Shown: positions 1 through 64,000, counted from the stretch's first letter. The stretch: DNA of 64,000 nt from Paludibaculum fermentans (GCF_015277775.1 NZ_CP063849.1:6773501-6837500); one strand, 5' to 3'. The notes: generated by a model from the sequence alone, not told the origin. Program-made: numbers and translations.

Positions 1-837
1 GGGCAGGGCGGCCAGGAAGTAGATGCGGCGGTACCAGCCTTCGGCATCGAAACACAGGATGAAGGTGAGCAGGTAGAGCGCCAGAGGGAGGATCCACAGG
101 AAGGGAATGGGTGCGAGATCCATGCTCATGTGGCTGGTGAGCGAGAGCAGCAGCATGGAAGGCACGGCGGAGAGGCCGATGGCCATGAAGTAAAGCGAGC
201 GGGTGGGCGGCTGGGGTGCCGGCTCTTCCGGGGCGGCGACCGACTCGGCCACCACGGCGGTGCGGTAGCTGCGCCATCCGGTAAAGATACACAGCACGGC
301 GAAGATGGCGAAGCCGCCGCTCCAGACGTAGGCCTGGTGATGCAGCGTGAGGTTCGGCTCAATCAGCGGAGGATAGCTGAGCAGGGCGAGCATGGAACCA
401 AGGTTGGAGAGAGCGAACAGGCGGTATGGGGTGGCTCCGGGATTGGATTGAACGTACCAGGCCTGGATGAGTGGGCCGGTGGTGGAGAGCAGGAAGTAAG
501 GCAGGCCGATGGTGGCGGCGAGCAACCCGAGGATGCGGAACGTGGGGGCATCCGGAGTAAGCGGCTTCCACGACGCGGAGGGCGTAATGGGAAGCAGTGC
601 GAGGCACACCAGCAGCAGGCTGGCGTGGAGTATCCATTGCTGCTTCGGCTTGAGCCGCTTCACCAGGCCGTGCGAATAGAAATAACCGAGAAGCAACGCC
701 GACTGAAAGAAAAGCAGGCAGGTGGCCCACACGGCGGCGGTGCCCCCAAACCAGGGCAGGATCATTTTGGCGATGATCGGCTGGACCTGAAACAGCAGAA
801 AGGCGCTGAGGAAAATGGTAAGAGCGTAGAAAAGCAT
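1..837 (-). CDS. Multi-pass membrane protein, spermidine-synthase-like family (5' part only)
   Basis: The 279 visible codons are the N-terminus of a gene that runs off the left edge; the ATG at 837-835 is preceded by an in-frame TAG 15 codon positions or fewer upstream, which fixes the start. The product opens with a hydrophobic helix and then QPIIAKMILPWFGGTAAVW, followed by at least six further hydrophobic segments separated by short loops (for example around LLGYFYSHGL and YFLLSTTGPLIQAW). This N-terminal pattern is known from bacterial proteins in which a multi-helix membrane domain is fused to a C-terminal spermidine-synthase-like methyltransferase domain. The catalytic half, if present, lies outside the window, so no reaction can be assigned. 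The frame is not among the obvious long ORFs because its stop is not in view. Confidence 0.7.
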   Translation of the reverse strand, partial: MLFYALTIFLSAFLLFQVQPIIAKMILPWFGGTAAVWATCLLFFQSALLLGYFYSHGLVKRLKPKQQWILHASLLLVCLALLPITPSASWKPLTPDAPTFRILGLLAATIGLPYFLLSTTGPLIQAWYVQSNPGATPYRLFALSNLGSMLALLSYPPLIEPNLTLHHQAYVWSGGFAIFAVLCIFTGWRSYRTAVVAESVAAPEEPAPQPPTRSLYFMAIGLSAVPSMLLLSLTSHMSMDLAPIPFLWILPLALYLLTFILCFDAEGWYRRIYFLAALP

Positions 838-1007
838 TCGGAATGTACGATTCTACGGTATTCGGGCAGCTCTCATGGGCGTATCGGACGATGGCAGTGG
901 GATCGGGCGGGCCGGGTCCGAAGCAGCCGGCGCCCGCAGCGAACCTCAGATCCCTAGAAATTTGATCCGGTTTTGAAGCTGGTGCCGCGTTTACGGTGGG
1001 AGCTCAA

Positions 1008-1937
1008 ATGAAACGCAACATCTGGCTGACGCTTGGATTCGGCGCGCTGATCACGAGCAGCTACGCCTGGGACGGCGCCCTGCTGCGCCTGGGATTGAAG
1101 GATGCGGACATCCAGCGCATCGCCGAGCAGGAGTGCCGCAAGGACTACCTGGGGGAACTGCCCTATGGCACCAGTACGGCCCGCAAGGCACTGAAGGGCA
1201 TGACGGAGGAGGAGCGGGCGCAGGCCGTGCGCGAGGTGGCCGCCGTGGCGAAAGCCCTGGTCCTCTCACCCGCTTTCGAGGCGGCGCACGACGAGTACAT
1301 CAAGAAACGCTACAACGCCGTCAACCATGGCCTGAAGATCCAGAGCCAGGAAGAAAAGATAAAGGCGGCGTCCAAGAACCCCGACGCGATGATGGCGGAC
1401 ATGCAGAGGCAGGTGGGTATCCAGATGGCCAAGTCGTACAGCCAGATGGATGCGGCGAGCCTGAAGCTGATGTTCGACCAGGATCTGGAGAACTGGAAGC
1501 AGAGCGCGGCGGCGACAGGCAGCGACGCCGCGAAATATAAGAAGATCCTGGCGAAGGGAAACTCGTTGAAGGCGCTGCAGCAGAGCAATCCGGAGGAGTT
1601 CCGGAAAGGCTATGCCGTGCTGAAGAGCAGCGAGTTGGGCGGCCCTGACAATTGGGCGGACCTGCAGGCCGGTGGAGACGCCGCGGCCAAGGAAGAGCAG
1701 CAGAAGAACTACAACCAGTACGCGTTGCATCCGGTGCTGAAGAAGAAACTGGCGGAGTTTGTAAAGCTGGCGCGCAGCGTCGACTATGAAGCGCAGACCA
1801 CGACGGCAGGAGTGCGGAAGTTCGTCAAGCCGGACTACGAACGGCGTCCGAACAACTGGAAGCTGCTGTTCCGCGTGGGCAAGGCTCCGTCATTGGCCGC
1901 TGCCCAGGTGGCCGAGCAGATGATGAAGGAACTGTGA
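1008..1937 (+). CDS. Secreted protein of unknown function
   Basis: I do not recognise the family. The product is about 309 residues. The ATG at 1008 is preferred over an in-frame GTG at 996 because it gives a compact signal peptide (MKRNIWLTLGFGALITSSYA, probable cleavage before W) and has a GGTGGGAG-like ribosome site just upstream. The mature part is highly charged and mostly helical in composition, rich in Lys, Ala, Gln and Glu, with no transmembrane segment and no recognisable catalytic motif. It faces the GH127 gene tail to tail with a strong hairpin between them. A periplasmic or exported role is the only thing the sequence supports. Confidence 0.65.
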   Translation: MKRNIWLTLGFGALITSSYAWDGALLRLGLKDADIQRIAEQECRKDYLGELPYGTSTARKALKGMTEEERAQAVREVAAVAKALVLSPAFEAAHDEYIKKRYNAVNHGLKIQSQEEKIKAASKNPDAMMADMQRQVGIQMAKSYSQMDAASLKLMFDQDLENWKQSAAATGSDAAKYKKILAKGNSLKALQQSNPEEFRKGYAVLKSSELGGPDNWADLQAGGDAAAKEEQQKNYNQYALHPVLKKKLAEFVKLARSVDYEAQTTTAGVRKFVKPDYERRPNNWKLLFRVGKAPSLAAAQVAEQMMKEL

Positions 1938-1946
1938 AGTCGCGTG

Positions 1947-1977
1947 GGAGTGGAAGGTCTAGCGGACCTTCCACTCC
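1947..1977. terminator. Hairpin between convergent genes, terminator-like
   Basis: A 13-bp perfect stem (GGAGTGGAAGGTC and its complement) with a 5-base loop lies between the stop of the secreted-protein gene and the last codons of the GH127 gene, whose stop codon is in the loop region. There is no T-tract on either side, so it is not a textbook intrinsic terminator, but its position suits a bidirectional transcript end or 3'-end stabiliser. Confidence 0.45.
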
Positions 1978-4370
1978 TGCAGGCCGGCTGACCAGTTGGG
2001 CTGCAGGGTCACTTCCAGGCGGAGTGCCTGGGTAGTGACGGGCTGGAACGTAATGCGATTGAAAGTGTCCCTGGCGGTCCCGAAGCCGGCCGCGCCTTCC
2101 ACCGGCACCCAGGCATCGCCCTTCTTGTAGAGCAGTCGCCACGAAGCGGGTACGCGCACTTCGCCATGGCCAGTGTCGTCGAACCAGTAGATCTGGCTCT
2201 CCGAGACCGTGGCGGTTTTCTCAAATGCCAGTTCCACCCACTCCGTCGTGCCCTTGGTGGGCCACCAGTCGAAATAGGAGGAGGGATCACTCGAGGATTC
2301 CGGCTGTTCCCCATCGATCATCGTTTTGGGGTCTTTCTTGCCGGAGGTAGTGATCCGGCTTGTGGTGGCTACCGTTGGGTATGGCAAGGGGCGGGCGGCG
2401 GCATCGTTTACGGGCAGCCAGACGGTCATCTGGCCTTTGCCGCGATTGGCCCAGGCAAAGTAAGGGATGGCGGTGAAGGGCTGCGATTTTCTGGTGACGC
2501 GGCCCTGGGCATCGTAGGCGAGGGCTTGGGCGGTGCTGCGGATCACGGTGACTCCGCCCAACAGTTCAGGCTTGAACTCCGCGGCCAGGCTGGCATGGAC
2601 GGGCAGCACCAGATTACGGACGCGGCCTTCGGGGTTGTCGGGCCACTCCGCGGTATAGACGAGAGGACCACGCTGCAACGCGACACGGCCGCGGTCGGCG
2701 GCAACCTGGTCGTTCGCCAGCACGCGGCGAATGGGCATGGGCAGGTTCAGTTCGATGACGTCGCCGGCGCGCCACGTGCGATCGAGCGCGACATAGCCGC
2801 TCACGAGCTTCATGGGGACGGGTTGGCCGTTCACCTTGATGCTGGCGGCGGGCGCGGACGGCTCGGCGAAGCGGTAGAGATCGCTGGGAACGGCTTCCCC
2901 GCGAGCCCAGCCCGGGATCCGCACGTTGACGCTGAAGGCTCCCTGCCTGGCTGGCTCGACCGTGAGTTTCACGGCGCCCTCCCAGGGGTAGCGGGTCTGC
3001 TGGGTAACCTTCACCTTGCCCACTCCCTCCAGGTCGATGCCGGCGCTGCTGGCGGCAAAGAGATTCACATAGAGGGTGGAGCCGTGCTGGGCGTACATGT
3101 AGCCCGGCAGGGAGGCGAGGAAGCGGGTGATGTTGCCGGGACAGCAGGCGCAGCCGAACCACGGGCTGCGGGCGTGCTGGCCGTTGGACTCGAGGGGATT
3201 GGGGTAGAAGAACGTCTTGCCATCGAGCGACACACCGGAGATGAGGCCGTTGTAGAGAGTGCGCTCCATCACATCGATGTACTTGGCATCCGCATGCAGC
3301 AGGAACAGGCGGTGGTTCCAGTAGTCGTTGCCGATGGCCGCGCAGGTCTCGTTATAGGCGCTCATGTTGGGCAGTTCGTAGGCTTTGCCGAACGCCTCGC
3401 CCGCGCCGGTTGCGCCGATGCCGCCCGTGATGTAGAGCTTGCGGGAGACCACGTTTTCCCAGATGCGATCGATCGCCTGGACATAGGCCGTGTCGCCGGT
3501 CATGGCGGCGACGTCGGCCATCCCGGAGTACATGTAGGTGGCGCGCACGGCGTGGCCCACGGCTTCGGTCTGGTCGACGACTTTCACATGCGACTGGTTG
3601 TACTCGCGGCCGCCGCCCTTTTCCGGGCCGGGCCCGCGCGTGTCCAGCAGGAATTTGGCCAGCTTCAGGTATCGCTCCTCGCCGGTGATGCGGTAGAGCT
3701 TGACGAGGCCCATCTCCGTGATCTGGTGGCCGGGCCAGATGGCCTGTTTGCCGGGACCGAAAGTTCGGTCGAGCAGGTCGGCTGTTTTGAGGGCGATGTC
3801 GAGCAGGTTGCGTTTGCCGGTGGCCTGGTAATGGGCGGCGGCGGCTTCATAGAGATGGCCCAGATTGTAGAGTTCGTGGCTGTCGACACCCTCTGATTCC
3901 CAACGGCGCGGGCTGGACCACTTGTGAGGGTGGTCGGGGTTCATGGTCCGTGCGGTATAGAGATAGCCGTCCGGTTCCTGGGCGGCCGCAATGTGTGCGA
4001 TGAGAGTATCGAGATAGGCGTCGAGCTTAGGGTCGGGCTGGACGCTGAGCGCATAGGATGCGCCCTCCAGCACTTTGTAAATGTCGGTGTCGTCGAAAGG
4101 AAAGCCCGGGATCTTATCGCTGAAACCCTGGCCCTGCAGAGCCTTGGCTGCGCGGATGAAGTTCTCCACCCGGTCGGTCTCTTCGCATTTCTCGAAGGCG
4201 AAGGGAATGGTGACGGCGCGGTTGACCTCGATGCGGGGCGCCCAGAAGACGTCGTTGACGTGGACCGCGGTGAAGGGCACCGGCTTGACAGGGTAATCGT
4301 GCTGGGCCGCCACGGGGCAGACGAGCGACAGGACGGCGGGGATGGCGAGGAGAGTCCGGCTGGCTTGCAT
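1959..4370 (-). CDS. Secreted glycoside hydrolase family 127 (beta-L-arabinofuranosidase-like)
   Basis: This 803-residue protein matches the GH127/DUF1680 family, whose characterised member HypBA1 removes beta-L-arabinofuranose using a zinc-bound cysteine nucleophile. A signal peptide (residues 1-22, ending VAA) precedes the (alpha/alpha)6 barrel, which opens with VNDVFWAPR. The expected metal/nucleophile set is present: Glu341 and Cys343 in YNETCAAIGN, and Cys409-Cys410 in FGCACCPGN. After a beta-rich middle, the last ~130 residues (from about 670) look like a galactose-binding-type sandwich ending in GLQEWKVR. Full length and intact, it probably acts in the periplasm or outside on plant or glycoprotein arabinan. 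It is divergent from the sensor kinase gene. Other GH127 specificities cannot be excluded. Confidence 0.9.
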   Translation of the reverse strand: MQASRTLLAIPAVLSLVCPVAAQHDYPVKPVPFTAVHVNDVFWAPRIEVNRAVTIPFAFEKCEETDRVENFIRAAKALQGQGFSDKIPGFPFDDTDIYKVLEGASYALSVQPDPKLDAYLDTLIAHIAAAQEPDGYLYTARTMNPDHPHKWSSPRRWESEGVDSHELYNLGHLYEAAAAHYQATGKRNLLDIALKTADLLDRTFGPGKQAIWPGHQITEMGLVKLYRITGEERYLKLAKFLLDTRGPGPEKGGGREYNQSHVKVVDQTEAVGHAVRATYMYSGMADVAAMTGDTAYVQAIDRIWENVVSRKLYITGGIGATGAGEAFGKAYELPNMSAYNETCAAIGNDYWNHRLFLLHADAKYIDVMERTLYNGLISGVSLDGKTFFYPNPLESNGQHARSPWFGCACCPGNITRFLASLPGYMYAQHGSTLYVNLFAASSAGIDLEGVGKVKVTQQTRYPWEGAVKLTVEPARQGAFSVNVRIPGWARGEAVPSDLYRFAEPSAPAASIKVNGQPVPMKLVSGYVALDRTWRAGDVIELNLPMPIRRVLANDQVAADRGRVALQRGPLVYTAEWPDNPEGRVRNLVLPVHASLAAEFKPELLGGVTVIRSTAQALAYDAQGRVTRKSQPFTAIPYFAWANRGKGQMTVWLPVNDAAARPLPYPTVATTSRITTSGKKDPKTMIDGEQPESSSDPSSYFDWWPTKGTTEWVELAFEKTATVSESQIYWFDDTGHGEVRVPASWRLLYKKGDAWVPVEGAAGFGTARDTFNRITFQPVTTQALRLEVTLQPNWSAGLQEWKVR

Positions 4371-4484
4371 GCGCTTGCATTATGTCATGCGCCAGGACGG
4401 TTCCGAGCCGGAAATGCGCGGCGGACCTGGTTTCCCCTGCATCTGGGCGGGACTGCGTGACCGGTGGATGAGCCCAGTCTATTG

Positions 4485-4514
4485 TTGCCACGCATACACT
4501 GGGCGCAATAGACT
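4485..4514 (+). promoter_or_regulatory. Possible sigma70-like promoter for the sensor kinase
   Basis: TTGCCA at 4485-4490 and TAGACT at 4509-4514 are 18 bases apart and lie about 45 bases before the proposed TTG start of the kinase. It is a weak match found by eye in a 185-base divergent intergenic region. Confidence 0.25.
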
Positions 4515-4555
4515 GTGAGGTTATCGGATTCGACCTGATACAGCTGGCGAAAGCT

Positions 4556-6985
4556 TTGCTTAGTTTTCGCAACACCGCCGGCCTGTGCAGAGGGGCACTT
4601 TGCTGGGGCTCCCGTCGTGCGTCCACAGTGCTGGCGCTCTCTTTCCTGCTGACCTTCGTGGGCTATAGCGCGGAGCGTCCTCCGCTGAAACATGTGCTGT
4701 TCCTGAACTCTTATCACGAGGGCTATGAATGGAGTGATGAGGTGCTGCGCGGAATCCGCTCTGCCGTCGTCGGACAGGCGTTCCAGGTGGAGATCTGGAC
4801 CGAGAACATGGACCGGAAACGGGTATCCGGCGACGGGCCCACGCTGGCCTTCAGGACATTCCTCGCGAGCAAGTACCACGGCCGCAAGCTGGACGCGGTG
4901 GTGGCGTCGGATGACGACGCGATCCAGTTCATGAAGCAGCACGGCACTGATGCGTTCGGGGCGGCTCCCGTGGTGTTCTGCGGCCTGAACGATTGGCCGC
5001 TCGCCGATCAACTGCCCCGCGCGCAGTTCACGGGTGTACTGGAAGATTTCCAGGTGAGTGCGATTCTCGACCTGGCCTTGAAGTTCAACCCAGGTGCGGG
5101 TGCGGTTTGGGTGGTGAGCGACAACTCACCGCTAGGCAACCATCAGAAGTCGGGCTTCGAGCAGATTGCGGCGCAGCGGCCGCGGTTGCGATTCCAGTTT
5201 GTGGATGGAGCCGAACTGACCCTGAATGAGATTGTGTCTCGCATGGGCAAGGTGGACAAGAACGACATCGTCATTCTCACCGCGTTCACTCGTGACAGGA
5301 CGGAGGAATATCTCGAACGCGCGGAGGCACAGCGGCGCATTGCGCAGGCATCGGCGGGTCCCGTTTACAGCCCCTCCATCAGCGCGCTGGGCCAGGGCAT
5401 CGTCGGGGCCAACGATAACGCAGGGTTCGCCCATGGTTTGATTGCCGGCCGGAAGCTGGTCCAGTTGCTCAACGGCACTCCGCCCGATCGCATCCCCATC
5501 GAGAAGCACGCGCGAGAGCGGTATGTCTTCGATTACGCGCAACTGGTCCGATTCGGATTTGAGGACCGTGTTTTGCCGGCCGGCAGCCGGATTCTCAACC
5601 GTCCCGGTTCATTCTATTCGGACAACCGGCGGGCGATCTGGCTCGCGGCCAGCGCCGTGGCGGTGGAAGCCGTGATCATTTTGTTTCTCCTGGTGAACAT
5701 CCGGCGCCGCCGGGCGGCGGAACTGGCGTTGGCGGGCCAGGCGGGCGCGCTCGCCGCGGCGAATGAGGGACTGCACAGCGCCAATGCGGCGCTGCAGGCC
5801 GAGATCGAGGAGCGGGAGAAGGCCGAGGGCCGGGTACAGGCGATCCAGGAGCAGTTCTGGCAGTCGCAGAAGATGGAAGCCGTGGGCCGGCTGGCCGGTG
5901 GCATCGCGCACGATTTCAATAATCTGCTGACGGTGATCAGCGGTTATGGGCGCATGATCCTCGACGGCACGCAGCCGGAGTCGACTCCAGAGTGGGTGGA
6001 GCAGATGGTGAAGGCGGGCGATCGCGCGGCGGCGCTCACCAGCCAGTTGCTGGCCTTCAGTCGCAAAAATCTGATTCAGCCCAGGGCCATCTCGCTGAAC
6101 GAGGTGGTGCGCGACACGCTCAGCATGATGCAGCGGATCCTCGGTGAGGACGTGGCGCTTTCGACGAGCTTGCAGCCGGGGTTGCCCGCCGTGATGGCCG
6201 ACGCGGGACAGGTCAGCCAGGTTCTGCTGAATCTGGCGGCCAATGCGCGGGACGCGATGGCGGCCGGCGGCCGGTTCGAGATCGGGACGTCCGCGGTTGT
6301 GCTGGGGGCCGGCTACGCGCGGGAACACGCGGAGATCGAGCCGGGCCGTTATGTGGAGCTGTCGGTGAGCGATACCGGCATTGGCATGAACGAGGAGACG
6401 CGCCGCCGCATCTTTGAGCCGTTCTTCACGACGAAGCCGGTGGGGCACGGAACCGGGCTCGGGCTGGCCACGGTGTACGGCATGATCAAGCAGGCAGGCG
6501 GGTCCATCTGGGTCTACAGCGAACCCGCTGAGGGCACAACCTTCAAGATTTACCTGCCCGCCCTGGAAACAGGGGCGGAGCCTCTGCCCAGGCCGCAGGC
6601 ACAGGTGGCCGCGCCGTCAGGAAGCGAGGCGATTCTGGTTGTCGAGGACCAGGACGAAGTCCGGTCGTTCATGGTCACCGTGCTGGAAGCGCATGGCTAC
6701 CGTGTCCTGCCCGCCAGCAGCGGCGAAGAGGCGTTGCGGCTGGCAAGCCAACCCCCTGGCCGCATCGATCTGCTGCTGACGGATGTGGTGATGCCCGGCA
6801 TGAACGGGCGCGCTCTGGCGGAGAAGCTGGGCGAGCAGTTGCCCGGCTTGAAGGTCCTGTATACGTCGGGCTACACGGAGGCGGTGATCGTCAGCCGTGG
6901 CGTGCTGGAGCCGAATCTGGCCTATCTGGCGAAACCGTTCGCGCCTGACGACCTTCTGCGGATGGTCCGCCAGGCGCTGGATTGA
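4556..6985 (+). CDS. Hybrid sensor histidine kinase with ABC substrate-binding-like sensor and receiver domain
   Basis: The 809-residue product reads in order: N-terminal hydrophobic leader; periplasmic domain (about 45-340) resembling ABC_sub_bind proteins (LFLNSYHEGYEWSDEVLRGI); a transmembrane helix near 360-385 (VAVEAVIILFLLVNI); a coiled coil; HisKA with the phospho-acceptor His452 in GGIAHDFNNLLTVISGYG; HATPase_c with N and G boxes (DTGIGM, GHGTGLGL); and a C-terminal receiver domain with phospho-acceptor Asp743 in LLLTDVVMPGMNG. It should sense an extracytoplasmic ligand and relay phosphate internally; no separate DNA-binding partner is adjacent. The start is uncertain: TTG at 4556 is the first possible start after an in-frame stop at 4469, without a clear ribosome site. 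Confidence 0.88.
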   Translation: MLSFRNTAGLCRGALCWGSRRASTVLALSFLLTFVGYSAERPPLKHVLFLNSYHEGYEWSDEVLRGIRSAVVGQAFQVEIWTENMDRKRVSGDGPTLAFRTFLASKYHGRKLDAVVASDDDAIQFMKQHGTDAFGAAPVVFCGLNDWPLADQLPRAQFTGVLEDFQVSAILDLALKFNPGAGAVWVVSDNSPLGNHQKSGFEQIAAQRPRLRFQFVDGAELTLNEIVSRMGKVDKNDIVILTAFTRDRTEEYLERAEAQRRIAQASAGPVYSPSISALGQGIVGANDNAGFAHGLIAGRKLVQLLNGTPPDRIPIEKHARERYVFDYAQLVRFGFEDRVLPAGSRILNRPGSFYSDNRRAIWLAASAVAVEAVIILFLLVNIRRRRAAELALAGQAGALAAANEGLHSANAALQAEIEEREKAEGRVQAIQEQFWQSQKMEAVGRLAGGIAHDFNNLLTVISGYGRMILDGTQPESTPEWVEQMVKAGDRAAALTSQLLAFSRKNLIQPRAISLNEVVRDTLSMMQRILGEDVALSTSLQPGLPAVMADAGQVSQVLLNLAANARDAMAAGGRFEIGTSAVVLGAGYAREHAEIEPGRYVELSVSDTGIGMNEETRRRIFEPFFTTKPVGHGTGLGLATVYGMIKQAGGSIWVYSEPAEGTTFKIYLPALETGAEPLPRPQAQVAAPSGSEAILVVEDQDEVRSFMVTVLEAHGYRVLPASSGEEALRLASQPPGRIDLLLTDVVMPGMNGRALAEKLGEQLPGLKVLYTSGYTEAVIVSRGVLEPNLAYLAKPFAPDDLLRMVRQALD

Positions 6986-6994
6986 GGCTGGACG

Positions 6995-9454
6995 CTATTC
7001 GTAACGCAACGCGATGACGGGATCGACACGCGTGGCACGCAAGGCCGGCGACAGGCAGGCCAGCGCGGTAACAGCGAGCAGCAGGACGCTCATGCCGATG
7101 AACGGGAGCGGGTCGAAGGCTCCCACGCCGTAGAGCGATCCACGCAGCAGCCGGCTGAGGATCAATGCGCCCGCGGCGCCGATCCCGACCCCGGACACGC
7201 CCAGAATGAGCCCCTGCCGCAGCACCAGGCGGAGCACGTCGCCCTGCAGCGCGCCCATCGCCATCCGAATGCCGAACTCGTTGGTTCTCTGCGCGACGGA
7301 GTACGCCATCACGCTATAGATGCCGAGGGCTGCCAAACCGAGAGCCACGGCGGAGAAAAGCCCGATCAGCAGCGTCAGGAACCGCGGGCGTGCCTGGGCT
7401 TTCGCCATGACTTCGGTCATCGGCATGACGGCCGAGACGGGCAGCGCCGGATCGAGCTCCTGGATGACCCCGCGCAGCGCGGAGACCATCTGGACCGGGT
7501 CGCCCTGGGTGCGCGCAACCACGGAAGCCGAACGGAAGTTGCCTTCGGTCTGGGGCATCGGGAAGTAGAGTTCCGTGCCGGCCGGCTTATCGAGCCCGGC
7601 GTTCTTCACGTCCGCTACGACGCCCACGATGGTTCTCCAGGGGTCGTCGAAGCCGGGCCGCATGCGCTTGCCGATGGGGCTTTGGCCGGGGTAGTAGATG
7701 CGCGCCAGGGTTTCGTTGATGATCAGCACCGGCTGGCTGGCCGCCCCGTCGCTCTCGTTGAAGAAGCGGCCTTCCACGAGCTGGATGCCGAGGGTGGAGA
7801 AGTAATTCACGCCCACGCCGTTCCAGTAGTCGATGTTCTGGATGGGCCCGCCCTGCTTTTGCACGAAGCCCTCGATCTGCGTATCGTTGGCATTCACCGG
7901 ACGGATGGGCGGCAGGCCATTCACCACGGCTGCATTCAAAACGCCGGGCAGGGTCCGCGTCCGCTGCTCGAGTTTCGCCCAGAAGGCGAGGATGTCGGCG
8001 GGTTGGCGGTAGAGCTCTCGCGGCAGTGCGACGCGCAGCGTCATGACATGCTCGGGCTGGACGCCGCTGCGCACGGTCTGGAGTTTCCAGAAGGCGCTCA
8101 TCATGAGCCCGGCGCCGATAAGCAGCACCAGGGCGAGCGCGATTTCAGAGGTAATCATGAGCCGCCGCAGGAAATGCGCTTCGCGGGTGGCGGTAGTGCG
8201 GCCTCCGGCTGCCTTCAACGTCTCGGCCAGCGGCCTGGGCAGCGATTGGACCAGGGGCGCAAAGCCGAAGAAGATGCCGGTGAAGATGGAGATGCCGATG
8301 GTGAAGGCCAGCACCGTTGGGTCCACCCCGATCTCCGTCGCGCGCGGCAGGCTGGCGCCGGCGGCGGAGAGGATCAGCTTCAGGCAGCCGAATGCAAGGG
8401 CCAGGCCCGCCACTGCCCCGCCCAGCGAGAGCAGGATGCCCTCGACCACGAACTGGCGGATGAGGCCCGCCGTGGAGGCGCCCATCGCCCGGCGCACGGC
8501 AATCTCGCGCTGTCTGGACTCCGCCCGGGCCAGCAACAGGTTGGCGACGTTGCCGCAGGCGATGAGAAGCACGAAACCCACGGCGGCGAACATCGCGAGC
8601 AGGGCGGGTTTGACGCTGCCGGTGACCTCTTCCTGCAATCCGAACATCACCAGGGGGTGGCCCTCGGGGTCGAGCATGTGCTGGTTCGGGGTGGCGCGCT
8701 CCTTTTGGCCGGTGGCCCGGACGTATTGCGCAGCCTCCTGGCGCGCCTGCTCCAGGTTGGTGCCCGCCTTCAGGCGGCCCAGCAGGTTGAAGTTGTGCCC
8801 GCCGCGATTGCCGGGCCGCGCCGGATCGAGCTGCAGCGCGCTCCACATCTCCGCCGGTTCCGTTTCGCCGGGCGGGTACTGGAAGCCTTCGGGCATCACC
8901 CCGATGACGTTCGCCTTCCGGCCGTCCAGCCAGACCTCGCGATGCAGAATATTGGGATCGCTGCCGAACGCCCGGTTCCAGAGTCCGGCGCTGAGGACCA
9001 CGGCCGGGTTGGCTCCGGGGACGTCGTCGGATGGCGTGAGCACGCGTCCCAGCCGAGGCTGCACGCCCAGCGTCTCCATCAGGCCGCCGCTGACGAATCC
9101 GGCCACGATGCGCAGCGGCTCATTGGAGCCGGAGAGGTTCACCCCGCCCAGCCGCCAGGCGTCGATCGACTGCCAGCTTCTGAGGTCGCGCCGCAGCTCC
9201 AGGAACTCCGGACCGGAAGTCCAGAAGCGCCGCAGGCCGCCATTTGGGAACTTGGGGAACTCCGTGTAGATGCGCGCCAGTCCATCGGGGTTCTTGTAGG
9301 CCAACGGGCGTAGAAGGACGGCATTCACCACGCTGAAGATCGCAGTGGTGGCGCCAATTCCGAGCGCCAGGCAGGCGATCGCGGCCAGGGCGAAACCGCG
9401 GCTGCGGGCCAGTGAGCGTACTGCCAGACGAACTTCAGACACGAGGTTGGGCAT
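6995..9454 (-). CDS. ADOP-family ABC transporter permease (MacB/FtsX type)
   Basis: The 819-residue protein starts ALRSLARSRGF-like (VRLAVRSLARSRGFALAAI) and LALGIGATTAIFSVVNAVLL, the signature of acidobacterial duplicated orphan permeases. It has two halves, each with a MacB-type periplasmic core and an FtsX-type membrane domain: helices near 20-45, then 270-410 including the REIAVRRAMGAS loop, and again near 690-810 with RTNEFGIRMAMGA. The family normally pairs with an ATPase, yet none is adjacent, which is usual for ADOP genes. Substrate is unknown; MacB relatives move peptides, lipoproteins or drugs. GGAG lies 7 bases before the ATG. It converges with the kinase gene, with 9 bases between stops. 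Confidence 0.9.
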   Translation of the reverse strand: MPNLVSEVRLAVRSLARSRGFALAAIACLALGIGATTAIFSVVNAVLLRPLAYKNPDGLARIYTEFPKFPNGGLRRFWTSGPEFLELRRDLRSWQSIDAWRLGGVNLSGSNEPLRIVAGFVSGGLMETLGVQPRLGRVLTPSDDVPGANPAVVLSAGLWNRAFGSDPNILHREVWLDGRKANVIGVMPEGFQYPPGETEPAEMWSALQLDPARPGNRGGHNFNLLGRLKAGTNLEQARQEAAQYVRATGQKERATPNQHMLDPEGHPLVMFGLQEEVTGSVKPALLAMFAAVGFVLLIACGNVANLLLARAESRQREIAVRRAMGASTAGLIRQFVVEGILLSLGGAVAGLALAFGCLKLILSAAGASLPRATEIGVDPTVLAFTIGISIFTGIFFGFAPLVQSLPRPLAETLKAAGGRTTATREAHFLRRLMITSEIALALVLLIGAGLMMSAFWKLQTVRSGVQPEHVMTLRVALPRELYRQPADILAFWAKLEQRTRTLPGVLNAAVVNGLPPIRPVNANDTQIEGFVQKQGGPIQNIDYWNGVGVNYFSTLGIQLVEGRFFNESDGAASQPVLIINETLARIYYPGQSPIGKRMRPGFDDPWRTIVGVVADVKNAGLDKPAGTELYFPMPQTEGNFRSASVVARTQGDPVQMVSALRGVIQELDPALPVSAVMPMTEVMAKAQARPRFLTLLIGLFSAVALGLAALGIYSVMAYSVAQRTNEFGIRMAMGALQGDVLRLVLRQGLILGVSGVGIGAAGALILSRLLRGSLYGVGAFDPLPFIGMSVLLLAVTALACLSPALRATRVDPVIALRYE

Positions 9455-9669
9455 AGTGGTTCTCCACTTATATACGAAGGGCCAGTGGCGTCAGGTCGGC
9501 AAACATGTAAAATGTCATCGACCGTGAATCGTTCAATCGCAGCGAGGGTCTGTCGAAAGACCGCAATTTCCAGGCGGTTCGGGACCGCTGCGCCACTGGC
9601 CCGAACGGAAGCCGAAGACCTGAGCCGTGAACGATCGCAAGCAGGACAGCCCGGCAAGGAGCACTCAGT

Positions 9670-10848
9670 ATGATCACCCGGCGTGAAGCAGCCAAGGGGG
9701 CGGCGTTGACCGCGCTCTCCTACTCGCGTGTGATGGGCGCGAACGACAGGATCGGGCTCGGTGTCATCGGTACTGGCGGCCGCGGCACCTACGTAATGAC
9801 GCTGTTCCAGAAGAACTCGGACGTCGAGGTGCGGGCGCTTTGCGATGTGTACCCCGCCCGGATCGACGAGGCGCAGCAGAAGGCGCCGGGGACAAAGACC
9901 TTCGGCGCTCATGAGGATCTGCTGGCGCTGAAGGAAGTGGACGCGGTTCTGATCGGCTCGCCCGACCACTGGCACAAGGCGCACGCCGTGGACGCCATGA
10001 ACGCGGGCAAGGACGTATACGTCGAGAAGCCCATGTGCCGCACGCGGGAGGAAGCTCCGCTGATGGTGAAGGCGGCGCGGATCAACGACCGGATTCTCCA
10101 GATTGGCGTGCAACAGCGCTCAGGCCCCATCTATATCGAACCGTTGGAGCTGTTCGTGCGCACGGGGAAGCTCGGGACCATCTCCCACATCGACGCGATC
10201 TGGCACGGCGGCGTGACCCGGCGCATGGTGACGGAGCCGGCCGAGAAACCCTCAAATCTGGACTGGGTCCGCTTCCTGGGTCCGGTGAAGTATCGGGACT
10301 GGGATCCGGGCCAGTACCTCAATTTCCGCGCCTACCTCGACTTCAATGGTGGGAAGATGACCGACTTCGGCCATCACTGGATGGACGTAGTCCACATGTA
10401 TATGGGGGAACGGGCCCCGCGCACCGCCAGTTTCGCCGGCGGCATCTATTACGACTTCAAGGACGGCCGGACGGCTCCGGACACCTGCAACGCGCTCTTC
10501 GAGTACGACGGCTTCTCCACTCTGTTCCAGTCAAACGCGTATGGGAACCCGCCGGAGTACGGCATCACCTTCTATGGGGACAAAGGCCGGTTGTTCGTGA
10601 ACAGGAACCGGTATGAATTCCTGTCGGCCGAGAAGGGTGCCCAACCGGTGGTGAAGCGCACTCCGGGGGACATCACGGCCGATCACGTACGGAACTTTCT
10701 GGATTGCTGCAAGTCGAGAAAGCACCCGAACGGGGACTGCGGAGTAGCTTCCATCTCGATTTTGCCGCCACTCCTGGCGGTGCAATCCTATGTCGAGAAA
10801 CGCCAGATTCGCTTTGATCCGGACCGTTTGGAGGTCTTTCCACTGTAG
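9670..10848 (+). CDS. Gfo/Idh/MocA-family oxidoreductase with twin-arginine leader
   Basis: The 392-residue product has a short N-terminal RR motif (MITRREAAKGAALTALSYS) like a Tat signal, then a Rossmann domain beginning IGLGVIGTGGRGTYV (about residues 29-43), the EKP motif of this family (VYVEKPMCRTREEAPLMV, near 120), and a C-terminal alpha/beta domain with a conserved TDFGHHWMDVVH segment. Family members are NAD(P)-dependent dehydrogenases or related enzymes acting on sugars and similar polyols; the substrate cannot be read from sequence. AAGGAG lies 9 bases before the ATG. The tatA and tatC genes follow on the same strand after about 100 bases, which fits export of a folded, cofactor-loaded enzyme. 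Confidence 0.88.
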   Translation: MITRREAAKGAALTALSYSRVMGANDRIGLGVIGTGGRGTYVMTLFQKNSDVEVRALCDVYPARIDEAQQKAPGTKTFGAHEDLLALKEVDAVLIGSPDHWHKAHAVDAMNAGKDVYVEKPMCRTREEAPLMVKAARINDRILQIGVQQRSGPIYIEPLELFVRTGKLGTISHIDAIWHGGVTRRMVTEPAEKPSNLDWVRFLGPVKYRDWDPGQYLNFRAYLDFNGGKMTDFGHHWMDVVHMYMGERAPRTASFAGGIYYDFKDGRTAPDTCNALFEYDGFSTLFQSNAYGNPPEYGITFYGDKGRLFVNRNRYEFLSAEKGAQPVVKRTPGDITADHVRNFLDCCKSRKHPNGDCGVASISILPPLLAVQSYVEKRQIRFDPDRLEVFPL

Positions 10849-10951
10849 GAATCAGGCGGCGAAGGGGGAGTACCCGTCCGGACGATGGTTGAGTGGGTTC
10901 CCTGGGTTCGCTATCATCTCTGGTAGATAAGGTCGAGAAGGAGTTCCCTGG

Positions 10952-11461
10952 ATGGGTCCGCTAGGCTGGCAAGAGACCCTTGTCATATTCGTGTTGGTCC
11001 TGCTGCTCTTCGGGCCGAAGAAGTTGCCCGAGGTCGGTAAAAACATCGCCAAGGCCATCAGTGAGTTCCGCCGGGCTTCCAACGATTTGAAGGACACCTG
11101 GCAGCGCGAAATGGCCAATCTGGAGAAAGAAACTCAGGAGATCCGCAAGGAGACTGAGTCGCTCGCCCAGATTACCAACGATACGGTCAACGACACGAGT
11201 TACTACAACTACGATTCGTCGTACGACTACGGTGCCTACGGGTATCCGGAATCGGGCGATGCGTCAACAACGACAAGTACGGATTCTACCGCCGTAAGCG
11301 CTTCCGCAATTCAGGGCGCTGACAGCACCGGTGCGGCCGCCACAGAGGTGGCCGAAGCGGCTCCAAACTTGAAAGCGGCCGAAGGCGCTGTGCCCACATC
11401 CGGCACGACAGTCTCCGCGACGCCGGAAAGTTCCTCCACGGAGTCGTCGGCAGCCCGCTAG
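10952..11461 (+). CDS. tatA: Twin-arginine translocase TatA/TatB-type subunit
   Basis: The product (169 residues) has the TatA/B layout: a short N-tail, one membrane helix (TLVIFVLVLLLFGPKKLPEV, residues ~10-29 with the diagnostic FGPKKLPE hinge), then an amphipathic helix (residues ~30-70). TatA forms the size-adaptable pore of the Tat pathway that moves folded proteins across the cytoplasmic membrane. The remaining ~95 residues are an unusual low-complexity tail, first Tyr/Asp-rich (near 85-105), then Ser/Thr/Ala-rich. AAGGAG is 8 bases before the ATG. tatC begins 39 bases downstream, so the two are probably cotranscribed. Whether it acts as TatA or TatB cannot be decided. Confidence 0.88.
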   Translation: MGPLGWQETLVIFVLVLLLFGPKKLPEVGKNIAKAISEFRRASNDLKDTWQREMANLEKETQEIRKETESLAQITNDTVNDTSYYNYDSSYDYGAYGYPESGDASTTTSTDSTAVSASAIQGADSTGAAATEVAEAAPNLKAAEGAVPTSGTTVSATPESSSTESSAAR

Positions 11462-11500
11462 CACAAGTCCGGTCACAAATCAGGAACACGCAGTACGCGA

Positions 11501-12643
11501 ATGCCGGAAATGCCGGATCATACCAACGACCCGCAAGAACCACGTCCGGAGCTTGACCCGGAGCACGATGGGCGTCTGACGCCCGCATCCACGTCCGGGA
11601 ATCTTGACCCGTACGCCAAGGAAGATGGCCTGGCTGAAGAAGTGACGGCGGTACCGGCGGAAATCACGCCGGTGACCGCCGTTACTCCGGCGCCCGTGAC
11701 TGCTGCCGCGCCTCCAGCCCCGCCCGCACCCCCAAAGACCGCAGACCCTGATGAAGACGACGAGGAAGATGACGGCATGCTGCGCATGTCCTTCCTGGAG
11801 CACCTGGAAGAGCTGCGATTCCGTCTCATTCGAGCCCTTATGGGGTTGGGCGTGGCATTTGGCGTCTGCCTGTTTTACACCGACAAACTGTGGGACGCTG
11901 TTCGCGAACCGGCCGCCAGCGCGCTGAAACAATTGGGTTTACCCGAAGATTTGGCGCAGATTACGCCCATTGAGGGTTTCAGTATTATCTGGGTGAAGAT
12001 CCCTGTGATCTGCGCCTTGTTCATCGCCTCCCCGTGGATTCTGTACCAGGTTTGGGCCTTTATCGCGCCGGGCCTGTACAAGAAGGAACGAAGGCTGGCC
12101 ACGCCGTTCATCTTCACGACGGCCGGCCTGTTCATCGCAGGCGGTGCTTTCGCCTACTTCGTGGCATTCCGCTTCGGCCTCGCCTTCCTGCTGGGCATCG
12201 GCGTGGGCCACGGCGTGAAGCCGGTGGTCTCGATCACCGAATATACCGATCTTTTCGTGAACGTGATCCTGGGCGTGGCCTTGGTATTTGAGCTGCCCGT
12301 CCTGATCTTCTTCCTCACCCTGCTGCGTATCGCGTCGCCAAGATTCCTGCTGGCGCACTCCCGCTACGCCATCCTGATCATTGTGATCCTGGCCGCGGTG
12401 ATCACTCCGACGCCGGATGCCGTGAATCTGACGATCTTCGCGGCTCCGATGATCCTGCTGTACTTCGCCGGTGTCTTCGCCAGCCACCTGCTGGTACTCA
12501 GCCGCGAAGGCAAGAAGTTCCCATGGCATCGAGTCCTCTACGGCGTGCTGGTGCTGGCCGCGATCATCGGCGGACTGCTCTGGCTGGCCCTGACGAAATA
12601 TGGGTACCATTGGCTGTGGAAGTGGCCGTTTCTGATGAAGTAG
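11501..12643 (+). CDS. tatC: Sec-independent translocase TatC
   Basis: The product is 380 residues, longer than the usual ~250 because of a ~90-residue Pro/Ala-rich and then acidic N-terminal extension (ending DPDEDDEEDDG). From residue ~93 the canonical TatC sequence follows: SFLEHLEELRFRLIRAL, then six hydrophobic helices with FIAPGLYKKERR after the second and the conserved FELPVLIFFL near helix 4. TatC binds the twin-arginine signal of Tat substrates. It forms a likely operon with the upstream tatA. The start is unsure because the ribosome site is weak and the extension is not conserved in most TatC proteins; starts inside the extension are possible. Confidence 0.92.
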   Translation: MPEMPDHTNDPQEPRPELDPEHDGRLTPASTSGNLDPYAKEDGLAEEVTAVPAEITPVTAVTPAPVTAAAPPAPPAPPKTADPDEDDEEDDGMLRMSFLEHLEELRFRLIRALMGLGVAFGVCLFYTDKLWDAVREPAASALKQLGLPEDLAQITPIEGFSIIWVKIPVICALFIASPWILYQVWAFIAPGLYKKERRLATPFIFTTAGLFIAGGAFAYFVAFRFGLAFLLGIGVGHGVKPVVSITEYTDLFVNVILGVALVFELPVLIFFLTLLRIASPRFLLAHSRYAILIIVILAAVITPTPDAVNLTIFAAPMILLYFAGVFASHLLVLSREGKKFPWHRVLYGVLVLAAIIGGLLWLALTKYGYHWLWKWPFLMK

Positions 12644-12662
12644 ACTTCACAGTGACAATCGA

Positions 12663-13433
12663 ATGAGCACGCAACCCGCTCGCACCCAACCCGTTCGTAG
12701 TCCACAGACGGAGCAGGGGGTGCGTGCGGTGCACCAGGAGAACACCCTGGCGCAGAAGGCTTACCGCCTGGTGAGGGAGCGCATCCTGAAGGGGGACTAC
12801 CCTCCAGGCGCCGCTCTCTCCCGGCGCAGGTTGGCCGACGAGTTCGGGATGAGCCTGCTGCCGGTCGCCGAGGCGCTGCAGCGGCTGGTGAACGATGGCC
12901 TGCTGGAGAGCCGGCCTCGGGTGGGTACCCGCGTCAGGACGCCCAGCCGCGACGAGGTCAAAGACCGCTATCTCCTCCGCGAAGCGCTGGAAAGCCAGTC
13001 CGCGCGCCTGTTCGCTGAACGCGCGACGCCCAAGGACAAGGCCGAAATCCTACGCATGGCGAAGCACCTGGATCACCTCTATGCGTGCTGCGACGGGTCC
13101 GATACGGATCACGAATTCCGTCTCTCGGTGCGTGTCTACCACGTGAAATTCCACCTGCGGGTGGCCGAGATCGGCGGCTGCGCTCTGTTGCGGCAGTCGA
13201 TTGAGCGCGAGCAGGATCTGCTGTTCAGTTGGCTGTCGGATACGGCGGCCCAGGTGCACCCGCTGCCGCAGAGATACCATTCCGAATTGGCGGAGGCACT
13301 CTGTTCCGGCGACATCCTGGTGGCGGATGAGGCGATCCGCCAGCACATCCGGTACGCGTTGGATGAACTGCTGAAGATCGCCTACCAGCCCAATGGCACA
13401 CGCTGGCGCATGGCGCCCAAATCGGCCCGCTAA
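12663..13433 (+). CDS. GntR-family transcriptional regulator, FCD (FadR-like) subfamily
   Basis: The 256-residue product carries an N-terminal winged helix (about 27-95: AYRLVRERILKGDYPPG, then LSRRRLADEFGMS with LPVAEALQRLVNDGLLE), followed by an all-helical FCD-type ligand domain (about 100-240) with the typical REALESQSARLFAER entry. Such proteins bind palindromic operators as dimers and respond to small organic acids or sugars; the ligand is not evident. It starts 19 bases after tatC on the same strand, and its TAA abuts the stop of the convergent methyltransferase gene with no spacing. Which genes it controls is unknown. Confidence 0.85.
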   Translation: MSTQPARTQPVRSPQTEQGVRAVHQENTLAQKAYRLVRERILKGDYPPGAALSRRRLADEFGMSLLPVAEALQRLVNDGLLESRPRVGTRVRTPSRDEVKDRYLLREALESQSARLFAERATPKDKAEILRMAKHLDHLYACCDGSDTDHEFRLSVRVYHVKFHLRVAEIGGCALLRQSIEREQDLLFSWLSDTAAQVHPLPQRYHSELAEALCSGDILVADEAIRQHIRYALDELLKIAYQPNGTRWRMAPKSAR

Positions 13434-14120
13434 CTAGCGCTTAAAGAACCAAAGCCAGAAATACTGCTGCCCGGCCCCATGCCGATAGCGCGGCTCGAAG
13501 CCGCACTTTTCCGCCATTTCCACGGCCTGCTCGTCGGAGAACGGCACACCCAGCCAGGTGTCGTCGACTTCCGTCTGCAGCGTGGGGTCGCCCTGCACCT
13601 GGAACTTGAACAACGCACCGGGGCGCAGCAACCGGCTCACTTCCGCCACGTAGTTGTAGATCACCTCGCGGCTGGGAATGTGCTGGAAGACGATGGTGGA
13701 GAAGGCGAAGTCGAAGTCGGCGACGGGGATCACCGAGAGGTCCATGCCGTTGTTCTGGTAGGCATGCGCGCCGGGGAACGGCTTCACCGCCTCAGTGGCC
13801 AGCGCGACCATTTCGCCGCTCACGTCGACAGCATGCACTTCGCCAAAGTATTTCGACAGGGCCCGGGTCACGCGGCCGGCGCCGCAGCCGATTTCCAGCA
13901 CCCGCATCTGGCGCGGGTCTTTGCCCTGGCAGATGTTGGTGAGATCGGTCAGAATCTCTTCCGCGAAGGTGCGTTCACCTGAGGCGTAGAAGTCCTGATC
14001 GGTCCAGTCCGTGCGTTCGGTGTTGACATAGAAGCGGGCGTTCTCCCGGGCGCGTTCGTCCCAGTCGCGGCGCATCTTGTCGAGCGTCTGTTCCAGTTTC
14101 TGTGACTCCATAAGACTCAC
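13434..14120 (-). CDS. Class I SAM-dependent methyltransferase
   Basis: A 228-residue protein with motif I VLEIGCGAGRVTRAL (residues 74-88), the acidic post-motif residue in VHAVDVSGEMV, and a motif IV-like FDFAFSTIVFQHI, all as in the Methyltransf_11/25 superfamily. A helical N-terminal stretch of about 50 residues precedes it. The substrate cannot be inferred. An in-frame ATG at codon 4 is an equally good start. Its stop codon directly adjoins that of the GntR gene. Confidence 0.8.
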   Translation of the reverse strand: MSLMESQKLEQTLDKMRRDWDERARENARFYVNTERTDWTDQDFYASGERTFAEEILTDLTNICQGKDPRQMRVLEIGCGAGRVTRALSKYFGEVHAVDVSGEMVALATEAVKPFPGAHAYQNNGMDLSVIPVADFDFAFSTIVFQHIPSREVIYNYVAEVSRLLRPGALFKFQVQGDPTLQTEVDDTWLGVPFSDEQAVEMAEKCGFEPRYRHGAGQQYFWLWFFKR

Positions 14121-14183
14121 TTTGATTGTACCCGGCGGGCCATCCGGAAAATGACGTGGTATATTGAGAAAGACAGCACGCGT

Positions 14184-14259
14184 GGGCGGCTAGCTCAGTT
14201 GGGAGAGCACCGCGTTCGCAATGCGGGGGTCGAGGGTTCGAATCCCTCGCCGTCCACCA
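14184..14259 (+). tRNA. tRNA-Ala (anticodon CGC)
   Basis: A complete cloverleaf: acceptor stem GGGCGGC/GCCGTCC containing the G3:U70 pair that identifies tRNA-Ala, D-arm GCTC/GAGC, anticodon arm CCGCG-TTCGCAA-TGCGG with anticodon CGC, T-arm GAGGG-TTCGAAT-CCCTC, and encoded ACCA end. A TATATT box lies 19 bases upstream. Confidence 0.96.
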
Positions 14260-14288
14260 AACCCACCCTGCTGTCACCCACCGGGCCG

Positions 14289-14720
14289 CTACCTTCCACT
14301 GGAACCGAATCCGCCCGAACCCCGGGTCGACTCGTTCAATCCGCCCTCTTCCCACTCAATGGCCTCATAGCGGGCGATCACCATCTGCGCAATCCGGTCC
14401 CCCTTGACGATCTGATACGGAGCAGTGCCGAGATTCAGCAGGATGACCCGGATTTCGCCGCGATAGCCCGGATCAATGGTGGCCGGGGCATTCGGCAGCG
14501 TAATCGCGTGGCGCAGCGCCAGGCCACTGCGCGGTCTCAGCTGCGCTTCATACCCCGGGGGCAGTTCAATGGACAAGCCTGTGGGCACGAGCGCGGGACG
14601 ATTGGGCTCCAGGACAATATCTGCCAGGGATTTCAGGTCCATGCCCGCGTCTTCCTCCGCGCCGTGCGCGTAAACGGGCAATTCGGCGTCGGCATGGAGC
14701 CGGTTAATGCGAATCTTCAT
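14289..14720 (-). CDS. dut: Deoxyuridine 5'-triphosphate nucleotidohydrolase (dUTPase)
   Basis: The 143-residue product has the five motifs of trimeric dUTPase: [10 protein letters not shown] (I), [11 protein letters not shown] (II), the uracil-binding [16 protein letters not shown] (III), [10 protein letters not shown] (IV) and the Gly-rich C-terminal arm [10 protein letters not shown] (V). It hydrolyses dUTP to dUMP and pyrophosphate, keeping uracil out of DNA and supplying dUMP for thymidylate synthesis. It is divergent from the ThyX-type gene with only about 26-55 bases between starts, so both steps of dTMP formation probably share one control region. Confidence 0.93.
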
Positions 14721-14746
14721 GAGGTAGTCTTCGCTATCATAGCTGT

Positions 14747-16186
14747 TTGCCCAACGAACCAGCAGCGAGACGAGTGATCACCGTCGGGCCCATGCCGCCC
14801 GAGAAACTGGCTTATGCCCTGGCCCGCTACAGCCGGTCGCCGGACTCCATCCAACAGTCGATCGACTGGGTGAAAAGCCACGACTCCTCCAAGTTTCTGG
14901 AGAGTTTTTACTTCCAGTACGGCCACGCGTCCATCGCCGATTTGGGGCACGTGGCGCTCTCCTGGGAAGGCGTCAGTGAAATCGCCGCCATCGAGATCGA
15001 GGACGAGCAGTTGTGGGATGGCCAGGCACGGTCGTCGCGCTATCAGGATTTTTCGCGCTCCGGCTTTGTGACGCCCCCTGGGCTGGATGCGGTGCAAACG
15101 GAAACCTATCAGGCCGCCGGCCGCCGGTTGCTGGAGACTTACCGCGAGATCCACGGCCGCATGGTCGAGGCCCTCAGCGCCAAACTCCCGCGGCCGGAAT
15201 CAATGAAGCCGGATGCCTATCAGCGGAACATTGCGGCCCGCGCGTTTGATGTCGCCCGCTATGTCCTCTTCCTGGGCATTCCGACTGGTGTGGGCCAGGT
15301 GACCAGCATCCGCACGTTGGAGAAACAGATCCGGCGCATGCGCAGCTCGGAGTATGGAGAAGTGCGGGCGGTAGCGGAGGAAGCGGCCCAGGCGTGCGCC
15401 GAGACCCCGCACTGTCCCTGGCGTACGGATGTCCAGGAAGAGGCTCTGGCGCCGACACTCGCCAAGTATGTCGATCCGGATCCCTACCCCGGGCAGGCCC
15501 GGGCGGACCTGGCGCAGTGGGCGGCGGAGAATCTGCCAATCGCATCGGGCGAGACGCCGCACGCGGTGGTCCTGACCAAAACGGCGGATCCTTTGGCCGA
15601 CATTGCGGCCACGCTGCTGTACGCCGTGACGGACCGGCCCTTCCAGGAGTTGCACGAGACGGTCAGCGAATGGGGCCGCGCCCGCCAGGCGGAAGTCCTG
15701 GAGGTCGCCCTGCGCGCCCGGGCCCGGCGGGACGAGCTGCTGCGCGAGTTCCGGGGTGGGCCCTACGCCTTCGACATGCTGATCGACATTGGAGCCTACC
15801 GCGACATGCATCGCCACCGGCGCTGTCACCAGACGCGGCAGGCGTTCACCTGGCAGCACGGCTTCGCGGTGCCCCAGGGGCTGGTCGAGGCCGGTTTGGA
15901 ATCCATCTATCGAACCGCGTTGCGGGAGGCCCAGGCAGCGGCGGAGCAACTGCCGGCCGGGACGGCACATTACCTGTTGCCGTTCGCCGCGAAAGGCCGC
16001 TTTCTGTTCAAGATGGACTTCGCCGAAGCCGAGTACATCGCCAAGCTGCGCAGCGGGGTCAAGGGCCATTTCAGCTACCGCGATGTAGCCTGGCGCATGA
16101 AGGTGGAGATGGACCGTGTGGATCCCGAACTGGGTCGCCTGATCGCCGCGACCCCGCCCTGGGTAGAGGACCCGCTGGTGCGGTAA
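14747..16186 (+). CDS. thyX: Double-length ThyX-type (FAD-dependent) thymidylate synthase family protein
   Basis: The 479-residue protein looks like two ThyX-like halves. The first has [19 protein letters not shown] and, at the signature position, [13 protein letters not shown], which keeps the distal Ser-x-Arg-Tyr part but not the RHR. The second has [16 protein letters not shown], which keeps the RHR but lacks the usual following Ser-x-Arg. Ordinary ThyX is ~220-250 residues and uses RHRxxS(x7)SxR to bind FAD and dUMP; here the signature appears split between halves. It probably methylates dUMP to dTMP, in keeping with divergent dut. The TTG at 14747 has no ribosome site; the GTG at 14774 ([17 protein letters not shown]) is a good alternative. 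Confidence 0.75.
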
Positions 16187-16232
16187 TGCGCGCTTGACCA
16201 GATCTGTTATTCTGTTGGTGTCCCTCCCATGA

Positions 16233-16307
16233 GCGGGAGTAATTCAGTGGTAGAATGTCAGCTTCCCAAGCTGAACGTCGCCGGTTCGATCCCGGTCTCC
16301 CGCTCCA
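16233..16307 (+). tRNA. tRNA-Gly (anticodon CCC)
   Basis: A complete cloverleaf: perfect acceptor stem GCGGGAG/CTCCCGC, D-arm, anticodon arm TCAGC-TTCCCAA-GCTGA with anticodon CCC, T-arm GCCGG-TTCGATC-CCGGT, discriminator T and encoded CCA. It marks the left edge of the accessory Rhs island. I looked for a duplicated 3' end that would act as an attachment site and saw none. Confidence 0.95.
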
Positions 16308-17586
16308 ATCCTTTCAGTGACTTACGCGAGCTCTTCCTTTGTCCGATGGCGAAAAGCGGAGTAATCGGAGTAGGAAGGTCATAAGCTTCTGATTTCGCGT
16401 GGCCTGAGTGTCAACGGCTACCTATTGATCCCTGCGTGTGCGGGCACGAAGTCATCATTATCTGATTGATAATTCGTTCTCAATGCCCGTCTGGTCTGAC
16501 GACCATCCATCTGCCAGCGAGAGCGTCGGCCATCGCAAATAATCCAGCAGCCATAGTCCGATACCACCGGCACTGCGATAGCTCCGAAGGTCAAGACTGT
16601 TCACTCTATAGCCTTGGACGGCCAGAACGACCACCACCCCGGAGAAGATACTTACCGCTTCCTGCGCTTGTTAGTTGCAGACGGCGCCACTGTCTCTCGC
16701 TTGCTGGTACCGTGTTCTGAACTTCTTGCCGGTTACCGCGGCGGCCCGGTCCAGCGTGACGACCTGGTAAGGTTCTTGAACGCTCAAGACGTGATTCACG
16801 TCGACGGAGCGTGTCACCCATCGCGTCCAATATCCTTCATCTCCATTGCACGGTTTTGGGTGTCACCCCAGGTAATTGCGCGCGAAATTGGTTGCGCTTC
16901 GAAACTGTATCGGTGTGAACGATGAGCTCCCCTGTGCTGAAGCACAGAGAGTAGGCGGAAGCATCTGTTGGCGCGGTGACACCGCAGTGAATTGCGATGC
17001 CGATCAGCTCAGGTGAGGGCAACTGCTGCCAGCGGTCGAGCAGGGTAATTCAATTAAAATGGCGACTATATGTGCACCTGATTGAAGTGTAAGTTCCGTT
17101 GCAGTTCTGATCTCAGGTGGGCTGCCAGGCTTGGATCTAACTCTCGAGCAGAAGCGCGCCATCGCGGATTGTTGGCAACTCCTCGGCCCGCACAAAGCCG
17201 CCTTCAGTGCGGCAGGGCAGCCGTCAGGAATGTGTTCAGCCCCAGGAGCCTTGGCTGGATATCGCCACGAGATGTGAGCTTGAGGGGGCGCATGCAGTCC
17301 GCGAAGGCCAACCATATCACACAGTACATATTCGTGGTGTTCTGTCTCTTCGTCTCCACTAAGCGATCACCTTAGAAATAATTAGGAGAAAATTAATGCA
17401 CAATTCACGATGTGTGTTGATATACTCGGCTTGCTGCGCTTCAGAGTCTCGCTGCGCAATGCACCCCGGGCCGCCCTGGAGTGCGTTGTCGGTCAGTGCG
17501 CGTTCGCGCGCCGAGGCCTTGTGGCGTTTAGATTCGCCCACGCCTAAAGTTCATGGCGCAGGCCTTTGTGAGGGTCCAATCGCGCC
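16308..17586. other. 1.3 kb without a convincing gene, left edge of the Rhs island
   Basis: Short ORFs exist on both strands but none shows a family motif or consistent third-position G+C bias as in the flanking genes; base composition is lower in G+C than upstream. A 126-codon ORF from 17396 has a good AGGAG site 8 bases before its ATG but overlaps the R1 start out of frame and has an implausible Cys/Ser-rich composition. Decayed sequence, a leader for R1 or both are possible. Confidence 0.5.
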
Positions 17587-20500
17587 ATGCAATCTCGAAT
17601 TGTCGCCATTTTTCTCAACTGCCTCTTCTTTGTTGTCTGTGCACAGGGCTGGGTGGTCAACGCTGCCACCTTCAACGTTGCGGCAAGCAAGCAGCGGGTC
17701 ACTCTGCCGCCGGGTGCTCAAGGTTCACTCAACGTGGCAGTGGGGAAATCCGGCTCCGCTGCATTTAATCCGGTGAGCCTGAGTGTCTCAGGGCTCCCTA
17801 CCGGAGCGAATGCGACCTTTGGAGCGACAAGTGTGTCGAACCCCGCGTCCGTCAAGTTGAGCCTCTCACTCGCGGCGAACACCCCAGAAGGAAACTACCG
17901 GATCCAAATTCAGGGCAAGTCGGGTGTTGAGGTAAACAGCGACGAATTCAGGCTGATTGTGAACCAGAGAGCGGACTTCTCGATCATGGCCGCGCCTCAG
18001 AAGCTCTTGCTCGTGCAGAGCCAGGGGTCCGTGACCCTCGTGGTAACTCAGGCCCTCGGTTCTGACATGGATGTGACCCTCAATCCCGGGACGCTGCCAA
18101 CGGGAGTGACCGCTGCGTTCTCAACGCCAGTGCTCAGCTCGACCGGGGTGACCCAACTCCTCCTGACGGCCGCTGCACCCCCGCCTGCCCCATTCAGCTT
18201 GACCGTGAAAGGGAAGAGCGGCCTCCTCGAACATAGCGTGCAGGTATCTGTGGAATCGCCCCTGGCCGATTTCCGGCTATTGAGCCCCACGGTTGCCAAG
18301 GCGCTGAAGCGAGGATCAAGCGTAAGGCAGGTGATCAGTGTCGCTCCAAAATTCGGCTTCTCCGAGCCCATTCGATTCTCAGCGTCGAAACTGCCGCAGG
18401 GTGTCACGGCCGCATTTGATCCGCCGAGCCTTCGTGGCGCCGGGTCCACCGTCATGACGCTCACCACTGCGCCTGCCGCGCCCAGCGGTTCTTCCAAAGC
18501 CCAGGTGACAGCAGCGGGCGACTCGAAGACCCTCTTCACAACTATGGATCTTTCCGTCGGTCAACCCGATTTTGACCTCGCGGCTACACCCGGATCCCAG
18601 ACGATCGCGCCTGGCGAAGCGTTCCAATTCTCGATCGGTGTCGCGCCCAACAGCCTGTTCACTGGGCCTGTTTCGCTATCGGTAAGTGGGAGCCCCACCA
18701 ACGGGACGGCGGTCCTCAAGGACCTGAGCCTGACCGGTGAAAGCAGCACAGTGCTCACAGTGACCACCACTGCGACGACTCCGCCCTCAACTTACGTGCT
18801 GACAGTGACCGCGACGGGCAGCGGCGTTACCCACTCGGCTTCCACAACGGTCGTGGTGAGTGATCAGCCGGCGATCAGTCTCGCCGGGCAGCCGAAGACC
18901 ACAGTCTTAAATTTGGGCGCCACTGCATCGGTGGGCCTGAATGTTACCGCCTACAACAACTTCGCAGGACGGGTTGATCTGGCGGTAACCGGCCTGCCTG
19001 CCGGTGTTGATGCCTCAGCGTCCCCGGCGTACTTGACGAATTCCGGAACTTCCACCGTCACCTTCCGGGCCCTCCAAAGTGCAACTCCTGGTACCTACCC
19101 GTTCACAATTCTCGCTACGACCGCGGCGGAGACCGAGGCGTTCGACGCCACGCTGGTGGTGACCCAGGCATTAGGCTCCACGTGGAGTCTCTCCGATATC
19201 GGGACGGTGACCATTCCAGGCTCGGCCGGCCTCGAACCCAGCACTTCTACCATCCATGTCCAAGCTTCTGGCGCAGGCTTCCAGAATTCGGGCGATGCCT
19301 TCTATTTCGCCCGTCAGCCCATGACCGGGAATGGCGAGATCGTAGCTCGTGTGACTGGTTTTCTGAATTCCAACACCGGATCCGCTGCCGGTGTGATGAT
19401 TCGGGAGTCATTGGACCCCACTGCCGCGCAGGTCTTTTTAGGAATCAATCCCGCGGGCGCCCCTGCTTTGTACTACCGGCTCACCAGCGCAGGTTCCGTT
19501 AACCTCATTTCCGGCGCCGTCGGTGCCATTCCGCGGTGGGTGAAACTCTCCCGGAACGGTACATCCATCAGCGGCTTTGTATCCACGGATGGCGTGGCAT
19601 GGACTCAAATCGGAAGTACACTCACCGTTCCCTTCAGTAGTTCGGCCTCTGTCGGCTTAGCCGTGACGGCTGCTTTCGATGGCTGGTGGTGGAATTCCTC
19701 GATGGTCAAAGCAACCTTTGACCAGGTGAAGACACCTAACAGTCCAACCTTCCAGCTCCAGACCGGTGGATCTTCCACAATCTCAGGCGGGTCGATTTCG
19801 TTCCCTGTCTTGGTTACTTTTACCAACGGCTTCAGTGAAGCCGTTTTGTTGAGCGCCGCTGGCGGTCCTCCCGGCGCTACCTTCACCTTCTTTCCGTCGA
19901 GTGTTTCCGGATCGGCGACCTCGCAAATGACACTCAGCGTGCCCCCGGGTACGGCCGCCGGCAGCTATGTGGTGAACGTGACGGCCTCCAGCGCAAGTCA
20001 GACTCGAACTCTAAATATCCCGGTGACTTTGGGCGCCGTGGGGTCGGGTTGGTGGTCGGGCCAGGACGTTGGCGCGATTAGTCAGGCTGGACAGGAGACC
20101 CTGAACAGCAGCGGAGTCTATACGCTTCAGGGCGCCGGAAATGCTCTGCGGGACACGTCAGATGCCTTCAGATACCTCTATCAGCCGCTTCAGGGCGATG
20201 GCGAGATAATCGCCCGGGTCATCGCATTCCAGAATTCAAACAGCGGCGCCATTGCAGGGGTAATGATCCGGTCCGGGCTCACGGGAACCGATTCCTACGC
20301 CTTGGCGGGTGTCAATCCCGATGGGACCGCTCGCTTCCATTGGCGGACACCCAGCGGCGCCGCGCCTTCCTACATGAACGGTGCGGCTACGCCGCTGCCC
20401 CAATGGATTCGTCTGGTGCGGATCGGGAACCAGATCAGGGGATACATTTCCAGTGATGGCGCCGCCTGGCTTCCCATCGGAAGCCCGAAGACCGTGACCA

Positions 20501-23500
20501 TGGGCGCTACTGTCTACATCGGCCTCGTCGTGTGCGGCAACTCGAGCCTCGCTCAGGCCCAGTTCGATAACGTGAGGATCGCTTCCGCCAACGATTTCCT
20601 CCTCCAGCCAACGGGCGCGGTAATCTCGTCCGGCGGAGTGGCCCAGCACACGGTGCGCGTATCCATGCTGGCCGGTTTCACCGGTTCGGTTACGCTCGCT
20701 GCCTCTGGAGGCCCCGCCGGAACGACTTACTCCTTCCAGCCCTCCGTGCTCACCGGTTCAGCCGATGCGGTGCTGACGATGACAGCGCCTTCGGCCGCCA
20801 CGGTTGGCAGCTTCAACGTCACCGTTACCGGCACATCCGGCGCAATTACCAGAGTCGCCACGATTCCCGTTGTCCTCACAGACCAGGGGACCAGGTGGTG
20901 GACGGGCAGTGATATCGGCACTGTCATTCAGTCGGGAACAGATAGTGTCACCAGCGCAGGTGTCTTCTCCGTACGTGGCGCGGGAGCCGGCTTCCAGACC
21001 GGTGGCGACGGAGCTCGATTGCTGTCACAGCCCATGACGGGAGACGGTGAGGTGGTCGCTCGTCTCACGGCAATGACGGGAACAGATCAGAATCCTTACG
21101 GCGGTGTGAGCATCCGGTCGTCGGTGGCGCCCGAGGCCGCCATGGCGTCAATGATTGTCCGGCCGGATGGTAGGAATTGGTTCTGCTATCGCCTCACGGC
21201 GGGCACCAACGCTCCTTGTGTCGAAGGTACCCAATCGCCCCTCCCACGCTGGGTCAAGGTGGTCCGCGTGGGCAACGTCTTGAGCGGATTCACCTCCAGC
21301 AACGGGACCACATGGTCGCAAGCCGGCACATCAATGACGGTTCAGTTGGATGTCACTGCCCTTGCCGGCCTGTCCATGTTCTCCGGGCCGTATCCTTCTA
21401 CGGGGACCTTCGATCACGTATCGATCACATCCACCGGACTCTTCCAGCTTCGCGTTTCTCCCACTGCCGTCATGTCAGGGACGGATGTCAGCCATCAGAT
21501 CACGGTCCTGGCTGGACCGGCCTTTACTGAGCAGGTCAGCTTCGCTGTCAGTGGTGCGCCAACCGGAGCAACGGCGCAGGTCACTCCATTGACGTTGACA
21601 GGCGGTGGAACCGCCACGCTCCTGGTCTCTCCAGGAACCGCAACCGCCGGTCGCTACGTACTGACCGTGACGGCGACGGCAGCGTCCGGAAGTCAAACAG
21701 CCCAGGTTGCCGTGACCATTCCGAACCCGGTGGTCGCGCCCTGGACCGCTTCAGATGTCGGGACGACCGGCTTGGCCGGCAGTTCATTGGCGAACGCGGG
21801 GACCTTCACCCTCAAAGGCGCCGGCGGCGGAGTGGATGGTGGCTGGAGCGGTTCGGACGCCTTCCACTATGTCTATCAGCCCCTGCTCGCGAATGGCCAG
21901 ATTGTAGCCCGGCTCGTCACGAGCCCTGCAGGCCAGGCGGGCCTGATGATTCGGGAATCCTTGGAGGCCAACTCCCGCAACGTGGCCATCTTCGTCGATA
22001 GTGGCTACAAGGTTTCCCTCGGCTACCGCACAGTGTCTGGCGGAAACCCCGGTGGGGCCCAGGTGATGAATACGAGCCTGCCCCGCTGGCTCAAACTGGT
22101 CCGGATCAATGGCACGGTGACCGCTTACGTCTCGCCCGATGGGCTGGATTGGACAATCGGCGGAGCCCCTGTCGCATTGAGCACAGCCCAACCTGCTTAC
22201 ATCGGACTCTTTGTCGCCTCGGGTTCCGGCAGCCAGACGCAGACTGCCACATTCGACAACATCTCGATCGCCACCAACCAGGACTTCCTCATCTCTACCG
22301 GTAAGTCCGGCACAGTTTCCGGATCCACGGTTACCTATCCCGTTTCCGCGGTGCCCCTTCTCGGCTTCACCGGTAACGTCACTTTGGCCGCTGCCGGCCT
22401 GCCCGCCGGCGTCACCGCTGCTTTCTCGCCCGCTTCGGTCGCCTTCACGGAAACTAGCGCCGCGGCAGTCGTGCAACTCTCGTTGACCGTGCCGCCAGGC
22501 ACCACGCCTGGGGTATACCGGATCGTAGTGTCGGGAACGAGCGGCGCAGTGGTTCGTACGGACACAGTAACCCTGCTGATCGCTGGATCCGGGTCGCAGC
22601 TATGGTCCTCAGCCGATATCGGACAGACCGCGATTGCGGGTCAAGTGACTTATGCGGGAAGCGCTGTGACAATCAGCGGAGCTGGCAGTGGCATGGATGG
22701 CGGATGGAGCAGTACGGACGGATTCAATTACATCTATAGGCCGCTGTTGGGCGATGGTGAGATGGTCGCTCGGCTTGTGAGCAAGACCGGCGGCCAGGCT
22801 GGCTTGATGATTCGGGAATCTCTCGACGACAACGCACGAAACGCCCTGATCCTCATCGAACCTAACAACACGCTGGACTGGCGTTACAGGGCTGTCGCGA
22901 GCGGAAACCCCGGTGGTCCGCCCTTTGGTACCGCGGCACCGCCGCGCTGGCTTAGGATCGTCAGGATCCAGAACAGCATCACCGGCTATTTTTCCACCGA
23001 TGGCCTGAACTGGGTCCAGTTCGCAGCCCCGATGGACCTTTCGGTTACCCAGCCAATCTACATTGGCTTAGCCGTGTCTTCCGCCGGGACCGAGCCAATT
23101 AGTTCAGCGGTCTTCGACAACATTGCGATCACCCAGTCGAATAGCTTTCTGATCAGCGCGGCGCCTGGATCGAGGGTGGACAACCTCAAGGTCAGTTACG
23201 ACCTCTCCGTCATCCCGCTTTCCGGCTTCTCGGGCCAGGTGACTTTGTCGACCCCTGGACTACCGGCTGGAGTGACCTCCACATTTGCGCCGGCCACGGT
23301 CGATCTCCTCCCCACCGGGGCTGCCGCGCCCTCTGTGCTGACTCTGACAGCGGCGCCTGGCATGGCTGCCGGGAAGTACATAGTAAGGGTCCTGGCGCAA
23401 TCGGGCAGCACCAGCAGGGAGACGGCACTGCCCCTCATCGTAGGGGGAGCGGGCACTCAGCTCTGGGGTGATCTGGACATCGGTGCCACAGTCACCGTAG

Positions 23501-26500
23501 GCGCCACCGCCTTTGACGGCACCACTTTCAATGTCCCGGGCACCGGCACTGGAATCAACCCCGGCTGGTCGGCCGTGGACGCGTTCCATTTCACCTATCA
23601 GGCCCTGACGGGGGACGGTCAGATTGTGACCAGGCTCATCAGTAAGCCGGGCGGTACGGCCGGACTGATGATTCGAGAGAACCTCCTGGCCAGTTCCAAG
23701 AATGTGGCCCTTCTGGTGGACAACGGTAACTCCGGTATCGTGTCCTTCCGCGCGACCACGGGCGGGAATCCAGGGGGGACCTCACTCGGCTCCATGCCGG
23801 CGCCGCGGTGGCTCAAGCTAACCAGGGTTGGTTCCACGATCAGCGCCTTTGTGTCAACGAATGGTGTCGATTGGACGGCGGCTGGAACGCCTCAAACCTT
23901 CGCATTGGCGGCAACAGCCTACTTCGGCTTGGCCGCGGCAACTCCTGAATCAATTTCAGTGGCAACCGCGAACTTCGACAGCGTCACTCTCACTGGCGTG
24001 CCTGCCCTGCAGCTCAGCGCAGCCCCCTCGACGACGACGATCGTCAGTGGCGGGACCGCCGCATACAACATCGCAGTGACGGGGCTGAACGGAGCAACCG
24101 CTCCAGTCTCCTTCTCCGTTGCCGGACTGCCCGCGGGAGCGAGCGCCAGCTTTAGCCCGGCCATCGTGACTCCCGGATTTTCCTCTGTTCTCACAGTTGC
24201 CCTCGGCGCGGGAACTCCAGTCGGGACATCAACACTAACCATTACCGCCGTCAGTGGGCCACTAACCCAAACGGCCTCAGTCACGTTGGTGGTCTCCGCT
24301 AATGGCTTCCAATTGACAGCGAATCCCGGCAGCAGAACCGCCTCTCCAGGCGGACAGGCCGGCTACAGCGTACTGGCGCAGGCTGTTGGTAGCTTTACGA
24401 GCACTGTGACTTTCTCCGCGGTGGGCCTTCCTCCCGGAGTCAGTGCTGCGTTCTCCCCACTCACCGTTAACGGCTCAGGGCTTAGTACGCTCACCGTGAC
24501 GGCCGCGACGACAGTTGCCGCGGGCTCCTATCCCTTCACGGTTCAGGCGACGGGCGGGACCATCACTCAGTCGGTGCCCATCACGTTGGTGGTCAGCAGT
24601 ACACCCGACTTCACTCTCAACACACCGGCTCCAAGCCGGACGGCACGGCCAGGTACCATTGTCGACATCCCGCTCTCCGTGGAAGCCTTCAATGGCTTCA
24701 ACGGCACGGTAAACCTCTCTGTCACAGGGCCTCCAGCCGGCTCAACTGTAGCCTTCCTCCCCCCTTCCGTGATCGGAGCGGGTAACTCCGTTCTCAGCAT
24801 CGGTGTCCCCTCTGACGCCCCCGCGGCCATCTTCCCGCTCATCATCCAAGGCGTGAACGGATCCTCGACCCGCCGTCTGGACGTGGTGCTCACCCTGTCG
24901 GCGAACTCCGACTACACCCTCGGTCTCTCTCCCTCCACGTTGAATCTCGCCACAGGTGCCAGTGCGACCTATACCGTCACCGTCGGCTCCACAAATGGGT
25001 TCTCCGGGACGGTGCAGCTCAGCGCGGTCGGCCTTCCGGAAGGCCTCACCGCCACCTTCTCCCCTGCCTCCGTAACACCGCCGGCGACAGCCACTTTGAC
25101 CCTCCAGGCCGCAGCCGCGGCGCCTGCCGGATTGACCAGCTTCTCCGTTCTCGGTCAAAGTGGCAGCCTGCAAAGAACCGGCCAGGCCTCCGTCCAAGTC
25201 TCAACGGCAGCCGACTTTGCCCTCAGCGTTCTGCCTGCATCGCAGATCGCGGCGCAGAGCGGCGCGGCTTACTTTGCAGTGACCACCGCAGCCAGCGGCG
25301 GGTTCCAGGGCAACGTCACGTTCCAGGCCACGGGCGCACCCTCTGGCTCAGCTGTCACGTTTGATCCCCCCAGCGTATCCGGCAGTGGCTCCACCACCAT
25401 GCGCGTCCCCATCCCCTCCGGGGCGGCCGCGCAGGACTACACTCTCACCGTCACCGCCACTGGTGGCGGCCGTACCCATACGGCGCCGGCGATCCTGCAG
25501 GTGAAGACCGCCAGCAGCTACGAAGCCGAAGCCAGCGGCAATGTGCTCACCGGCACGGCAGCCGTGGCCGCGTGTACAACCTGTTCCGCCCTCGCCCGGG
25601 TAGACAATGTGGGCGCGAATCCTGCCGGAGGTGTGGGCAGCCTCACCTTTACCAACGTAAGTGCCGCCACGGCAGGCCGCTACGCCATGGCCGTCTACTA
25701 CTCCAGTGCCAACCGGGCCGCCACAGCCCTGAATATCTCGATCAATGGGACAGGCGGAACTATGTCGGTTCTCGCCTCTCCGACCGGCGGCCTCGACCGG
25801 CTCGCCGTCGTCACGCGCGAGATCACTCTGAACTCCGGCAGCAACACCATCCTCTTCTCTAACGTCTCCGGTCCCGCCGTCTCCATTGACCGCATCACTT
25901 TGATCAATACAGCGGAGTGCTCGCCAGGACCCGCCGACGTCATGATCGTGATCGACCGCTCCGGCTCCATGCTCGGGTCTCCCATGACCAGCGTCAAATC
26001 CGCCGCGAAGTCCTTCGTCGACCTGCTGAACGTGGGCGTCGACCAGGCCGGACTCGTATCGTTCAATACCACCTCCACCCTCGACCAGATGCTCACCACC
26101 AACGGTGCCCTGGTGAAGACGAAGATCGACGCGGTCGTCGCCAATGGCGGCACCTACATCGGCTCCGGCATTGCGGGCGCGAATACCGAACTGGCCAGTG
26201 CGCGTCACAATGCCTCGGCCGCCAAGATCATCGTCCTGCTGACGGATGGCGTCGACAGCCCGCCGAACTCCGGCACCGTCACGGCCGCCAACGCCGCCAA
26301 GGCGGCTGGCACCCGGCTCATCGCCATCGGCTACGGCAATGGCGTGGATACCGCGTTCCTGCAGCAACTCGCTTCGTCGCCGTCCGACTACTACGCTGCG
26401 CCTACAACCGAACAGATCGGCGCTGTCTACAGATCCATCGCTACCTCCATCTGCCGGGCTCCGAACGCAGCCCCGTCCGTCAGCGCCGGTCCCAGCATGG

Positions 26501-29500
26501 CCGTGAGTTCCGGGCAAAGTGTCAAGCTGGTCGGCGCGATCGCCGACGACGGATTGCCGTCGCCTGGAACCCTCACCGTGCAATGGAGCCGGCAGAGCGG
26601 CCCCGGCACTCTGACGTTCGTGAACTCCACTGCCGCGGTCACCGATGCCACCTTCAGCGCCGCCGGCACCTACGTCGTCCGCCTGACCGTCAGCGACGGC
26701 GAATTCAGCGCCTACTCCGACACCACCATCACCGTCATGTCGGGCAGCCTCGACATGTTCGAGGCGGAATCCGTCCAAAGCGTCCTCACCGGCGGGGCGG
26801 TGACCGTCCCCTGCGCCGCGTGCTCCGGCGGCTTCCGGGTGGAGAATCTGGGCAGCAACGGCGGCAGCCAGGCCGGCGCCCTCACCTTCAACATCAACGT
26901 CCCGGCCAAGGGCTACTACACCCTCAATACCTACTACACCAACGGCGACACCAAGGCGCGCACCGCGATGGTCAGCGTCAACAGTGACAACACCGGCCGC
27001 AGCTTCACCGGCCCGCCCACGGGTGGCTGGAACACCGTTGCCTCCGCGACAATGACCGTCTATCTCCAGGCGGGGAACAACCAGATCGCCTTCAGCAATC
27101 CGAATGGGGCAGGACCGTCCATCGACCGGATCGAAGTCCTCTTCGTCGCGGATCCCGTCTGCACGCCCGGTGGCCTGGATGTCGTTCTGGTGCTCGATCG
27201 CTCCGGTTCGATGTCCGGACAACCGCTAGCCGATGTGAAGTCGGCCGCCAAGCTCTTCCTGAACCAGTTGAACTGGGTCCTGGACGGCATGGGCGTGGTC
27301 GCCTTCAATGCTGGCGCCACTCTCCAGAGCCCACTCACCCACGACGGCAACGCCGCCAAGATCGGCGTGGACAGTATGGTTGCCGCCGGCGACACCTCCT
27401 TCGCCCCGGCCCTGGCCATGGCGAGAGCGCAATTGACCGGCAGCGGCCACACCGCCGGAGCCTCGCCCCTGCTGATTCTTCTCACCGACGGGCAGAACCA
27501 GGACCGCACCGAGACGGATACCGAAATCGCTGCCGTCAAGGCGGCTGGCATCCGGGTCATCACCATCAGCTTCGGCAACACCGACATCCCGTATCTTCAG
27601 TCCCTGGCGTCCTCCGCTTCCGATGCCTATGTGACCGCCGCCAACGGAGACATCAGCGGAGTCTATCAGGCGATTGCCCAGAGCCTTTGCCGCCTGACCA
27701 ATCAGCCCCCGCAGGTCTACGCGGGCGCCGATCAGACCGTCCAGCAGAACCAGGCAGCCACCCTCCAGGGCGTGGTCACCGATGACGGCCTGCCGCTCCA
27801 ATCGGTGCTGACCTTCCGTTGGTCCGTCATCAGCGGACCTGGTGCCGTCGTCTTCACGGCGCCGACCGCCCTCACCACGGCGGCAACCTTTGGAGCGCCC
27901 GGTATCTACCAGCTTCAGTTGAGCGGCTCGGACGGTCCGTATACCAGCACCAGCACGGTGCGGGTCAACGTCGCGCCGTCAACGGCCCTCTACACCCTCA
28001 CCCTGTCGCCCGGCGCGGCCGGTCCGAATCTCGCAGGCACCTCGCAGAGTGTCAAGGCGACGTTGAAGGACACTTCCGGTGCGCTCGTCAGTGGCGCCAC
28101 GGTTCAGTTCGCCATCCAGGGTGCCAACGCCACCACTGGTTCGGCCACTACGGATACCCAAGGCCAGGCAACCTACACTTGGACCGGTACAAATCGCGGC
28201 TTGGATACCATTCAAGCCAGCGCTTTCTCCAGCGCCTTCTCCAACGCAGTTCCTGTCAGTTGGCTCTCTCCCGCCAGCCCGATCTCCACCACGCCCGTGC
28301 GCGGACGCTTCTACGTCGGCGTAAACGGCCTCGTGCAGGTGACCTCCGCGCAGCAGTCGGTATTCGAGCGGACTTACCCCACCATCGCCTTCAACCCGAA
28401 AGCCGAGTTAAACCTGATCGGCGGGACACTCGGAGTCTATCCGTGGACGATCACCGGCGTAGTGACTGACCCGGCCAATCAATTCATTGGCGTAATCCCG
28501 GCCTCTGGCAATGGGTACGAGGCGCGAGTGGGCCCCCTGTGGGCCTTCAACGCCGTGTTCACGGGCCAGTTCCTCGTCACCACGCCCGGCGACTATTCCA
28601 TCAAGATCGCTTCGAAGGAAGGCATGATCCTGGGCGTGGCAGGCGGCGCGCAACGCGTCTCCGGACCTCAGACCGGCGCCCCGGCCAATGGCCTCTCGCC
28701 CGTGGAATCCTATCCGGTCCTGGCCAGCAACAATGTCATCGCCGACAACGTGTCTGACATGGTGCTCCGCTTCCCGACGGCCGGCATGTACCCTTACGAA
28801 CTCGACTACGCCCAGGCTTCCGGTTGGGCGACCCTCTCGATGAGCTACCTCAGCGGAGCCGCCCAGGTGATCGTGCCGCCCGCTGCCTACGTGAAGATCT
28901 TCCCGAACGCTGCCGCCACGCACAACCCAGGCGAGTCGCAGACTGTCAGCGTCGTGGCCCTCGACAACGCCGGGCGCGCCCTCAGCGGCGTACCGGTGAA
29001 GTTGGTCATCTCCGGTGCGCACGCTGGCCAACAAACCGCGGTCACCGACATCAGTGGCTATGCCAGCTTCACCTACCAGGGAACCAAGGCCGGCGTCGCG
29101 GATCAACTGCAGGCGCAGGTGCAGTACGGGCAGGACTGGCTGGTCTCGCCTGTCCTCATCGTGAACTGGAACAGCCTGCCGAACCATGCTCCAGTCGTGA
29201 CGGCCGGCGACGATCAGACGGCCACCTGGCCCAACACCATCCAGTTGACGGGCACCGCCACCGACGACGGACTACCCACCGGCGGCACTATGACCGTCAC
29301 CTGGTCGAAGGTCAGCGGACCCGGTACCGTCACCTTCGTTACGCCCAACCGGCCCGTCACCACAGCGGGCTTCAGTGAGCCGGGCACCTACCAATTGAAA
29401 CTGTCCGCGACCGACGGAGCACTGACCTCCGAAGCGACCGTCAACATTCTGGTGAATCCGCCCGCCACTGTCTCCGGCGGCTGGATCCTCAGCCCGGCCT

Positions 29501-32500
29501 TCGACGGGAAAGTGACCGGCCAGGCGCCGGTGACCCTGGTGGCGGGCATCACGCTGCAAAGCGGTGTGCTGACCATGTGGCCGGCGTCGGACGAGAATTC
29601 GGTCACAACGCTGAATGCGAACACCGTGGGCACGGGCCCGCTGGCGACCATCGACGCCACGCTCCTGCCCAACGGCGAATACTGGCTCCGCCTGCAGGCC
29701 GTGAACTCCACGGGCGCCGCGCAGGTAAGCCTGGTGCGGTTCTATGCGACCGGTGAATACAAGCCCGGCCGTGTCACCGCGACCGTCACCGACTTCACAG
29801 TCCCCTTGGCCGGCCTGCCCATTCAGATCCAGCGGACCTACGACAGCCTGGAGCGCCAGTTCCAAGGCGACTTTGGCTACGGGTGGAAGTTGGGTGTGAG
29901 TGCGTTGCGGTTCGAGGTGGGCCCCAGCAGCGATGTCACGCTCACCATCAACGGCCAGCGCAAGACGTTCTACTTCACACCGGAAGGCTCGATCTTCGCC
30001 TGGTACACGCCGAAGTACACGGGCGAGCCGGGCTTCTATGGCAGCCTGACTTCGACCGGCGACACCTGCAGCGGCGTACTGCTGCGGACCGGCAATCAAT
30101 GGATCTGCGGCCTGGCCGACGACACTTACAAGTCCACGGGCTGGAAGTACACGGATCCGGCGGGCCGGGAATACACGATCGCCGCCGACAAAACGCTGAC
30201 GTCGCTGAAGGACCTGAACGGCAACATGCTTACGATCGCCGCGGACGGCATCACGTCTTCGGCCGGGAACCTGAAGGTGGCGTTTGTCCGCGACGCGCAG
30301 GGGCGGATCACGAAGATCACTGATCCCTTGGGCAAGCAGTATCTGTACGGCTACAACACGACGGGCGAGTTGACCAGTGTCACTTACCCATCGCTAGCGA
30401 CGCCGTCAGGCTACACCTACGATCCGGGCCATCTTTTAAAGACCGAAACCGACCCGCGAGGCAATGTGGCGGGGACAACGATCTACGACGCGGCGGGCCG
30501 CCTGCAGTCGGTAACAGATGCGGCGGGCAACACAACGCAGTACGCCTACGACATCGCCAATCGCAAGACCACGACCACCAACCCGGACACGGGCGTGGAA
30601 GAGGTGATCAGCGATGCGAACGGCAACGTCTTGAGCCGCAAGGACGGGCTCAATCGCGTCACCACGTATACCTACGACACGAAGAACAATCTAATAACCG
30701 AGACCAACGCGCTCAACCAGACCACCACGAACACCTACGATGCCAACGGCTTCAAGACCTCGGTCAAGAATGCACTGAACGAGACGTCCAGTGCGGTATT
30801 CAACGCCTACGGCGGACCGACATCAATCACGGATCCGCTGAACTTCACGCAGAGCGCGACGTACGACGCAACCTACAACATCAACACGATCAGCGATGCC
30901 CTCGGCCAGGTGGCGCAGTTCTCGTGGAACTCGCACGGACAGCCGCTGACGACGAAGGATGCTCGGGGAAACACGAGCCAGTATCAATATGACGCCTATG
31001 GCAACCGGACCAGCTACACGGATCCGGAGGGCCACACGACGCTGACAGCGTACAACTCGTTCGGGCAGAAGCTGAGCGAGACAGACGCGCGCGGCAATAC
31101 GACGACGTACACCTACGACGACCTCGGCCATATGCTGACGACGACGAACGCCGACAGCAAGGTGACGACGTACGAGTACGATGCCAACGGCAACAAGACG
31201 GCCGAGGTGGATGCGCTGAGCCGGCGGACAACGTTTGAATATGACGCGAAGAACAGGCTGACAAAGACGACATATCCGGATCTGACGTACTCGGAGACCA
31301 CGTACGACTTCCGTGACAAACCGCTCACGGTGCGGGATCAGGGTGGACGGATCACGAAGAACGTCTACGACCAGGCGGGTCAGCTCACCAGCGTGACCCA
31401 TGCGTTCGGAACGGCCGATGCCGCGAAAGTGAGCTACGCCTATGATGATGCGGGCCGCAAGCTGACCGAGACGGACGAGCGGAGCAATACAACTACGTCT
31501 GCCTATGACGCGGCGGGCCGGGTGCTCTCGGTGACCAATGCGCTCGGCAAGGTGACGAGCTTCACCTACGACGCGGCGGGCCGGAAGAAAACGCAGACCG
31601 ATGCGAACACTCACACGACGACTTATGACTACGATGGCCGTGGCCGTCTTGTCACGACGACGTACCCCGACACGAAAACCGTCACGCACACCTACGATGG
31701 CTTGGGCGTGAGGTTGACCACCACGGATCAGGAGAATCGCACCACCACCTGGACGTACGACAAGGCGAGCCGGCTGAAGCAGGTGACGGATGCGCTGAGT
31801 CAGGTGACCACCTACAGCTACGACGCGGCGGGCAACAAGATCAGCCAGACCGACGCCAATAGCCATACAACGACCTACGAGTACGACAAGCTGAACCGGC
31901 GAACGAAGCGGACGCTGCCGCTGGGCCAGTCGGAGACCTTTATCTACGATGCCGTGGGCAACATGGCGACGCGGAAAGACTTCAACGGGAACACGACGAC
32001 GTTCGGGTACGACTCGTTGAACCGGCTGCTGTCAAAGACACCGGACGCGAGCTTCTCCTCTTCGCCGATCACGTTCACCTACACGACGACGGGCAAGCGG
32101 TTGTCGATGGTGGACTGGAGTGGGACTACTGGCTATACGTACGACAATCGCGACCGCCTCTTGACAAGGGCAACGCCACAGGGAACGCTGACCTACACTT
32201 GGCATCCGAATAGTCTGGTGGCCTCTGTGTTCTCATCGAATGTCAACGGGGTGAGCGTGGGGTATGAGTATGACGCGGCGAACAGGCTCCAGACTGTGAC
32301 GGACAACCGGTTGACCAACTCGACGAGTTACGCGTATGACGATGCTGGGAACCTGCTGTCGTTCACGTATCCTAATGGCGTGATCCATACGTTCACCTAC
32401 GACACGACGGACCGGCCGACGAATTTGGCAGTAACCAAGGGCGGCGTGACGCTGGCGAGCTACGCTCAGACGTTCAGCGATGCGGGTCGGAAGCTGACAA

Positions 32501-33408
32501 TGAATGAGAACGGTACTCGATTGGTCAACTACGCCTACGACAACATCTACCGGTTGTTGTCGGAGACGGTTGGGGCCGACTCGCTGGTTTACACGCTTGA
32601 CCCGGTGGGGAACCGGCTGAATCGGACCTCGACGATTCCAAGCTTGCCGACCGTGGGTAGCACGTATGACAAGAATGACCGACTGACGAGCGACACGTAC
32701 GACGCCAACGGGAACACGCTGGCGAGCGGTGGGAACGGTTACGGCTACGACTTCGAGGATCGTCTGACGCGATTCAATGGTGGCGAGGTGACGATGCTCT
32801 ATGACGGAGATGGGAATCGGGTCGCTCGCACGGAGGGAGGCGTGACGACACGGTATCTCGTGGATGAGTTGACGCCAACGGGGTATGCGCAGGTGGCCGA
32901 GGAGGTGCAGATGGGTGCAGTCGTGCGGCGGTATGCGCATGGGGCGCAACGGGTCAGCCAAACGCAGCCGATCAACGGCCAGTGGGTGACTCATTACTAT
33001 GGGTATGATGGCCTTTGGGGATCAGTTCGTCAGTTAACTGATAGTAGTGGCTCAGTTTCGGACAACTATTCCTATGATGCTTATGGAAATCAGGTAAGTC
33101 AAGGTGGGGGGACGCCGAACCTATTTCGTTATCGCGGAGAGGAGCGAGACTCATCGTTCAATCTATATCGCCTTCGCGCCCGGTGGTACGATCCGAAAGT
33201 AAGCGCATTTCTTACGTCGGACACCTTTGAACAGCCGCGCGCCGCCGGACGACAGACGCACAATGCTGTGCCCGGAGTGTGGCCGCCGGTGCGACGGAGA
33301 GTCACCCTGGCGCGTCCTGGAACGTCCGCAAGTTACTGCGGTACTCGACCAGAAACCGTGCGGCCGCCGCACGAAGCGCGTCCGGCCCTGCGGCATGGCG
33401 GTGCGTGA
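17587..33408 (+). CDS. R1: giant secreted multidomain Rhs/YD-repeat protein, native tip lost
   Basis: A 5273-residue protein. Order by residue (rough): signal peptide 1-27; five Ig-like repeats to ~530; six units of a ~185-residue concanavalin-like domain (each starting W-x3-DIG or DVG) plus one Ig-like repeat, to ~2137; five more Ig-like repeats to ~2640; CBM-like 2645-2777; von Willebrand A 2778-2957 with MIDAS DRSGS; PKD; then CBM, vWA (DRSGS) and PKD again to ~3460; Big_1-like, PA14-like, Big_1-like and PKD to ~3960; Rhs N-terminal region; YD repeats ~4250-5140; core ending LRARWYDPKVSAFLTSD. Homology to the other copies stops at nt 33231 (residue 5215); the last 58 residues are read from antisense of a pseudogene. 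Likely an exported, surface-displayed, formerly toxin-carrying shell protein. Confidence 0.85.
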   Translation: MQSRIVAIFLNCLFFVVCAQGWVVNAATFNVAASKQRVTLPPGAQGSLNVAVGKSGSAAFNPVSLSVSGLPTGANATFGATSVSNPASVKLSLSLAANTPEGNYRIQIQGKSGVEVNSDEFRLIVNQRADFSIMAAPQKLLLVQSQGSVTLVVTQALGSDMDVTLNPGTLPTGVTAAFSTPVLSSTGVTQLLLTAAAPPPAPFSLTVKGKSGLLEHSVQVSVESPLADFRLLSPTVAKALKRGSSVRQVISVAPKFGFSEPIRFSASKLPQGVTAAFDPPSLRGAGSTVMTLTTAPAAPSGSSKAQVTAAGDSKTLFTTMDLSVGQPDFDLAATPGSQTIAPGEAFQFSIGVAPNSLFTGPVSLSVSGSPTNGTAVLKDLSLTGESSTVLTVTTTATTPPSTYVLTVTATGSGVTHSASTTVVVSDQPAISLAGQPKTTVLNLGATASVGLNVTAYNNFAGRVDLAVTGLPAGVDASASPAYLTNSGTSTVTFRALQSATPGTYPFTILATTAAETEAFDATLVVTQALGSTWSLSDIGTVTIPGSAGLEPSTSTIHVQASGAGFQNSGDAFYFARQPMTGNGEIVARVTGFLNSNTGSAAGVMIRESLDPTAAQVFLGINPAGAPALYYRLTSAGSVNLISGAVGAIPRWVKLSRNGTSISGFVSTDGVAWTQIGSTLTVPFSSSASVGLAVTAAFDGWWWNSSMVKATFDQVKTPNSPTFQLQTGGSSTISGGSISFPVLVTFTNGFSEAVLLSAAGGPPGATFTFFPSSVSGSATSQMTLSVPPGTAAGSYVVNVTASSASQTRTLNIPVTLGAVGSGWWSGQDVGAISQAGQETLNSSGVYTLQGAGNALRDTSDAFRYLYQPLQGDGEIIARVIAFQNSNSGAIAGVMIRSGLTGTDSYALAGVNPDGTARFHWRTPSGAAPSYMNGAATPLPQWIRLVRIGNQIRGYISSDGAAWLPIGSPKTVTMGATVYIGLVVCGNSSLAQAQFDNVRIASANDFLLQPTGAVISSGGVAQHTVRVSMLAGFTGSVTLAASGGPAGTTYSFQPSVLTGSADAVLTMTAPSAATVGSFNVTVTGTSGAITRVATIPVVLTDQGTRWWTGSDIGTVIQSGTDSVTSAGVFSVRGAGAGFQTGGDGARLLSQPMTGDGEVVARLTAMTGTDQNPYGGVSIRSSVAPEAAMASMIVRPDGRNWFCYRLTAGTNAPCVEGTQSPLPRWVKVVRVGNVLSGFTSSNGTTWSQAGTSMTVQLDVTALAGLSMFSGPYPSTGTFDHVSITSTGLFQLRVSPTAVMSGTDVSHQITVLAGPAFTEQVSFAVSGAPTGATAQVTPLTLTGGGTATLLVSPGTATAGRYVLTVTATAASGSQTAQVAVTIPNPVVAPWTASDVGTTGLAGSSLANAGTFTLKGAGGGVDGGWSGSDAFHYVYQPLLANGQIVARLVTSPAGQAGLMIRESLEANSRNVAIFVDSGYKVSLGYRTVSGGNPGGAQVMNTSLPRWLKLVRINGTVTAYVSPDGLDWTIGGAPVALSTAQPAYIGLFVASGSGSQTQTATFDNISIATNQDFLISTGKSGTVSGSTVTYPVSAVPLLGFTGNVTLAAAGLPAGVTAAFSPASVAFTETSAAAVVQLSLTVPPGTTPGVYRIVVSGTSGAVVRTDTVTLLIAGSGSQLWSSADIGQTAIAGQVTYAGSAVTISGAGSGMDGGWSSTDGFNYIYRPLLGDGEMVARLVSKTGGQAGLMIRESLDDNARNALILIEPNNTLDWRYRAVASGNPGGPPFGTAAPPRWLRIVRIQNSITGYFSTDGLNWVQFAAPMDLSVTQPIYIGLAVSSAGTEPISSAVFDNIAITQSNSFLISAAPGSRVDNLKVSYDLSVIPLSGFSGQVTLSTPGLPAGVTSTFAPATVDLLPTGAAAPSVLTLTAAPGMAAGKYIVRVLAQSGSTSRETALPLIVGGAGTQLWGDLDIGATVTVGATAFDGTTFNVPGTGTGINPGWSAVDAFHFTYQALTGDGQIVTRLISKPGGTAGLMIRENLLASSKNVALLVDNGNSGIVSFRATTGGNPGGTSLGSMPAPRWLKLTRVGSTISAFVSTNGVDWTAAGTPQTFALAATAYFGLAAATPESISVATANFDSVTLTGVPALQLSAAPSTTTIVSGGTAAYNIAVTGLNGATAPVSFSVAGLPAGASASFSPAIVTPGFSSVLTVALGAGTPVGTSTLTITAVSGPLTQTASVTLVVSANGFQLTANPGSRTASPGGQAGYSVLAQAVGSFTSTVTFSAVGLPPGVSAAFSPLTVNGSGLSTLTVTAATTVAAGSYPFTVQATGGTITQSVPITLVVSSTPDFTLNTPAPSRTARPGTIVDIPLSVEAFNGFNGTVNLSVTGPPAGSTVAFLPPSVIGAGNSVLSIGVPSDAPAAIFPLIIQGVNGSSTRRLDVVLTLSANSDYTLGLSPSTLNLATGASATYTVTVGSTNGFSGTVQLSAVGLPEGLTATFSPASVTPPATATLTLQAAAAAPAGLTSFSVLGQSGSLQRTGQASVQVSTAADFALSVLPASQIAAQSGAAYFAVTTAASGGFQGNVTFQATGAPSGSAVTFDPPSVSGSGSTTMRVPIPSGAAAQDYTLTVTATGGGRTHTAPAILQVKTASSYEAEASGNVLTGTAAVAACTTCSALARVDNVGANPAGGVGSLTFTNVSAATAGRYAMAVYYSSANRAATALNISINGTGGTMSVLASPTGGLDRLAVVTREITLNSGSNTILFSNVSGPAVSIDRITLINTAECSPGPADVMIVIDRSGSMLGSPMTSVKSAAKSFVDLLNVGVDQAGLVSFNTTSTLDQMLTTNGALVKTKIDAVVANGGTYIGSGIAGANTELASARHNASAAKIIVLLTDGVDSPPNSGTVTAANAAKAAGTRLIAIGYGNGVDTAFLQQLASSPSDYYAAPTTEQIGAVYRSIATSICRAPNAAPSVSAGPSMAVSSGQSVKLVGAIADDGLPSPGTLTVQWSRQSGPGTLTFVNSTAAVTDATFSAAGTYVVRLTVSDGEFSAYSDTTITVMSGSLDMFEAESVQSVLTGGAVTVPCAACSGGFRVENLGSNGGSQAGALTFNINVPAKGYYTLNTYYTNGDTKARTAMVSVNSDNTGRSFTGPPTGGWNTVASATMTVYLQAGNNQIAFSNPNGAGPSIDRIEVLFVADPVCTPGGLDVVLVLDRSGSMSGQPLADVKSAAKLFLNQLNWVLDGMGVVAFNAGATLQSPLTHDGNAAKIGVDSMVAAGDTSFAPALAMARAQLTGSGHTAGASPLLILLTDGQNQDRTETDTEIAAVKAAGIRVITISFGNTDIPYLQSLASSASDAYVTAANGDISGVYQAIAQSLCRLTNQPPQVYAGADQTVQQNQAATLQGVVTDDGLPLQSVLTFRWSVISGPGAVVFTAPTALTTAATFGAPGIYQLQLSGSDGPYTSTSTVRVNVAPSTALYTLTLSPGAAGPNLAGTSQSVKATLKDTSGALVSGATVQFAIQGANATTGSATTDTQGQATYTWTGTNRGLDTIQASAFSSAFSNAVPVSWLSPASPISTTPVRGRFYVGVNGLVQVTSAQQSVFERTYPTIAFNPKAELNLIGGTLGVYPWTITGVVTDPANQFIGVIPASGNGYEARVGPLWAFNAVFTGQFLVTTPGDYSIKIASKEGMILGVAGGAQRVSGPQTGAPANGLSPVESYPVLASNNVIADNVSDMVLRFPTAGMYPYELDYAQASGWATLSMSYLSGAAQVIVPPAAYVKIFPNAAATHNPGESQTVSVVALDNAGRALSGVPVKLVISGAHAGQQTAVTDISGYASFTYQGTKAGVADQLQAQVQYGQDWLVSPVLIVNWNSLPNHAPVVTAGDDQTATWPNTIQLTGTATDDGLPTGGTMTVTWSKVSGPGTVTFVTPNRPVTTAGFSEPGTYQLKLSATDGALTSEATVNILVNPPATVSGGWILSPAFDGKVTGQAPVTLVAGITLQSGVLTMWPASDENSVTTLNANTVGTGPLATIDATLLPNGEYWLRLQAVNSTGAAQVSLVRFYATGEYKPGRVTATVTDFTVPLAGLPIQIQRTYDSLERQFQGDFGYGWKLGVSALRFEVGPSSDVTLTINGQRKTFYFTPEGSIFAWYTPKYTGEPGFYGSLTSTGDTCSGVLLRTGNQWICGLADDTYKSTGWKYTDPAGREYTIAADKTLTSLKDLNGNMLTIAADGITSSAGNLKVAFVRDAQGRITKITDPLGKQYLYGYNTTGELTSVTYPSLATPSGYTYDPGHLLKTETDPRGNVAGTTIYDAAGRLQSVTDAAGNTTQYAYDIANRKTTTTNPDTGVEEVISDANGNVLSRKDGLNRVTTYTYDTKNNLITETNALNQTTTNTYDANGFKTSVKNALNETSSAVFNAYGGPTSITDPLNFTQSATYDATYNINTISDALGQVAQFSWNSHGQPLTTKDARGNTSQYQYDAYGNRTSYTDPEGHTTLTAYNSFGQKLSETDARGNTTTYTYDDLGHMLTTTNADSKVTTYEYDANGNKTAEVDALSRRTTFEYDAKNRLTKTTYPDLTYSETTYDFRDKPLTVRDQGGRITKNVYDQAGQLTSVTHAFGTADAAKVSYAYDDAGRKLTETDERSNTTTSAYDAAGRVLSVTNALGKVTSFTYDAAGRKKTQTDANTHTTTYDYDGRGRLVTTTYPDTKTVTHTYDGLGVRLTTTDQENRTTTWTYDKASRLKQVTDALSQVTTYSYDAAGNKISQTDANSHTTTYEYDKLNRRTKRTLPLGQSETFIYDAVGNMATRKDFNGNTTTFGYDSLNRLLSKTPDASFSSSPITFTYTTTGKRLSMVDWSGTTGYTYDNRDRLLTRATPQGTLTYTWHPNSLVASVFSSNVNGVSVGYEYDAANRLQTVTDNRLTNSTSYAYDDAGNLLSFTYPNGVIHTFTYDTTDRPTNLAVTKGGVTLASYAQTFSDAGRKLTMNENGTRLVNYAYDNIYRLLSETVGADSLVYTLDPVGNRLNRTSTIPSLPTVGSTYDKNDRLTSDTYDANGNTLASGGNGYGYDFEDRLTRFNGGEVTMLYDGDGNRVARTEGGVTTRYLVDELTPTGYAQVAEEVQMGAVVRRYAHGAQRVSQTQPINGQWVTHYYGYDGLWGSVRQLTDSSGSVSDNYSYDAYGNQVSQGGGTPNLFRYRGEERDSSFNLYRLRARWYDPKVSAFLTSDTFEQPRAAGRQTHNAVPGVWPPVRRRVTLARPGTSASYCGTRPETVRPPHEARPALRHGGA
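30604..33231 (+). repeat. Direct repeat, copy 1 (2,628 bp) inside R1
   Basis: This stretch is apparently identical to 48053-50680 in R5, offset exactly 17,449. I compared many blocks along it and found no mismatch; even the antisense ORFs repeat at this offset. The left end is the last mismatch in a diverged segment; the right end coincides with the break where R1 loses its tip. Confidence 0.9.
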
Positions 33409-33916
33409 AAATCGGGTGACGCCCAGAAGTCGATCTCGGCGGCCGAAAGGTGGACTCGCAGATCCGGACGCAGCCGGTTCTTCATGCCGTCAACGAGCAG
33501 CCCGCCAATATGGTCCATGTGCATGTGGGTCAGCACCACGTCCGTAACGGAGGCAAGATCGATGCCGGCGGACTCTAACCGCTGGATCAGCCGCCCGGCC
33601 TGCGGCAAGTGCAAATCCGGGTCCGCCCCGACCGGCGTCGGTCTGATCGCCACTACGCACCACAACGGCGTTCAGCGGCCAATCGAATGTGTCCGGCATG
33701 TCGCGCTGCCAGGCGGCGCGGGCGGCCGCGTTGGTAGTCATGGTGATGGCGGAGATCGGCAAGACCCCCACCACCAGCACCTCAATCTCGCCGACCTTCA
33801 CCGCATAGCGCGACGGCACCAAGTCATCGGACGCCTGTCTGCGGAGCGCGAGGTGTCAAACTCACGCTCTTATCCTTCTGTTGAGCAGTCTCAACAGCCA
33901 ACATTGTGTTCTTCAT
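33232..33916 (-). pseudogene. Decayed metallo-beta-lactamase-fold hydrolase, truncated at its 3' end
   Basis: Read from the ATG at 33916-33914, which has a perfect AGGAGG 7 bases upstream. The family sequence continues only by changing frame several times: MKNTMLAVETAQQ in one frame; RYAVKVGEIEVLVVGVLPIS and TFDWPLNAVVVRSGDQ in a second; AGRLIQRLESAGIDLASVTD and the metal-binding HMHMDHIGG in a third; then VEYRSNLRTF, RRTGGHTPG and GHSIVRLSSGGARL in others. It stops abruptly at 33231 where Rhs sequence begins on the opposite strand. At least four indels make it non-functional. Its upstream region (to 33982) matches the right end of the window, suggesting an intact parent just beyond 64000. 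Confidence 0.85.
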
Positions 33917-33952
33917 GTAAGAACCTCCTGAGCATTGCAACTGTGTCGCCGT

Positions 33953-33982
33953 AGCACGCTGTGGAAGCGGGAACGGAGGGCC
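33953..33982 (-). repeat. 30-bp inverted match to the right end of the window
   Basis: These 30 bases upstream of the metallo-beta-lactamase pseudogene are the exact reverse complement of 63971-64000. Identity ends at 33982/63971 on the outer side and is cut by the window edge on the other, so the true match is probably longer. Confidence 0.9.
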
Positions 33983-33995
33983 GAAGGCAACCCGT

Positions 33996-34898
33996 GGCTG
34001 GATCCTCAGCCCGGCCTTCGACGGCAAAGTGACCGGCCAGGCGCCGGTGACCCTGGTGGCCGGCATCACGCTGCAAAGCGGTGTGCTGACCATGTGGCCG
34101 GCGTCGGACGAGAATTCGGTCACCACGCTGAATGCGAGCACCGTGGGCACAGGCCCGCTGGCGACCATCGACGCCACGCTCCTGCCCAACGGCGAATACT
34201 GGCTCCGCCTGCAGGCCGTGAACTCCACGGGCGCCGCGCAGGTGAGCCTGGTGCGGTTCTATGCGACCGGGGAATACAAGCCCGGCCGTGTCACCGCGAC
34301 CGTCACCGACTTCACAGTCCCCTTGGCCGGCCTGCCCATTCAGATCCAGCGCACCTACGACAGCCTGGAGCGCCAGTTCCAAGGCGACTTTGGCTACGGC
34401 TGGAAGCTGGGTGTGAGTGCGTTGCGGTTCGAGGTGGGCCCCAGCAGCGATGTGACGCTCACCATCAACGGCCAGCGCAAGACGTTCTACTTCACACCGG
34501 AAGGCTCGATCTTTGCCTGGTACACGCCGAAGTACACGGGCGAGCCGGGTTTCTATGGCAGCCTGACTTCGACCGGCGACACCTGCAGCGGCGTACTGCT
34601 GCGGACCGGGAATCAATGGATCTGCGGTCTGGCCGACGACACTTACAAGTCCACGGGCTGGAAGTACACGGATCCGGCGGGCCGGGAATACACGATCGCC
34701 GCCGACAAAACGCTGACGTCGCTGAAGGATCTGAACGGCAACACGCTCACGATCGCCGCCGACGGCATCACGTCTTCGGCCGGGAACCTGAAGGTGGCGT
34801 TTGTCCGCGACGCGCAGGGGCGGATCACGAAGATCACTGATCCCTTGGGCAAGCAGTATCTGTACGGCTACAACACGAACACCACGGCGGCGAGTTGA
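33996..34898 (+). pseudogene. R2, 5' piece: truncated Rhs copy ending in a frameshift
   Basis: Rhs sequence resumes at about 33996, at the point equivalent to nt 29478 of R1, with no start codon, ribosome site or signal peptide. It encodes the PKD-to-Rhs linker and Rhs N-terminal region (LAGLPIQIQRTYDSLE, then the TDPAGREYTIAAD block). Near 34879 the sequence differs from all other copies by a net 8-base insertion, which shifts the frame and ends translation at 34898. A 6-base in-frame deletion follows. The downstream ORF (34895) overlaps it by 4 bases. Confidence 0.8.
34152..34878 (+). repeat. 727-bp block shared by R2 and R6, copy 1
   Basis: It appears identical to 52604-53330 at an offset of 18,452, by eye. 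It ends exactly where the R2 frameshift insertion begins. Confidence 0.8.
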
Positions 34899-37800
34899 CC
34901 AGTTACCCATCGCTAGCGACGCCGTCAGGCTACACCTACGATCCGGGCCATCTTTTAAAGACCGAAACCGACCCGCGAGGCAATGTGGCGGGGACAACGA
35001 TCTACGACGCGGCGGGCCGCCTGCAGTCGGTAACAGATGCGGCGGGCAACACAACGCAGTACGCCTACGACATCGCCAATCGCAAAACCACGACGACCAA
35101 CCCGGACACGGGCGTGGAAGAGGTGATCAGCGACGCCAACGGCAATGTCCTGAGCCGCAAGGACGGGCTCAATCGCGTCACCACCTTTACCTACGACACG
35201 AAGAACAATCTCCTAACCGAGACCAACGCCCTGAACCAGACCACAACAAATACCTACGACGCCAACGGCTTCAAGACCTCGGTCAAGAATGCGCTGAACG
35301 AGACGTCCAGCACGGTATTCAACGCCTATGGGGGTCCGACGTCGGTCACGAATCCGCTGAACTTCACGCAGAGCGTGACGTACGACGCAACCTACAACAT
35401 CAACACCATCAGCGATGCGCTCGGCCAGGTGGCGCAGTTCTCGTGGAACTCACACGGCCAGCCGCTGACGATGAAGGACGCTCGGGGAAACACGAGCCAG
35501 TATCAATATGACGCCTATGGCAACCGGACGAGCTACACGGATCCGGAAGGCCACACGACGTTGTCCACCTACAACTCGTTCGGGCAGAAGCTGAGCGAGA
35601 CGGACCCGCGCGGCAACACAACCACCTACACCTACGACGACCTCGGCCATGTGCTGACGATGACGAACGCCGATGGCAAGACGACGACGTATGAGTACGA
35701 TGCCAACGGAAACAAGACGGCCGAGGTGGATGCGCTCAGCCGGCGGACGACATTCGAATATGACGCCAAGAACCGGCTGACGAAGACAACGTATCCCGAT
35801 CTGACATACACGGAGACCACGTATGACTTCCGTGACAAACCGCTGACGTTACGGGACCAGGGCGGCCGGATCACGAAGAACATCTACGACAAGGCGGGTC
35901 AGCTCACCAGCGTGACCTATGCCTTTGGAACAGCCGACGCCGGAACGGTGAGCTACACCTACGACGACGCGGGCCGGAAACTGGCCGAGACGGACGAGCG
36001 GAATCACACGACGACGTCCGCCTATGACGCGGCGGGCCGGGTGCTGTCAGTGACCAACGCGCTCGGCAAGGTGACGAGCTTCACCTACGACGCGGCGGGC
36101 CGGAAGAAGACGCAGACCGACGCGAACAACCACACGACGACTTATGACTATGATGGCCGCGGCCGCCTCGTCACGACGACCTATCCCGACACGAAAACCG
36201 TCACGCACACCTACGATGGCTTGGGCGTGAGGTTGACCACCACGGATCAGGAGAATCGCACCACCACCTGGACGTACGACAAGGCGAGCCGGCTTAGGCA
36301 GGTGACGGACGCGCTGAGCCAGTTGACCACCTACGGCTACGACGCGGCGGGCAACAAAGTCAGCCAAACCGACGCCAATAGCCATACGACGAACTACGAG
36401 TACGACAAGCTGAACCGGCGAACGAAGCGGACGCTGCCGCTAGGACAGTCGGAGACCTTTACCTACGATGCCGTCGGGAACATGGCGACGCGGAAAGACT
36501 TCAATGGGAAGACAACGACGTTCGGGTACGACTCGTTGAATCGGCTGCTGTCGAAGACGCCCGACGCGAGCTTCGCTGCTTCGCCGATCACATTTACCCA
36601 TACGGCGACGGGCAAGCGGCAGTCAATGTCAGATCCGAGTGGCACGACGAACTACACGTATGACGCTCGAGATCGTTTGCTGATAAAGGCTACACCGCAG
36701 GGAACGCTTTCGTATAGCTACGATGCGACCGGAAACCTCTCTTCTCTATCCTCTTCGAATACCAATGGAGCCTCAGTATCGTACGATTGGGATGCTGTGA
36801 ACAGGCTACTTGCGGTAGTGGATCATCGCCTGCCGCTAGGCCACAACACGACATCCTATAGCTATGATTCAGCTCGTAATGTTGTGACTGTGACATACCC
36901 CCACGGCTTGACTTCGGCACTCGCCTACGATGGTTTGAATCGGATGAAGTCAATCAATGCTTACGAATATGAGATCGGGCCTCTCGGTAACCCTCAGAGC
37001 GCAACCGAGCCCAACGGCCGGAAACTAAGTTGGACTTACGACGGCGTCCACAGGCTGAAGAGCGAGACCATTAGTTCGGATCCTCGGGGTAAGAATGGAT
37101 CGGTGGATTACACCTTCGACGCTGTAGGCAATCGTCTCTCCCAGGATTCTACGCTGCCTGGCATCTTGACCGGCGCGCTCACCTATGATGCGAATGACCA
37201 GCTTTCGACCGAGCAACAAGACAACAATGGAAACATTATCCAATCTGGCTCCCGAAACTTTGCCTATGACTTTGAGAACCAGCTGAAGTCGATGAGCAGC
37301 GGTGCGGTTGCTCTGCAATACGATGCAGACGGCAACCTTGTAGAGAAAACTGTCGGTGGTGTGATCACGCGGTATTTAGTGGACGATCTAAACCCGACAG
37401 GATATGCTCAGGTTGTAGAGGAGTCCATTGGCATCGGTGCCACACGTCGCTATGCCCTGGGTCTCCAGCGCATCAGTCAGGAACAATTGGTCAACGGTGC
37501 ATGGATTTCCACTTTCTACGGCTACGATGGATTCGGCAGTGTGCGAATCCTGACCGACTCGGCAGGTGCCGTGACGGACTCATACGATTACGATGCCTGG
37601 GGTAATGCAATAAGCCTTACAGGCTTCACCTCCAATTCGTATCTGTATCGGGGGGAGCAGTACGATTCTGATCTGAACCTCTATTATCTGCGCGCCCGTT
37701 GGTATAATCCCGTCACGGGTAGGTTTTTGTCAATTGATCCGGCTGAAGGTATGCGAGCGGACCCGCGAACTATTCATAGATACATTTATGCCGGAGGTGA

Positions 37801-38056
37801 TCCAATAGGTAAAGTAGATCCCACTGGAAAAGACTTCATCGACCGAGCTATGCTTGTCGGCGTATTTCTTGTTACCTATAAGATACCCGAAAGGGTTGTA
37901 GTGCTTGCTGAGAAAGTTTGCCGATCATGGAAATGGGTTGATGTTGTGTTAACTGTGTCGAATGCTGTAGAGGCAAATAATGGAAATCCCGTTCCAGGGA
38001 CTCCTAAGGATATTAATGATGCCGTTAAGAATTTCTGCAAGGCTATGGGTTATTAA
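34895..38056 (+). CDS. R2: orphan Rhs cassette with tip T2
   Basis: A 1053-residue open frame starting at TTG (MTSYPSLATPSGYTYDPGH) that carries YD repeats (GRLxxxTDxxGxxTxYxYD type) to about residue 890 and then an Rhs core (YLYRGEQYDSDLNLYYLRAR, followed by DPTG at nt 37818). Up to about nt 36700 it is close to R1; the last third of the core (36700-37830) is clearly more diverged and lower in G+C, pointing to a separate origin for the 3' part. There is no signal peptide, so as it stands it would not be exported; it may be silent or a donor for recombination with R1. A candidate immunity gene follows after 136 bases. Confidence 0.75.
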   Translation: MTSYPSLATPSGYTYDPGHLLKTETDPRGNVAGTTIYDAAGRLQSVTDAAGNTTQYAYDIANRKTTTTNPDTGVEEVISDANGNVLSRKDGLNRVTTFTYDTKNNLLTETNALNQTTTNTYDANGFKTSVKNALNETSSTVFNAYGGPTSVTNPLNFTQSVTYDATYNINTISDALGQVAQFSWNSHGQPLTMKDARGNTSQYQYDAYGNRTSYTDPEGHTTLSTYNSFGQKLSETDPRGNTTTYTYDDLGHVLTMTNADGKTTTYEYDANGNKTAEVDALSRRTTFEYDAKNRLTKTTYPDLTYTETTYDFRDKPLTLRDQGGRITKNIYDKAGQLTSVTYAFGTADAGTVSYTYDDAGRKLAETDERNHTTTSAYDAAGRVLSVTNALGKVTSFTYDAAGRKKTQTDANNHTTTYDYDGRGRLVTTTYPDTKTVTHTYDGLGVRLTTTDQENRTTTWTYDKASRLRQVTDALSQLTTYGYDAAGNKVSQTDANSHTTNYEYDKLNRRTKRTLPLGQSETFTYDAVGNMATRKDFNGKTTTFGYDSLNRLLSKTPDASFAASPITFTHTATGKRQSMSDPSGTTNYTYDARDRLLIKATPQGTLSYSYDATGNLSSLSSSNTNGASVSYDWDAVNRLLAVVDHRLPLGHNTTSYSYDSARNVVTVTYPHGLTSALAYDGLNRMKSINAYEYEIGPLGNPQSATEPNGRKLSWTYDGVHRLKSETISSDPRGKNGSVDYTFDAVGNRLSQDSTLPGILTGALTYDANDQLSTEQQDNNGNIIQSGSRNFAYDFENQLKSMSSGAVALQYDADGNLVEKTVGGVITRYLVDDLNPTGYAQVVEESIGIGATRRYALGLQRISQEQLVNGAWISTFYGYDGFGSVRILTDSAGAVTDSYDYDAWGNAISLTGFTSNSYLYRGEQYDSDLNLYYLRARWYNPVTGRFLSIDPAEGMRADPRTIHRYIYAGGDPIGKVDPTGKDFIDRAMLVGVFLVTYKIPERVVVLAEKVCRSWKWVDVVLTVSNAVEANNGNPVPGTPKDINDAVKNFCKAMGY
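37829..38056 (+). other. Tip T2: 75-residue hydrophobic two-Cys C-terminus of R2
   Basis: The segment after DPTG starts KDFIDRAMLV and has cysteines at tip residues 31 and 70, with a hydrophobic stretch around VDVVLTVSNAV and a TPKDI motif before the second cysteine. It shares the start motif and cysteine layout with T3 and T4. I recognise no toxin family. Confidence 0.6.
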
Positions 38057-38192
38057 GGGCGAATCGGTTGTAGACCCCCGTGAGCAATCTGGACCACTAC
38101 TTACCAGCTCCTGAAGTGGGAATGTGCTGAGGTGGTATACTGGATGCCGTGGGCTCTGAAGTTGAAATCTGACTGTCGTCGCGATAAAAAAT

Positions 38193-38867
38193 ATGAACAT
38201 GTCGCTAATTAAGGTATTTTACAAAACGGGCGAAGTCTTTACTGATTTAGGTGCGAGTGCATGGGTTCTGCCTCTTGTTGCACTTGTTGTTGTTGGTTCT
38301 CTAATCTCTGGTCTCAGTATTGTTGTTGTGGGCTGGGGGCCGGTTACCGATACCGCAAGAGTGCTTGATTCGCGAGCGTCGCAGTTTGATGCGCAGAGGC
38401 TGCGTGTGCTAATCTTGGCTGGTGCTCTATTGAAATTAGTATTTTTGGCGGTTGCCGTTGCATTTGCAGCACTTGTTGTTTATTTTCTCGTTTGGGTATT
38501 TGTTGTGCAGGCAAGTTATTCCAAGATTCTCGCCGTTTGTCTATACGCAGTATACATGCGGAGTGTCTTTGACTTTTCAGTTATGCTAATCTCTGCGCTG
38601 TATTGCTGGATTTTAGGCCTTCCGGTAGTAGCTAGTAATGCCGCCCGCATGAATATGGGGGCCTTGATTGATGGGTTTTGGGAGCGGGGCTATACTTACG
38701 AAGTAGCGAGGTCTCTGGATGTTCTGACAATTGGTGCGATTCTGATTGCCGCTTTTGGCCTTTCAAAAGCAATTCCTCGACTCGCATTGCAGAGTGCCGC
38801 AGTAATGTTATTTTTACTCTGGGTGGCTTGGGCGCTCGTCAGGATGAAGTTTCGTGCCCCGCTGTGA
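38193..38867 (+). CDS. Yip1-like integral membrane protein, candidate immunity partner of T2
   Basis: A 224-residue protein with five or so membrane helices (for example WVLPLVALVVVGSLISGLS near 24-42, a long one near 75-105, and LDVLTIGAILIAAFGLS near 175-191). The C-terminal half fits the Yip1 domain pattern: a V-x-SN-x-(A)-x-MG-x-L-x-D segment (ASNAARMNMGALID) followed by S-LD-x-x-T and two final helices ending VAWALVRM. Codon use and G+C are unlike the Rhs core and like the adjacent tip. Position right behind a tip suggests immunity, but this is inferred from placement alone. ATG at 38193 or 38199; neither has a clear ribosome site. Confidence 0.6.
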   Translation: MNMSLIKVFYKTGEVFTDLGASAWVLPLVALVVVGSLISGLSIVVVGWGPVTDTARVLDSRASQFDAQRLRVLILAGALLKLVFLAVAVAFAALVVYFLVWVFVVQASYSKILAVCLYAVYMRSVFDFSVMLISALYCWILGLPVVASNAARMNMGALIDGFWERGYTYEVARSLDVLTIGAILIAAFGLSKAIPRLALQSAAVMLFLLWVAWALVRMKFRAPL

Positions 38868-38973
38868 AGCCATGCGCACGAGTTGACTGGGACGCCCTTC
38901 AGTCTGAACCGTCCCGCCGCGAATCACCAAAACCTGGCATCCAATTGGCGCTAATCACCAAGAAGCTGAGCCG

Positions 38974-41900
38974 ATGCAGCCATCTTCTTCTCTTAAGATG
39001 CCGCCGTTCGAACATCCACTGAACCCAGAATGGCTACCCCAATCCGCCGAGAAGGCCTGGCTCTGCGCCATATCCCACAAAGAGGACAAGGGCGTCTGCA
39101 ATCAGGAAGGGGAAACCCCCATTGGGACGGGTGCGCCCGTACCGAACATTCTTGCCCCCGCACCAGCCGTGCACACACCGGAAGGCTCGATCTTCGCCTG
39201 GTACACGCCGAAGTACACAGGCGAACCTGGTTTCTATGGCAGCCTGACTTCGACCGGCGACACCTGCAGCGGCGTACTGCTGCGGACCGGGAATCAATGG
39301 ATCTGCGGCTTGGCCGACGACACTTACAAGTCCACGGGCTGGAAGTACACGGATCCGGCGGGCCGGGAATACACGATCGCCGCCGACAAAACGCTGACGT
39401 CGCTGAAGGACCTGAACGGCAACACGCTCACGATCGCCGCGGACGGCATCACGTCTTCGGCCGGGAACCTGAAGGTGGCGTTTGTCCGCGACGCGCAGGG
39501 GCGGATCACGAAGATCACTGATCCCTTGGGCAAGCAATATCTGTACGGCTACAACACGACGGGCGAGTTGACCAGTGTCACTTACCCGTCGCTAGTGACG
39601 CCGTCCGGCTACACCTACGATCCGGGCCATCTGCTGAAGACCGAAACCGACCCGAGAGGCAATGTGGCGGGGACGACGATCTACGACGCCGCGGGCCGCC
39701 TGCAGTCGGTGACCGATGCGGTGGGCAACACGACGCAGTATGCCTACGACGTGGCCAATCGCAAGACCACGACAACCAACCCGGACACAGGCGTGGAAGA
39801 GGTGATCAGCGACGCCAACGGCAATGTGTTGAGCCGCAAGGACGGGCTCAATCGCGTCACCACCTACACCTACGACACGAAGAACAATCTCCTAACGGAG
39901 ACCAACGCCCTCAACCAGACCACAACGAATGCCTACGACGCCAACGGCTTCAAGACCTCGGTCAAGAATGCACTGAACGAGACGTCCAGTGCGGTGTTCA
40001 ATGCCTACGGGGGGCCGACGTCGGTCACGAATCCGCTGAACTTCACGCAGAGCGTGACGTACGACGCAACCTACAACATCAACACGATCAGCGACTCGAT
40101 CGGCCAGGTGGCGCAGTTCTCGTGGAACTCGCACGGCCAGCCGCTGACGATGAAGGACGCTCGGGGCAATACGAGCCAGTATCAATATGACTCTTATGGC
40201 AACCGGACGAGCTACACGGATCCGGAAGGCCACACGACGCTGTCCACCTACAACTCGTTCGGGCAGAAGCTGAGCGAGACGGACCCGCGCGGCAACACAA
40301 CCACCTACACCTACGACGACCTCGGCCATGTGTTGACGATGACGAATGCCGACGGCAAAACGACAACCTATGAGTACGATGCCAACGGCAACAAGACGGC
40401 CGAGGTGGACGCGCTCAGCCGGCGGACGACGTTCGAGTACGACGCCAAGAACCGGCTGACGAAGGCAACCTATCCGGATCTGACATACACGGAGACCACC
40501 TACGACTTCCGGGACAAGCCGCTGACGGTAAGGGACCAGGGCGGCCGGATCACGAAGAATCTCTATGACAAGGCGGGTCAGCTCACCAGCGTGACCTATG
40601 CCTTTGGAACGGCCGACGCCGGAACGGTGAGCTACACCTACGACGACGCGGGTCGGAAGCTGACCGAGACGGACGAGCGGAATCACACAACGACGTCCGC
40701 CTATGATGCGGCGGGCCGGGTGCAATCGGTGACCAACGCGCTCGGCAAGGTGACGAGCTTCACCTACGACGCGGCGGGCCGGAAGAGGACGCAGACCGAC
40801 GCGAACAATCACGTGACGACCTATGACTACGATGGCCGCGGCCGTCTGGTCACGACGACGTACCCCGACACGAAGACCGTCACGCACACCTACGATGGTC
40901 TCGGCGTGAGGTTGACCACCACGGATCAGGAGAATCGCACCACCACGTGGAGCTACGACAAGGCAAGCCGGCTGAAGCAGGTGACGGACGCCCTGAGTCA
41001 AGTGACCACCTACGGCTATGACGCGGCGGGCAACAAGATCAGCCAGACCGACGCCAACAGCCACACGACGACGTATGAGTACGACAAGCTGAACCGGCGA
41101 ACGAAGCGGACGCTGCCGCTGGGCCAGTCTGAAACCTTTACCTACGATGCCGTAGGAAACATGGCGACGCGGAAAGACTTCAACGGGAAGACGACGACGT
41201 TCGGGTACGACTCGTTGAACCGGCTGCTGTCGAAGACGCCGGACGCGAGCTTTGCCGCGTCGCCGATCACGTTCACCTACACAGCGACGGGCAAGCGGTT
41301 GTCGATGGTGGACCCGAGTGGGACGACTGGCTACACGTACGACAGTCGGGATCGCTTGTTGACGAAGGCTACGCCCCAGGGGACGCTGACTTACACTTGG
41401 CATCCGAATAGTCTGGTGGCCTCTGTGTTCTCATCGAATGCCAACGGGGTGAGCGTCGGGTATGAGTATGACGCGGCGAACCGGCTCCAGACTGTGACGG
41501 ACAATCGGTTGACCAACTCTACGAGTTACGCGTATGACGATGCTGGGAACCTGCAGTCGTTCACGTATCCTAATGGCGTGGTCCATACCTTCAGCTACGA
41601 CGCGACCGACAGGCCGACGAGCCTGGCAGTGACCAAGGGCGGCGTGACGCAGGCAAGTTACGCGCAAACCTTCAGCGACGCGGGTCGGAAGCTGACGGTG
41701 AACGAGAACGGGACGCGGCTGGTCAACTACGCCTACGATAATATCTACCGATTGCTGTCGGAGACGATCGGGGCGGATTCGCTGGTGTACACGCTGGATC
41801 CCGTCGGCAACCGGTTGAACCGGGCCTCTACGATTCCCAGCCTGCCGACCGTGGGCAGTACTTATGACAGCAATGACCGGCTGACGAGCGACACCTACGA

Positions 41901-42741
41901 TGCCAATGGCAACACGCTGGCGAGCGGAGCGAATAGCTATGGCTACGACTTCGAGGATCGCCTGACGCGGTTCAATGGCGGGGTGGTGACTATGCTCTAT
42001 GACGGAGATGGAAATCGGGTCGCTCGCACAGAAGGAGGCGTGACGACACGGTATCTTGTGGATGAGTTGACGCCGACGGGGTATGTGCAGGCGGCCGAGG
42101 AGGTGGTCGCCGGGGCTGTGGCGCGACGGTACACCCTTGGGGTGCAACGGGTCAGTCAGACACAGTTGATCAACAGTACCTGGACCACGCATTACTACGG
42201 GTACGATGGCGGGTTTAGTGTGCGGCAGTTGAGTGACGCGATGGGTTTAGTGACAGGTACGTACACCTATGATGCGTTCGGAAGCACGATTGCTTCCACA
42301 GGATCAACGCCGAATTTGTTCTTGTATCGAGCGGAGCAGTATGACGCGCCCCTGGGGTTGTACTATTTGCGGGCTCGTTGGTATGAGCAACACACGGGAA
42401 TGTTTCTGACTGCTGACAAATGGGAGCCGGAGGTCCCGAGATCCTGCTGCAAGATGCCCGCCGATTTGCATTCTGACCCAGTTCATCATTTATTCGCGTA
42501 TGCCAGCGCAGACCCTGTCAAATATGCCGATCCAAGTGGTGAAAAATTCATCGATAAGGTTATTCTTGTAATGAACTCACCGTTAGTCAGGACAGGAGCC
42601 GCACTCAGTTGGGAGATAACAAAATCCTTCTGCTTTGCCTTTACACTAGTTCGCGTTGCGTCCATTCCGATATTTGTACAGTCAATTACTCTGCCTCCCC
42701 CGTGGGGGGATATTTGCGCCGTTGTGAGCGTGATTAAATAG
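38974..42741 (+). CDS. R3: orphan Rhs cassette with tip T3
   Basis: An open frame of 1255 residues. The first ~65 residues (38974 to about 39172) are unrelated to Rhs; homology begins at about 39173, equivalent to nt 29978 of R1, and runs through the Rhs N-terminal region, YD repeats and core (LYYLRARWYEQHTGMFLTAD). Between the core and DPSG lies an unusual ~35-residue linker containing a CC pair. It is close to R4 in the 3' half of the core. No signal peptide or good ribosome site is seen, so expression as a separate protein is doubtful. The next gene starts 12 bases after the stop. Confidence 0.75.
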   Translation: MQPSSSLKMPPFEHPLNPEWLPQSAEKAWLCAISHKEDKGVCNQEGETPIGTGAPVPNILAPAPAVHTPEGSIFAWYTPKYTGEPGFYGSLTSTGDTCSGVLLRTGNQWICGLADDTYKSTGWKYTDPAGREYTIAADKTLTSLKDLNGNTLTIAADGITSSAGNLKVAFVRDAQGRITKITDPLGKQYLYGYNTTGELTSVTYPSLVTPSGYTYDPGHLLKTETDPRGNVAGTTIYDAAGRLQSVTDAVGNTTQYAYDVANRKTTTTNPDTGVEEVISDANGNVLSRKDGLNRVTTYTYDTKNNLLTETNALNQTTTNAYDANGFKTSVKNALNETSSAVFNAYGGPTSVTNPLNFTQSVTYDATYNINTISDSIGQVAQFSWNSHGQPLTMKDARGNTSQYQYDSYGNRTSYTDPEGHTTLSTYNSFGQKLSETDPRGNTTTYTYDDLGHVLTMTNADGKTTTYEYDANGNKTAEVDALSRRTTFEYDAKNRLTKATYPDLTYTETTYDFRDKPLTVRDQGGRITKNLYDKAGQLTSVTYAFGTADAGTVSYTYDDAGRKLTETDERNHTTTSAYDAAGRVQSVTNALGKVTSFTYDAAGRKRTQTDANNHVTTYDYDGRGRLVTTTYPDTKTVTHTYDGLGVRLTTTDQENRTTTWSYDKASRLKQVTDALSQVTTYGYDAAGNKISQTDANSHTTTYEYDKLNRRTKRTLPLGQSETFTYDAVGNMATRKDFNGKTTTFGYDSLNRLLSKTPDASFAASPITFTYTATGKRLSMVDPSGTTGYTYDSRDRLLTKATPQGTLTYTWHPNSLVASVFSSNANGVSVGYEYDAANRLQTVTDNRLTNSTSYAYDDAGNLQSFTYPNGVVHTFSYDATDRPTSLAVTKGGVTQASYAQTFSDAGRKLTVNENGTRLVNYAYDNIYRLLSETIGADSLVYTLDPVGNRLNRASTIPSLPTVGSTYDSNDRLTSDTYDANGNTLASGANSYGYDFEDRLTRFNGGVVTMLYDGDGNRVARTEGGVTTRYLVDELTPTGYVQAAEEVVAGAVARRYTLGVQRVSQTQLINSTWTTHYYGYDGGFSVRQLSDAMGLVTGTYTYDAFGSTIASTGSTPNLFLYRAEQYDAPLGLYYLRARWYEQHTGMFLTADKWEPEVPRSCCKMPADLHSDPVHHLFAYASADPVKYADPSGEKFIDKVILVMNSPLVRTGAALSWEITKSFCFAFTLVRVASIPIFVQSITLPPPWGDICAVVSVIK
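42541..42741 (+). other. Tip T3: 66-residue hydrophobic two-Cys C-terminus of R3
   Basis: After DPSG the tip starts EKFIDKVILV, has cysteines at tip residues 31 and 59, a hydrophobic stretch FAFTLVRVASIPIFV between them, and PPPWGDIC around the second cysteine. Same layout as T2 and T4; family unknown. Confidence 0.6.
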
Positions 42742-42753
42742 GATGGTATTTTC

Positions 42754-43173
42754 ATGAAAATCGCGCGGGCGAAGCTTGACGTGCTGACAATCTGGCTGAA
42801 TCGCCCAACATCGGCAATGCCCTATCTGGCGCAGACGTGTGCGTTTCTGGTACTTTCGGAGCGTGTCTCGCTTAGGCTGAAGGATCAACTCGATTCCAGT
42901 CCCTTTGGGTCACTTTCTTCTGGGGCGTTAACCTCCGGCTTGGCATGCTTGATTGGGATCCTCTTCCTAATGGCTATTGCCAATGCGCATGGGCGATTTC
43001 GAGCCATTGGCTGTGATCGCTGGTACATGTATTTGGCAGTTGGTGCCTTGGCTGTTGTTGCTGACGCACTTATGCTATTGACAGTGGATAAGCGCAGGAT
43101 CGCGTATCTTGTCTTCTTGATCCCCCAGTTGCCGTTGTTTGTGGGTTGGCGAGCACATCGTTCAGAAAGATGA
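42754..43173 (+). CDS. Small membrane protein, candidate immunity partner of T3
   Basis: A 139-residue protein with about four hydrophobic segments (near 22-35, 58-77, 91-107 and 115-130). Between helices 2 and 3 it has HGRFRAIGCDRW, which matches the R-x-R-x-IG motif of the T4 partner and recalls the RLHDIG signature of DUF805 membrane proteins; that assignment is tentative. It starts 12 bases after R3, so coupled translation is likely. Its stop (43171-43173) falls 4 bases before R4 homology begins, so the join to R4 is exactly at the gene end. Its low G+C matches the T3 tip, not the core. Confidence 0.6.
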   Translation: MKIARAKLDVLTIWLNRPTSAMPYLAQTCAFLVLSERVSLRLKDQLDSSPFGSLSSGALTSGLACLIGILFLMAIANAHGRFRAIGCDRWYMYLAVGALAVVADALMLLTVDKRRIAYLVFLIPQLPLFVGWRAHRSER

Positions 43174-45724
43174 CTTGGAAGGCTACACGCCGCTGTCGAG
43201 CTACAACGCATTCGGGCAGAAGCTGAGCGAGACGGATGCGCGGGGCAATACGACCACCTACACCTACGACGACCTCGGGCACGTGCTGACGACGACGAAC
43301 GCCGACAGCAAGGTGACGACGTATGAGTACGATGCCAACGGCAACAAGACGGCCGAGGTGGATGCGCTGAGCCGGCGGACAACGTTTGAATATGACGCGA
43401 AGAACCGGCTGACGAAGACAACGTATCCGGATCTGACGTACACGGAGACCACGTACGACTTCCGCGACAAGCCACTGACGGTGCGGGATCAGGGCGGCCG
43501 GATCACGAAGAATGTTTACGACAAGGCGGGTCAGCTCACCAGCGTGACCTATGCCTTTGGAACAGCCGACGCCGGAACGGTGAGCTACACCTACGACGAC
43601 GCGGGCCGCAAGCTGACCGAGACGGACGAGCGGAACCACACGACGACGTCCGCCTATGACGCGGCGGGCCGGGTGCTCTCGGTGACCAACGCGCTGGGGA
43701 AGGTGACCAGCTACACATATGACGCGGCGGGGCGGAAGAAGACGCAGACGGACGCGAACAATCACGTGACAACCTATGACTACGATGGCCGCGGCCGTCT
43801 TGTCACGACGACCTATCCCGACACGAAAACCGTTACGCACACCTACGATGGCCTCGGCGCGAGATTGACCACGACGGATCAGGAGAATCGCACCACCACG
43901 TGGGCCTATGACAAGGCCAGCCGGCTGAAGCAGGTGACGGACGCGCTGAGCCAGGTGACCACCTACGGTTACGACGCGGCGGGCAATAAGATCAGCCAGA
44001 CGGACGCCAACAGCCATACGACGACGTATGAATACGACAAGTTGAACCGGCGCACGAAGCGGACGCTGCCGCTGGGCCAGTCGGAGACCTTTACCTACGA
44101 TGCCGTGGGCAACCTGGCGACGAGGAAAGACTTCAACGGGAAGACAACGACGTTCGGGTACGACTCATTGAATCGGCTGCTGTCGAAGACGCCCGACGCG
44201 AGCTTCGCTGCTTCGCCGATCACATTTACCCATACGGCGACGGGCAAGCGGCAGTCAATGGTCGACCCCAGCGGGACGACGAACTACACGTATGACAATC
44301 GGGATCGTTTGCTGACGAAGGCAACGCCACAGGGAACGCTGACCTACACTTGGCATCCGAACAGCCAGGTGGCCTCGGTGATTTCCTCGAACACCAATGG
44401 CGTGAACGTGGGGTACGAGTATGACGCAGCGAATCGGCTGCAGACGGTGACGGACAACCGTCTGAGCAACGCTACGAGTTATGCGTATGACGATTCCGGA
44501 AACCTGCTGTCGTTCACGTATCCTAATGGCGTGGTGCATACGTTCACCTTCGATATGACCGACCGGCCAACGAACCTGGCCGTGACCAAGGGCGGCGTGA
44601 CGCAGGCGAGCTACGCCCAAACCTTCAGCGACGCGGGTCGGAAGCTGACGGTGAATGAGGACGGTACTCGGTTGGTCAACTACGCGTACGACAACATCTA
44701 CCGATTGTTGTCGGAGACGATCGGGGCGGACTCACTCGTCTACACTCTGGATCCCGTGGGCAATAGGTTGAACAGGGCGTCAACGATTCCGAACTTGCCG
44801 ACGGTGGGGAGTACGTATGACAACAACGATCGATTGACGAGCGACACCTACGATGCCAACGGCAACACTCTGGCGAGCAGCGGGAACAGCTATGGGTATG
44901 ACTTCGAGGATCGTCTGACGCGGTTCAATGGCGGGGCCGTGACGATGGTCTACGACGGGGATGGGAATCGGGTCGCACGCACGGAAGGTGGCGTGACCAC
45001 ACGGTATCTCGTGGATGAGTTGACGCCGACGGGGTATGCGCAGGTGGCCGAGGAGGTGCAAGCGGGTGCGGTCGTGCGGCGGTATACGCATGGGGCGCAG
45101 CGGGTCAGCCAGACGCAGTTGATCAGCGGAGCGTGGCCCTCGCATTACTTTGGGTACGACGCCGGGTTTAGTGTCCGGCAGTTGAGTGACGTGGCGGGGG
45201 CGGTGACGGACACGTATGCGTATGATGCGTTCGGCAACACGATTGCTTCCACGGGATCAACGCCGAATGTGTACTTGTATCGAGCGGAGCAGTATGACGC
45301 GGCACTGGGGCTGTACTACTTGCGGGCGCGGTGGTACAAACCACAAAGCGGAATGTTCCTGACCGCCGATAAATACGAAGACCAAAGCCCTGGGACGTGT
45401 GATTGCGTTTACCGTAGCGCGCCAGAATCACATTTTGCAGCGCCTCATCTGTTTTCGTATACGAGTCATGATCCTGTCAATAGAATGGATCCAACTGGGC
45501 AGAAATTTCTAGAGAGGGCTCTCGCGCTTAGCGTGCTGGAAGGCGCAGAGAGTGCCTCTACTGCTAGGCAGTTGTACGTTGCTGGGAAATATGTCGCAAT
45601 TATTTTATGCCGACAAATTTCGATTCTAAATGCGATTGTGAAAAAGACAACCGGAGAAGGGTTCGTCAGTCCTGATGTCGCCCTTTTGTGCGGCGCCGTC
45701 AGCATCTGGGGGTGGTGGGGTTGA
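43139..45724 (+). CDS. R4: orphan Rhs cassette with tip T4
   Basis: An open frame of 861 residues whose first possible start (TTG 43139) lies inside the upstream small membrane gene; Rhs homology begins only at about 43177, equivalent to nt 31028 of R1, making it the shortest cassette that has a tip. It contains YD repeats and core (LYYLRARWYKPQSGMFLTAD), then a ~35-residue linker with a CDC motif, DPTG and tip. Much of its core is nearly the same as R3. No signal peptide or ribosome site is seen, so it is probably not expressed as an independent exported protein. Confidence 0.75.
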   Translation: MWVGEHIVQKDDLEGYTPLSSYNAFGQKLSETDARGNTTTYTYDDLGHVLTTTNADSKVTTYEYDANGNKTAEVDALSRRTTFEYDAKNRLTKTTYPDLTYTETTYDFRDKPLTVRDQGGRITKNVYDKAGQLTSVTYAFGTADAGTVSYTYDDAGRKLTETDERNHTTTSAYDAAGRVLSVTNALGKVTSYTYDAAGRKKTQTDANNHVTTYDYDGRGRLVTTTYPDTKTVTHTYDGLGARLTTTDQENRTTTWAYDKASRLKQVTDALSQVTTYGYDAAGNKISQTDANSHTTTYEYDKLNRRTKRTLPLGQSETFTYDAVGNLATRKDFNGKTTTFGYDSLNRLLSKTPDASFAASPITFTHTATGKRQSMVDPSGTTNYTYDNRDRLLTKATPQGTLTYTWHPNSQVASVISSNTNGVNVGYEYDAANRLQTVTDNRLSNATSYAYDDSGNLLSFTYPNGVVHTFTFDMTDRPTNLAVTKGGVTQASYAQTFSDAGRKLTVNEDGTRLVNYAYDNIYRLLSETIGADSLVYTLDPVGNRLNRASTIPNLPTVGSTYDNNDRLTSDTYDANGNTLASSGNSYGYDFEDRLTRFNGGAVTMVYDGDGNRVARTEGGVTTRYLVDELTPTGYAQVAEEVQAGAVVRRYTHGAQRVSQTQLISGAWPSHYFGYDAGFSVRQLSDVAGAVTDTYAYDAFGNTIASTGSTPNVYLYRAEQYDAALGLYYLRARWYKPQSGMFLTADKYEDQSPGTCDCVYRSAPESHFAAPHLFSYTSHDPVNRMDPTGQKFLERALALSVLEGAESASTARQLYVAGKYVAIILCRQISILNAIVKKTTGEGFVSPDVALLCGAVSIWGWWG
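45500..45724 (+). other. Tip T4: 74-residue hydrophobic two-Cys C-terminus of R4
   Basis: After DPTG the tip starts QKFLERALAL, has cysteines at tip residues 37 and 64, a hydrophobic run YVAIILCRQISILNAIV, a SPDVALLC motif at the second cysteine and ends GWWG. Same layout as T2 and T3; family unknown. Confidence 0.6.
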
Positions 45725-45785
45725 TTCATGTCGCAATGACGGATAATAATCAGGGGCTGTCGTTGGGTCGTCAAGGAGGGCGTTC

Positions 45786-46157
45786 ATGACTCGCTCAACT
45801 TACTGTATGGTTGCTTTGACGTTCATTATATTCACGGCGGATCTGGTTGACGTGCTAGGTGGACACCACTCTTTATCCAGTCGAATATTTCCAGGGATAG
45901 AGAGAGAGGGTGCATTCTATATGCTTGTTGGGGCTGCCGGTGTCGCAGGTTGGCTTCGTGCCACATTTCTGAGAATCCGGGATATTGGCTTACGTAACAT
46001 CGTGGGATATCTTCTATGTACAGTGATGCTTGCATGTTGGATCTCTGTGTTGGCATGCTGGGCTAGATTGAACAATGAGGGGTGCTCTTATTTGATGCTG
46101 ATAATGCTTCACTTGCCTTTCATAATTATAAAAAGATCGGGAATGGCGTCAGTTTGA
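45786..46157 (+). CDS. Small membrane protein, candidate immunity partner of T4
   Basis: A 123-residue protein with about four hydrophobic segments (near 6-24, 43-58, 72-92 and 100-115). The motif FLRIRDIGLRN between helices 2 and 3 resembles RFRAIG of the T3 partner and the RLHDIG signature of DUF805; homology to either is tentative. AAGGAGG lies 7-8 bases before the ATG, the best ribosome site among the partner genes, so this gene is probably translated. It lies 61 bases after R4. The next 270 bases up to R5 hold no recognisable gene. Confidence 0.6.
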   Translation: MTRSTYCMVALTFIIFTADLVDVLGGHHSLSSRIFPGIEREGAFYMLVGAAGVAGWLRATFLRIRDIGLRNIVGYLLCTVMLACWISVLACWARLNNEGCSYLMLIMLHLPFIIIKRSGMASV

Positions 46158-46387
46158 TGCGCCACTCCTCGGAAGTTACAGACAATAGATGGGCAAATGT
46201 CATAGCTTGATGATCTTTCCTGGGGCCACCTCTTGTTCTTTCACGTCGATCCGGACGATCTTTTAGGTGTACAAGTGGTACAGGATCAATAAGATGCAGT
46301 TCGCCTTGCGGTTTCAGCAATCCACCGATTTGACTGCGGCTATCCTGATTCTCAAGATCAAAGCTGCTGGGGGATGGAGCAAGTGGG

Positions 46388-49300
46388 GTGCAATGCAGCC
46401 GCAGAGCAAGAGCACGAGCCGGACTCGCCCTCAGCGGCGTACCGGTGAAGCTCGTCATCTCCGGTGCGCACGCTGGCCAACAAACCGCGGTCACCGACAT
46501 CAGCGGCTATGCCAGCTTCACCTACCAGGGAACCAAGGCCGGCGTCGCGGATCAACTTCAGGCGCAGGTTCAGTACGGGCACGACTGGCTGGTCTCGCCT
46601 GCCCTCATCGTGAACTGGAACAGCCTGCCGAACCATGCGCCGGTCGTGACTGCCGGCGAGGATCAGACAGCCACCTGGCCCAACACCATCCAGTTGACGG
46701 GCACCGCCACCGACGACGGACTACCCACCGGCGGCACTATGACCGTCACCTGGTCGAAGGTCAGCGGACCCGGTACCGTCACCTTCGTTACGCCCAACCG
46801 GCCCGTCACCACAGCGGGCTTCAGTGAACCGGGCACCTACCAATTGAAACTGTCCGCGACCGACGGAGCACTGACCTCCGAAGCGACCGTCAACATCCTG
46901 GTGAATCCGCCGGCCGCTGTCTCCGGAGGCTGGATCCTCAGCCCGGCCTTCGACGGCAAAGTGACCGGCCAGGCGCCGGTGACCCTGGTGGCCGGCATCA
47001 CGCTGCAAAGCGGTGTGCTGACCATGTGGCCGGCGTCGGACGAGAATTCGGTCACGACTTTGAATGCGAGCACCGTGGGCACAGGCCCGCTGGCGACCAT
47101 CGACGCCACGCTCCTGCCCAACGGCGAGTACTGGCTCCGCCTGCAGGCCGTGAACTCCACGGGCGCCGCGCAGGTGAGCCTGGTGCGGTTCTATGCGACC
47201 GGTGAATACAAGCCCGGCCGTGTCACCGCGACCGTCACCGACTTCACAGTCCCGTTGGCGGGCCTGCCCATTCAGATCCAGCGCACCTACGACAGCCTGG
47301 AGCGCCAGTTCAAAGGCGACTTCGGCTACGGCTGGAAGTTGGGTGTGAATGCGTTGCGGTTCGAGGTGGGTCCCAGCAGCGATGTGACGCTCACCATCAA
47401 CGGGCAGCGCAAGACGTTCTACTTCACACCGGAAGGCTCGATCTTCGCCTGGTACACGCCGAAGTACACCGGCAAACCGGGCTTCTATGGCAGCCTGACT
47501 TCGACCGGCGATACCTGCAGCGGCGTACTGCTGCGGACCGGGAATCAATGGATCTGCGGTCTGGCCGATGACACTTACAAGTCCACGGGCTGGAAGTACA
47601 CGGATCCGGCGGGCCGGGAATACACGATCGCCGCCGACAAAACGCTGACGTCGCTGAAGGATCTGAACGGCAACACGCTCACGATCGCCGCCGACGGCAT
47701 CACGTCTTCGGCCGGGAACCTGAAGGTGGCGCTCGTGCGCGACCTGCAGGGGCGGATCACGAAGATCACCGACCCCCTGGGCAAACAGTACCTGTACGGC
47801 TACAACACGACGGGCGAGTTGACCAGTGTCACTTACCCATCGCTAGCGACGCCGTCAGGCTACACCTACGATCCGGGCCATCTTTTAAAGACCGAAACCG
47901 ACCCGCGAGGCAATGTGGCGGGGACAACGATCTACGACGCGGCGGGCCGCCTGCAGTCGGTAACAGATGCGGCGGGCAACACAACGCAGTACGCCTACGA
48001 CATCCCCAACCGCAAGACCACGATCACCAATCCGGACTCGGGTGTGGAAGAAGTGATCAGCGATGCGAACGGCAACGTCTTGAGCCGCAAGGACGGGCTC
48101 AATCGCGTCACCACGTATACCTACGACACGAAGAACAATCTAATAACCGAGACCAACGCGCTCAACCAGACCACCACGAACACCTACGATGCCAACGGCT
48201 TCAAGACCTCGGTCAAGAATGCACTGAACGAGACGTCCAGTGCGGTATTCAACGCCTACGGCGGACCGACATCAATCACGGATCCGCTGAACTTCACGCA
48301 GAGCGCGACGTACGACGCAACCTACAACATCAACACGATCAGCGATGCCCTCGGCCAGGTGGCGCAGTTCTCGTGGAACTCGCACGGACAGCCGCTGACG
48401 ACGAAGGATGCTCGGGGAAACACGAGCCAGTATCAATATGACGCCTATGGCAACCGGACCAGCTACACGGATCCGGAGGGCCACACGACGCTGACAGCGT
48501 ACAACTCGTTCGGGCAGAAGCTGAGCGAGACAGACGCGCGCGGCAATACGACGACGTACACCTACGACGACCTCGGCCATATGCTGACGACGACGAACGC
48601 CGACAGCAAGGTGACGACGTACGAGTACGATGCCAACGGCAACAAGACGGCCGAGGTGGATGCGCTGAGCCGGCGGACAACGTTTGAATATGACGCGAAG
48701 AACAGGCTGACAAAGACGACATATCCGGATCTGACGTACTCGGAGACCACGTACGACTTCCGTGACAAACCGCTCACGGTGCGGGATCAGGGTGGACGGA
48801 TCACGAAGAACGTCTACGACCAGGCGGGTCAGCTCACCAGCGTGACCCATGCGTTCGGAACGGCCGATGCCGCGAAAGTGAGCTACGCCTATGATGATGC
48901 GGGCCGCAAGCTGACCGAGACGGACGAGCGGAGCAATACAACTACGTCTGCCTATGACGCGGCGGGCCGGGTGCTCTCGGTGACCAATGCGCTCGGCAAG
49001 GTGACGAGCTTCACCTACGACGCGGCGGGCCGGAAGAAAACGCAGACCGATGCGAACACTCACACGACGACTTATGACTACGATGGCCGTGGCCGTCTTG
49101 TCACGACGACGTACCCCGACACGAAAACCGTCACGCACACCTACGATGGCTTGGGCGTGAGGTTGACCACCACGGATCAGGAGAATCGCACCACCACCTG
49201 GACGTACGACAAGGCGAGCCGGCTGAAGCAGGTGACGGATGCGCTGAGTCAGGTGACCACCTACAGCTACGACGCGGCGGGCAACAAGATCAGCCAGACC

Positions 49301-51226
49301 GACGCCAATAGCCATACAACGACCTACGAGTACGACAAGCTGAACCGGCGAACGAAGCGGACGCTGCCGCTGGGCCAGTCGGAGACCTTTATCTACGATG
49401 CCGTGGGCAACATGGCGACGCGGAAAGACTTCAACGGGAACACGACGACGTTCGGGTACGACTCGTTGAACCGGCTGCTGTCAAAGACACCGGACGCGAG
49501 CTTCTCCTCTTCGCCGATCACGTTCACCTACACGACGACGGGCAAGCGGTTGTCGATGGTGGACTGGAGTGGGACTACTGGCTATACGTACGACAATCGC
49601 GACCGCCTCTTGACAAGGGCAACGCCACAGGGAACGCTGACCTACACTTGGCATCCGAATAGTCTGGTGGCCTCTGTGTTCTCATCGAATGTCAACGGGG
49701 TGAGCGTGGGGTATGAGTATGACGCGGCGAACAGGCTCCAGACTGTGACGGACAACCGGTTGACCAACTCGACGAGTTACGCGTATGACGATGCTGGGAA
49801 CCTGCTGTCGTTCACGTATCCTAATGGCGTGATCCATACGTTCACCTACGACACGACGGACCGGCCGACGAATTTGGCAGTAACCAAGGGCGGCGTGACG
49901 CTGGCGAGCTACGCTCAGACGTTCAGCGATGCGGGTCGGAAGCTGACAATGAATGAGAACGGTACTCGATTGGTCAACTACGCCTACGACAACATCTACC
50001 GGTTGTTGTCGGAGACGGTTGGGGCCGACTCGCTGGTTTACACGCTTGACCCGGTGGGGAACCGGCTGAATCGGACCTCGACGATTCCAAGCTTGCCGAC
50101 CGTGGGTAGCACGTATGACAAGAATGACCGACTGACGAGCGACACGTACGACGCCAACGGGAACACGCTGGCGAGCGGTGGGAACGGTTACGGCTACGAC
50201 TTCGAGGATCGTCTGACGCGATTCAATGGTGGCGAGGTGACGATGCTCTATGACGGAGATGGGAATCGGGTCGCTCGCACGGAGGGAGGCGTGACGACAC
50301 GGTATCTCGTGGATGAGTTGACGCCAACGGGGTATGCGCAGGTGGCCGAGGAGGTGCAGATGGGTGCAGTCGTGCGGCGGTATGCGCATGGGGCGCAACG
50401 GGTCAGCCAAACGCAGCCGATCAACGGCCAGTGGGTGACTCATTACTATGGGTATGATGGCCTTTGGGGATCAGTTCGTCAGTTAACTGATAGTAGTGGC
50501 TCAGTTTCGGACAACTATTCCTATGATGCTTATGGAAATCAGGTAAGTCAAGGTGGGGGGACGCCGAACCTATTTCGTTATCGCGGAGAGGAGCGAGACT
50601 CATCGTTCAATCTATATCGCCTTCGCGCCCGGTGGTACGATCCGAAAGTAAGCGCATTTCTTACGTCGGACACCTTTGAAGGGTATCAAAATTTGCCGAT
50701 TTCGCTTCACAAGTATCTCTTTGCTGAGTCTGACCCTGTCAATAAGATCGATCCATCGGGTCATGGTGCATTTGTTGATACAGCGCAAATGAGTGACGAG
50801 GCTGTGAGGAGGATTCGAGATTATGCTGCAATATTGACGGTGGTCGGCCTGGCCTGTGTCCACGAATGTGGCGACAATCGCGGGCGATGGCAAGCTCAAG
50901 GTTCTGACATGGATGACCCTGGAGCTGGGAAGGCAATAAGCTGGATGCTTCCATTGCCGCCACCGAAAGTAGTCGGACAGCTTCAGCTCACAGCTCTGAT
51001 GTCCCGCCTTAGCGATCGAGAGGTCGCTAACAGACTGGATGCCTATGCGAACGCCATGGATTTTATTGCTCGTGTGGTCGGTGGCATCGGCCCAACCAAG
51101 GCATCATTTCCATTTCGAGAGCGTCGGCAGATGCAGCGATATTGGGATAACAAACGAAAAGACTGCAGGGCGGGGGATTGTCGAATCGATCTTGAAGTTA
51201 ACCATGGCAGAGCCTTTATTTTCTGA
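46388..51226 (+). CDS. R5: longest orphan Rhs cassette, with tip T5
   Basis: A 1612-residue open frame. Rhs-island homology begins at about 46426, inside the second Big_1-like domain (equivalent to nt 28978 of R1), and continues through PKD, Rhs N-terminal region, YD repeats and core. From 48053 to 50680 it appears identical to R1, after which it alone keeps a complete end: a second-half core (SLHKYLFAESDPVNKIDPSG) and tip T5. The first 13 codons are junction sequence without signal peptide. This is the best candidate for the end that R1 once carried. The next gene starts 12 bases downstream. Confidence 0.78.
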   Translation: MQCSRRARARAGLALSGVPVKLVISGAHAGQQTAVTDISGYASFTYQGTKAGVADQLQAQVQYGHDWLVSPALIVNWNSLPNHAPVVTAGEDQTATWPNTIQLTGTATDDGLPTGGTMTVTWSKVSGPGTVTFVTPNRPVTTAGFSEPGTYQLKLSATDGALTSEATVNILVNPPAAVSGGWILSPAFDGKVTGQAPVTLVAGITLQSGVLTMWPASDENSVTTLNASTVGTGPLATIDATLLPNGEYWLRLQAVNSTGAAQVSLVRFYATGEYKPGRVTATVTDFTVPLAGLPIQIQRTYDSLERQFKGDFGYGWKLGVNALRFEVGPSSDVTLTINGQRKTFYFTPEGSIFAWYTPKYTGKPGFYGSLTSTGDTCSGVLLRTGNQWICGLADDTYKSTGWKYTDPAGREYTIAADKTLTSLKDLNGNTLTIAADGITSSAGNLKVALVRDLQGRITKITDPLGKQYLYGYNTTGELTSVTYPSLATPSGYTYDPGHLLKTETDPRGNVAGTTIYDAAGRLQSVTDAAGNTTQYAYDIPNRKTTITNPDSGVEEVISDANGNVLSRKDGLNRVTTYTYDTKNNLITETNALNQTTTNTYDANGFKTSVKNALNETSSAVFNAYGGPTSITDPLNFTQSATYDATYNINTISDALGQVAQFSWNSHGQPLTTKDARGNTSQYQYDAYGNRTSYTDPEGHTTLTAYNSFGQKLSETDARGNTTTYTYDDLGHMLTTTNADSKVTTYEYDANGNKTAEVDALSRRTTFEYDAKNRLTKTTYPDLTYSETTYDFRDKPLTVRDQGGRITKNVYDQAGQLTSVTHAFGTADAAKVSYAYDDAGRKLTETDERSNTTTSAYDAAGRVLSVTNALGKVTSFTYDAAGRKKTQTDANTHTTTYDYDGRGRLVTTTYPDTKTVTHTYDGLGVRLTTTDQENRTTTWTYDKASRLKQVTDALSQVTTYSYDAAGNKISQTDANSHTTTYEYDKLNRRTKRTLPLGQSETFIYDAVGNMATRKDFNGNTTTFGYDSLNRLLSKTPDASFSSSPITFTYTTTGKRLSMVDWSGTTGYTYDNRDRLLTRATPQGTLTYTWHPNSLVASVFSSNVNGVSVGYEYDAANRLQTVTDNRLTNSTSYAYDDAGNLLSFTYPNGVIHTFTYDTTDRPTNLAVTKGGVTLASYAQTFSDAGRKLTMNENGTRLVNYAYDNIYRLLSETVGADSLVYTLDPVGNRLNRTSTIPSLPTVGSTYDKNDRLTSDTYDANGNTLASGGNGYGYDFEDRLTRFNGGEVTMLYDGDGNRVARTEGGVTTRYLVDELTPTGYAQVAEEVQMGAVVRRYAHGAQRVSQTQPINGQWVTHYYGYDGLWGSVRQLTDSSGSVSDNYSYDAYGNQVSQGGGTPNLFRYRGEERDSSFNLYRLRARWYDPKVSAFLTSDTFEGYQNLPISLHKYLFAESDPVNKIDPSGHGAFVDTAQMSDEAVRRIRDYAAILTVVGLACVHECGDNRGRWQAQGSDMDDPGAGKAISWMLPLPPPKVVGQLQLTALMSRLSDREVANRLDAYANAMDFIARVVGGIGPTKASFPFRERRQMQRYWDNKRKDCRAGDCRIDLEVNHGRAFIF
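48053..50680 (+). repeat. Direct repeat, copy 2 (2,628 bp) inside R5
   Basis: Partner of 30604-33231 in R1, same orientation, offset 17,449. After 50680 R5 continues into its core end and tip, while R1 breaks off. Confidence 0.9.
50762..51226 (+). other. Tip T5: 154-residue C-terminal domain of R5
   Basis: Starts right after DPSG with HGAFVDTAQM, has a short hydrophobic stretch with CVHEC, then GRWQAQGSDM, a Pro-rich turn, a helical SRLSDREVANRLDAYANAMD, and ends RIDLEVNHGRAFIF. The WQAQG-type motif and final R-x-D-x-EV segment recall C-terminal domains named polymorphic toxin type 34, but I hold this only from memory. Unlike T2-T4 it is hydrophilic and probably cytosolic in action. Confidence 0.5.
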
Positions 51227-51238
51227 AGGAGCGCGACA

Positions 51239-51859
51239 ATGGATCACGGTGAACCATCTATGGATGAACTTAGTGCGAATCTCTTCGCGTGGATCGACCA
51301 ATTAGCTTCAGGCTGTCCGCCGCCAATTTGGGGCGAGTTGTGCGATCGACTGAAAGCCTATGCGGTCGACGAACTCCGTTTCGGCTACCTTGTGGATCGT
51401 TTTGCGGCGAGTAAAGTAAAGTGCATCCCAGACGCAATAGCGTTCTGCATGGCTGGTGAACTCTGGACGTTATCTGTACAAGAGGCGTGCCGGCTCGGCC
51501 TTCGCTTCGTCGAGCTGTGCGACGAATATCAATCTATCGAGACTGTATCTCATCTAGAGGCGCTAGTAGCTAGCGGAATCGATATTAATAGCAATCGACA
51601 AGTGTTAAACAAACTTGTTCGAATGTGCATGAGGCATTGCGATCAGGGTGTGAAATGGCCATGCGATGTGCTATTTGATCTATTGTTGGCCATGTCGGAT
51701 GCAAACATACCGTTGCTCTCGATTCCTGCTCTCGATGGGGTTGCGATGACTGATTACATTGACAAGTGCATGTTGTGCGTAGGTGACGATATGGAGTTTA
51801 TATCAAAAGGTATAAGGATAAAACATGCGCTGAAAGCGAAAGACACTTATCCAAAGTAG
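51239..51859 (+). CDS. Candidate soluble immunity protein for T5
   Basis: A 206-residue, mainly helical protein without signal peptide or transmembrane segment and rich in Cys (for example CMAGELW, CMRHCDQG). AAGGAG lies 7 bases before the ATG, and the gene begins 12 bases after the R5 stop, so translation may be coupled. G+C is much lower than in the Rhs core. No family is recognised; the immunity role is inferred from its place behind a toxin-like tip. No further member of this pair is seen elsewhere in the window. Confidence 0.55.
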   Translation: MDHGEPSMDELSANLFAWIDQLASGCPPPIWGELCDRLKAYAVDELRFGYLVDRFAASKVKCIPDAIAFCMAGELWTLSVQEACRLGLRFVELCDEYQSIETVSHLEALVASGIDINSNRQVLNKLVRMCMRHCDQGVKWPCDVLFDLLLAMSDANIPLLSIPALDGVAMTDYIDKCMLCVGDDMEFISKGIRIKHALKAKDTYPK

Positions 51860-51923
51860 GCGATCGGTGCAAGAGGTGCCCGTTTGTCTGGTGTTAAGTA
51901 TTCCGCCGATCCGGGGCCTCGCG

Positions 51924-52318
51924 TCAAACTGCAAACACTGCGATCATAGACTGCGGCCGCTGGCTCTTTCGCAAAGCTGATTGAAGGATGCGGATTTCCC
52001 GACCGGCAAGCACTCCATAATCGACGGGGCAGAAATGCGCCAATCTATTACACATCTCTCGCAATACTCGAATAGGCGCTTGAACGTCGGAATCGATACG
52101 ATATCCTCGCCCGAACATGGAGTAAAGATGTATGATTTCGATGTCGTTGATATCTGTGATCTCAGAGAACTGCATTCGATAAGGTAACACGATCAACTTG
52201 CTGAGAGACTCGAGCCAGTCCCGTCGCCGCTCTTCAATGAATGGAAGCACTCCAGCTTGCCCTCTCCAAACACCCTTGTAGATCTCGCCGGTATCACCGT
52301 GCAAAGCTGCGACAGCAT
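51924..52318 (-). pseudogene. C-terminal fragment of an unidentified gene, cut off by R6
   Basis: The minus-strand frame stays open from the R6 junction (about 52318) to a stop at 51924, about 130 codons, and reads like real protein: VLPFIEERRRDWLESLSKL, SEITDINDIEIIHLYSMFG, then LREMCNRLAHFCPVDYGVL. The last segment resembles the RNxxxH region of HEPN-like or STAND-associated C-terminal domains, with Cys where Arg is expected. The start is missing because the R6 Rhs sequence replaces it. It may be a relic of a defence-type gene; confidence in that is low. Confidence 0.4.
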
Positions 52319-53521
52319 CGGCCCGCCACCACAGCGGGCTTCAGTGAACCGGGCACCTACCAATTGAAGCTGTCCGCGACGGACGGAGCACTGACTTCCG
52401 AAGCGACCGTCAACATCCTGGTGAATCCGCCCGCCGCTGTTTCCGGCGGCTGGATCCTCAGCCCGGCCTTCGACGGGAAAGTGACCGGTCAGGCGCCGGT
52501 GACCCTGGTGGCTGGCATCACTCTACAGAGCGGTGTGCTGACCATGTGGCCGGCGTCGGACGAGAATTCGGTCACCACGCTGAATGCGAACACCGTGGGC
52601 ACGGGCCCGCTGGCGACCATCGACGCCACGCTCCTGCCCAACGGCGAATACTGGCTCCGCCTGCAGGCCGTGAACTCCACGGGCGCCGCGCAGGTGAGCC
52701 TGGTGCGGTTCTATGCGACCGGGGAATACAAGCCCGGCCGTGTCACCGCGACCGTCACCGACTTCACAGTCCCCTTGGCCGGCCTGCCCATTCAGATCCA
52801 GCGCACCTACGACAGCCTGGAGCGCCAGTTCCAAGGCGACTTTGGCTACGGCTGGAAGCTGGGTGTGAGTGCGTTGCGGTTCGAGGTGGGCCCCAGCAGC
52901 GATGTGACGCTCACCATCAACGGCCAGCGCAAGACGTTCTACTTCACACCGGAAGGCTCGATCTTTGCCTGGTACACGCCGAAGTACACGGGCGAGCCGG
53001 GTTTCTATGGCAGCCTGACTTCGACCGGCGACACCTGCAGCGGCGTACTGCTGCGGACCGGGAATCAATGGATCTGCGGTCTGGCCGACGACACTTACAA
53101 GTCCACGGGCTGGAAGTACACGGATCCGGCGGGCCGGGAATACACGATCGCCGCCGACAAAACGCTGACGTCGCTGAAGGATCTGAACGGCAACACGCTC
53201 ACGATCGCCGCCGACGGCATCACGTCTTCGGCCGGGAACCTGAAGGTGGCGTTTGTCCGCGACGCGCAGGGGCGGATCACGAAGATCACTGATCCCTTGG
53301 GCAAGCAGTATCTGTACGGCTACAACACGACGGGCGAGTTGACCAGTGTCACCTACCCATCGCTGACGACGCCCTCGGGCTACACGTACGATCCGGGCCA
53401 TCTGCTGAAGACCGAAACCGACCCGCGAGGCAATGTGGCGGGGACCACGATCTACGACGCGGCGGGCCGGCTGCAGTCGGTGACCGATGCGGCGGGCAAC
53501 ACGACGCAGTACGCCTACTAG
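52319..53521 (+). pseudogene. R6: Rhs fragment lacking both ends
   Basis: Homology starts in the third PKD domain (equivalent to nt ~29352 of R1) and runs through the Rhs N-terminal region into the first YD repeats, then stops at AGNTTQYAY followed by two TAG codons. The 3' part of the core, a tip and an immunity gene are all absent. The block 52604-53330 appears identical to R2. It marks the right edge of the Rhs island. The 300 bases that follow, up to the next gene, hold only a hairpin. Confidence 0.85.
52604..53330 (+). repeat. 727-bp block shared by R2 and R6, copy 2
   Basis: Partner of 34152-34878, same orientation, offset 18,452; R6 keeps the normal reading frame beyond the block where R2 is frameshifted. 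Confidence 0.8.
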
Positions 53522-53787
53522 TAGAGATCTCTCTCTAGGTCTGGATTCTGTCCCCCGGTCATCTCCATACGAGACGCCCGGAACCGCCCCGCGAAAGTCT
53601 AGTCCTGATCTTCCTGACGAAGCCCTAAGCCGCGCCAAACCACCGCCCCGACCTCACTTCTCCCCAAATTCCCTCATTAAGGATTCTTCAGTCACCACGG
53701 CTGCAACTCTTTTTGCTCTTTCTTTTCAACGTCCGCCTCTCCAAAACAGCCCCTTTCCCCTTGACACTCCCCTTACCCTGGAATCGC

Positions 53788-53812
53788 GCCGGCCATTGTG
53801 CCGGCATTTTTT
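53788..53812 (+). terminator. Intrinsic terminator upstream of the 53835 gene
   Basis: A GC-only 6-bp stem (GCCGGC, 53788-53793 and 53800-53805) with loop CATTGT is followed by A and six T residues. It ends 22 bases before the next start codon, so it either ends transcripts leaving the Rhs island or acts as a leader attenuator. Confidence 0.65.
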
Positions 53813-53834
53813 ATGGAAGAAGGAGATTGACATC

Positions 53835-54542
53835 ATGGCTACCGTTGCTCAGATCACCGCCAACCAGGCGAACGCGAAACACTCCACCGGCCCCGTCACC
53901 ATTGAGGGCAAGGCTCGGTCATCCCAGAACGCCCGCAGCCACGGCTTCACCGCCCAGCACCTCACCATCACGCCCGAAGAGCGCGCCGCCTTCACGGCAC
54001 TCGAGGCGTCCCTCCGCCTCGACACGAGGCCCGCGAATTGCATCGAGGAGGAGATCTTCCACCGCATCCTCACCCACACCTGGAACCTCCGCCGCATCGA
54101 ATCCTTCGAATGCATCATCCTCTCCGAAACGGACCCATTGGCTGAAACCAACACCCACGACGGGCAACTCGAGCGCTACGCCCGCTACCGCCGCGACCTC
54201 GAACGCGGCCTCTATCGCGCCATCAAGGAGCTCGGCAAACTCCAAACCGAACGCGCCGCCCTCGCCCAGCAACACCCTGACGTCGTCAAAGCCGTCCGCG
54301 AAAACGTTCCCCTGGCCGAAGTCACCCGCCTGACCAGCAACACCGACGAACTCTTCTTCTACGAAGGCTTTGGCCGGCCCCGCCGCGCCCTCGAACACCT
54401 CACCACCGGCATCGCTACGAACCACCCCGACAACCAGGACCTGATCGCCGACCTCCAGTCGCTCCGCATTCCACGAAACGAAACCAACCCGATGTGCGAA
54501 GACGGGCTACCCAACCTGAACTACAACTTCTCGGCCCGCTGA
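53835..54542 (+). CDS. Conserved acidobacterial-type protein of unknown function
   Basis: The 235-residue product starts MATVAQITANQANAKHSTGP, then TIEGKARSSQNARSHG. This N-terminal N-Q-x-NA-x-xSTGP-x-T-x-EGKA-x-SS-x-NA-x-x-HG pattern occurs in many acidobacterial and related proteins of unknown function, often in several copies per genome. The rest is helical and charged (heptad-like ERYARYRRDLERGLYRAIKE), with no membrane segment. The ATG at 53835 has AAGGAGA about 9 bases upstream; the open frame extends further 5' only by chance. C-rich codon choice differs from the flanking genes. Confidence 0.75.
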   Translation: MATVAQITANQANAKHSTGPVTIEGKARSSQNARSHGFTAQHLTITPEERAAFTALEASLRLDTRPANCIEEEIFHRILTHTWNLRRIESFECIILSETDPLAETNTHDGQLERYARYRRDLERGLYRAIKELGKLQTERAALAQQHPDVVKAVRENVPLAEVTRLTSNTDELFFYEGFGRPRRALEHLTTGIATNHPDNQDLIADLQSLRIPRNETNPMCEDGLPNLNYNFSAR

Positions 54543-54883
54543 GCACCGCATCCGGACAACGTCGCCGCGTGTCAACGAAACGAAGCCACGGACGGCCTCC
54601 ACCGCCATTCGCGGCCCAAGCCGGATCGCCCTCCGCGGCAGTTCCTTACCTCGCAAATAGCCTGGCTCACGGCCTACACCAGGCCGGGCGTGTTCTTTGA
54701 AATTCGTATATTGACTTCACCGCGCGCGGACACCTCGCTCGGACACCAAGTGTGGATACCAAGTGATCCGAGGCGCTGGGGCGTTCCAGGGCAGGTGGTG
54801 ACGGTCACCATCTCGCGCTGGCTTCGCGGTTCAGTCGAACCCTTTCCATCGACTGCGCCGCTCCGCCAATCCGGCGCCCGTCC
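54543..54883. other. 341-base gap, nothing recognised
   Basis: Between the 53835 gene and the convergent SDR gene. I see no tRNA, strong hairpin or coding signal here. Confidence 0.5.
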
Positions 54884-55636
54884 TCAGGTGATGCTGAGCC
54901 CGCCGTCAACCGTGATCACTTGCCCGGTGATCCAGTTTGCTACGTCTGACGCCAGCAACACGATCCAGGCCGCCACGTCATCGGGCAATCCCCGGCGTTC
55001 CAAGGGAATGCGCCTCCGCTCCTGGGCTTTGACAGACTCTGCCTGTTCCTCGGAAAGCCCCATCCTCTCCCTGAGGAATTCCGTTTCCGTCGGGCCCGCC
55101 GCCACCGCATTGACTCGAATCCGATCCTTAGCGAATTCCAGTGCCCAGCAGCGGGTCATGTGCTCGAGAGCCGCTTTACTGGCCGCATAGTGGGAAAGGG
55201 CTGCGGCGGCCTTATGCCCGAAGGTGCTGGAAACGTTGACAATGTTGCCGCCCGTCGCCTTGAGATGGGGGACCGCTGCCTTTACCAATAGAGAGGGGCC
55301 GAACACATTGACCGCGAATACTTCGGCGATTGCGGCTAAGGATGCCTGCTCAATCGGCAAAATGGCTCCGGCTCCGGCGTTATTGACTAATACATCCAAG
55401 CGTCCCCAACGCTCGATCACCGTATCGATCAGTCTCGTTGCGTCATCGGGATTTGCGGCATCCGCCACAACGAAATCCAAACGCGTCCGGCCCTCCACCA
55501 GGACCTTGAGTGGTTCCGCACGGCGGCCCGTCACGACCACTCTTGCTTCGGACTCAGCCAGTCGAAGCGCCGCTGCTCGTCCGATTCCGGCGCCGGCCCC
55601 GGTAATAATCACCACTTTGTCTTTCAGGGAATTCAT
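54884..55636 (-). CDS. Classical short-chain dehydrogenase/reductase
   Basis: The 250-residue product has the classical SDR features: cofactor motif TGAGAGIG (12-19), NNAG (85-88), catalytic Ser136/137, Tyr150 and Lys154 in SHYAASKAALEH, and a C-terminal WITGQVITVDGG. Arg38-Arg39 after the second beta strand (VVTGRRAEPL) suggests NADP(H). The substrate is unknown; it is FabG-like in length. It is the last gene of a minus-strand cluster behind an NmrA-like reductase, a cupin and a 48-codon ORF; a GAGGGTGG site precedes the ATG. Confidence 0.9.
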   Translation of the reverse strand: MNSLKDKVVIITGAGAGIGRAAALRLAESEARVVVTGRRAEPLKVLVEGRTRLDFVVADAANPDDATRLIDTVIERWGRLDVLVNNAGAGAILPIEQASLAAIAEVFAVNVFGPSLLVKAAVPHLKATGGNIVNVSSTFGHKAAAALSHYAASKAALEHMTRCWALEFAKDRIRVNAVAAGPTETEFLRERMGLSEEQAESVKAQERRRIPLERRGLPDDVAAWIVLLASDVANWITGQVITVDGGLSIT

Positions 55637-55734
55637 AGGCCACCCTCTTGAACCTGGAAGCTGCCATCAAGGAACGCGGACCCACGTGGGAGGGTGGGCC
55701 CGCAGCCGAATACAGCCCGAACACCGTAGCCTCA

Positions 55735-55881
55735 TCAGGAGGACGCCTCGGTGGAGGTCAGGCCCTCGATCAGCCGTGCCTCCACTTCGTCAAGATACGT
55801 CTGCTCCTGGCTGGCCAGTTGTTCGGAATACTCATCCGTCTGAAATTGCGTGAATTCGTCGATATTCTCTGTGGCTGGCAT
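55735..55881 (-). CDS. Small acidic protein, 48 residues
   Basis: An ORF starting 5 bases after the cupin stop and ending TCCTGA at 55735. It reads MPATENIDEFTQFQTDEY and later LIEGLTSTEASS: acidic, soluble and helical in composition (EQTYLDEVEARLIEG). The ribosome site would be the GGAG in the last codons of the cupin gene, giving translational coupling. No family is recognised. Its tight placement in a cluster of tightly spaced genes is the main support. Confidence 0.45.
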   Translation of the reverse strand: MPATENIDEFTQFQTDEYSEQLASQEQTYLDEVEARLIEGLTSTEASS

Positions 55882-55886
55882 GATGA

Positions 55887-56276
55887 TCACTTCTCCACAA
55901 CCAACACTGGAGCGCTCTTGTCCTTTACCAGGAACACGACGAACCGCGCCGCCTTCGTTTTGCTGGCGTTCCGCCCGACAACGTGAATATCGTTGGGGCC
56001 TTCATAGAAGGTCTGGCCCGGCGTCAGGGTGGTCTCCTTGCCTCCTTTCACCTGCATCACGATTGAACCCTCCAGTACGTAAATGAACCCGTGCGCATGA
56101 TGGCGATGAACCGGGTCCGAAGCGCCAGGCGGATACTCAACGGCGATCATCAGCCCTTCCTTGCCGGGGAATTCCACCAGGTCCTTCGACAGCAGCGGAC
56201 TCACCTTGGCATCCTGCGCCATCACGCCGCTGCCGAGCAGCAGGGCCAGCGCCAACCGTGATCGTGAGCTCGTCAT
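55887..56276 (-). CDS. Secreted single-domain cupin
   Basis: The 129-residue protein has a signal peptide (about 1-21, ending VMA) and a cupin fold with motif 1 PVHRHHAHGFIYVLEG (His ligands and Glu) and motif 2 around PGQTFYEGPNDIH. Such small exported cupins bind a metal and are often annotated as cupin_2 proteins of unknown substrate. Its ATG overlaps the stop of the upstream NmrA-like gene by 4 bases, so the two are translationally coupled; the 48-codon ORF follows. Confidence 0.85.
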   Translation of the reverse strand: MTSSRSRLALALLLGSGVMAQDAKVSPLLSKDLVEFPGKEGLMIAVEYPPGASDPVHRHHAHGFIYVLEGSIVMQVKGGKETTLTPGQTFYEGPNDIHVVGRNASKTKAARFVVFLVKDKSAPVLVVEK

Positions 56277-57076
56277 ACTTTCATCGCTCCCGTTTCTGTC
56301 GTCGGCTGCAGTTTCGCGGCCGTCACCTGTGGCGCGGACTCGCTCAGCCAGTTTGCGAAATAGGTCGTGCCGAACCGCGCGCCTGGGTCGGGGACCAGGG
56401 AGTTGTCCGTGACGGCCACACCGTAGTAGCGCGACGTAGGGTCGGCGATCACCTTGCGCGGATCGTTGCGGGCAGCCAGTCCGGTCCGGACAAGCTGATC
56501 GAGCCGGAAGCGCTCCGGCCCGCCCACTTCAACGGTGCCATTCACCGGTGTACCAACCACGACGCGCCCCACCGCGCTGGCAACATCGTCCGCCGCCATG
56601 GGCTGGATAAACACAGGGGGCAGGCGGATCTCGTTGCCCACCGTGGACAGATCGGCAATACCTCGAACGAACTCGAAGAACTGCGTCGCGCGGACGATCG
56701 AATAAGGAATCGATGCGGCCTTGATCAAGTTCTCCTGGGCCAACTTCGCGCGGAAGTAGCCGCTCTCCAGCAGGCGGTCCGTTCCCACAACAGACAGGGC
56801 CACGTGGTGTCCCACCCCGGCGGCCGCTTCATAGGAGAGGAGGTTGCGCGTTGACGTCTCGAAGAACCTCATCACCGCGCCGTCTTCCCAGTTAGGGGAA
56901 TTCGAGACATCGACTACAACCGATGCCCCTTTCAGTGCGTCTGCGAGCCCCTTGCCCGTCAGGGTGTCGACACCGGTGTTTGGGGAGGCCGCCACCGCTT
57001 CATGTCCATGCTCACGAAGCTTGGTCACAAGCTTCGATCCAATCAATCCAGTACCACCAATTACCACGATCTTCAT
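56273..57076 (-). CDS. NmrA-like atypical SDR (NAD(P)-binding), copy 1
   Basis: The 267-residue protein begins MKIVVIGGTGLIGSKLV, a GxxGxxG dinucleotide-binding motif, and continues with DVSNSPNWEDGAVMRFFETS and YSIVRATQFFEFVRGIAD, typical of NmrA/atypical SDR proteins of the SDR_a5 type. It lacks the Tyr-x3-Lys pair of classical SDRs, so a role as redox sensor or quinone/ether reductase is possible. It is a clear paralog of the product at 61765-62526 (shared SVVGT, QFFEFV, IQPMAA-DVASAV and GPERFR). AAGGA precedes the ATG. First gene of cluster A. Confidence 0.85.
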   Translation of the reverse strand: MKIVVIGGTGLIGSKLVTKLREHGHEAVAASPNTGVDTLTGKGLADALKGASVVVDVSNSPNWEDGAVMRFFETSTRNLLSYEAAAGVGHHVALSVVGTDRLLESGYFRAKLAQENLIKAASIPYSIVRATQFFEFVRGIADLSTVGNEIRLPPVFIQPMAADDVASAVGRVVVGTPVNGTVEVGGPERFRLDQLVRTGLAARNDPRKVIADPTSRYYGVAVTDNSLVPDPGARFGTTYFANWLSESAPQVTAAKLQPTTETGAMKV

Positions 57077-58063
57077 GACTGTCCTTTCTATTCAGGCGGA
57101 GCATCTTGTTGCTCCGGTCTCGTTTGCACTCACATCTTCAAAGAGGCTTCCGCTTCCGATGCCCGGCAGCCGTGCCCAGGGGCAACAACACGACCCCCCG
57201 CCGCGCGGATACGGCCTTTCCCGGCAGCATCCTGTGTTCACCCGTTGCCTTCCTTGCCCGTTCTCCTTCGGTCGGCAATGCACGAAGGGAGACAATAGGA
57301 ACCGCTACGGCACAGGGCGGATACCACGAAAACATCGTTCTGCCTGATTGAAATACTGCACGCAGGGTGCCAACACGGATGGCGCACCGGATGGTTCCGG
57401 CGATCTAGAGAATTGACAGGTACTTCCATGAACCTGCCGGCGGAACCGGGATGATCAACGCCGACGCCATTTCGTGACTCACGGAACGAGCCGCTCGAAC
57501 CCTCACGAGATGCAGTGACTGGAGTCTCCGTCATGCTGGAAGCCGGCCATCACCACCCGCCTGGCGGATCCTCCGCAGAGGGGACGACGCAACAGTCCGG
57601 CCGTTCTGAACGAAGGACTCATTCCTCGGAAGGCCGCGCGACGGATTGGAAGGAGTCCCCATGGCCCAACGAGCCGCCGAAGCGCACGAAGCCGCAAATT
57701 GAGCCGCGAACGTGAGTGAGCGGATAGCCCGCTGAAGAGCTGCAACGACCCCATCCCGACGACCCTTTGCCAGCGCATCTTCAACGCAGCGGCCACAAGT
57801 CCTCTGCGGACGGCGCACCCGCAGGCGGATCGAAGTCCTCGAGGCTGCCGGTTGATTCCGGACCCGGGCACTGACGCCGCGATGACGCCTCATCGAACAG
57901 GCCCGAAAGAACGGATTGCTCCTGTTCATGTCCAGGGGGTGTGGCGGTCAACTCGAAGTCGCCGATCTGCCCGCCATCCGGATCCTGCCACCGGCCGCCG
58001 CGATCAGGCTTGCCGCACCGCGGAGAACTCCCGGCCAGGCGGGGCTCCCAGCCTCGTCCCCGC
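57077..58063. other. About 1 kb between clusters, no gene recognised
   Basis: Upstream of cluster A and downstream of the MFS gene. Several overlapping ORFs are present but none has a protein-family motif; the strongest object is a 14-base sequence shared with the region upstream of cluster B (57464-57477). Decayed coding sequence cannot be excluded. Confidence 0.5.
57464..57477 (+). promoter_or_regulatory. 14-base motif shared upstream of clusters A and B (copy A)
   Basis: ACGCCATTTCGTGA occurs here, about 390 bases upstream of the first gene of cluster A, and at 63827-63840, about 380 bases upstream of cluster B, in the same orientation. Looser similarity continues for roughly 30 bases on the right. 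Confidence 0.4.
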
Positions 58064-59596
58064 CTATTGGCTGGGACCGGGCGAACGCCGCTCGCTTGAG
58101 AGGAATGCCGCCGCGCTGAGCGAACTGGCGGCCGCCAGCGCGACAGCCAGCCACAGCACTGTGCGATAGCCCGACACAAACGACTCCTTGACAGCTTGTT
58201 GCGTCGGGATGTCGTCGCTTTCGATGGCAGCGAGCTTCGTGCGCTGGGACTCGATCTTCGCCTGTAACGCCGGTGCCAGCGCAAGCCTGTCCAGCTTCTG
58301 GGTGAGAGTGGTCTGAAAGACCGCGTTCAGCAGCATTCCAAAAAGCGCCACGGCCAGCAACGCGGCAATCCGCGAGACAGCATTATTGATGCCCGACGCA
58401 ACGCCAGCCCGGGCTTGGTCTACGGAATTCATGACGGTCGTCGTCAAGGGGGCAACGCTCGCGGCCATCCCCAGCCCCAGAACGACCACCGCCGGGAAAA
58501 ACGTCGTCCAATAGGATCCGCCCACCCCGGGGATTGCAAACAGCGCGAACCCCACGGCTGCCACTAACGGGCCGATCACAAGAGGCTTCTTGGCGCCATA
58601 TCGAGCGACGAGCCCGCCAGACCAACGCGACAACAGGAACATCAGCAATATGAATGGCAGCAACGCCGCGCCTGCCTCAGTGGGTGAGTAGCCTTGTACC
58701 TGAATCAAATTCATGGGGAAGAAGATGAGAACCCCGCCCAGCGCCGCATACAGCAACAGCGTGAGCAGGTTGGCGCCGGCGAAATTCCTGGACCGAAACA
58801 ACTCGAACGGGAGCATCGGCGACGCGGATCGGGCTTCCCAATAGGACAAGGCAATCAAAGCCAAAGCGCCAAGTACGGCCGCCCAGGGCTCCGCTTGAAT
58901 GAGAGCGAAGACGATCCCGCCGAATCCCAGCGCCGCAAGCAGGCCGCCCAGCCAATCGGGACGCGCTCCCCTCTGGCCGGTCCGGCTCTCCGGGACCTTC
59001 CACAACGTCAGGCCGAGGACCGCAAGACCTAGCGGGATGTTGATGAAGAACACCCATCTCCACGATCCGTGTTCGATGAACCATCCGCCCAGGACGGGGC
59101 CGATCGCGGCGGTGATCGACGTGAAGCCTGACCAGGTACCAATCGCGCGCCCGCGCCGCTCCTCTGAGAAGTTGGCGCTGATCAGGGCCAGGCTGCCCGG
59201 AACAAGCAAAGCGCCGCCCACGCCTTGAAGGCCCCTCGCGAGAATCAACTGCCGGATATCGGGTGCGAATCCACACCACATGGAGGCCAGGGAGAAAACA
59301 ACAACACCAATGGCGAACAGCCTCCGGCGGCCATAGAGGTCACCGAGAGACCCGCCGGTGAGCAGCAGGGCCGCGAGAAAGAGCGCATAGGCCTCCACCA
59401 CCCATTGAACCTCCGCAATCGTTGCGGCCATGGCGGACTGCAGCGCCGGCAGTGCGACGTTCACCACGGTGCCGTCGACAAACACCATGCTGGATCCGAG
59501 AATCGTAGCGGCGATGATCCAGCCGCCGTTGGCCGGAGCCGGCGCAGCGCACGGACTCGCAAGCATCACTGCTTCATCGCAAGGAGGCTTCATCAT
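58064..59596 (-). CDS. MFS exporter, DHA2 (14-TM, EmrB/QacA-like)
   Basis: The 510-residue protein has about 14 hydrophobic helices. It carries motif D1-like [10 protein letters not shown] after helix 1, the MFS motif [15 protein letters not shown] between helices 2 and 3, and motif C-like [17 protein letters not shown] in helix 5, the antiporter signature of drug/H+ exporters. It would export drugs or other toxic compounds using the proton gradient. An in-frame second ATG follows the first. It starts 11 bases after the peroxidase gene and is the last gene of cluster B. Confidence 0.9.
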
Positions 59597-59607
59597 GGAC
59601 CTTGCCT

Positions 59608-60939
59608 TTAGGAGGCGAGCAGCTCACTGAGTGTCCTGCGCGGGCGCCATTCCTGGTTGTTCCGGCGATACGATGCAGGATCACTATCGATGAGTCCAAC
59701 CAGTACGTCGGCCACGATTCGGCCGCCGACGGGGCCAAGGCCATCACCGCCCGTACAGGCGTCTGCCTCGCGGAGAATGTAGTACCACAGTGGAGTCTCG
59801 CCATGCCAACCTGCGGAGGCAAGGCCCACCTGTTCCTCGGTGAGTGGGGTGGCTCCAATGTGACGCGCCAATGCCTCACCCGATGGCAGCCCGACTCCAT
59901 GACCCCGCTGGAGATCACGGACAGCCAGTGAATGATAGTCTTCCATCTCGCACTCTCCGGTGATGGCCACCGGTAGTTCGATGAGTGCTCGCACAATCGT
60001 TCCGTCGATCTTCTTGCACCGCTGCGCCGGTCGCGCGCCTGGAGCGTCAAAGAAAAGTGTCCAGTCGACCCTCCGCGCGTCCGGCACCGGCCGGAATCCC
60101 AGGAGATCAGGAAAGAGGGGCACCGGTTCAGTGTGCGGATTCAATTGGTAGCGGTGGCGAATCTGAGCGTGGCCGTACCGATAGGCAGCATCGGCAAACT
60201 CAAGAGGTATGAATCCCGAGGCGCCAGGACGAAACCATTGCGGACCTTCTCGAAGCACCTGGTCAGCGAGCGGCTGCCCGACCAGCCCGGGCAGGAAGTC
60301 GTTCAGCACAATCCACTGATAGTGCCACCGCAACTGCGTGGTCGCGGCGTGGAACAGGTCATCGTTCGCGGCTCCGCCGAGCCGGGCTTCATCGACGAAC
60401 CAGTTGTGAGCTCTGAGCAGGGCCAGATGCAGTTGCGACATCAACATGTGGGAGTCATTGCGCGGGTCCCCAATGATCGCGATGCCCTCTGCATTTCGTT
60501 GAAGGTCCGCTCCGTCCGCCCCAAGCAGGAACTTGGCCGGGTCGTCACGCTGGTAGAGGAACGGATGGCCCGTGGGTCCGTCGCCGTAAAGGCATTCAAG
60601 ATTGAGACGCGGGCTTCGCGCATTGCGCAGTTCCGCCGTATTCGTGTGCGATCGCAAAGCGGATCGGTCAGCCGTTATGTCGTGCGCGAGAAATTGGCCG
60701 AATATCGGCCAGCCGGCCGCGGTGTTCCCCAGGCAGTTGGGAGAGTCATCAATCTCTCCGCAATCACACGGGCCGCCTGCACGCCCAATCGCGTGCAGGA
60801 GTTTCTCGTCGGCCGTAAATGGTGGGAGGTCCGGAAACATCCGTGCGTAAGTAGCGGGGCCGATGGGGGCATCGCTTGGCCTTTGGGTTTGCGCGGGGAA
60901 CGGGCAGTGGCTCCGGGCCGCATTGGTGGGCTGATCCAT
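59608..60939 (-). CDS. Animal-type heme peroxidase family protein
   Basis: The 443-residue product matches the animal heme peroxidase (peroxidase-cyclooxygenase) superfamily: distal His86 in GQFLAHDIT, the GDPRND segment (158-163) that holds the catalytic Arg region, [12 protein letters not shown], and proximal heme His257 in [14 protein letters not shown]. No signal peptide is seen. Bacterial members oxidise halides or organic substrates with peroxide; the substrate is unknown. GGAG precedes the ATG. Its neighbours, a haloperoxidase-like alpha/beta hydrolase and two NmrA-like reductases, fit an oxidative or xenobiotic response. Confidence 0.88.
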
Positions 60940-60999
60940 GAGCTCCTCTCTTCTTTGAACTATTGTCGCCTCTGTGGTTGCCCTCTTGCGCCACAGCCT

Positions 61000-61587
61000 C
61001 TATTGATGTTCACTCCTGCGGCCGACTGACCCGGCAAGATGTCTTTCAATGCGCGGGTCCGGAATGAACCAGATCAGCGCGGCGACCACAAACACCGCCT
61101 GTGCGATCCACGAGGACCGCAGGGTGGCACAGATCGCGACGATATACAGAACCGGCGATAGCCGGCCCTTCCAATCGCGCCCGATCGCTTCCTTCAGCAG
61201 CGAGCCCGGCCCTTGCCTGCGAATGATCGCTGCCTGGAGCAGATAGTACGCGACGCCCGCCATGAGAAGCACCACTCCGTAAAACGCCGTAGGCACCGCC
61301 GTGAAATGGTTCTCGCCCATCCACCCCGTCGCGAACGGAAATAGCGAGAGCCAGAACAACAGGTGCAGGTTTGCCCAAAGGATCGCACCCGTCACCGACG
61401 TGCAGGCGTGCAGCATGTGATGGTGATTGTTCCAGTAGATCCCGACATAGACAAAACTCAGGACGTAGCTGAGAAACACCGGCACAAGGGCGCCTAGGTC
61501 TTCCATGCCGTCCCCATGAGGCACCTTCATCTCCAGCTCCATGATGGTAATGATGATTGCGATGACGGCATCGCTGCATGATTCCAA
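61000..61587 (-). CDS. TMEM175-like (DUF1211) membrane channel
   Basis: The product (195 residues from a TTG start) has six hydrophobic helices and matches the bacterial TMEM175 family, which forms K+-selective tetrameric channels: SDAVIAIIITIMELEMKVP in helix 1, then SYVLSFVYVGIYWNNHHHML and LFWLSLFPFATGWMGE. In the family the first helix carries R-x3-FSD; here the sequence is RLESCSD, with Cys for Phe, and the Arg codon falls just 5' of the TTG. The frame stays open upstream without ATG or GTG, so the true start is unsure and a 5' lesion is possible. Third gene of cluster B. Confidence 0.78.
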   Translation of the reverse strand: MESCSDAVIAIIITIMELEMKVPHGDGMEDLGALVPVFLSYVLSFVYVGIYWNNHHHMLHACTSVTGAILWANLHLLFWLSLFPFATGWMGENHFTAVPTAFYGVVLLMAGVAYYLLQAAIIRRQGPGSLLKEAIGRDWKGRLSPVLYIVAICATLRSSWIAQAVFVVAALIWFIPDPRIERHLAGSVGRRSEHQ

Positions 61588-61764
61588 TCGCCCTTTGGGC
61601 GTCGACCCTCCAGTGTGCTCCTGCCGAGCGGGAAACGCGAACTCCAGACCGGATGGACACGGCGCCTGAACTCAACGGCCGTAAACGCTGGGCAAGTCAG
61701 GCGCCGGGCGGCATGTTTCCGCTCATGTCTGGGGCATTGGAACTAGCCCGCGCGCGTGCCCCTG

Positions 61765-62526
61765 CTACCGTGCGGCCGTCGCCATGCTAAGCCAGTTGTC
61801 GAAGCGCATCTCTCCGATGCTCGCCTCTCCGGACGCGATCAAAGTCAGCTCGCTCAGTTTGGCGCCGAAATAGGGCGTATTCTGATCGACAACCACCTCG
61901 CGTGAATCGTTGTGGGCACGCAGCCCCCGTCTGATGAATTCGTCAAAGCGGAATCGCTCCGGACCGGCGACCTCCAGCATGCCATTCAACGGCGACCCCA
62001 CCGCCACCTTCGCCACTGCGGAAGCCACGTCCTCGGCGGCCATGGGTTGGATGAATGCGGGCGGCACGTGCACCTGGTTGCCGACGGTCGCCGCATCGGC
62101 GATGCTCTTGACGAACTCGAAGAACTGCGTTGCGTGGACAATCGAGTACGCAATCCCTGACTCCTTGATCAGCCTTTCCTGCGCGAGCTTGGCGCGCATG
62201 TAGGGACTCGCCTGCAGGCGTTCCGTCCCCACCACTGATAACGCGACGTGATGTCTCACACCCGCCTCGGCTTCCTTGGACAGCAGGTTACGAGTGGAGG
62301 TCTGGAAGAACGCCATCACCGCCTTCTCCTCGAACGAGGGCGAATTCGAGACGTCAATGACGGCCGACGCGCCCATGAGAACCTCCGACAGTCCCTCGCC
62401 GGTGAGGGTGTTGACACCCGTGCTGGGAGCAGCCACGACCGCCTCGTGGCGGCCCGCCTTCAGCTTACCGATGACCTTTGAACCGATAAGACCGGTTCCG
62501 CCAACTACAACGATTTTCATACTCAT
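61765..62526 (-). CDS. NmrA-like atypical SDR (NAD(P)-binding), copy 2
   Basis: A 253-residue paralog of the 56273-57076 product, alignable over its whole length: KIVVVGGTGLIGSKVIGKL cofactor motif, VIDVSNSPSFEEKAVMAFF, YSIVHATQFFEFVKSIAD, IQPMAAEDVASAV and GPERFRFDEFI. It lacks a Tyr-x3-Lys pair. The function within NmrA/SDR_a5 proteins is not known from sequence. GGAGG lies 6 bases before the first ATG; a second ATG is at codon 3. It follows the alpha/beta hydrolase after 73 bases. Confidence 0.85.
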   Translation of the reverse strand: MSMKIVVVGGTGLIGSKVIGKLKAGRHEAVVAAPSTGVNTLTGEGLSEVLMGASAVIDVSNSPSFEEKAVMAFFQTSTRNLLSKEAEAGVRHHVALSVVGTERLQASPYMRAKLAQERLIKESGIAYSIVHATQFFEFVKSIADAATVGNQVHVPPAFIQPMAAEDVASAVAKVAVGSPLNGMLEVAGPERFRFDEFIRRGLRAHNDSREVVVDQNTPYFGAKLSELTLIASGEASIGEMRFDNWLSMATAAR

Positions 62527-62599
62527 TACGAACCTCCTTGGTTCATGCCATTTGGCTCTCGCATTTCAACTTCACTCGGCCGGTCTGGACCGTGGGCCC

Positions 62600-63451
62600 T
62601 CAAGCGGCTTTCGAGTTCCTGCTGTCCTGCTTCAGGAACTGCAACAGGTCTGCGTTGACTTGGTCCATGTGCGTTGCAGTAATGCCGTGGGGCGCGCCGG
62701 GGTAGTAGATTGCCCGCACATCCCTGATCAGTTGGGCCGCCTTACGCGCCGAATCGGTCACCGGAACGATCTGGTCTTCCTCGCCGTGAATGAGCAGGGT
62801 CGGGACATCGAACTTCCTGAGGTCGTCGGTGAAATCCGTTTCGGAGAAGGCTTTGATGCATTCATAAACGTTCTGCACACCGGCCTGCATGCTCAAGAGC
62901 CAGATCTGATCGAGTAGGCCCTGCGAGACATTGGCTCCGGGCCTGTTGGCCCCATAGAAGAGAACGGCGAAGTCCTTGTAGAACTGCGACGGATCCTTGG
63001 CAACACTCGCGCGTAAGCCATCGAACACTTCAATGGGGAGTCCCTCCGGATTCGCAGTCGTTTTGACCATGATTGGCGGAACGGCGGAAATGAGAACTGC
63101 TTTGGCTACGCGTCTCGTTCCGTGGCGCCCGATATAGCGGCTCACTTCGCCTCCGCCGGTAGAGTGACCCACCAGGACAGCGTTCCTCACATCCAGATGG
63201 TCCATCACCGCTGCCAGGTCGTCCGCATAGCTGTTCATGTCGTTGTGAGCCGGTGTTTGAGTGGAGCGGCCATGGCCCCGGCGATCATGCGCGATCACGC
63301 GGTAGCCCTGCTGCGCGAAGTAGAGCATCTGGCCCGACCACGCATCGGAAGACAAGGGCCAACCGTGGCTAAAGACAATCGCCTGCCCGGTACCCCAATC
63401 TCGGTAGTAGATCTCTGTTCCGTCCTTTGTTCTTACTGTGCTCATTTGCAT
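62600..63451 (-). CDS. Alpha/beta hydrolase, non-heme chloroperoxidase/arylesterase type
   Basis: The 283-residue protein has the full catalytic triad: nucleophile Ser97 in [11 protein letters not shown], Asp226 in [11 protein letters not shown] and His255 in PGAPHGI, with the oxyanion loop [12 protein letters not shown]. This subfamily is annotated as non-heme chloroperoxidases, which act as esterases/perhydrolases; the natural substrate is unknown. Two starts are possible; the second ATG (63445) has the better spacing (8 bases) to GAGGAG, whereas the first is only 2 bases from it. First gene of cluster B. Confidence 0.88.
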
Positions 63452-63814
63452 ATCTCCTCTTCTGGTAATTAGTCGTGCATGCTTCGCGCCGGAGCCTTGA
63501 CTTGCGGCGCGATTACCTTAAATGCACGCGCCCGGCCAATCGGTGGTGAATCATCGAGCCTTGGCTATCTGCATCTGGACAAAGCATTAAACGCCAATGC
63601 CCCAGCCGCCTGCCCTGGAAGCGCAGACGACATCTCGTGAACTGAGAGGTTCCTGCTGCCACGGATTGCGACATGGCGTAGTTGCGGCGCAAGGAGAGCT
63701 GGGGATCCGGTGTGCTCCCTCACCGGCATCGCTGCTGGGATCCGGGGACGGCCGGCCGGGCAGGGACGTGTTCGAGTCACCTGAGTCGGATCCCGGGCAA
63801 TCGATCAAGCAATA

Positions 63815-63828
63815 GTAGAGACGTCTAC
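63815..63828. promoter_or_regulatory. Inverted repeat GTAGA-N4-TCTAC, operator-like
   Basis: Perfect 5-base arms around GACG, upstream of cluster B and touching the shared 14-base motif. TAGA...TCTA palindromes are typical of TetR-type operators, but no regulator gene is adjacent. Confidence 0.35.
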
Positions 63829-63840
63829 GCCATTTCGTGA
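63827..63840 (+). promoter_or_regulatory. 14-base motif shared upstream of clusters A and B (copy B)
   Basis: Second copy of ACGCCATTTCGTGA; see 57464-57477. Followed by partly similar sequence (CCGCT-CGAA-CC-TCACGA pattern) in both places. Confidence 0.4.
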
Positions 63841-63970
63841 ACCTCGCTTGCCCGCTTCGAATCCGTCACGACATTTCAGCTCCGGCATCGTGGTCTCGCT
63901 GGCGCCGGACAGTCGGCGCAACGGGCGTTTGTCCACGTAAGCATTACTGAATAGGCGCTTTCGGAGTTGT

Positions 63971-64000
63971 GGCCCTCCGTTCCCGCTTCCACAGCGTGCT
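63971..64000 (+). repeat. Start of sequence duplicated (inverted) in the Rhs island
   Basis: Exact reverse complement of 33953-33982. In the island this sequence lies 37-66 bases before the start codon of the metallo-beta-lactamase pseudogene, so here an intact plus-strand copy would start near position 64036, outside the window. Confidence 0.85.

What the first reader, a model, noticed from the sequence alone, without database searches (positions are those of the whole stretch)
33200..33420. R1 is decapitated: its reading frame runs into an antisense pseudogene
Seen: R1 matches R5 up to 33231, then continues 58 codons over the opposite strand of a metallo-beta-lactamase-fold remnant and stops at 33408. 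The core end and DPSG motif present in R5 are missing. Inference: R1 now makes a toxinless, possibly structural, protein, or is in an inactive state of a switch.
Basis: seen in the sequence. Interest (0 to 1): 0.6.

Follow-up and report, generated by a model that had tools for sequence, protein, structure and literature searches.

The report
Truncated Rhs gene: probably assembly gap-fill
A giant bacterial gene seems to lose its business end where it runs into a broken backwards gene, but that broken stretch looks like an uncorrected noisy Nanopore read used to plug an assembly gap, so the break cannot be trusted until the raw reads are checked.

Summary
In the deposited sequence the description is accurate. 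R1 (17587-33408) matches R5 exactly up to 33231, reads 58 more codons antisense to a metallo-beta-lactamase-fold (MBL) gene, and stops at 33408. Its Rhs-associated core domain is cut at profile position 53 of 76, and the DPxG motif is lost.

The interpretation rests on unreliable sequence. The "pseudogene" (33232-33982) is a copy of an intact MBL gene 30.7 kb away. Across 809 aligned bases it has 14 short deletions, 1 substitution and no insertions. All five homopolymer runs of 4 or more bases are touched. Other repeats in the same genome show about 6 mismatches per indel.

Contig sizes match Paludibaculum fermentans P105, a genome closed by joining 454 contigs with npScarf and filling gaps with corrected R9.4 Nanopore reads. 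An unpolished gap fill explains the deletions. R1 and R5 are also identical for the 2628 bp before the junction after 4% divergence, as expected if one collapsed repeat contig was placed twice.

Whether R1 really lacks a tip is therefore undetermined. The decayed pseudogene and its peptide are probably artefacts. The surrounding Rhs tip array looks real and is of a known kind.

The parts
17587..33408 (+). R1, frame of 5273 aa: hydrophobic start, extracellular-type domains, C-terminal RHS/YD repeats; last 58 codons (33232-33405) lie over the MBL copy
30604..33231 (+). last 2628 bp of R1 before the junction, 100% identical to R5 48053-50680
33231..33232 (.). junction between the Rhs core and the MBL copy; no shared bases beyond 0-1
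33232..33982 (-). inverted partial copy of the MBL-fold gene: 14 deletions (58 bases), 1 substitution, 0 insertions against the intact gene; probable unpolished Nanopore gap fill
33983..33995 (.). 13 bp of unassigned filler between the MBL copy and R2
33996..38056 (+). R2: core copy starting at the position of R1 29479, one frameshift near 34880-34900, own tip with complete core end
38974..42741 (+). R3: core copy from 39174, complete core end, own tip
43139..45724 (+). R4: core copy from 43177, complete core end, own tip
46388..51226 (+). R5: core copy 46418-50680 matching R1, complete core end (DPSG) and own tip
63971..64000 (+). start of the intact MBL copy's homologous stretch; the gene continues past the window (L019 3972-5008)

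Best explanation
The stretch 33232-33982 is a gap between two 454 contigs that was plugged with Nanopore read sequence and not polished. Its 14 deletions are sequencing errors in what should read as an almost perfect copy of the MBL gene, so there is no decayed pseudogene. The 2628-bp block before it, identical to R5, is probably one collapsed 454 repeat contig used for both R1 and R5. R1's true 3' end, including whether a tip follows, therefore cannot be read from this assembly. Shown here: the deletion-only pattern, the homopolymer hits, the identical block, and the published assembly method of a genome with the same contig sizes. Inferred: that this segment is one of the filled gaps, and that the block is a reused contig. 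Left open: whether an inverted MBL fragment really lies behind R1 (then R1 is truly cut short) or whether the bridge itself is wrong.
For: 14 deletions, 1 substitution, 0 insertions in 809 columns; all 5 homopolymer runs of 4 or more bases touched, against 0.77 expected and 0 of 20,000 random placements; the intact gene has no coding indel against relative G006, so the deletions are in the copy; 30 other repeat pairs of the genome total 349 mismatches and 55 gaps, P about 1e-11 for 14 of 15 (pairs partly redundant); neighbouring R2 shows normal substitution-rich divergence; contig lengths 9,476,802 and 55,292 equal those of P. fermentans P105, whose gaps between 454 contigs were filled with Canu-corrected R9.4 reads by npScarf (PMC8407742); npScarf fills gaps with read consensus and overlays repetitive contigs (PMC5321748), can bridge on one read and is prone to misassembly (PMC7850483); repeats that short reads cannot place stay uncorrected (PMC6325685); 0 differences in 2628 bp after 66 in 1635.
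Against: Several deletions are long for Nanopore errors (12, 9, 6, 6 bases). Raw R9.4 reads have substitutions and insertions as often as deletions (PMC7671305), so a consensus step must have removed those. No second segment with this signature was found in 1.29 Mb of the same genome, and nine IS copies are clean. If the MBL fragment were truly repeated, a 454 repeat contig might have been expected to fill the gap. The reads were not examined.
Confidence: 0.85

Rival explanations
1. Junction real, deletions false: an inverted, truncated MBL fragment with essentially intact sequence sits between R1 and R2 after a very recent duplication, so R1 does lack its core end and tip. This is one branch of the best explanation.
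For: Corrected Nanopore reads must contain this order for npScarf to have used it, and average Nanopore depth is about 70x (664 Mb). The locus is rearrangement-prone, with bare core fragments at 52319-53518 and near 67430-67737. The antisense frame of the intact gene ends in the same residues (ALRHGGA), so R1 would end at the same stop either way.
Against: npScarf can bridge on a single read. A real 809-bp exact repeat would be expected to give a 454 repeat contig and so a clean fill.
Confidence: 0.45
2. False bridge: the order R1 - MBL - R2 is a misassembly and R1 continues into a tip not shown here, or into the R5 tip.
For: The 2628-bp identical block ends exactly at the junction. npScarf is prone to misassembly in repeats. 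All four long relatives inspected keep a complete core end, DPxG and tail, and so do R2-R5. A frame-breaking repeated block in a tandem-repeat cytochrome gene suggests other stitching trouble in this assembly.
Against: Two separate junctions (33231/33232 and 33982-33996) would have to come from chimeric or misplaced reads, at about 70x average Nanopore depth.
Confidence: 0.4
3. Genuine decay by a burst of short deletions in a real MBL copy, as the first reader's 'remnant' implies.
For: It is what the deposited bases say; three of the multi-base deletions have 2-3 bases of microhomology.
Against: 14 deletions to 1 substitution is far from the ratio in other repeats of the genome; every long homopolymer is hit.
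Confidence: 0.06
4. R1 is a switchable gene: R1 x R5 recombination over the identical 2.6 kb would remove 33232-50680 and put the R5 tip on R1.
For: Direct orientation and 2628 bp of perfect identity ending where the tips diverge.
Against: The identity may be an assembly product; excision alone is not reversible; no dedicated recombinase or sites were seen, and none were searched for in depth.
Confidence: 0.04

Closest known systems
Unpolished long-read gap fills in hybrid assemblies (npScarf with Canu-corrected R9.4 reads, Pilon with short reads)
   Same: Indels concentrated at homopolymers, in one copy of a repeat, in a genome built by this pipeline
   Different: Some deletions are longer than usual (9 and 12 bases); the reads were not inspected
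Rhs loci with a long first gene followed by displaced core-and-tip fragments (orphan tips; known from enterobacterial rhs loci, own knowledge)
   Same: One long frame followed by R2-R5, each a core fragment with complete core end and its own tip and a small following gene
   Different: In this assembly the long first gene itself has no core end or tip; tips and small partner genes R2-R5 have no Pfam match
Rhs proteins of other acidobacteria (L060, L064, L065, L066)
   Same: 45-53% identity over the core end; long frames; L064 also has a second core-and-tip frame downstream
   Different: All four keep the complete core end, DPxG and a C-terminal tail

Membership tests
RHS/YD-repeat protein (PF05593, TIGR01643) | multiple RHS/YD repeats | tested here: met
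   PF05593 hits inside the R1 frame and in R2-R5; TIGR01643 in R1 and R2-R5
RHS/YD-repeat protein with variable tip | complete Rhs-associated core domain (TIGR03696) followed by a variable tip | tested here: not met
   R1 matches only positions 1-53 of 76 and has no tip in the deposited sequence; R2-R5 meet it. For R1 the sequence itself is in doubt.
Bacterial pseudogene (ordinary decay) | substitutions at least as common as indels, as in other diverged repeats of the genome | tested here: not met
   1 substitution and 14 deletions against 349 and 55 in control pairs
Unpolished Nanopore gap fill | genome built with Nanopore-filled gaps | tested here: met
Unpolished Nanopore gap fill | indels concentrated at homopolymer runs | tested here: met
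   5 of 5 runs of 4 or more bases touched, 0 of 20,000 random placements
Unpolished Nanopore gap fill | accurate reads do not carry the indels; the segment lies between 454 contigs | not testable with these tools
   Reads SRX9395395 and SRX9395396 are named in PMC8407742 but were not available
Metallo-beta-lactamase-fold protein (source of the copy) | PF00753 match in the intact gene | tested here: met
   L019:4052-5005, E 3.9e-27

The most novel reading that the evidence does not exclude
The MBL copy is real and records a burst of short deletions (14 deletions, 1 substitution, no insertions in 809 bp) confined to a duplicated fragment that cut off R1, a mutational signature that ordinary pseudogene decay does not give.
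Probability: 0.05. Interest if true: 0.65.

Novelty: not a real feature. Interest (0 to 1): 0.15.

Why it matters
It stops a biological story (a decapitated Rhs protein with an antisense tail) from being built on probable gap-fill sequence. It also gives a simple check for other 'complete' genomes: a near-identical copy with many short deletions and almost no substitutions, next to a perfectly identical repeat block, marks sequence to be verified before it is interpreted. Rhs arrays, being repeats, are where this will happen most.

Tried and rejected
Ordinary pseudogene decay: rejected on the deletion/substitution ratio. An assembly-wide error problem: not seen; nine IS copies are near-identical without frame breaks, and only 47 putative frame breaks were found in 1.29 Mb. 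A second deletion-laden segment as independent proof: sought by repeat comparison and by a frame-switch scan and not found; the clusters seen were of another kind (L029: frame breaks are 1-base insertions against G006; L165: a repeated block in a tandem-repeat cytochrome gene). A partial second 23S locus: 99.8% identical with no gaps, so not the same signature. The plasmid search found only distant MBL relatives, mostly 70-74% identical in rhizobia. A mobile-element origin of the MBL segment: none of the hits for two transposase families (PF00665, PF01609) lies in the window; not pursued further. The genome-contig scan did not return the window's own genome, so the organism's name rests on exact contig lengths.

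Full report
WHAT IS IN THE SEQUENCE. R1 is one open frame, 17587-33408, 5273 aa. It starts with a hydrophobic stretch, has a VWA domain and other extracellular-type domains in its first 3000 residues, and ends in RHS/YD repeats. Downstream lie R2, R3, R4 and R5, each a fragment of the same core with its own C-terminal tip and a small following gene, and a bare core fragment at 52319-53518. R1 28969-33231 aligns to R5 46418-50680 without a gap and ends at exactly 33231. Beyond it R1 reads 58 codons antisense to an MBL-fold gene and stops at 33408. TIGR03696 is matched only to position 53 of 76 in R1 but to 75 or 76 in R2-R5. Long relatives in other acidobacteria (L060, L064, L065, L066) all have the full core end, DPxG and a tail.

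WHAT THE ANTISENSE SEGMENT IS. 33232-33982 is an inverted copy of an intact MBL-fold gene that begins near the window's right edge and continues past it (PF00753). In relative G006 that gene has the same neighbours and there is no Rhs array beside it, so its place at 63971 is probably ancestral and the copy behind R1 derived. Over 809 aligned columns the copy shows 14 deletions of 1-12 bases, one substitution and no insertion. The intact gene has no indel in its coding part against G006, so the deletions belong to the copy. All five homopolymer runs of four or more bases are touched; random placement touches 0.77 on average and never five in 20,000 trials. Thirty other repeat pairs of this genome have 349 mismatches and 55 gaps together; at that ratio 14 indels among 15 events has P about 1e-11 (the pairs are partly redundant, and even at a ratio of one to one P is 5e-4). 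R2, directly next door, shows ordinary substitution-rich divergence. This is an error signature and not decay.

WHERE IT COMES FROM. The contig lengths of the genome, 9,476,802 and 55,292, equal those published for Paludibaculum fermentans P105. Its announcement says that 126 454 contigs were merged with npScarf, that gaps were filled with trimmed and Canu-corrected R9.4 Nanopore reads, and that Pilon was run with the 454 reads (PMC8407742). npScarf fills a gap with read consensus and then overlays repetitive contigs (PMC5321748); it can bridge on a single read and is prone to misassembly in repeats (PMC7850483). Short reads cannot correct repeats that they cannot place (PMC6325685). A read-quality copy of a gene that has a clean second copy is what this pipeline would leave uncorrected. 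That this particular segment is such a fill is inference; the reads were not available.

THE IDENTICAL BLOCK. R1 and R5 differ at 66 of 1635 positions from 28969 to 30603 and at none of the next 2628, up to the junction. Recent gene conversion could do this. So could one collapsed 454 contig placed in both loci, which is what npScarf does with repeats. In the second case R1's own 3' core has never been resolved, and its match to R5 up to 33231 says little about R1.

WHAT THIS MEANS FOR R1. Two readings survive. In one, an inverted MBL fragment really lies between R1 and R2 and R1 is cut short; its tail would then differ in sequence from the deposited one but end at the same stop, because the antisense frame of the intact gene ends in the same residues. 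In the other, the bridge is false and R1 may have a normal tip. I give these roughly equal weight. A genuine deletion-only pseudogene is the least likely of the three. The structural-protein and switch ideas cannot be judged until this is settled.

LIMITS. Only about 1.3 Mb of the 9.5 Mb genome was scanned for similar segments, and none with the same signature was found. Raw R9.4 reads carry substitutions and insertions as often as deletions (PMC7671305), so the fill must be a corrected read or consensus, which the announcement states; some deletions are still longer than typical. No second strain was available, and the organism's identity rests on exact contig lengths.

VERDICT. The finding as given is most likely an assembly and sequencing artefact laid over an Rhs tip array of a known kind.

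Noticed in passing
window 37900-38867, 42421-43173, 45374-46157, 50681-51859: Tips of R2-R4 are short and hydrophobic and each is followed by a small gene with hydrophobic stretches (224, 139, 123 aa); R5's tip is longer with a 206 aa neighbour. None of the four neighbours, nor the R5 tip, has a Pfam match; they look like tip and partner pairs.
   Followed up: partly
window 52319-53518 and L019 7431-7738 (window coordinates about 67430-67737): Bare Rhs core fragments without tips: 1.2 kb at 95-97% identity to R1 and R5, and about 0.3 kb at 73-75% identity beyond the window, near the intact MBL gene.
   Followed up: partly
G000:C1:5030738-5032500 (L159): A partial second rRNA locus (3' part of 23S onward) 99.8% identical to the only complete one, cut off abruptly; either a real fragment or another stitching product.
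   Followed up: partly
G000:C1:7118500-7120700 (L165 1000-3200): A tandem-repeat multiheme-cytochrome-like gene (CxxCH repeats) holds a near-identical block about 500 bp apart with frame breaks at its edges.
   Followed up: partly
G000:C1:6713750-6714800 (L029): Three frame breaks within about 500 bp of a gene that is uninterrupted in relative G006, each a 1-base insertion; a young pseudogene or 454 homopolymer errors.
   Followed up: partly
G000:C1:4064537-4079708 and 4189029-4208164 (L178, L179): Two further clusters of RHS-repeat frames in the same genome, with repeat units 89-94% identical to each other.
   Followed up: no
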